A stretch of 20,293 nt of DNA, taken from IMG/VR virus record IMGVR_UViG_3300027970_000172, positions 1 to 20,293 of that record, one strand, 5' to 3'. Positions 1 through 20,293 of this stretch are shown piece after piece. Numbering within the stretch: position 1 is the stretch's first letter; each line of letters begins with the position of its first letter. Source of the stretch: a virus. The translations under genes were made by a program, and so were the position numbers. Under the pieces are notes generated by a model that ran no database searches, was not told the DNA's origin, and was given only the letters and a program-made list of their open reading frames with translations.

Positions 1-400
1 CGGCCAGGGAATCGGGCAACGCCAGCGGATGGGTGTTGGTGCCGGCCTCCACCAGATCCAACTGCACCCGCGCCACGCCGCCCTCGGCACTCGACAGCGC
101 GCTGCTGAAGCCCTGCACGCACACCGCTACCAGGCCATAGGTCGGATGCGTCAAGAGCCCGCTGCCGGAGGCCTCCAGCGCGGCCAGCAGCACCGCCAGA
201 TCGCGATCGTAATTCGGCCCGACCAGCACCGCCTCGATGGCGTAGGTGCGGGCCTTGCGGCCGAGGTCCTCGGCGTAGGGGATGTCGCGCAACGGGTATT
301 CGTGCACGGCGATGCGCCGCCCGCCCTGGCGGGTGTCTTTGGCGACGAAGAAACGCGCCCCGCGGAAGCTGGCCGGCAGCAGGCGGTCGCGCCAGCTCAT
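1..400 (-). CDS. N: Mu N-like DNA circularisation / tail protein, N-terminal part (runs off the window)
   Basis: Translation of the minus strand from the ATG at 400 gives 133 residues open to the window edge. It starts MSWRDRLLPASFRGARFFV and continues RRIAVHEYPLRDIPYAEDLGRKARTYAI, then VLVGPNYDRDLAVLLAALEASGSGLLTHPTYGLVAVCVQGF. This is the N-terminal domain of the Mu gpN / DNA circularisation family (SWRDRLxPASFRGVxFxV, E(Y/F)PxRDxPYxEDLGR, LxHPxxG). In Mu N is a tail/baseplate-associated protein. The start overlaps the tape measure TGA as ATGA. The C-terminal part is outside the window. Confidence 0.95.
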   Translation of the reverse strand, partial: MSWRDRLLPASFRGARFFVAKDTRQGGRRIAVHEYPLRDIPYAEDLGRKARTYAIEAVLVGPNYDRDLAVLLAALEASGSGLLTHPTYGLVAVCVQGFSSALSSAEGGVARVQLDLVEAGTNTHPLALPDSLA

Positions 401-2430
401 CAGAGGCCCCCCATGGTCGGACCGCGCTGGTCGGCGCTGGCGGCGATCTCCACCGGGCCGGTGGCACTCACCCCGGTGACCTGCGCCGGGCCGGTGACGC
501 GCACCGTGATGGTGCCGTTGATGTTCTGTAACTGGTTGGCGGCGGACTGCATGGTGTTGGCCGCACTCTGGGCCGCGTCCGCCGCTTGCTGTTGGGTCTG
601 CGCCGCGGTGCCGTGCTGTTGGGCGGCGGTGCTCTGGGTCTGCGCGGCGCTCGCCTGGGTCTGCGCGGCGGTGGTTTGCGCCTGGGCGGCGGCGGGGTCG
701 GGGGTGAGGGTGGGGACGGCCGGGCCGAGGTTGACCTTGCCGATGGGCTCCCAGCGCTGGGCGTTGGCGTCCGGGGTGACCGCCGCCGCGCGCCGCACCT
801 GCGCGGTATGCTCCTCCAGTTGGGCGGTGGTATTGCCCAAGCGCGCCAGCACGTAGCGCACCCCGGAATCGATGCCGTCCATGAACTTGGTGCCTTGGGT
901 CGCGCGGTTGGTGGCGTAGCCGGCCGCGCCGCCGACCGCCAGCGCCGCACCGCCCCAGCCCAACAGCCCCAGCGCGCCGACATTGCCGATGGCCCGGCCG
1001 AAGCCTTGCGCGCCCGCCTTGGTACCCGCTGCGCCACCCGCTTTGTCGGCCGACTTGCCGCCGCCGTCCGGGCCGTCGATCCCGCCGCCCGGCCAGTTGG
1101 TCACAAACACCTTCACCACCCCGGTGGCCGCGTCCAGCAGTCCACCGCCCGGTGCGCCCTGGCCGCCCTTGCCGCCCTTGCCGCCGAACAGGAAGCCCAG
1201 CGTCTTGGCCGTGAGGGCGATCCCGGCAATCGCCGCGCCCGCCGCCACCAGGCCCGCGGCGATCTGGCCGCCGATCAACACCAGCCGCTCGTTGGCCTGC
1301 ACCCACGCGCCCACCTTGCCGATGACCGCGTTCAGGTCATTGAGCAGCGGCTTGGCCCACTCCACCAGCGGGCCGGCCAGCAGTGCCGCAACGGTCTCGA
1401 TGGTCCCCATCAGGGACCCCCAGATGTTCTTGGTGTCGCCCAGAATCTCTTTCACCCGCTGTTGCAGGTTGGCCTGCTTGGCGAGCTCCGCGGTCCCCGC
1501 TGCCAGTCCACTGGCGCCGATCTTCACCACCTCCCCGCCGACCGACGAAATCCCGGAATCCGCCCCGAACAGATCGTTGAGGACCTTCAGCCGCTCCTCC
1601 GGGTTGAGCTTGCGCAGCTTCTCCAACTGCGCCATAAAGTGCTGAAGCCCCTTGTGCTGGCCGGTCTTCTTGTCCACGAAGTCGAGCGTGATACCAAACT
1701 TCTTCAGGCCCTTGTTGGCCTCATCGACCGTCTCGCGGTCCATCGACTTCATCAGCATCGAGCCAAAGGCGGTGCCGGTCACCTCCGCGGAGTTGGTGAT
1801 CTTGTTGAGCATCGAGTACAGGACGGTCAGCGATTGGCTCGCCTCCAGCCCTTGGATGTTGGTGGCCTTGATGCCGGCCGCCGAGCGCGCAAAGGTCATC
1901 TCCATGTCCGCGACGCTACTGCCGATCTTGGTCGCGCGCTGGATCACATCCAGGAACGGCATCATGTCCTTGGCGGCGACGCCGGAGCTCGCGCGCAGAT
2001 TGGTGGTGCTCTTGGCAATCGCCTCGTAGTTCTGCTTGGTCACGATTCCCAGATAGGCGGTCGAATCGCCCAGCCCATCGAGGATGTCTTGCACTGTCGC
2101 GCCGCCCGACAACATCACGTCGAACATGCGGTAAAAATCATTGGTGGTGCCCGGCAGCGTGGAGCCCAGGCGCAGCGCCTCGGCACTCAGCGCTTTGAAG
2201 GTCTCCGGCACCTTCCCGCTGCTGTCCATCAGCGTGGCGCGCAACCGCGTCGCCCCCTCGTCCAGGTCCGCATAGGCGCGGATCATCGGCGCCATCCCGG
2301 CCGCCAGCCCGGCCGCCAGCGCGCCCGCCTTGACGCCGATCGCGTCGAGGTTGGCGGCCAGCGTCCGCGCCGGACCGCTTGCGCGATCCACCAGCGAGAC
2401 GATAATGCCAAGGGTCAGGGCTGAACTCAC
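400..2430 (-). CDS. Tail tape measure protein
   Basis: A 676-residue protein that sets tail length. The N-terminal third matches phage tape measure proteins: SLVDRASGPARTLAANLD (a common opening), then AYADLDEGATRLRATLMDSSG, then AEALRLGSTLPGTTNDF and GLGDSTAYLGIVTKQN (TP901-type core). Two hydrophobic Gly/Ala-rich stretches lie in the middle (about 390-420 and 490-515), the second after a very Gly-rich linker. The C-terminal 100 residues hold Ala/Gln heptad-like repeats and a small beta end. The GTG at 2430 (VSSALTLG) is chosen because the family opening starts there and AGGTTA precedes it; the in-frame ATG at 2517 adds 29 residues unlike the family and lies inside the opposite-strand ORF. 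At about 0.15 nm per residue the tail would be near 100 nm. The stop overlaps N as ATGA. Confidence 0.92.
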   Translation of the reverse strand: MSSALTLGIIVSLVDRASGPARTLAANLDAIGVKAGALAAGLAAGMAPMIRAYADLDEGATRLRATLMDSSGKVPETFKALSAEALRLGSTLPGTTNDFYRMFDVMLSGGATVQDILDGLGDSTAYLGIVTKQNYEAIAKSTTNLRASSGVAAKDMMPFLDVIQRATKIGSSVADMEMTFARSAAGIKATNIQGLEASQSLTVLYSMLNKITNSAEVTGTAFGSMLMKSMDRETVDEANKGLKKFGITLDFVDKKTGQHKGLQHFMAQLEKLRKLNPEERLKVLNDLFGADSGISSVGGEVVKIGASGLAAGTAELAKQANLQQRVKEILGDTKNIWGSLMGTIETVAALLAGPLVEWAKPLLNDLNAVIGKVGAWVQANERLVLIGGQIAAGLVAAGAAIAGIALTAKTLGFLFGGKGGKGGQGAPGGGLLDAATGVVKVFVTNWPGGGIDGPDGGGKSADKAGGAAGTKAGAQGFGRAIGNVGALGLLGWGGAALAVGGAAGYATNRATQGTKFMDGIDSGVRYVLARLGNTTAQLEEHTAQVRRAAAVTPDANAQRWEPIGKVNLGPAVPTLTPDPAAAQAQTTAAQTQASAAQTQSTAAQQHGTAAQTQQQAADAAQSAANTMQSAANQLQNINGTITVRVTGPAQVTGVSATGPVEIAASADQRGPTMGGL
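596..700. repeat. 21-bp imperfect tandem repeat in the tape measure gene
   Basis: About five units of 21 bp (starting at 596, 617, 638, 659 and 680), each near GTCTGCGCGGCG plus 9 variable bases, coding seven-residue blocks of the form A-A-Q-T-Q-x-x. The blocks form an Ala/Gln helical stretch in the tape measure protein, TTAAQTQASAAQTQSTAA and onward. Unit number changes in multiples of seven residues would keep helix phase and change tail length slightly. Confidence 0.75.
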
Positions 2431-2439
2431 GGGTAACCT

Positions 2440-2652
2440 ATGCTGCGCTTCATTCGCTACGGACTCGTGCTCATCTGGGCACTCCCACTGGCGTTCTTTC
2501 TGCCCCAGACCCACCACCTCGATGAGGCCCTGGGGCTGCTGGTCGGCTGGAGCGTCTTCACGCTGGTGCTGGCCATCATGATCGGCCTGGCCGGACTGAT
2601 CGGCGATGCCCTGTTAGGGCGCCGCGGCGAGCAGGGCCGTCGGTTGGGGTGA
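2440..2652 (+). CDS. Probable small two-helix membrane protein on the opposite strand (moron candidate)
   Basis: A 70-residue protein with two likely membrane helices, about residues 5-22 (IRYGLVLIWALPLAFFL) and 31-58 (LGLLVGWSVFTLVLAIMIGLAG and on), split by the polar loop PQTHHLDE and ended by a basic tail RRGEQGRR. This clean positive-flanked hydrophobic pattern differs from the Arg/His/Gln-rich chance frames elsewhere on the plus strand. It sits in the only place where the minus-strand genes leave room, diverging from the tape measure gene with 9 nt between starts and converging on the GpE-like frame. I see no good Shine-Dalgarno or promoter. By analogy it could be an independently expressed phage gene, for example in exclusion or lysis, but no family is recognised. 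It may not be real. Confidence 0.45.
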   Translation: MLRFIRYGLVLIWALPLAFFLPQTHHLDEALGLLVGWSVFTLVLAIMIGLAGLIGDALLGRRGEQGRRLG

Positions 2653-2710
2653 CGCAGGAACCCCAACGGGCGGCCACCGGGCCTGTTGGGGTTCGTTCCT
2701 CACCCCAACC
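2642..2710. repeat. Nested perfect inverted repeats between convergent stops
   Basis: Four related 9-mers occur in order: GGTTGGGGT (2642-2650), AACCCCAAC (2659-2667), GTTGGGGTT (2685-2693) and ACCCCAACC (2702-2710). The first and fourth are exact reverse complements, as are the second and third, so one hairpin nests inside another; neighbouring copies can also pair as two side-by-side hairpins. The array begins in the last codons of the plus-strand ORF and ends at the stop codon of the GpE-like frame. It could act as a bidirectional transcription end or an RNA-stabilising element. There is no T-run, so a classical intrinsic terminator is not shown. Confidence 0.8.
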
Positions 2711-3104
2711 TACGCCCCCGCCCACCGCCCGGCCTCCCCATGCCAGGCCAGCAACTCACTGACCTCCAGCTCCAGCAACTCGGACGGCGGCCAGTGAAAC
2801 ACCCCCGCCAAATCCGCGCTCAGGGCACGCCAGTTGGCTGGGCACCCGGCAAAAAATCCGCCACCGCCTGGCCCAGCCGGGTGAAGTCGCCGGCATCGAG
2901 CTGATCCACCTCCTTGGGCGTCAGCCCGGCCAGGGAGCCGATCAGCGCCGCGGTCTTGCCCACGTCGCCTTGGGCCGCATCGAGCAGCTTCAGATCCTTC
3001 ACCCGCGGGCGGCGCAGCGTCAGGTACGTGACCTCCTCGCCGTGCGCCTGGATCGGATAGGCCAGGGTCAGCCCCGTCTCTTGGTCGTTCGCTTGGTCGC
3101 TCAT
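2710..3104 (-). CDS. Predicted -1 frameshift fusion: gp41-like chaperone joined to P2 GpE-like extension
   Basis: Reading starts at 3104, slips -1 at T TTT TTG (2856-2850) and continues from GCC at 2850 to the TAG at 2710-2712. The product would be about 131 residues: 85 from the chaperone frame plus 46. The extension has ADLAGVFHWPPSELLELEVS and ELLAWHGEA, a clear match to the P2 GpE / E' layout (DIAxIFHWPPSxxxxMxLxELxxWHxxA). In P2 the E+E' fusion is made by the same kind of slip. The extension has no good ribosome site or start codon of its own near the motif, which supports fusion. The long and short forms together recruit tube and tape measure proteins in related phages. Confidence 0.85.
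2820..3104 (-). CDS. Mu gp41-like tail assembly chaperone (short, unshifted product)
   Basis: A 94-residue tail assembly protein of the Mu gp41/phage TAC type. Its core (ETGLTLAYPIQAHGEEVTYLTLRRPRVKDL, then AALIGSLAGLTPKEVDQLDAGDFTRL) matches the family: L-x-x-PI-x-x-xG-E-x-V-x-x-L-x-LRxP-x-x-xDL followed by a helical I-x-x-L-x-G-L-x-x-x-x-x-x-L-x-x-D-F/Y segment. These proteins bind the tape measure protein during tube assembly and are not in the finished virion. The final residues after Phe84 are read through a slippery T TTT TTG; most ribosomes should end at TGA 2820-2822. It lies between the tube and tape measure genes, as expected. Confidence 0.9.
   Translation of the reverse strand: MSDQANDQETGLTLAYPIQAHGEEVTYLTLRRPRVKDLKLLDAAQGDVGKTAALIGSLAGLTPKEVDQLDAGDFTRLGQAVADFLPGAQPTGVP
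2823..2847 (-). promoter_or_regulatory. Candidate frameshift-stimulating hairpin
   Basis: Starting 2 nt after the slippery site, GGGTGC (2847-2842) can pair with GTGCCC (2828-2823) using two G-U pairs. CCAG (2841-2838) then pairs with CTGG (2833-2830) around the loop CCAA, with one bulged C. If only the inner stem persists under the ribosome, the spacer is 8 nt, in the usual range. It ends exactly before the chaperone TGA. Confidence 0.5.
2850..2856 (-). promoter_or_regulatory. Slippery heptamer T TTT TTG for -1 programmed frameshift
   Basis: The minus strand reads GA-T-TTT-TTG in the chaperone frame. This is an X-XXY-YYZ heptamer with both tRNAs able to re-pair after a 1-base slip (TTT TTG to TTT TTT). 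It is the only run of six T in this gene. The -1 frame stays open to 2710 and codes the GpE-like motif. Confidence 0.88.
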
Positions 3105-3469
3105 AACTGTTCCTCAATCGACATCCCGCCAAATTTCACCTTCACCCCACCGTCGCCATCTTGCAGGTCCACCGCCGACTCGCACCAGGCGTGCCGCAGC
3201 ACGTAGGTCTTGCCGGTGTCGAGCTCCACCGTCACCGTGGCATCGGTGATCTGGTTGAGCGCGATCAGGGACAAGTCGGCGGTATCGGCCAGCGTGCCCT
3301 CCACGCTCGGGGCCACCGTCTCCTCGCTGAAGCCCCACACCTGGGCGCCCACCACCGGCTTGCGGCTGGTGCCGCCGATGCCGGCGACCGTAATCCCGGT
3401 TTTAGCGCGCAGTAAGGTGCCGTTCACATACACCCAAAACCGCCCGCTCGTCTGATAGCCGTTCGCCAT
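3101..3469 (-). CDS. M: Mu M-like tail tube protein
   Basis: A 122-residue tail tube subunit of the Mu gpM type. Visible features are RFWVYVNGTLLRAKTGITVAGIGGTSRKPVVGAQ (about 10-43), GFSEETVAPSVEGTL (about 46-60), a central D-x-x-L-I-A-L-N-Q-I-TDATVTVELDTGKTY stretch and the ending VKVKFGGMSIEEQ (family: x-V-x-F-x-G-x-x-x-E). It directly follows the sheath, the fixed order in contractile tails. It has the strongest ribosome site seen here, AGGAGG at 3475-3480, overlapping the L stop, in keeping with a high-copy protein. Its TGA overlaps the next ATG as ATGA. Confidence 0.93.
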   Translation of the reverse strand: MANGYQTSGRFWVYVNGTLLRAKTGITVAGIGGTSRKPVVGAQVWGFSEETVAPSVEGTLADTADLSLIALNQITDATVTVELDTGKTYVLRHAWCESAVDLQDGDGGVKVKFGGMSIEEQL

Positions 3470-3478
3470 GAGAACCTC

Positions 3479-4948
3479 CTACAACCGAAACTGCACGGCC
3501 GCGGCAAAGACGCGGAACTGGTTGACCAGGTTGGGCGGCAACAACGCATTCACCCGGTTCGGATCGCTGCCGCTACGCACCACCTGCAAGCCCTCGGCGA
3601 AGCCGGCCGCATCCTCCACCAAGCCGGCCTCCTCCAGATCCCGGAACAGCGCAATGAGCTCGGCGCGGATCAGCCGCGGCGTCGCAATCGCCTGTCCCGG
3701 CCCGAAGCGCGTGCCGTCATCGGCCAACTTGTGGCGCGGAAAGCGGGTGGCGATGCGCGCGCGCACCGCATAGCGGATGTAATCGGCCGTCCACTTGGTC
3801 TCCAAGTCCAGCAGCGCGGTATCGGCCACCCCGCCGGGCGTCCCCTGATAGGTGGTGATCACCCGCTCCAGGTAGGCCACCCCATCCGCGCCATAGATCA
3901 CCGTCGAGATGCCGTGATGCAGCAGCAGATCGCGCTCGGTACGGCTAAAGCGCTGCTCGACCGCCGGCGCCAGGAACCCCGGCAGGGCGAGTGATTGCAG
4001 CGGCCGGGCCGGATCGATCGACCCGTAATACTCACAGACCCCGGCCCAGGCCGCCGCCGCCTCGGCCGGCAGCGACGGCGAGCCGGCGGTGCCGAGCAGG
4101 CTCAGATGCGGCGAGTTGCGCGCATCCCCCAGCGCGATCAGTGCCGCGTGGGTGCCCGACACCGCGGCGAACCCATGGCCGGTGCGCTGCTCCAGCGGTC
4201 CCCAGCGCGAGTCCAGTTCGCTCTCCAAGGCTGCCAGATTGGTCGCATCGGTCCACGGCATCACCAGCGTGTAGAAGGGTTCCCCGGCGATTGCCGCCAG
4301 CGCATCCGTCACCGACGGATTTCCGGTACCGGAAACTCCAGCGGCCACCACCACCGTCAACCCGGCCGGCAGCGCCTCGCCCACCGCATACCCGATGCGC
4401 AGATCAATCCCGTTGCCGACCTCGCCCTTGTGGCGTGCCGTCACCGTCACCACCCCGGCGGCGGCGCTCGCCGTCACCGGCAGATCGCTCTGGCCATTGA
4501 TCGCCGCGGCCAGCGCCGTCGCGGTCGTCGCCACGGCTTGCCCGGTATCCACCGCCACCGCCAGCCGGGTGCCGGCCACCCACAGCGCCAGAGTTCCCGG
4601 CCCCGTCGACACCGTGCTCACCGTCACCGTCCAGGTGGCCGCCACCCCGCCGGCCCCATCCTCCAAGGCCACCGCCCACACCTCGCGATACTGGCCCGGC
4701 CCGGCGAACAGCGCCGCGCCCATCCGCGCCAGCATCGACCCGCGGCCGAAGTAGGTCTCGGCCTGGGCCGCGCGGGTGATCATCGTCGGCACCTCGGCCG
4801 CCACCGTGCCGGTCGCCAGCCGCTGACCCATCAGCAGGATGCGCCGATCCGGGATCGGCAGGCCGCCGACCGCGCGCGACGCATCGATCTCGATGTACTG
4901 CCCCGGCGTGCGCAGATCTAAAGGAATGTTCAGGCTCAGATCGCCCAT
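3479..4948 (-). CDS. L: Mu L-like contractile tail sheath protein
   Basis: A 489-residue sheath subunit. It begins with IPLDLRTPGQYIEIDASRA (family IPxxxRxPGxYxEID), then LPIPDRRILLMGQR and the AETYFGRGSMLARMGAALF segment at about 63-81. Strong family signatures follow: PFYTLVMPWTDATNLAALE (about 227-245), RDLLLHHGISTVIYGADGVAYLERVITTY (about 341-369), DIETKWTADYIRYAVRAR-like sequence near 382-399, and the C-terminal DPNRVNALLPPNLVNQFRVFAA. Presence of a sheath shows the particle has a contractile, myovirus-type tail. The length is normal. It starts 3 nt after the DUF2635 gene; its TAG is merged with the Shine-Dalgarno of the next gene. Confidence 0.95.
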   Translation of the reverse strand: MGDLSLNIPLDLRTPGQYIEIDASRAVGGLPIPDRRILLMGQRLATGTVAAEVPTMITRAAQAETYFGRGSMLARMGAALFAGPGQYREVWAVALEDGAGGVAATWTVTVSTVSTGPGTLALWVAGTRLAVAVDTGQAVATTATALAAAINGQSDLPVTASAAAGVVTVTARHKGEVGNGIDLRIGYAVGEALPAGLTVVVAAGVSGTGNPSVTDALAAIAGEPFYTLVMPWTDATNLAALESELDSRWGPLEQRTGHGFAAVSGTHAALIALGDARNSPHLSLLGTAGSPSLPAEAAAAWAGVCEYYGSIDPARPLQSLALPGFLAPAVEQRFSRTERDLLLHHGISTVIYGADGVAYLERVITTYQGTPGGVADTALLDLETKWTADYIRYAVRARIATRFPRHKLADDGTRFGPGQAIATPRLIRAELIALFRDLEEAGLVEDAAGFAEGLQVVRSGSDPNRVNALLPPNLVNQFRVFAAAVQFRL

Positions 4949-4951
4949 CGC

Positions 4952-5149
4952 TTAACCCTCTTTGGTGTCTTTGACCGGGCGCGGCGCGGCGCTCGGCGCC
5001 GCGCCCAGCACGATCGCCCCGGCTTTGAGATGGCGCTGCCAGTAGCTCGACCACTCCACCGTCTCGCCCGCCGCCGCCAGTGCGCGGCCATGCGGGTGCA
5101 GCACCCGGTGCGCGGGGTCGCCGCTGGGGCGAATGAATTGCGTCGTCAT
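4952..5149 (-). CDS. Mu gp38-like DUF2635 small tail protein
   Basis: A 65-residue protein just before the tail sheath, the usual DUF2635 position in Mu-like phages. Family features are FIRPSGDPAHRVLHPHGRALAAAGETV followed by WSSYWQRHLKAGAIVL (family: SxYWxRRLxDGDV). The ATG at 5149 is chosen because GAGGGATC lies just upstream and because the family starts with a short run before the FV/FI-RP motif; a longer in-frame start at 5257 would run into the spike gene and looks non-coding. Its function in tail assembly is unknown. It ends 3 nt before L. Confidence 0.8.
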   Translation of the reverse strand: MTTQFIRPSGDPAHRVLHPHGRALAAAGETVEWSSYWQRHLKAGAIVLGAAPSAAPRPVKDTKEG

Positions 5150-5160
5150 CGTCAGATCCC

Positions 5161-7848
5161 TCACCACAGTTTGTTGGGCTGCACATAGACCCAGCGCCCG
5201 CCGGGGATGCAGACATATAAGAAGGTATCGTCCCAGGCGTGCTGGCCTTCGATGCAAGTCTCCCCAGGGGCGGTCGGCGCAGCGGCGTACTGATACTGCC
5301 AGTCGAAGGCCGCCCCCGGCGCCCGGCGCAACGTCAGCAGTTCCGGCGCATGGGGCGGGATCGGCTCATGCGGGGTGACGGCAAACGTCACCGCCGCCCC
5401 ATCGCCGCCCTCGTGAAAGGCGCGCAGCGTCAGGGTGTAGCGCGTGCTGTTGGTCAGCCCGGCCAACACCAGTGGCGAGGCCGTGCCGGTCACACTGGCG
5501 CCGCCCGGTGTGGCGTCGATGCGATACCCCAAGAGCGGCAAGCCGCCGGTGTTGGTCGGCGGCACAAAGGCGACTTCGACCTGGGCATTGCCCTCGATCA
5601 CACTCACCCCGGTCGGCACCGCGGCCGGGCCGAAGGGGATCAGCACGCCCGAGGCCGTCGACCACGGCGACTGCCCCGCGCTACTGAGCGCCATCACGCG
5701 AAACTGGTACGACAACCCGGTCTCCAGGCCGGCGACCGTGCCCTCCACACCGCCCTCCAGCGCCTCAGTGAGGTAGGACCGATACGACAGGGCCGGGTAG
5801 TTCGACCAGTTCACCGCATCGGTCAGCTTGTACTCCACGGCGTAGTTCTCGATCACGCTGCCGACCGGCTCCAGCCAGCCCAGCTTGATGCTCACCGGGG
5901 TCGTGCTGCGCAACGTCGGCGCGGCCGGACTGCTCGGGATCGCCTGGATGTCGATCGCGCCGATGTCCTCGCCGTCCAGGCCGCTGCCGTCCAGATCCAG
6001 ATTCAGCGGGGTGAAGGCGTTGCGCAGGTAGTTCAGCGCCGACTGCACCACGTAGGAGGGCTTGAACACCTCGCCCGGCACGTTCTGGTTGCGCTTCTTG
6101 AACTCCTCCAGCGCCCGCGTCTCGCTGCCCAGCTCGTCGCCTTGCAGGTAGCTGTCCATGGTCGCGACGCGGGCCAGCTTGTTCTTGAAGCGCGGATCGC
6201 CCTCGCGATCGAACTTGCCGAACCCCTCGCTGACGCCTTCGGTCAGCAGATCGGACAGCACGCGGTACTTCACATAGTCGCCGCCGTTGTCGTTCCACCA
6301 CCAGGTGTAGTCGACGTACTTGAGCAGGTCGGCATAGTGCGAGCCGAGCCAGAAATTCTGATCCGAATAGCCGTAGTTGAGCGAGGCGGCGGAGTCGGCC
6401 ACCAGGTTGTTGGCGAACCGCAGATCGCCGTTGTGGTAGCTGGTCTCGCCGTTCCAGTACATCGCCCCCGGTGTGGTGCCGGCGCCTTGCGAGTAGAGGG
6501 TGTTGCGGCGCACCAGCACCTGGCAGTTCACGCTCTCCGGGTCGATGATGTCGCGGGTGCTGCCGCTGATCGACAGGCCGGCATTGACCGCCGTGCCCCG
6601 GCCCAGAAACAGGTTACGGGTCACCTCCACATCGGAGTGCCCCAGCATGATGATGTCGGCACCGCCGTCGGCGATGTCGAACACATTGTCATACACATAG
6701 TCCCACGGCCCTTCGCACACCGGGGTACCGACCCCGCGCAGCTTGATGATGTGGCTGTTGCTGCGCTGGGCCAGAAACAGATTGTCGTGCAGCTTCACGC
6801 CGCAGTACGACTGGAGTTCGGCGCCGGTAATCAGCACGTTCTGCGTGTAGAAGAACAGATTGTGGTGGATATCGTAGATGTCCGGGCCGATGCATAGCCC
6901 CGTGTTGGTCATGTAGATGCTGACCACATCCTGGAACACGTTATTCTGGATATCCCAGGTGCCACCCATCGAATTGAATTGGATTTGCCCGACCTCCTCG
7001 TTGCCGTAGGGGGTCCACCACACCACATTGCCCCAAAACCGCTGGTCGGTGCCCGGCTGGTGACTGACCTGGCGGCGGATGACGAGGTTGCCGTACACCC
7101 CCTTCGCCAACGGGTTCTGCCCGGAGAACCGAAAGTCGTTGTTGGTGATGCGCACGCCGGTCGCGCCTTGCATGTAGATGCCGAAGTCCAGGTAGCCGGT
7201 ACCGGCGAACAGGCAGTGATCGATCCACAGGCGCGCGATGTTGGTGCCCTTGAGCGGCAACACGATGCTGCCGTCCAGGTCGAAATCGGCATAGGCCCAT
7301 TGGATTTCCTCTTCCTGGCTGTTGGCGTTGCTGTTACCGGTGGCAATCCCGCTGCTGGCGGTGCGCCCGCGCACCACCGCCCGGTTGGTCGCGGTGCCGG
7401 CGATGATCCAACTGACCTCGCTGAGCACGGCGCCGCCGCTGGCCACGCCGCCGACGCGGTAGCTGTTGGCGATCACGATCCCGCCCGGCCCCTGATTGAG
7501 CCGGGCGAAGTTGTAGAGATACAGATCGTCGGTGACAGTGAGGGTCTGATTGGTGACACTGAGCGTCTGCCAGCCGCCGATGGTCGCGCCGCGCAGTTCC
7601 AGGCGCTGCACCGTCACCGGCACATCGACAATCACCGTCGCACCCCCGGTCGAGGCCAGGATCACCTCGTCATCCGCCGTCGGCACCGTCCCGGTATCCC
7701 ACAGCGTGGGGTCGGACCAATTGCCGCCGCCGTTCTTGGTCATCGTCACCGTGGCCGCCGCCGCCGGGTTGAGCCACAGCAGCCACGCCAGCACCAGCGC
7801 GGTCAGTCCCACCGGGATCAGCAACAGTCGTTTCACGTCGGCACCCAT
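5161..7848 (-). CDS. Large right-handed beta-helix protein with signal peptide-like N-terminus and two FN3 domains (tailspike-like)
   Basis: An 895-residue protein. Residues 5-32 (VKRLLLIPVGLTALVLAWLLWLNPAAAA) look like a Sec signal peptide with an A-x-A-type cleavage site. Residues about 190-490 carry repeated N-N/H-x-F turns (ITNNDF, IQNNVF, HHNLFF, HDNLFL, YDNVF, TRNLFL, RRNTLY, ANNLV), typical of a parallel beta-helix of the pectate lyase/NosD kind. Residues about 490-635 are helical and acidic, ending DLDGSGLDGEDIGAID. Two fibronectin type III domains follow (about 640-738 and 744-828). The C-terminus AWDDTFLYVCIPGGRW is a fibre-tip motif. The ATG at 7848 overlaps the previous gene by 16 nt; GTG at 7836 would give MKRLLL and a 4-nt GTGA overlap and is equally likely. 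A signal peptide is unusual for a virion spike. Polysaccharide binding or cleavage is inferred; catalytic residues are not identified. Confidence 0.8.
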   Translation of the reverse strand: MGADVKRLLLIPVGLTALVLAWLLWLNPAAAATVTMTKNGGGNWSDPTLWDTGTVPTADDEVILASTGGATVIVDVPVTVQRLELRGATIGGWQTLSVTNQTLTVTDDLYLYNFARLNQGPGGIVIANSYRVGGVASGGAVLSEVSWIIAGTATNRAVVRGRTASSGIATGNSNANSQEEEIQWAYADFDLDGSIVLPLKGTNIARLWIDHCLFAGTGYLDFGIYMQGATGVRITNNDFRFSGQNPLAKGVYGNLVIRRQVSHQPGTDQRFWGNVVWWTPYGNEEVGQIQFNSMGGTWDIQNNVFQDVVSIYMTNTGLCIGPDIYDIHHNLFFYTQNVLITGAELQSYCGVKLHDNLFLAQRSNSHIIKLRGVGTPVCEGPWDYVYDNVFDIADGGADIIMLGHSDVEVTRNLFLGRGTAVNAGLSISGSTRDIIDPESVNCQVLVRRNTLYSQGAGTTPGAMYWNGETSYHNGDLRFANNLVADSAASLNYGYSDQNFWLGSHYADLLKYVDYTWWWNDNGGDYVKYRVLSDLLTEGVSEGFGKFDREGDPRFKNKLARVATMDSYLQGDELGSETRALEEFKKRNQNVPGEVFKPSYVVQSALNYLRNAFTPLNLDLDGSGLDGEDIGAIDIQAIPSSPAAPTLRSTTPVSIKLGWLEPVGSVIENYAVEYKLTDAVNWSNYPALSYRSYLTEALEGGVEGTVAGLETGLSYQFRVMALSSAGQSPWSTASGVLIPFGPAAVPTGVSVIEGNAQVEVAFVPPTNTGGLPLLGYRIDATPGGASVTGTASPLVLAGLTNSTRYTLTLRAFHEGGDGAAVTFAVTPHEPIPPHAPELLTLRRAPGAAFDWQYQYAAAPTAPGETCIEGQHAWDDTFLYVCIPGGRWVYVQPNKLW

Positions 7849-8468
7849 TGGTTGTCAATCACCTGCAACAGCGCGCCAGCCGGCGCATCGCCCACCGCCG
7901 GCCAGGCCGCCGCGCTCGGCCGCCCGGTCGTCGGCACCCACCCGCCCGCCGTCTCCACCATCCACACGCCGTCACGCACCGTCACCATGGCCCCATCCGG
8001 CAGCCCGGCCGGGTCCGGAAACGGGTCACCGCCCGGCAGCGTGCCCACCGCGGCCCAGCCGGCGGCCGTCGTCACCGCCCAGGCGCCATCGCGCACCGCC
8101 AGCAGCGCCCCCTGCGGCAGCCCGGCCGCCGCCGGCAGCAGCGCCTGCCCGGCGGGCGCCGCGACGCTGGCCACCGCCGTCCATAACCCGCTGATCGCCG
8201 CCACCGTGCCGGGCGCGCGCACCGTGGCGCCCAGCTCATCGGCCAGCGCCGGCCGCGGGCCGTCCGCCGCCGGCGCGACCAGCGCCGTGCGCAACACCGT
8301 ACCGCCAGGCGCCAGGCGCACCGGCGCCAACACCTGCGGACCGGCCGCCGCCGGCCCGACCCGCACCGGCACCCGCGGGGCCGGCGGCCACACCCGGATG
8401 ACGCCGGTCATGGGCTGGCGGTACAGCACGTACTGCGGAGTCTGCCCGCGCAACTGCAAACTCTTCAT
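7833..8468 (-). CDS. Repeat protein in the adhesin cluster, function unknown
   Basis: A 211-residue protein I do not recognise as a whole. The N-terminus (LRGQTPQYVLYRQPMTGVIRVW) is basic and beta-like. The C-terminal half has three diverged repeats of about 35-40 residues: AGLPQGALLAVRDGAWAVTTAAGW (115-138), AGLPDGAMVTVRDGVWMVETAGGW (154-177) and GDAPAGALLQVIDNQWVP (193-210). Each has P-x-G-A-x-x-x-V-x-D/N-x-x-W, a layout common in short phage fibre modules. I see no signal peptide, membrane segment or catalytic motif. The ATG at 8468 overlaps the gp37-like stop as ATGA. Its TGA overlaps the following beta-helix gene. It may serve as an adapter for that protein. Confidence 0.65.
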   Translation of the reverse strand: MKSLQLRGQTPQYVLYRQPMTGVIRVWPPAPRVPVRVGPAAAGPQVLAPVRLAPGGTVLRTALVAPAADGPRPALADELGATVRAPGTVAAISGLWTAVASVAAPAGQALLPAAAGLPQGALLAVRDGAWAVTTAAGWAAVGTLPGGDPFPDPAGLPDGAMVTVRDGVWMVETAGGWVPTTGRPSAAAWPAVGDAPAGALLQVIDNQWVPT

Positions 8469-9073
8469 GGTGCAAACGCGTCCGGCGGCACCCGCACCAG
8501 CGTCACCCCGGCCTCGGTCGTGCCATCGGCCGGCGCCAGATCCAGGTCCGCGGCAAAGTGGGCGAACTCGGCCAGGTTGTCCGGCAGCGTCTCCGCCAGG
8601 TCGTGCGTCAACGCCACCTGCACCTCCACCAGCGTGGCGGCCAGTTCTGTCAGTGCCGTGCCCTCCAGCGGCGCCAGCCCGGTCACCGTCAGCGTGCCGA
8701 TGCCAAGCAGCGTGTGATCGTGCAGCGCCACCGCGACCGCCTCCGCCAACGCCAAGGCGCCCGGCGCCGCCGCGGTGCCGCGCCGCCGCACCAACTCCCC
8801 GGCGCTCGCCTGAGTCAGCACCACCAGCGACCAGGAGGAGGTGAAGCGCGCCCCCGGCGGGCCTTCCACGCGGCCGTCGCGGATGCGGTCGGGCGGGCGG
8901 GCACTGCCGCGCCACACCGCCAGCACGCAGGGCGGCTTGGCGCCGTGCGCGGCCAGCACCGCGGCCAATTCCCCGAAGCCGCCGGGCAGCGGCACATAGG
9001 CGCGCAGCAGCGGCCCCAGCAGTTGCGCGGCGCGGGCCAGCAAGCGGTCTTCGATGTCGACTAAGACACTCAT
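8465..9073 (-). CDS. Mu gp37-like neck/tail terminator-type protein (DUF1834)
   Basis: A 202-residue protein of the Mu gp37/DUF1834 type. It begins MSVLVDIEDRLLARA, followed by YVPLPGGFGEL. The middle has a Trp-containing beta strand (VLAVWRGSARPPD) and FTSSWSLVVLTQ, then a long helix (GALALAEAVAVALHDHTLLGIGTLTVTGLAPLE) that fits the family. In Mu this gene directly follows gp36 and precedes gp38; here adhesin-like genes flank it on both sides. The ATG at 9073 lies 3 nt after the glycine-rich gene stop. Its stop overlaps the following gene as ATGA. A head-tail joining role is taken from position and family. Confidence 0.78.
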   Translation of the reverse strand: MSVLVDIEDRLLARAAQLLGPLLRAYVPLPGGFGELAAVLAAHGAKPPCVLAVWRGSARPPDRIRDGRVEGPPGARFTSSWSLVVLTQASAGELVRRRGTAAAPGALALAEAVAVALHDHTLLGIGTLTVTGLAPLEGTALTELAATLVEVQVALTHDLAETLPDNLAEFAHFAADLDLAPADGTTEAGVTLVRVPPDAFAP

Positions 9074-9076
9074 CGG

Positions 9077-10087
9077 CTAGATCCCGTCGATCGCCACGCG
9101 GCCGGCCCCGCCGGCCCCGCCGGCCCCCGGCAGCGCCGGACTGATCGCCGCGCCGCCGCCGCCGCCGCCGCCGCCGCCCGCTCCGCCGGCCCCGCCGGCC
9201 CCGCCGTTGGCGCTGAGGCTCGACCCCCCGCCGCCGCCGCCGCCGCCGCCGGCATCCACAAAGGGCGTCGCCAGCACCGCACTGCCGCCCGCCGTGCCGG
9301 CGACCCCGACATCGCCATAGGCGCCGCCCGCAATCACCGGCTGATCGCTGCCATCAGTGAGGACATACTGCGCCGCGGCGCGGCCGACATTGCCGCGGTA
9401 CGCCGTTGGCGCGGTCGCCAGACCGCCGCCGGCACCGGCGCCGCCGCTGGCCAGGCCGACACCGTAATTGCCGGTATTGCCGACCGCCCCGCTGGCCCCG
9501 GACCCGCCCATCCCGCCGGTGAACACCGCGGCCCCGGCCGCCCCGGCCGCGGCGATGCCGGTCGCACCGGCCCCGCCGCCGCCGCCGCCGCCGGCCCGCC
9601 AGGTGCCGACTTTCGAGGCCCCGCCGGCGCCGCCCGCCCCCGCGGTGCCGCCCGCGCCGCCGGCCCCGACACTCCACGCCAGCGTCGCCGGCAGCGTCTC
9701 CCAGGGCACCACGATCTGGGTCCACCCCCCGCCGCCGCCCCCGCCGCCGCCCGACACCGCGGTGCCGGCCGCGCCCAGGGCATAGCCCCGACCGCCGCCG
9801 CCGCCGCCGCCGCTCAGCGTGATGATGGCGGTCCGGTACGCGCCGGCCGGCTTGGTCCAGGTGCCGCTGCCGCTGGATTGCTCCCAGTGATAGGGCGCGT
9901 CGAGCGCGCCCGCGGGGCCGGGCGGCCCCTCGGGTCCTGCCGGCCCTGCCGGCCCATCCGGACCCGCCGGTCCCGGAATCAACGTGCCCTGCTCGGCCAC
10001 CAGCACCCACCGCGCGCCGGTCCACTCCAGCATCCGCTGGCCGACGTTAAGGCGGTCGCCTGGTTGGGGATTGGCTGGCAGGTCCAT
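9077..10087 (-). CDS. Glycine-rich phage fibre/adhesin with collagen-like neck
   Basis: A 336-residue protein. Residues 1-32 have a GDRLNVGQRMLEWTGARWVLV module (P-x-x-GD and W-x-G-x-x-W) typical of phage fibre starts. Residues 39-60 are about seven Gly-Pro-X triplets. From 70 the sequence is a glycine-rich domain: WTKPAGAYRTAIITLSGGGGGGG, then repeated runs of 7-9 Gly separated by beta-forming segments, ending GRVAIDGI. The W-x-x-P-A-G-x(5)-I-x-L-x-GGGGGG pattern is a known layout of glycine-rich tail-fibre proteins. Polyglycine sandwiches also form the receptor-binding tip of the T4/S16 gp38 type adhesins, though homology to those is not claimed. It starts 3 nt after the previous stop, inside the neck gene region. 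Confidence 0.8.
   Translation of the reverse strand: MDLPANPQPGDRLNVGQRMLEWTGARWVLVAEQGTLIPGPAGPDGPAGPAGPEGPPGPAGALDAPYHWEQSSGSGTWTKPAGAYRTAIITLSGGGGGGGRGYALGAAGTAVSGGGGGGGGGWTQIVVPWETLPATLAWSVGAGGAGGTAGAGGAGGASKVGTWRAGGGGGGGAGATGIAAAGAAGAAVFTGGMGGSGASGAVGNTGNYGVGLASGGAGAGGGLATAPTAYRGNVGRAAAQYVLTDGSDQPVIAGGAYGDVGVAGTAGGSAVLATPFVDAGGGGGGGGGSSLSANGGAGGAGGAGGGGGGGGGAAISPALPGAGGAGGAGRVAIDGI
9152..9178. repeat. GCC trinucleotide repeat coding for polyglycine (one of several)
   Basis: Nine uninterrupted GCC units on the plus strand code nine Gly on the minus strand. Similar GCC runs occur at about 9230-9250, 9573-9595, 9733-9750 and 9792-9811 within the same gene. All are in frame, so slipped-strand gain or loss would alter the length of the polyglycine segments without breaking the gene. 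They are GC-only repeats and may be prone to sequencing error. Confidence 0.85.
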
Positions 10088-10090
10088 CGC

Positions 10091-11491
10091 TTAGCTCTGC
10101 GGCCGCACGAGGATGGCGGCGTCGTAGGCCGGCACGATGACCTCGGTCAGCACGGCGCCGTTATTCACATCGTCCTGGGTGCCCGCAATGCGCTGGAACG
10201 TGCCGCCCAGCGCGATCGTGCGGCTGGTGGGCGTGGCATTCACCACCACCACCGCCTTGGCGAAGTCGCGGCGGAACACGTCCGCATTGGCCGCGAACAG
10301 CATGATCCGATCCATGTTGATCGTGCTGGTAAACATCGCGCCCACATCCAAGCGTAGTTGCACCGTCTCACTGGCCGTGCTGGTGAAGGTCCAGAGCAAT
10401 TTGTTCCAGCCCGGTCCGCAGAACAAGCCGCCGCTGATCTGGCTGCCGAAACGGGGGAACAGCAGCCCTTCGCGCTCCGCGTACACCGCGAGCGACAGCG
10501 TATATTGGCGACCGGCAGTCAACGTCACGCTCGGCCCCAAGATAAACGCCGCATCGTTGGTCTGCCGCGCGTCGGCCGTGATCACCGCCCGCAGCGAGGC
10601 GCTGCCCTCGATCGCCCGCGTGGTGTCGCGGCTGAGCACCGCGCGCGTGGGCGTGGCCTCGATCACGTGCAGCCGATCGGCATAGGCCCGCACGAACCCA
10701 CGGTTATATTGGTGTTCGGCGTGCGCGGTGCCGAGCGCCAGCGTGATCGTGATCGCCGGGGGATTGCTCCAGTCATAGGTCAGCAGGCTGCCTTGGATCA
10801 CCGGCGCCACCAGCGGATTGCCGCGACTGATCAGCGTGCTCTGATCGCCGAAGCCCACGGCGGCCGGCCCCCCCACGCTGACGATGGCCTGCCCATAGAG
10901 CACGGCCGTGGCCGCGCCCGCCCGAATCAGTTGCAGCTCGATGATCATGGGCCGCTGCGAGGCGTGCGCATTGATGTTGCTCACATCGTCCTGGAACACC
11001 ACGGTGCCGCCGAGCGCGATCGACAGGGTGAATTGCGAGGTCGCACCCGCCGCGGTGGTGTTGAAATAGCTGCCGACACAGAGGATCGTGACCGCCTCGC
11101 CGACCGTGGGGGCCACCCCTGTCGGCGGTGTGATGGACGCGATAACGGTCGGCGCGGTGCTGTTGACGATCGGCAGGGCCGCGGTCAGCAACGTCGCATA
11201 GGGCGGGGGCAGCGTGCGCAAATTGGCCCCGCCCACAGGGTCCAGCTCACCCTGTGCGTCGGCGTGCAACAGCTTCAGATCGGCGATGTTCTGCCAGGTC
11301 ACCGCGGCGCGCGCAATGCTGGCCGTTGCCGCATCAGCAAACGCTGAGACCGGCTCGAACGCGGCACTGTTCAGACCCAGCGCCGTCTGCTGGTCGATCA
11401 CGTTCTCTTGCACCGCCAGCGCATAGCCGGCCGCTTTCACCGGGGCCGCGGCCCCGGTGTCCGGGTCGATCAAGCCAAGTTTGTCTGCCAT
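10091..11491 (-). CDS. Beta-rich virion-associated protein with carbohydrate-binding-like segment
   Basis: A 466-residue protein with no catalytic motif that I recognise. Residues 1-95 are helical and could be an attachment domain (MADKLGLIDPDTG, then Ala-rich helices). Residues about 110-270 are a beta-sandwich-like region. Residues about 285-400 resemble a CBM4/9-type or galactose-binding-like sandwich: GSASLRAVITADARQTNDAAF, then LTAGRQYTLSLAVYAE, then WNKLLWTFTSTASETVQLRL and a closing MDRIMLFA. The last 50 residues (VVVNATPTSRTIALGG, VNNGAVLTEVIVP, DAAILVRP) resemble the small C-terminal sandwich of some glycoside-hydrolase-like proteins, but no hydrolase domain precedes it. The start has GGAG overlapping the upstream TAG. 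Sugar binding on the host surface is an inference. Confidence 0.6.
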   Translation of the reverse strand: MADKLGLIDPDTGAAAPVKAAGYALAVQENVIDQQTALGLNSAAFEPVSAFADAATASIARAAVTWQNIADLKLLHADAQGELDPVGGANLRTLPPPYATLLTAALPIVNSTAPTVIASITPPTGVAPTVGEAVTILCVGSYFNTTAAGATSQFTLSIALGGTVVFQDDVSNINAHASQRPMIIELQLIRAGAATAVLYGQAIVSVGGPAAVGFGDQSTLISRGNPLVAPVIQGSLLTYDWSNPPAITITLALGTAHAEHQYNRGFVRAYADRLHVIEATPTRAVLSRDTTRAIEGSASLRAVITADARQTNDAAFILGPSVTLTAGRQYTLSLAVYAEREGLLFPRFGSQISGGLFCGPGWNKLLWTFTSTASETVQLRLDVGAMFTSTINMDRIMLFAANADVFRRDFAKAVVVVNATPTSRTIALGGTFQRIAGTQDDVNNGAVLTEVIVPAYDAAILVRPQS

Positions 11492-11503
11492 CCGGCGGCG
11501 CTC

Positions 11504-12238
11504 CTAAAACGTAAATTCCGCCGCGGCCCGAACCCAGGCCGCGCCGACATAGCGATACCAATACGGCGCGGTCCAGGCCGCCCCGCCGGGCCAACCCACC
11601 GACTGCGGCGCCAGCGCCGCGTCGCTCCAGACCGTTTCCACCGCCCAGCGAATCCACTGGGCGCTGGCCAGGCATTCATACAGATACCCCGCGACCAGGC
11701 GGATATCGCCCACCGTGCCGGGGGCGGTCGGCGTCGGCGCCCCGTCAATCGCCGGCCACATGCGCTCCGGGGCTTGGCGCATCCACACCGCGGTGCCGAC
11801 CGCGACATACCGATAGATCCCATCCCAGGCCGTCTGCCCGCGTGTGCCAGGCGCCGCACTGGTCGCCGGCACCGCGACTGCCGGGGCGAACAGGGCGGGC
11901 CAATACCACTGCGTGGGCACCCCCAACAGCAGCGCATCGGCCAGGCTGGGCAGCCACTGACCGGTCGTGGGATCGCGCACATACAGGCACAGCCCGCCGG
12001 GCACCAGCGCCGGGTCGGAGGTGTCGAACCACAGCCGATAGGCCGCGGCCGTGGGCGCGCTGAGGCCGACCCATACCGCGCTCGCGCCGGTGTCGGCATA
12101 GGCCCCGGCGGCCGTGCCGACCGCCAGCACGCCCTCATCGGTGATCAAATACGGCTCGCCGGCCGCCAGGGCGTTCGCCGCCGCCGCCGCCGCGAGCTGG
12201 GCGCGCGTCCCGCGCTTGACCCGAATCCGCTGCGCCAT
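11504..12238 (-). CDS. Trp-rich fibre-like protein with repeated C-terminal Trp/Tyr motifs
   Basis: A 244-residue protein. The N-terminus (IRVKRGTRAQ then LAAGEPYLITDEGVLAVGTAAGAY, about 24-47) carries the same attachment-type motif as the previous gene (EP-x-x-x-TD-x-G-x-L), so the two are likely distant paralogues or share a module. From residue 55 the protein is a series of Trp/Tyr-rich units: LCLYVRDPTTGQWLP (84-97), AWDGIYRYVAVGTAVWMR (137-154), VAGYLYECLASAQWIRW (182-198) and APYWYRYVGAAWVR (224-237). This motif also closes the large beta-helix protein of this cluster. Such units look like small beta modules at the tips of phage appendages. It starts 6 nt after the previous stop. Confidence 0.7.
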   Translation of the reverse strand: MAQRIRVKRGTRAQLAAAAAANALAAGEPYLITDEGVLAVGTAAGAYADTGASAVWVGLSAPTAAAYRLWFDTSDPALVPGGLCLYVRDPTTGQWLPSLADALLLGVPTQWYWPALFAPAVAVPATSAAPGTRGQTAWDGIYRYVAVGTAVWMRQAPERMWPAIDGAPTPTAPGTVGDIRLVAGYLYECLASAQWIRWAVETVWSDAALAPQSVGWPGGAAWTAPYWYRYVGAAWVRAAAEFTF

Positions 12239-12244
12239 GATGGG

Positions 12245-12697
12245 CTAGAAGGTCCCGCCGTCGATCACATCCACCGCCAACGCCATGAACGCATTGCCCG
12301 CATCCTTGGTCAGGGCGATCGAGGCCGAGCCGCGCAGCACGCCGTCGCTGCCGTCGGTGCCCCACAGATAGCCGGCCGTCCCGCCGGCCACCGCGGCCAC
12401 CTTCTCATCGGTCGAGCTGGCCGGGATGTTGAGCGCCGTCTTGAACGCGTTGACGGTGATCTTGGTCTCTTTCTGGCCGGCGCCCGAAGCATCGTGGATC
12501 AGCAGGAAGTCGGCGGCCCCATCGACCGCGGGGATGGTGGCCAGATCGTCGAGCGCCGGCACCACCGGGATCCGCGTGGTGCCCCCGGTGGCCAGGTGCA
12601 GCGTGCCGCGGTCGGTCGTGACCAGCGGCTCGCGCGCCAACAGGCTGCTGTTCGGCAGTGCGGACTTGAGGCCGCCGCGCAGTTGAATACGTGCCAT
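12245..12697 (-). CDS. Short phage fibre-like protein (N-terminal attachment motif, IDGGTF end)
   Basis: A 150-residue protein. Its N-terminus (LLAREPLVTTDRGTLHLATGGTTRIP, residues about 19-44) has the L-x-x-x-E-P-L/Y-x-x-T-D-x-G-x-L pattern seen at the start of many phage fibre and tropism proteins, where it docks to the particle. The middle (ADFLLIHDASGAGQKETKITVNAFKTAL, about 61-88) is a short segment common in phage fibres. The end is ALAVDVIDGGTF. A clear GAGGA lies upstream of the ATG in an 18-nt spacer. It is much shorter than a full receptor-binding fibre, so it may be an adapter or head fibre. I cannot assign a receptor. Confidence 0.7.
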   Translation of the reverse strand: MARIQLRGGLKSALPNSSLLAREPLVTTDRGTLHLATGGTTRIPVVPALDDLATIPAVDGAADFLLIHDASGAGQKETKITVNAFKTALNIPASSTDEKVAAVAGGTAGYLWGTDGSDGVLRGSASIALTKDAGNAFMALAVDVIDGGTF

Positions 12698-12715
12698 GAA
12701 TCAGGTCCTCATCAA

Positions 12716-13228
12716 TCAGAAAACGCCGCCGTCGATTGCCCCAATCAGGTTCTCAGCAGCGAACACGTCGGCGCGCACGCCGCGCGGGTCGTAGAGCACC
12801 GCCTGCATGTCCCCGTCCGCGCCGGGCGGCCCCATCGGCCCGGCGGCCCCGGCCGGCCCGGCCGGCCCCATCGGCCCCGCCGGCCCCTGCGGCCCGGTGG
12901 CCAGCGGGGCTGCCGCCACCAGCGCGCGCAGCTCCTGCACCTGCGCGCTGTCGGGCACCTCGATGCGATAGCGCGTGGTGTAGCGCGGGGTGGCGAGCTC
13001 GATCGCGTAATAACTCGGCGCCCCCTCCGGCAGCGCCAGCCCCGCGTTGGGCGGCAGGTCCACCAGCGCATCCGCCGTCAGGTCGCGGCGGACCAGCACG
13101 TGGCGCAGCGCCTCCTGCGCGAAGCCCAGCACTGGCGCCCCGGCCGCATCGACCAGGCTGATCTTCAAGCTGACCGGCCCCAACTCGCCGGGCGCGGCGG
13201 CCGGATACGGGATGCGCACCTGTGTCAT
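12716..13228 (-). CDS. Collagen-like phage fibre or head/neck appendage protein
   Basis: A 170-residue protein. Residues 1-95 are beta-rich (VRIPYPAAAPGELGPVSLKI, APSYYAIELATPRYTTRYRI). A short helix at 95-108 leads into about nine Gly-X-Y triplets at 112-139, rich in Gly-Pro-Ala and Gly-Pro-Met. This can form a collagen-like triple helix, as in many trimeric phage fibres. The C-terminus (VLYDPRGVRADVFAAENLIG) ends in AIDGGVF, much like the VIDGGTF end of the next gene. It begins 9 nt after the gp36-like stop. It may be a trimeric spacer or adapter for the downstream fibre proteins. Receptor or partner is unknown. Confidence 0.75.
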   Translation of the reverse strand: MTQVRIPYPAAAPGELGPVSLKISLVDAAGAPVLGFAQEALRHVLVRRDLTADALVDLPPNAGLALPEGAPSYYAIELATPRYTTRYRIEVPDSAQVQELRALVAAAPLATGPQGPAGPMGPAGPAGAAGPMGPPGADGDMQAVLYDPRGVRADVFAAENLIGAIDGGVF

Positions 13229-13237
13229 GGGCGCGGC

Positions 13238-13669
13238 CTACAGCACCCGGCCCAAGGCCGCCCGCGTCAGCGGCTGGTCGCCGACCCAGGCGCGCGCACT
13301 GCCGGCGCGCTCCGGCGCCACCGCACCGCCCGGCTCCGGCGGGCGCGGGTCCAGCCGCCCCTCGGCGATGTCGAGCAGGCGCCGCATCGCCGCGCGGCCG
13401 GCCTCCTCGATCTCCAGCGTGCGCGCCAAGCCCACCGCCAGGCGGTCGATCACCAGATCCACGGCGATCATCCCGAGCAACGGCGCGGCCGTGCCGACCG
13501 CGCTCGGCCAGCGGCCGACCAAGGCGCCGTCGATCAGCGCGTCGACCTCCAGGATGGTCGCGGCCACCCGCGCCGGGTCCTCGGCGCCATCGGCATCGGC
13601 GTCGCCGTAGGCTTCCAGCGGCAGGGTGCCGCGGCGGTTGGCCACCGCCTCACGGGTGGTGTAGCTCAT
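13238..13669 (-). CDS. Mu gp36-like neck protein (DUF1320)
   Basis: A 143-residue protein in the position of Mu gp36, directly after T. It starts MSYTTREAV, has a DPARVAATILEVDALIDGALVGRWP stretch (about 33-57) followed by a Pro-containing turn and long helices with LVIDRLAVGLARTLEIEEAGRAAMRRLLDIAEGR, as in DUF1320 head-tail connector proteins. The conserved early Asp/Ala/Ile/Asp helix and the Trp-Pro after it support the family. The ATG at 13669 is chosen over an upstream in-frame ATG (13729) because the latter would extend 60 nt into T; the chosen start is 1 nt after the T stop. In Mu the next gene would be gp37; here five extra genes intervene. Confidence 0.82.
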   Translation of the reverse strand: MSYTTREAVANRRGTLPLEAYGDADADGAEDPARVAATILEVDALIDGALVGRWPSAVGTAAPLLGMIAVDLVIDRLAVGLARTLEIEEAGRAAMRRLLDIAEGRLDPRPPEPGGAVAPERAGSARAWVGDQPLTRAALGRVL

Positions 13670-13670
13670 C

Positions 13671-14591
13671 TCAGCCGGCGCCGGTCGAGGCCCAGGCGAG
13701 CTGCGGGAAGCTATAGCCCACCACCGCATCGGCTTCGATCGAGAACAGGAACTCGCCGGTCATCACCACGTGCGAGTCATTCGGATCGGTGACCTGCGCG
13801 GTGGTCGGCGCCTGACGCTGCAACAGCACCAAGGCGCGCATGCCCCCGGCCTCGCCCAGCAGATACCACGCGGTCTCGCTGGTCAGTTCCTCCCACATCA
13901 CCACCGTGATGCGGCCCTTGTAGGGGTTCGGCTTGCCGTCCTCCAGCCGATCGTTCATCGCCAACACCATGGCCACGTCTTCCAGCGCCGGCGGCACCAG
14001 CAGCACGATGTTGCGCACCCGCACCGGCCGGCCCTGGTCGTTCTTCATCGTGCGCAGCGCCTTGAGCCCCGCGCCCAGGCTGGCAATGGCCGCCGCCTGG
14101 GTGGCCGCGCTCAGCACCACCGTGCCCTTGTTGCTGTAAGTCGCCGCTTTGCCGTTCTTGCCCGTGGTCGGATGGTCGGTGGCGAAGAACGGCTTGCCGT
14201 CAAAGCACAGGCCGGTAAAGGCCTCGTTGAGCGCGGCCCCGGCCAGCTCGTCGGGGAAGTACGCGGCCAATTCGCCCTGGCCGGTCGCCTTGGTGCGATA
14301 GATGCCCAGCCGATCAGCTTCCAGATCGCGCTTCTTCACCCCGATGGTCGACTCGTAGGGCTCGCAGGTCAGGCTGTAAGTGAACCCGGCCAGCGCGTTG
14401 ACCACCTTGTCGCCGACCCACTTGCGCCAGTTGGGCAAGCTGCCAACCCAGTCCATCGCCTCGGTGATCTGCGCCGTGTTGATGGTGGTGGTGAACCGCC
14501 CGTACTGGGTTTCGGTCGCTTCCAGCGACGCGTTGAAGGTCGCCCGGATGTTCCGGAAGACCTCCTCGATATTGGTTTTGTTGATGATCAT
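13671..14591 (-). CDS. T: Mu T-like major capsid protein
   Basis: A 306-residue major head subunit of the Mu gpT family. It starts MIINKTNIEEVFRNIR, has LPNWRKWVGDKVVNALAGF-type sequence at about 52-70, the KKRDLEADRLGIY segment at about 86-98, the FFATDHPTTGK segment at about 134-144, a KNDQGRPVRVRNIVLLVPPALE segment at about 183-204, and a C-terminal GEFLFSIEADAVVGYSFPQLAW-type ending. The length is normal for the family. The ATG at 14591 lies 9 nt after the decoration gene, with GGACC just upstream. It is the core of the head module and is expected to be the most abundant virion protein. Confidence 0.95.
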   Translation of the reverse strand: MIINKTNIEEVFRNIRATFNASLEATETQYGRFTTTINTAQITEAMDWVGSLPNWRKWVGDKVVNALAGFTYSLTCEPYESTIGVKKRDLEADRLGIYRTKATGQGELAAYFPDELAGAALNEAFTGLCFDGKPFFATDHPTTGKNGKAATYSNKGTVVLSAATQAAAIASLGAGLKALRTMKNDQGRPVRVRNIVLLVPPALEDVAMVLAMNDRLEDGKPNPYKGRITVVMWEELTSETAWYLLGEAGGMRALVLLQRQAPTTAQVTDPNDSHVVMTGEFLFSIEADAVVGYSFPQLAWASTGAG

Positions 14592-14600
14592 CGGATGGTC

Positions 14601-15365
14601 CTACGCGTGCGGAGTGACAAGCAGCACCACGGTGCTGGTCGAGGTCGCGGTCGAGGCCCCGCCGCCGGTCACCGACAGCACGTCCCCGGCGGCAAAGGTC
14701 GCCGCGGCGCTGGGCACACAGGTGTCCACATCGCCGGCGGCCGAACTGGCTTGCGTCACCGTCATCACGCCATCGGTCACTGCCGTGGCGCCGATCTTCA
14801 GTGTCAGCGTGGCATCGCCGCCGGCCAGCGCCGCGTTGAGCACGGTGAAGCCCTTGCTGATGGTCCCGGCGAACGGTGCCACCCAGCGCAGCACCGCGGC
14901 GTCGGCCGCCGTGTTGCTCAGGGCCCCGAAGGTGATCGCCTGGGCGCGCGCGGGCGGGGTCCAGCCCACCGCCACCCACACCCACTGCGCATCCACGTTC
15001 ACGATCTGGCCGGCCGCCGAGCGCGTACCGGCTTGGCGCTTGGCCACCGTCTGATCGTCGACGATCCACGCCAGCTCGCCGATGTCGGCCTTGGTGATCG
15101 CATCGGCCGCCGCCGCGTTTTCGAACGCGAACACCCCGGCGTCATAGTCGACGGTGAGCGCCGCCGCCGCGCCCGCATTGACCGCCCGGTCCATAAACAC
15201 GCCGACCGCGGTCAGCCCCAGCGCGGTCGACCCCGGCACCAGGTTGCCGGCCGCATCGCGGCAGGCCAGACCGCCTTCGAAACAGGTGGTCGCCGCGGCC
15301 ACCGGGCCGTTGAACGAACCGCCGGCAATGCGCGGCGCATTGCGGCCTTGAGTCAGCGCAGTCAT
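14601..15365 (-). CDS. Mu-like head decoration/cement-like protein with added C-terminal beta domain
   Basis: A 254-residue protein between I and T. Residues 1-135 follow the pattern of a small protein often found here in Mu-like phages: MTALTQGRNAPR start, PVAAATTCFEGGLACRDAAG (21-40), FMDRAVNAG (57-65), a VFAFENAAAAD segment, then ADIGELAWIVDDQTVAK (93-109) and a closing VNVDAQWVWVAVG. That family is usually only about this long. Residues 140-252 form a second, beta-rich unit (AITFGALSNTAADAAVLRWV, APFAGTISKGFTVLNAALAG, GDVDTCVPSAAATFAAGDVL) like domains found on other phage surface proteins. The fused form would expose an extra domain on the capsid. It starts in an ATGA overlap with I and ends 9 nt before T. 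Role as capsid decoration is inferred from position and family. Confidence 0.78.
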   Translation of the reverse strand: MTALTQGRNAPRIAGGSFNGPVAAATTCFEGGLACRDAAGNLVPGSTALGLTAVGVFMDRAVNAGAAAALTVDYDAGVFAFENAAAADAITKADIGELAWIVDDQTVAKRQAGTRSAAGQIVNVDAQWVWVAVGWTPPARAQAITFGALSNTAADAAVLRWVAPFAGTISKGFTVLNAALAGGDATLTLKIGATAVTDGVMTVTQASSAAGDVDTCVPSAAATFAAGDVLSVTGGGASTATSTSTVVLLVTPHA

Positions 15366-15862
15366 GCCGATGCTCCGTATTTCGCCAGCAGTTCAGGCGC
15401 GTTACCGAACGCGTCCATGATGGCCCGCTGCTCGGCATTGAGTTCCGCCGCACCCTGCGGCGGCTTCACCGTCCGGGTCTCTGGGTCCAGCACCGCGGGC
15501 GCGGCGGCGAGGAACGCGGTCAACCGCTCCAGCCCGCCCGCCGACTGCGCCTGCGCCCGGTGATACTCCACCGTGGGCGGCGTGATGCGCGCCTCGCGCA
15601 GACCGCGCTCCAGGAGCGCATCGATCTGCCGGTTGAGCTCTGCCGCTTGCGCGGTGCGCAACGCGGTTTCGGCCGCCGCCGCGCGGTTGATTGCGGTGTC
15701 GTAATCCGCGCGGGGGACAAAGCGCGACAGGTCCGGGGTCGCCGTACGCAGGGCATTGAGCTCAGTCTGCAAGGCGCTCACGGCCGCGACCGCGGTCGCC
15801 GCGTCAGCGTCCGCCGGCAGCGCCAGCGCGTGCGCCAAAGGCGCGGGGAGGAGGTCCGGCAT
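15362..15862 (-). other. Possible internal in-frame start producing a Z-like scaffold protein
   Basis: In Mu the scaffold protein Z is translated from an internal start inside gene I. Here Met174 of the I-like protein (ATG at 15862) falls at the junction between the protease domain and the helical C-terminal half, directly after PALNSENST. Starting there would give a 166-residue Ala/Leu-rich, coiled-coil-like protein. The sequence upstream (GCGAGAACTCCACT) has only a weak purine-rich GAGAA. Position and domain boundary fit; the ribosome binding site does not prove it. Confidence 0.35.
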
Positions 15863-16381
15863 AGTGGAGTTCTCGCTATTGAGCGCCGGCAACTGGCGCA
15901 GATTCGGTTTGTTGGTCAGCCCGACCGAGCTGAGCCCCGTGATCGAGCGATCCGCGGCGACGTAATACGCAGGGGAGTAGTAGCGGTAACCGCGCGACTG
16001 CACCGAGTCGGCGCCCTGGGCATTCCAGGCCACCGCCGCGGTCATGCCCTCGGGGTCGGCACGGAAATCCGACAGCCAGGCCGCGGCATCGGCGCGTTGC
16101 CCCAGCGGGGCCAGCAATTCGGTAGCGTGCTCCCAGTCCACCGGCAGATCGGCGCCCGTGGCATTGAGCGCCGCCGCCAACGCCGGCGGATCGTCCAGCC
16201 GGTAGCGTCGGCCGTCGCGCCCCACAAAGGGGCCGGCCGGCGCCAGCAACAACCGGGCCGGCGGTGCGCCATCGACCAGCGGCAGCTCACGACAGCATTC
16301 GGCTTGCATCACCACTGGCCCCCCGGCCGGATTGCCGGGGGGGAGAGGCGCGTGCTTGGGGGGATGGGTGGGGTGCGACAT
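15362..16381 (-). CDS. I: Mu I-like prohead protease with scaffold-like C-terminal half
   Basis: A 339-residue member of the Mu gpI family, the prohead maturation protease. Features are LLLAPAGPFVGRDGRRY at 44-60 (family LLPAGxFxGRDGR), DLPVDWEHATE at 78-88 with His85 a candidate catalytic residue, RGYRYYSPAYY at 130-140, and GLSSVGLTNKPNL at 149-161 with Ser151/152 a candidate nucleophile. Residues about 175-339 are Ala/Leu/Arg-rich and helical, like the scaffold half that in Mu is also made separately as Z. The ATG at 16381 lacks a clear Shine-Dalgarno. Met25 (16309) follows GGGGG and is a good alternative start nearer the conserved fold. The stop overlaps the next gene as ATGA. Confidence 0.88.
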   Translation of the reverse strand: MSHPTHPPKHAPLPPGNPAGGPVVMQAECCRELPLVDGAPPARLLLAPAGPFVGRDGRRYRLDDPPALAAALNATGADLPVDWEHATELLAPLGQRADAAAWLSDFRADPEGMTAAVAWNAQGADSVQSRGYRYYSPAYYVAADRSITGLSSVGLTNKPNLRQLPALNSENSTMPDLLPAPLAHALALPADADAATAVAAVSALQTELNALRTATPDLSRFVPRADYDTAINRAAAAETALRTAQAAELNRQIDALLERGLREARITPPTVEYHRAQAQSAGGLERLTAFLAAAPAVLDPETRTVKPPQGAAELNAEQRAIMDAFGNAPELLAKYGASA

Positions 16382-16569
16382 GGGCGCATGGTGCGCGCGC
16401 TGTCCGGTCGGGGCGACTAACGCCCTTTATTGCGCTGCCGTGCCCGCGCGCGACAGCGGCGCTAGGAAGGCCGTAGACGGCCCGCCGGCAAAACCGCTCC
16501 GATGGTACCCCGAGCGGCTGTCGCGGGCTGCTAGCTAGGTGCGCAACACGTGCGCACCATGGTCAGGCG
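16382..16569 (-). promoter_or_regulatory. Non-coding gap between G and I with several dyads; candidate late promoter region (P_I-like)
   Basis: I see no credible gene in these 188 bases. It is one of only two sizeable gaps in the minus-strand operon. It holds GGTGCGCA-N5-TGCGCACC (16538-16558, perfect 8-bp arms), CTAGCTAG next to it (16531-16538), GGCCGT-AG-ACGGCC (16469-16482), CCGCTC-N12-GAGCGG (16494-16517) and GGGCG-N5-CGCCC (16411-16425). In Mu the C-activated late promoter P_I lies just upstream of gene I, which is this position. A weak -10-like TACCAT reads on the minus strand at 16507-16502, with no -35 match, as expected for an activator-dependent promoter. No start site can be proven from sequence. 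Confidence 0.4.
16538..16558. repeat. Perfect 8-bp inverted repeat, candidate activator/operator site
   Basis: GGTGCGCA and TGCGCACC flank the 5-base spacer ACACG. The arm centres are 13 bp apart, close to one helical turn, which suits a dimeric regulator. There is no T-run on either side, so an intrinsic terminator for G is unlikely. It lies about 157 nt upstream of gene I. Binding by a Mor/C-type activator is an inference from position only. Confidence 0.5.
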
Positions 16570-17118
16570 CTAGGGGCGCAGATAGTCCTCAAGAATTTCG
16601 ATGATCCGCGTCCGATCCTCGTCGGAGATGCCCAAAAACGGCCGCGGCGGGATCGGCGCCGGGGCGCCGCCGGGGGTGTTGTAAAAGCGGTTGGCCGGGT
16701 TGCCGAACTGCTGCACCGCGCCATACACCCGGTTGGTGCCGACCTCCACCCCATGGCCGCCGTCGATCAACTGCCGGGCGATGGTGTCGGCCAGGATGCC
16801 GCTCTGGGTCAGCACCTTCTGCACCCCCACCGCGCGGCGTCCGCGCGCGCTCAGGCCCCCGGACTTGGTCACGTTGCTCTTCTTGCCCATGATCACCCCG
16901 AGCTTACGCGCCAGGGTGACCGCGCTGTTGGGCGCCCACTTGGCGCCGTCCGGGCCGCTCTCGGTCTCAAAGCGCTGGCGCGTGCTCTTCCACAGCACTT
17001 CGCCGATCTCCTCCAGCGCCGGGGCCGGGTGGCGGCACTTACGGATGAGCTGCGCCAGCTTGGCGCGCAGTTCGGCGTCGTCGACCTTGACCTCGAGGTG
17101 GAGACCGGCGCCGGCCAT
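16570..17118 (-). CDS. G: Mu G-like virion morphogenesis / tail completion protein
   Basis: A 182-residue member of the phage virion morphogenesis family (Mu gpG, P2 gpS type), which acts in joining heads and tails. Visible family features are an N-terminal helical region, RFETESGPDGAKWAPNS at about 53-69 (the typical RF-x(4)-PDG-x-KW segment), an LTQSGILADTI segment at about 103-113, a VGTNRVYGAVQQFG segment at about 126-139, and a Pro-rich PPRPFLGISDED near the C-terminus. The length is usual for the family. The ATG at 17118 has GGGAG about 8 nt upstream. It lies directly after F, as in Mu, and before a 188-nt non-coding gap. Confidence 0.9.
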   Translation of the reverse strand: MAGAGLHLEVKVDDAELRAKLAQLIRKCRHPAPALEEIGEVLWKSTRQRFETESGPDGAKWAPNSAVTLARKLGVIMGKKSNVTKSGGLSARGRRAVGVQKVLTQSGILADTIARQLIDGGHGVEVGTNRVYGAVQQFGNPANRFYNTPGGAPAPIPPRPFLGISDEDRTRIIEILEDYLRP

Positions 17119-17170
17119 CAGGGGGCTCCCGCATGATCGTTGTCGTCATCGCATCGCGGTCGATTGACAT

Positions 17171-18559
17171 TCATCGCTGCATCACCGGCGTTCCATCTTG
17201 CGTTGTCACGCCGCGTAACAGGTCCGCTATACTCATGAGGCGCCCCGTGGTCGGCTGGCCTGACTGTCCTGCCGCAGCGGTAGAGGTCGGGAAGATCCCC
17301 GGCGGGGCGTTCTCTATCTCCGCCGACTCCAGGGCATGCAGGATCGGGGCGCCCGCCTGATACTCTTTCACCGTTAACTTGACGCGATACGCGCTCCGAC
17401 CAATCGTCACCGGCGCGTAGAGCCGCAGGATCGCCTTCACCAACGGGTTGTGGTGCGCGGTATCGGGATGACGCTCAGCCACCACCGCATGGCGGACCAC
17501 ATCGCCTAACCCGGCCACAATCTTGGAGTCTGCCGCGGCCTGGCCGGCGTTATCTCCCATCTTCTTGCGACTGGTTTTATTGATGCCGAGCATCCAACCG
17601 GTGTCTGTGTTGTAGAGCCCGGCCCCGCCTTGCCACCCCCGCAGCAACGCATCGGCGTGCAGCGCCAACTGCGGGCGGGTCAGATCAGCCCCGAACTCGA
17701 CGCCACTGAGTGCGGTGATAGTGGCCGGCGGGAGGTCCGCGAGTCCTGGCCGCGCGCCCCAGAACGCGAAGGTGGGCCGGTCTAACCGCGCCACGTCCGC
17801 CCGCAGGTCCCGCCCAATCCCCCCCGGCAGCCCCGCCGCCTTGGCCTGGACCTCCTTGACCAGGTTGCGCGTCGCTCCCGGCGCATGGTCCCACCCGTAG
17901 TCGATGCCCGCCGGCAGCACGTGCTCGCGGCCCTGGCGGTCTTTGTGGATGTAGGTGCCATCGTCCGGGGTGGGATCGGGGCCGGTCTTGCCCAGGCGCT
18001 TGAGGTCGCGGTCGGCGAGGCTGGTGATGTAGCACCGGCAGCGCCAGCCATTGGGCGTGTAATGGCTGTCCCACCACGGATCATCGGCCGCGAGAATCTT
18101 GCCGTTCCAACTCACATGCAACGGCCGCGGATGGATCGACCCATCGGCATGGTGATATTGCAGGTACGGCCGCTGGGCCGCCCCTGCCACATGCTGCGCC
18201 CGCCGCCCGGCTTGGTAGCTGGTGCGCAGATTGGTCTCGTAAATCGTCGCGGTGCGCCAGGCCCGGCCTTGCGCGGTGTCGCTGCCGGTCCAGCCGGTCC
18301 AGCCGTGGGTGGCCACCGCGGCCTCGAAGTCGCGGGTGAACTCCTCAATGGTGGTGCCCTGCGCCAGGCCCTTCAGCACCGCCCCATGCAGATCGGCTAA
18401 CAGGTCCGCCTTGGCCGCCCCGGCGACGATGAAACTATGGTCGTTCTCCTCGCCGCGGATGTCGTCCCAATGCTCCGTGGCCAGGTCGATCTTGTCCGTA
18501 AGGAACGCAATCGCCTCGGCGAACGGCAGATCCCCGTAGCGCACCGGGTCACGCGGCAT
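17171..18559 (-). CDS. F: Mu F-like minor head (SPP1 gp7-type) morphogenesis protein with C-terminal LPD3/BECR-like domain
   Basis: A 462-residue protein. The N-terminal half has signatures of the Mu F / SPP1 gp7 head morphogenesis family: LPFAEAIAFL at 11-20, TIYETNLRTSYQAGR at 105-119, HPRPLHVSWNG at 143-153 and the Trp/Cys segment GWRCRCYI at 171-178. These proteins sit at the portal vertex inside the head. Residues about 285-420 are an added domain. Markers are VEFGADLTRPQL, GWMLGINKTSRKKM (321-334), DVVRHAVVAERHPDTAHHNPLVKAI and FYAPV-like YAPVTIGRSAYRVKLTVKE (381-399). This matches the LPD3 / phage BECR-type polyvalent protein domains, as I recall them, found fused to capsid morphogenesis proteins and proposed to enter the host with DNA. 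It overlaps the upstream gene by 11 nt; 52 nt separate it from G. The domain name is from recall, not a search. Confidence 0.88.
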   Translation of the reverse strand: MPRDPVRYGDLPFAEAIAFLTDKIDLATEHWDDIRGEENDHSFIVAGAAKADLLADLHGAVLKGLAQGTTIEEFTRDFEAAVATHGWTGWTGSDTAQGRAWRTATIYETNLRTSYQAGRRAQHVAGAAQRPYLQYHHADGSIHPRPLHVSWNGKILAADDPWWDSHYTPNGWRCRCYITSLADRDLKRLGKTGPDPTPDDGTYIHKDRQGREHVLPAGIDYGWDHAPGATRNLVKEVQAKAAGLPGGIGRDLRADVARLDRPTFAFWGARPGLADLPPATITALSGVEFGADLTRPQLALHADALLRGWQGGAGLYNTDTGWMLGINKTSRKKMGDNAGQAAADSKIVAGLGDVVRHAVVAERHPDTAHHNPLVKAILRLYAPVTIGRSAYRVKLTVKEYQAGAPILHALESAEIENAPPGIFPTSTAAAGQSGQPTTGRLMSIADLLRGVTTQDGTPVMQR

Positions 18560-19304
18560 CGTGGTCCTCCGCCGGCCGCGTGCCGGCGGCGGCGATGACC
18601 CCGCGCCCCAGCAGCGCCGCCACCTGCGTCAGGCCCGCGGGAACGGACCGGGCGGCGGCCACGGCGCGCAGGTCGGCCGTCACCCCCAACGCGGCGAGGC
18701 TGGCGTCCAGCCCGGCCAACTGCACGCCGAGCGCGGGGTCCGGATGCGCCTGATACAGGGCGGCCACGGTGCGCCGTTCGGCCAGTAGCTCGCGGACCTC
18801 GGCCGCGCGCGCGGCGGCCGGATCGGCGCTGGCCGGCTCGCCGGACAGCGGCTGATCCTCCCAGCGCCGTTCACTGAGCCAGCCTTCGGGGTACTTGCGC
18901 ACCGCATCGGCCGGCCGCGGGGTCGCCGCGTCCTGCGCGGCGGCCTTGATGATGCGCTGCCTCAAAGCCGCATCGGCCGCCAGTTCCGCCCAGCGGGCGG
19001 CGGCGCGCTGCTTGCCCTTCAGCACCCCATAGACCTGATAGAAGCGGTCGAAGTCGGCCGCCTGCTCGGGACTGAGGGCGGCCCGGTGATCGACGGTAGA
19101 CCGGGTCTTGGCGACGCGCGCGGTGTCGGCGGCCGGGCGGCTGTCGGCGGTGTAGCCGGCGACGGTGAGCCGGTCATAGAGCGCGGCGGCGTGGCGGATG
19201 GCGGCGTCCAGATCCAGCTTGGCGCCGGGCTCGGCACGGCTGGCTTGCACCAACAGCAACGTCGGGGCGTGGTCGCGGATGTAGCGGGCGCGGGGGTCGG
19301 TCAT
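18549..19304 (-). CDS. Protein with phage replication-protein-like C-terminal motif
   Basis: A 251-residue protein with no clear enzyme motif. Residues about 84-150 (DFDRFYQVYG, then a K/R and Ala/Trp helix, then KYPEGWLSERRWED) match the layout often found at the C-terminus of phage replication/primosomal proteins: FDxFWxxYPxK followed by FPxxWLNxxRWxD. Residues 151-251 are Ala-rich, probably helical, and unlike anything I recognise. The N-terminal 80 residues are charged and helical. I see no helicase P-loop or clear helix-turn-helix. The ATG at 19304 overlaps the methyltransferase stop as ATGA, and the TGA overlaps the F-like gene by 11 nt, so the gene is part of the late transcript. That position is odd for a replication protein. 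It may have another role, such as packaging or DNA binding. Confidence 0.6.
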   Translation of the reverse strand: MTDPRARYIRDHAPTLLLVQASRAEPGAKLDLDAAIRHAAALYDRLTVAGYTADSRPAADTARVAKTRSTVDHRAALSPEQAADFDRFYQVYGVLKGKQRAAARWAELAADAALRQRIIKAAAQDAATPRPADAVRKYPEGWLSERRWEDQPLSGEPASADPAAARAAEVRELLAERRTVAALYQAHPDPALGVQLAGLDASLAALGVTADLRAVAAARSVPAGLTQVAALLGRGVIAAAGTRPAEDHDAA

Positions 19305-20095
19305 GAGTGGGCCGCCCAGGCGCGGGCGATGCGCTCGCACGCGACGGCGAAATAGGCGGGGTCGATCTCTATGCCGACGGATGCGATGCCCAGCGCCATG
19401 GCGGCCACGCACGTGGTGCCTGAGCCCACGAAGGGATCTAGTATGCGCTGCGGCGCGAAGGCGGCCAGCAACTGACTGGGCACCGATTGGCATTGCACGG
19501 CAGGATGGTGCGATCGGATTCGCCCTTGCTCCGGTTCTGCGCAGATCACCGACCCCAGGACTCGGTTGGGTCGTGTCGGCTCCATGTTCGAGCGCAGTTT
19601 CACGCTGCCGTTCGGATAACGGTGGGCATTCTTTTTTGCAGCGGCACCTGCTGTTTTGCATGGCACCGTCGCGCGCAGATAGCCCGGTTGCGTACCGAAA
19701 TGGAAAATGAACTCATGCTGCGGCCACAACCTGCCGGAGAAGTTTCCGGGCATGGGGGTTTGCTTGTTCCAGACATACCAGTCGCGCAAGCCGACCCCAT
19801 CGGCGGCCAGGCGCGCGATCAGCGTGTTCCAGTACGGGACGACCGTGTGGATGCGCACCAGCCCCAGGTTGATCAACAGTTGCGTAGACGGTTTGCGCGG
19901 AATGGCGGCAATCGCCGGCGGCACCAGATCATCCCAGCAACCGATCCGCGCCTTGCCGTAGGTACGGCGATTCAGATACGGGGGCGAGGTGTAGACCAGG
20001 TCGGGCGCATCGAGGCGGGGGGCGATGTCCCGGCAATCCCCCAAATACAACGTGCACGGCCCAATCTCGCGCTTTTCGACCCAGGGCTCAGCCAT
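19301..20095 (-). CDS. Phage DNA methyltransferase (N4-cytosine or N6-adenine, beta class)
   Basis: A 264-residue S-adenosylmethionine-dependent DNA methyltransferase. The catalytic motif IV, TSPPY, is at residues 36-40, preceded by LVY. The SAM-binding motif I, DPFVGSGTT, is near the C-terminus at 220-228 and is followed by GIEIDPAYF. Catalytic motif first and SAM motif last is the beta-class order. SPPY is common in N4-cytosine and some N6-adenine enzymes, so the base modified is not settled. A conserved HPA-type segment (HHPAV, about 196-200) lies between. The ATG at 20095 is chosen because it gives the short overlap with the upstream gene and starts just before the conserved fold. It overlaps the next gene by ATGA. 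No restriction endonuclease is beside it, so it looks like a solitary phage enzyme, possibly protecting phage DNA from host restriction. The target site cannot be read from the sequence. Confidence 0.9.
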   Translation of the reverse strand: MAEPWVEKREIGPCTLYLGDCRDIAPRLDAPDLVYTSPPYLNRRTYGKARIGCWDDLVPPAIAAIPRKPSTQLLINLGLVRIHTVVPYWNTLIARLAADGVGLRDWYVWNKQTPMPGNFSGRLWPQHEFIFHFGTQPGYLRATVPCKTAGAAAKKNAHRYPNGSVKLRSNMEPTRPNRVLGSVICAEPEQGRIRSHHPAVQCQSVPSQLLAAFAPQRILDPFVGSGTTCVAAMALGIASVGIEIDPAYFAVACERIARAWAAHS

Positions 20096-20288
20096 GACGC
20101 GCCACCCACAACGGCGCATTCGCCCCACCGCACGGCTGGCCGTCGCGGATCGCCTCGCGCCAGGGGGTCGGCACCCCATAGGCCGGATGGGTGCACGCCG
20201 ATTGGCCGCCCCGCTCGCTGAAATGCCGACACCAAAAGCAGGCCCGCGCGTGCGTATGCCGCCGCGGCGGCACCGTGTCTTTTCCCAC
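20088..20288 (-). CDS. Small four-cysteine, probably zinc-binding phage protein (start uncertain, at window edge)
   Basis: A 66-residue frame with Cys17-x2-Cys20, Cys32 and Cys53, plus His23 beside the first pair. This spacing suggests one structural zinc site. The pattern (CxxCxHF early, then a Pro/Arg stretch and a late QPCG followed by an aromatic) resembles small uncharacterised zinc-ribbon-like proteins seen in phage accessory regions, but I cannot name a family or function. The start used is GTG; the window ends 5 bases upstream, so a longer N-terminus is possible. Its TGA overlaps the methyltransferase ATG by 8 nt, which ties it to that operon. An overlapping 106-residue frame on the same strand has no recognisable feature and is treated as a shadow. 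Confidence 0.6.
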   Translation of the reverse strand: MGKDTVPPRRHTHARACFWCRHFSERGGQSACTHPAYGVPTPWREAIRDGQPCGGANAPLWVARHG

Positions 20289-20293
20289 GCAAG

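Follow-up and report, generated by a model that had tools for sequence, protein, structure and literature searches.

A P2-type −1 frameshift predicted in the tail assembly chaperone gene of an uncultured Mu-like phage

Does the short gene between the tail tube and tape measure genes of an uncultured Mu-like phage encode one tail assembly chaperone or two, and to which tail system does it belong? The window, that is, the whole stretch of 20,293 nucleotides of virus record IMGVR_UViG_3300027970_000172 that was analyzed, carries a Mu-like late operon on its minus strand. The operon includes head genes similar to those encoding gpF, virion morphogenesis protein, protease, and gpT (PF04233, PF05069, PF10123, and PF10124), and a gp37-like gene. 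The tail sheath gene at 3479–4948 (minus strand; phrog_165, E = 8e-182) encodes a protein with 41.4% identity to Mu gpL over its full length. The tail tube gene at 3101–3469 (minus strand) belongs to the Mu gpM family (PF10618, E = 9.8e-30); its PHROG, phrog_185, is common to the window tube and Mu M, and P2 FII does not match it. The chaperone gene follows, and its location between the tube and tape measure genes matches known cases (PMC3091744). The tape measure gene at 400–2430 (minus strand, GTG start at 2430) is of the P2 T type and matches phrog_26612 (3.7e-51), phrog_28, the family of P2 T (2e-34), and phrog_973, the family of Mu gp42 (8e-7). Downstream of it lies the start of a gene for a DNA circularisation protein (DNA_circ_N, minus strand; PF07157, 2.7e-30), which, with a sheath of the Mu L family and a tube of the Mu M family, places the tail among those of Mu-like phages. 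Because both the chaperone and the tape measure have P2-type profiles, the P2-type stretch spans these two genes, and Mu-type genes resume at the DNA circularisation protein.

The 0-frame of the chaperone gene (2820–3104, minus strand) encodes a 94-residue E-type protein (PF10109, E = 8.6e-22; phrog_166, 7.5e-20; phrog_103, 1e-11), and its ATG overlaps the stop codon of the tube gene by 4 nt. The heptamer T TTT TTG at 2850–2856 (minus strand) is read in the 0-frame as GAT TTT TTG and is thus in phase for slippage, and the distance from the heptamer to the end of the 0-frame stop codon is 30 nt, as had been pointed out in an initial annotation of this DNA. The −1 frame extends from 2850 to 2710 (minus strand; GCC GGG TGC ... 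TAG, with the TAG at 2710–2712), and a −1 slip would give a fusion of 131 residues. The GpE-like motif noticed earlier in this frame corresponds to a P2 GpE (E′) domain at 2731–2817 (minus strand; Phage_P2_GpE, PF06528, E = 1.6e-11). The domain also matches phrog_6416 and phrog_1756, the P2 E′ families, which the P2 E′ protein itself matches. Counted over both strands, the 20.3-kb window has two copies of T TTT TTG, compared with 0.27 expected, and this count together with the strength of the PF06528 match indicates that the slip site is not a product of chance. The hairpin that the initial annotation had placed directly after the slip site does not stand out from dinucleotide shuffles, with z-scores of +0.47 and +0.49 for folds of 60 and 90 nt. 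Therefore, a hairpin stimulating the frameshift was rejected, with z of about +0.5. An AlphaFold model of the window chaperone alone had a pLDDT of 51 and was left unused.

Relatives were collected using the sheath as bait from viral contigs, genomes (the best 80 of 375), and named phages, which provided 133 loci; since the sample is defined by similarity to the window sheath and includes best matches only, counts derived from it are not natural frequencies. The chaperone is E-type in 69 loci and gp41-type in 57, and none was recognized in seven. Where the tail domain of an E-type chaperone was detected, it is in the −1 frame in 62 of 62 loci, near-copies included. After the removal of near-copies, 52 distinct E-type loci remained, and 50 of these have, within the overlap, a phase-0 heptamer of the form X XXY YYZ, compared with 3.3 expected from codon shuffling. 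The remaining two phases contain a heptamer in three and zero loci. T TTT TTG itself is present in 32 of the 52 loci (0.29 expected), and the substitutes T TTT TTC, C CCT TTC, G GGA AAG, and G GGT TTT preserve the pattern of tandem slippage; in two of the 52, the −1 domain is retained although a canonical heptamer is lacking. In ten independent pairs of relatives, the region read only in the −1 frame has a pN/pS of 0.29, which indicates that the −1 domain is under purifying selection. These broader pairs were used because the window and its nearest relative, locus L058, have too few changes for a selection test: the same region differs by 6, 4, and 4 changes at codon positions 1, 2, and 3, and the lack of a third-position excess is partly due to the divergence of the 3′ ends at a repeat insertion. 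The retention of the slip site, of its phase, and of the −1 domain among relatives, a check that had been suggested together with the proposal of a P2-type −1 programmed frameshift, strongly supports that proposal.

The closest relative with a named host among the matches listed is locus L058, a prophage of Lamprocystis purpurea DSM 4197; the sheath identity is 99%, and the nucleotide identity is about 94% over most of the shared stretch. A REP/REPIN-like inverted repeat at about 2642–2714 of the window has 55 matches in the L. purpurea genome and is missing from the prophage copy. In the lineage of the window, the repeat was inserted at the end of the −1 frame, where it appears to supply the stop codon. 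Its distribution suggests a Lamprocystis-like (Chromatiaceae) host. Being a host repeat element that the nearest relative lacks, it was rejected as a part of the frameshift signal.

Several other origins of the −1 product can be weighed against ribosomal frameshifting. In the −1 frame of the window, a TTG and a GTG follow the 0-frame stop, and at least one ATG, GTG, or TTG occurs in the examined stretch in 21 of the 52 relatives, as might be the case for a separate gene with its own start that is translated by re-initiation after the 0-frame stop. However, such a codon is absent from that stretch in 31 of the 52 relatives, and a separate gene would have no need of the in-phase heptamer that 50 of them retain, which makes re-initiation very unlikely. 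Relatives encoding the two frames as separate genes, which the initial annotation had named as evidence against the frameshift, were looked for, and none was encountered among the relatives. Slippage of RNA polymerase on the run of six T would result in an identical protein; however, the heptamers of 11 of the 50 relatives are not single homopolymer runs (C CCT TTC, C CCT TTG, C CCT TTT, G GGT TTT, A AAT TTT, G GGA AAG, and G GGA AAA). Such heptamers fit tandem tRNA slippage and not polymerase slippage, which is considered slightly less probable than re-initiation. The least probable of the alternatives is a chance slip site with a decaying, remnant −1 frame. A hairpin no stronger than chance and the host repeat that landed at the end of the frame could be read in this way, but the in-phase conservation in 50 of 52 loci, the low pN/pS, and the domain match argue against it.

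The last alternative concerns the chaperone itself, the first half of which had been described as gp41-like, so that an N-terminal half from Mu gp41 and a C-terminal half from P2 E′ would be joined inside one gene. PF10109 is an umbrella model, "E, or 41 or 14", that Mu gp41 reaches weakly (2.5e-5), and therefore it does not separate P2 E from Mu gp41 and leaves room for such a chimera. By contrast, Mu gp41 matches phrog_508 and PF23746 (Gp41_Mu) at 6e-49 and 9e-35, whereas the profile search of the window ORF, with E-values up to 1, gave no match to either; its matches are to the P2 E families, including phrog_103, which P2 E also matches. The gp41 profiles score 66–136 bits with gp41-type chaperones and none with the window ORF, and the E-type versus gp41-type scores are clearly bimodal across 126 loci, with L064 being the sole in-between case. 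The tail of the Mu −2 product matches phrog_12783, whereas the −1 part of the window matches both P2 E′ PHROGs. By these profiles, both halves of the chaperone belong to P2-type families: the suggested comparison of the halves recovered GpE for the −1 part and no gp41-specific family for the 0-frame part. An internal Mu/P2 chimera is thus extremely improbable and was rejected as refuted, for practical purposes, by the family profiles. The mosaic of Mu and P2 proposed in the initial annotation is real at the level of the operon; however, its boundary is between the tube and the chaperone and not within the gene. The ORF, heptamer, −1 frame, and GpE-like motif described there were upheld, whereas the gp41-like assignment and the hairpin were not. 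The window ORF is nearer to phrog_166 than to phrog_103, which is P2's own, and "P2-type" therefore does not imply acquisition from P2; it is used here as a label for a protein family, not for a source.

The gene very probably gives rise to two tail assembly chaperones through a P2-type −1 slip, as a part of a cassette within a Mu-like operon. Both chaperones would begin at a single start codon. The majority of ribosomes would terminate at 2820 and release the short E-type protein, and a minority would slip by −1 at T TTT TTG and continue into a fusion ending in the GpE (E′) domain. The synthesis of the fusion, its ratio to the short form, and its binding partner are predictions made from sequence. 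If the products act as in lambda G/GT and P2 E/E+E′, the short form may coat the tape measure protein, and the fusion may recruit tube subunits. Both halves of the chaperone and the adjoining tape measure gene would constitute a P2-type (E-type) cassette in an otherwise Mu-like tail operon, and the textbook P2-type frameshift would be extended to an uncultured Mu-like phage. The lambda G/GT system resembles the window in having a short and a −1-extended chaperone encoded between the tube and tape measure; however, its protein families and slip sequence differ from those of the window.

According to the account of Christie et al. (2002) given in PMC3091744, gene E of P2 is expressed as E and E+E′ by a −1 slip at T TTT TTG. 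The P2 gene is like that of the window in its heptamer, frame, both protein families, position of the site before the tape measure, and lack of a downstream hairpin. The heptamer is found in the context GGT TTT TTG in P2 and GAT TTT TTG in the window, P2 reads VIFHWPPSELYPMSLTELITW where the window reads GVFHWPPSELLELEVSELLAW at the matching place, and the motif FHWPPSEL is common to P2 E′ and the −1 frame of the window. By contrast, the P2 sheath FI and the gene in the tube position, FII, belong to phrog_23 and phrog_55, families different from those of the window. Furthermore, gene T of P2 starts within the end of E′, whereas about 280 nt separate the −1 frame from the tape measure in the window. 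The Burkholderia P2-like phages KS5, KS14, and KL3 conserve the TTTTTTG site and the E/E+E′ arrangement without a hairpin (PMC3091744), and KS14 is a direct tblastn match; however, these phages have complete P2-like tails, unlike the Mu-like tail of the window.

Phage Mu has the same operon order, sheath and tube families, and flanking DNA circularisation protein gene as the window; however, its chaperone (phrog_508/PF23746), −2 slip at CGG GGG CGA, tail domain (phrog_12783), and tape measure (phrog_973) are different. The statement of the initial annotation that Mu was proposed to use another slip agrees with the literature, in which a −2 slip has been described (PMC2628397, PMC5009743), and with the Mu sequence, which contains CGG GGG CGA. 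The Mu-type −2 slip was not encountered in the window, where the tail domain is in the −1 frame. Among gp41-type chaperones (L075, L016, L019–L021, L023–L027, and others; L051:1553–1987 in Mu), the slip site is a run of G, and its register goes with the direction of the slip. Class B has CTG GGG GAA or a similar site and the tail in the −1 frame (28 of 33 loci). Class C has CGG GGG CGA or a variant and the tail in the −2 frame (11 loci), which is open for 45–69 codons and is the longer frame in 11 of 11.

The genomic setting of the window is unusual, yet it already exists in deposited phages. Bordetella phage PY223 and Pseudomonas element DVM-2008 (GenBank) have an E-type chaperone alongside a Mu-like sheath, DNA circularisation protein, and gpP; the slip site is T TTT TTG in PY223 and T TTT TTC in DVM-2008. 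The annotation of both lists the short 0-frame product alone. In the deposited Mu-like phages of this kind that were inspected, the −1 product is thus overlooked, as the short one alone is annotated.

Within the sheath family, the chaperone and tape measure appear to move as a unit, a cassette that exists in two alternative kinds, E-type and gp41-type. In a tree of 112 sheaths, the chaperone label requires at least 17 changes by parsimony, and the E-type group requires 12 when well supported branches alone are counted; the tube tree, which is poorly resolved, requires 15. The trees are quick maximum-likelihood trees calculated without bootstrap. A gp41-type prophage of Rhodocyclus tenuis (L075) and an E-type prophage of R. 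gracilis (L081) share 95% identity along a 6.3-kb stretch that ends about 10 nt into the chaperone gene. The two are unalignable through the chaperone and tape measure, and an identity of 94% returns 123 nt upstream of the tape-measure stop. The tubes match in 114 of 116 residues, and the cassette is entirely different. The same pattern was found in three further pairs. Exchange of the sheath as the cause of the mixed sheath tree was rejected for L075/L081, L091/L028, L022/L027, and L039/L076 because identity continues on either side of the cassette. The median coverage of the interval from the chaperone to the tape measure is 0.4% in 25 E-type versus gp41-type pairs with alignable tube regions, compared with 40% in E-type and 92% in gp41-type pairs of one kind. 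In the closest eleven pairs, the left break falls within a range from 7 nt upstream to 12 nt downstream of the tube stop. Of the 16 pairs in which the return of identity could be placed, 12 have it 25–126 nt upstream of the tape-measure stop. Of the 99 loci with a match, 98 have a best tape-measure relative of their own chaperone class, and in the four pairs examined the best profile of the tape measure is phrog_28 in E-type partners and phrog_973 in gp41-type partners.

It is somewhat more probable than not that the chaperone and tape-measure body of Mu-like tails constitute an exchangeable cassette of two kinds that has been swapped repeatedly next to a near-identical tube. The E-type cassette would use a −1 slip and the gp41-type a −1 or −2 slip, and the junctions would be the tube stop or chaperone start and about the last 8–42 codons of the tape measure. 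The binding partner of the short chaperone in lambda is the tape measure, and that of the frameshift extension is the tube (PMC5009743). Inheritance of the chaperone and tape measure as a matched pair fits the binding of the short form to the tape measure, by analogy with lambda. The exchange of cassettes would imply that the frameshift domain recognizes a feature of the tube that suits both cassettes or that there is no specific recognition of the tube. We infer that tube recognition is either degenerate or mediated by a feature common to both extensions. A near-identical tube that works, or at least persists, with two unlike extensions tests the tube-binding part of the lambda model, and such tubes are a natural experiment on the old question of what the frameshifted extension targets. 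The parts of the literature on tail mosaicism that were consulted contain general statements (for example, PMC2647930); the cassette-exchange pattern was not found in them, and its novelty is not certain.

The chaperone genes of L004–L006 differ strongly from that of the window in their first part and are nearly identical in the rest, as if a further exchange junction were possibly located inside the gene. The loci with no chaperone of either type recognized beside the sheath are L017, L018, L046, L065, L100, L127, and L130; in L017, L018, and L046, unrelated sequence appears to interrupt the tail operon after the tube.

In the gap that separates the chaperone from the tape measure, the plus strand, opposite to that of all the tail genes, carries a strongly hydrophobic ORF of 70 residues (2440–2652) that starts 9 nt from the tape-measure start. 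It has no PADLOC match and no clear PHROG family. Both L058 and L004 have an intact copy of the ORF, in which most changes are synonymous (nine synonymous and three non-synonymous between the window and L004). Antisense hydrophobic ORFs of similar appearance occupy the same gap in the E-type cassettes of L013, L028, L039, L081, and L083, and longer ones in L096 and L099; gp41-type cassettes have none except for a weaker candidate in L085. The HK97 gp15 moron has the same position but is on the sense strand, and homology between the two was rejected since there is no sequence similarity. Between the major head gene and the sheath, the window has a large block of fibre-like, glycine-rich, and collagen-like genes together with one for an 895-residue protein with fibronectin type III domains (5161–13228, minus strand), a position that is unusual for fibres in a Mu-like genome.

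Follow-up and report, generated by a model that had tools for sequence, protein, structure and literature searches.

Within the Mu-like phage considered here, seven tightly packed genes, A to G, are interposed among the connector genes, A to E separating gp36 from gp37 and F and G separating gp37 from gp38. On balance, they probably constitute a mobile adhesin cassette set in the connector block, the products of which would be accessory head or neck fibres binding the exopolysaccharide of the host; incorporation of these products into the virion, their place at the head or neck and their ligand are what we infer.

The window, i.e., the whole stretch of DNA analysed, is a 20,293-b fragment of a virus with its structural genes on the minus strand in Mu order. 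The same phage is represented by a 43,808-b contig (G001), positions 18809-39101 of which are the reverse complement of the window with 9 mismatches, and by a third contig (G003), which is 99.9% identical and extends about 0.9 kb further. A sibling prophage is found in Lamprocystis purpurea DSM 4197, with 95-96% nucleotide identity to G001 across the shared part. As part of the favoured explanation, the phage host is likely to be this purple sulfur bacterium or a near relative.

Following the minus strand, on which all the genes below are encoded (window coordinates), a putative capsid-surface protein of the family phrog_1731 (14601..15365; E=3.4e-32) lies between the protease and the major head protein; this gene order suggests a decoration role, and no solved structure was matched by the phrog_1731 profile. 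Next come the gpT-like major head protein (13671..14591), assigned from the Mu gpT profile and synteny and 99% identical in Lamprocystis, and gp36, the head-tail adaptor (13238..13669; PF07030, E=3.3e-8; phrog_195). The first part of the island comprises (i) A (12716..13228), a fibre protein with a beta N-terminal part, a short collagen stretch and a C-terminal IDGGVF, (ii) B (12245..12697), a 150-aa Mtd_N protein (PF18454, E=6.6e-7), (iii) C (11504..12238), an Mtd_N protein (PF18454, E=6e-5; phrog_17312, tail protein) with Trp-rich short repeats and presumed to be a fibre or tip, (iv) D (10091..11491), a putative adhesin with an N-terminal phage beta part, the C-terminal portion of which shows homology to host GHL15-CBM_4_9 proteins, and (v) E (9077..10087), with a tail-collar-like N-terminus, a collagen stretch and a long glycine-rich region (phrog_863, phrog_3449). 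Beyond gp37, the tail terminator (8465..9073; PF08873, E=2e-6; phrog_490, E=2.9e-13; role as in Mu, PMC11915804), are F (7833..8468), a short-repeat (GAxxxVxxxxW) protein whose homologue adjoins the G homologue in another phage, G002, and G (5161..7848), with a Sec-signal-like start, a WSDPxLW N-terminal domain, a presumed parallel beta-helix, FN3 (fn3, E=1e-14) and a C-terminal YVC..W motif. They are followed by gp38 (DUF2635; 4952..5149; PF10948; phrog_208) and the tail sheath gpL (3479..4948). For gp36 and gp38, the open reading frame list starts too far upstream, and the starts used here agree with the neighbouring genes. As such, a Mu-like structural block is present, in the order T-36-37-38-L-M and with recognisable families. 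Island genes are spaced by 3-18 b, with overlaps of 4 b between gp37 and F and 16 b between F and G, and no promoter- or terminator-like sites were found in the island above the expectation from shuffled sequences; as a further part of the favoured explanation, it is probably transcribed together with the genes for head and tail. The Mu connector consists of gp29-gp36-gp37, with gp36 as adaptor and gp37 as tail terminator (PMC11915804), and the island is thus placed exactly within the connector block.

The preliminary description had counted five fibre-like genes between gp36 and gp37 and two between gp37 and gp38, an order that is confirmed and for which the gaps fall far outside those of 48 relatives. 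The relatives were found by means of the sheath, Mu-protein profiles being run across loci with related sheaths; once copies of this phage and duplicates had been removed, 48 loci gave a value for each of the two gaps, the frames being measured stop to stop. The gp36-gp37 gap amounts to 4165 b in the window against a median of 322 b in the relatives, usually enough for a gpG gene, the largest values among them being 3292 b (L083) and 1257 b (L092); the gp37-gp38 gap amounts to 3103 b against a maximum of 335 b. The gp36-gp37-gp38 region had been put forward as a possible variable hotspot, and other genes are indeed met there: in L083, a sheath relative from a Hydrogenophilales MAG, five different genes lie within the gp36-gp37 gap, and L008 carries extra genes upstream of gp37. 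The gp36-gp37 site varies among relatives, yet islands are rare. One of the L083 genes belongs to the podophage GP4 fibre I family (gp80; PF23140, E=4e-41; PDB 8jou), a family that fills the gap in this relative but is absent from the window. A description of the present gene arrangement was not found in the literature.

The usual fibre, expected beyond the end of the window, is indeed encoded downstream: a collar-domain tail fibre (PF07484, E=8e-18) directly follows gp48 in G003 and in the Lamprocystis sibling (L063). A relocated Mu-type tail-fibre set is thereby ruled out, and A to G form an additional set rather than a moved one. In this phage, a fibre gene occupies the Mu S position after gp48; the island stands upstream of the sheath, and the Mu S/U profiles find no match in it.

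Regarding the individual proteins, G has fn3 domains, E is glycine-rich and D is, by homology, carbohydrate-binding-like; the collagen of A is sub-threshold (PF01391, E=1.8e-4, below the gathering score; the phrog_5073 tail fibre match, E=1.8e-8, covers the collagen part) and the parallel beta-helix of G is presumed from NNxF-type repeats, its AlphaFold model having a pLDDT of 30. A also belongs to the cassette in L110 and L141. B is the most widespread member, with relatives in 178 viral loci, the listed ones being about 66-76% identical. The Mtd_N domain (PF18454) of B is above the cut-off and that of C borderline, i.e., under the cut-off in a plain scan and just over it in a genome search; in C, the N-terminus is conserved and the remainder variable. 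A and B, as well as a small linker gene often preceding B elsewhere, end with IDGG(V/T)F or a similar motif, which may be an assembly tag.

The Mtd_N domain of B and C is shared with Mtd of Bordetella phage, but no reverse transcriptase of a diversity-generating retroelement was found in the 43.8-kb contig of the present phage; with the L141 reverse transcriptase as query, no match was obtained in G001, which may be incomplete, or in the Lamprocystis prophage contigs. In L141 itself (15186-17067), near the A-B-C-D cassette, a reverse transcriptase (PF00078) stands behind a lectin-like open reading frame with an AAC-rich stretch (GGNWNNAAIAGAFALNANNARTNANANIGARPAL); together they look like a diversity-generating retroelement, and a template/variable repeat pair was sought on this contig and not found.

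The surroundings of B were read in about 47 contexts, with roles assigned by PHROGs on representatives and the remainder unassigned beyond the counts given here. Seven of them place the B cassette behind the major capsid gene, in most cases with adaptor, closure and terminator genes next. In 6 it is downstream of a portal gene, in 2 it comes after the gene for the major tail protein in Mu-like phages, and in 11 it precedes endolysin genes, the latter probably corresponding to the end of the tail module. Other phages have B and C flanked by the major capsid gene on one side and the head-tail adaptor gene on the other, and in L141 A-B-C-D lies directly ahead of the portal gene.

The D protein of the window has no direct Pfam match, and some match to it was found in 8 of the 142 genomes searched. 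Over the C-terminal 180 aa, it mostly shares 40-46% identity with secreted proteins of 860 aa from Lamprocystis and relatives, two of which match GHL15 (PF14885) and CBM_4_9 (PF02018), so that by homology to CBM_4_9-bearing proteins the D C-terminus is a putative carbohydrate-binding domain; the model of D is of low confidence (pLDDT 53), and its CBM22/CBM4 fold matches are only consistent with CBM folds. One Lamprocystis GHL15-CBM_4_9 copy adjoins a Wza-like export/glycosyltransferase (exopolysaccharide) cluster. Such secreted proteins, the function of which is apparently undescribed, are multi-copy in Chromatiaceae genomes, e.g., in Lamprocystis (G006: C80, C142 and C201) and in the relatives G010 and G012, with up to five matches in the genome of one relative. 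D differs from these homologues in having a phage N-terminus and no signal, and in the window allele by the absence of GHL15. In the alleles of L063, L110, G002 and L141, the middle domain of D is homologous to GHL15. In the window, ...IEATP is joined in frame to TRAVLSRD near position 10648, the GHL15 domain and the first CBM strand being absent; since half a domain is left behind, D probably lost its glycosidase domain rather than lacking it ancestrally.

The island is evidently a mobile and mosaic module. In Lamprocystis, the same island is divided between two contigs, and a further contig, which lacks gp37 and F-G, bears a second A-B-C-D-E copy. G002 is otherwise a different Mu-like phage, whose major tail protein is of the siphophage type; downstream of the gene for that protein lie D, an A-like gene, F and G. 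Between the window and Lamprocystis, G is about 80-90% identical over approximately 6300-7700, and the 400-b blocks on either side mostly reach 95-100%; where comparable, the middle of G is about 83% identical to its own sibling against 97% to G002. Synonymous divergence from the sibling reaches 0.28 in G compared with 0.007-0.10 in the other genes tested. This swap of identity, together with the raised synonymous divergence, is best read as allele exchange between phages. In the collection of named phages, D and most of G are absent, and searches with A, C, D and G returned nothing useful. A broader proposition, tentative and somewhat less likely to hold than to fail, is that a portable head/neck cassette, made of an anchor, a linker, Mtd_N proteins and exchangeable tips, moves among unrelated phages and has been inserted repeatedly into capsid-connector gene blocks. 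The version carried by phages of purple sulfur bacteria would have acquired from the host a glycosidase-CBM related to exopolysaccharide, which one phage has joined to a domain of the capsid surface, so that the head, independently of the tail fibre, could bind or degrade slime.

In the mechanism proposed, the A-G products would form accessory fibres, assembled onto the mature head or where head and tail join. Binding of the host exopolysaccharide slime would fall to D through its CBM, to the short-repeat proteins C and F, to the glycine-rich E and to G with its presumed beta-helix, before the collar-domain tail fibre encoded after gp48 engages a cell-surface receptor. The D of the window would bind slime without cutting it, and sibling alleles may also cut. 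The preliminary description had suggested head or neck appendages able to bind cells, extracellular matrix or surfaces. Binding to an animal matrix is dropped, the evidence pointing to bacterial exopolysaccharide: the FN3 matches to titin and neogenin reflect the domain and not the ligand, and phage fibres often contain collagen and FN3 stretches. Placement at the head or neck finds indirect support in the position of B and C between capsid and adaptor genes, in the L141 cassette ahead of the portal gene and in the G002 homologue of D, and the placement itself stays at the level of a suggestion. This homologue has an N-terminal phrog_1731 domain, 38% identical over 117 aa (E=2e-20) to the capsid-associated protein of G002 itself, which belongs to the same family and is encoded ahead of the major head protein; such a fusion may be taken as the nearest structural hint to the virion location.

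Gene position does not fix the place of a protein in the virion, and the B cassettes before endolysin genes, the lack of a phrog_1731 head domain in the window D and the Sec-like start of G speak against the head/neck reading. The first of these would fit a second tail-fibre set attached to the baseplate or tail despite its genes lying among connector genes, as would the B cassette of Janthinobacterium phage Donnerlittchen, which stands behind the tip attachment protein, the weak resemblance to LtfC of a neighbouring anchor-like gene family, and the many PHROG labels reading tail fibre. With an ordinary fibre already after gp48, the cassette adjoining, in many loci, genes for capsid, portal and adaptor, and a head domain on a D homologue, this is considered rather unlikely. 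That the island would be the decaying inherited baggage of a defective prophage is hardly credible: the truncation of the window D would suit it, but reading frames are intact throughout, and the deletion is in frame and recurs in the separately assembled contigs G001 and L060, with a longer D retained in the Lamprocystis sibling. All island genes are conserved relative to this sibling, and G, the only one with enough changes for a firm value, has a dN/dS of 0.24 (155 synonymous versus 128 nonsynonymous differences).

Fibres at the head or neck carrying CBM or beta-helix adhesins add avidity or slime penetration ahead of tail-fibre engagement, and host range of phages is usually read from tail fibres. 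If connector-block adhesins are indeed head- or neck-borne, host recognition in Mu-like phages and in the many phages with a B cassette would have a second, modular layer that is being overlooked; with a cultured host link (L. purpurea DSM 4197) and a shared host slime-related domain, the reading is directly testable. Among known systems, lactococcal 936 phages possess CBM-bearing neck structures, and the NPS of lactococcal 936/P335 siphophages (PMC6669499) resembles the island as an accessory, variable neck adhesin whose tips are of CBM or beta-helix/lyase-like type and which is present in addition to the true receptor-binding protein, the neck location being presumed here. It differs as a single protein with a BppU-type N-terminus in siphophages of Gram-positive bacteria, compared with seven genes in a contractile-tail Mu-like phage; the sequences are unrelated as far as tested, and no Pfam or PHROG match to a BppU-type N-terminal domain was found in A-G. 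Likewise, RcGTA bears head spikes binding capsular polysaccharide before tail-fibre engagement and optional for transfer (PMC10218006), but these are other proteins, and the placement of A-G is surmised from genes.

Finally, G, and perhaps F, may not belong to the virion but be exported by the lysogen or infected cell to act at the host surface, e.g., as an adhesin or superinfection barrier, which is deemed improbable overall but is, for G, a serious rival reading. A Sec-signal-like start is unusual on a virion protein, and the N-terminus of G (MGADVKRLLLIPVGLTALVLAWLLWLNPAAAA) is hydrophobic (KD 2.55) and Sec-signal-like as judged by eye and hydropathy, the feature being kept in G002 with altered sequence; the N-terminal domain is also of secreted-protein style. 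Against export stand the tight late-operon placement with overlaps and no promoter of its own, a C-terminal motif similar to that of C, and signal-like starts on bona fide head proteins, namely gpT of three related prophage groups, as well as on an island gene of L083 (head/fibre family), which makes such a start compatible with a virion role in this group. The gpT extensions (L035:6358-7395, L040:6618-7646 and L069:7103-8173) belong to Mu-like prophages in Nitrosovibrio, Nitrosospira and Methylophaga (L035/L066, L040/L067 and L069, respectively), and protease I of the Nitrosovibrio and Nitrosospira prophages has a signal-peptide-like extension too. Elsewhere in the head gene block of the window, a DNA methyltransferase-like gene with a DPFVGSGTT motif (19301-20179) is located upstream of the gpF-like gene.
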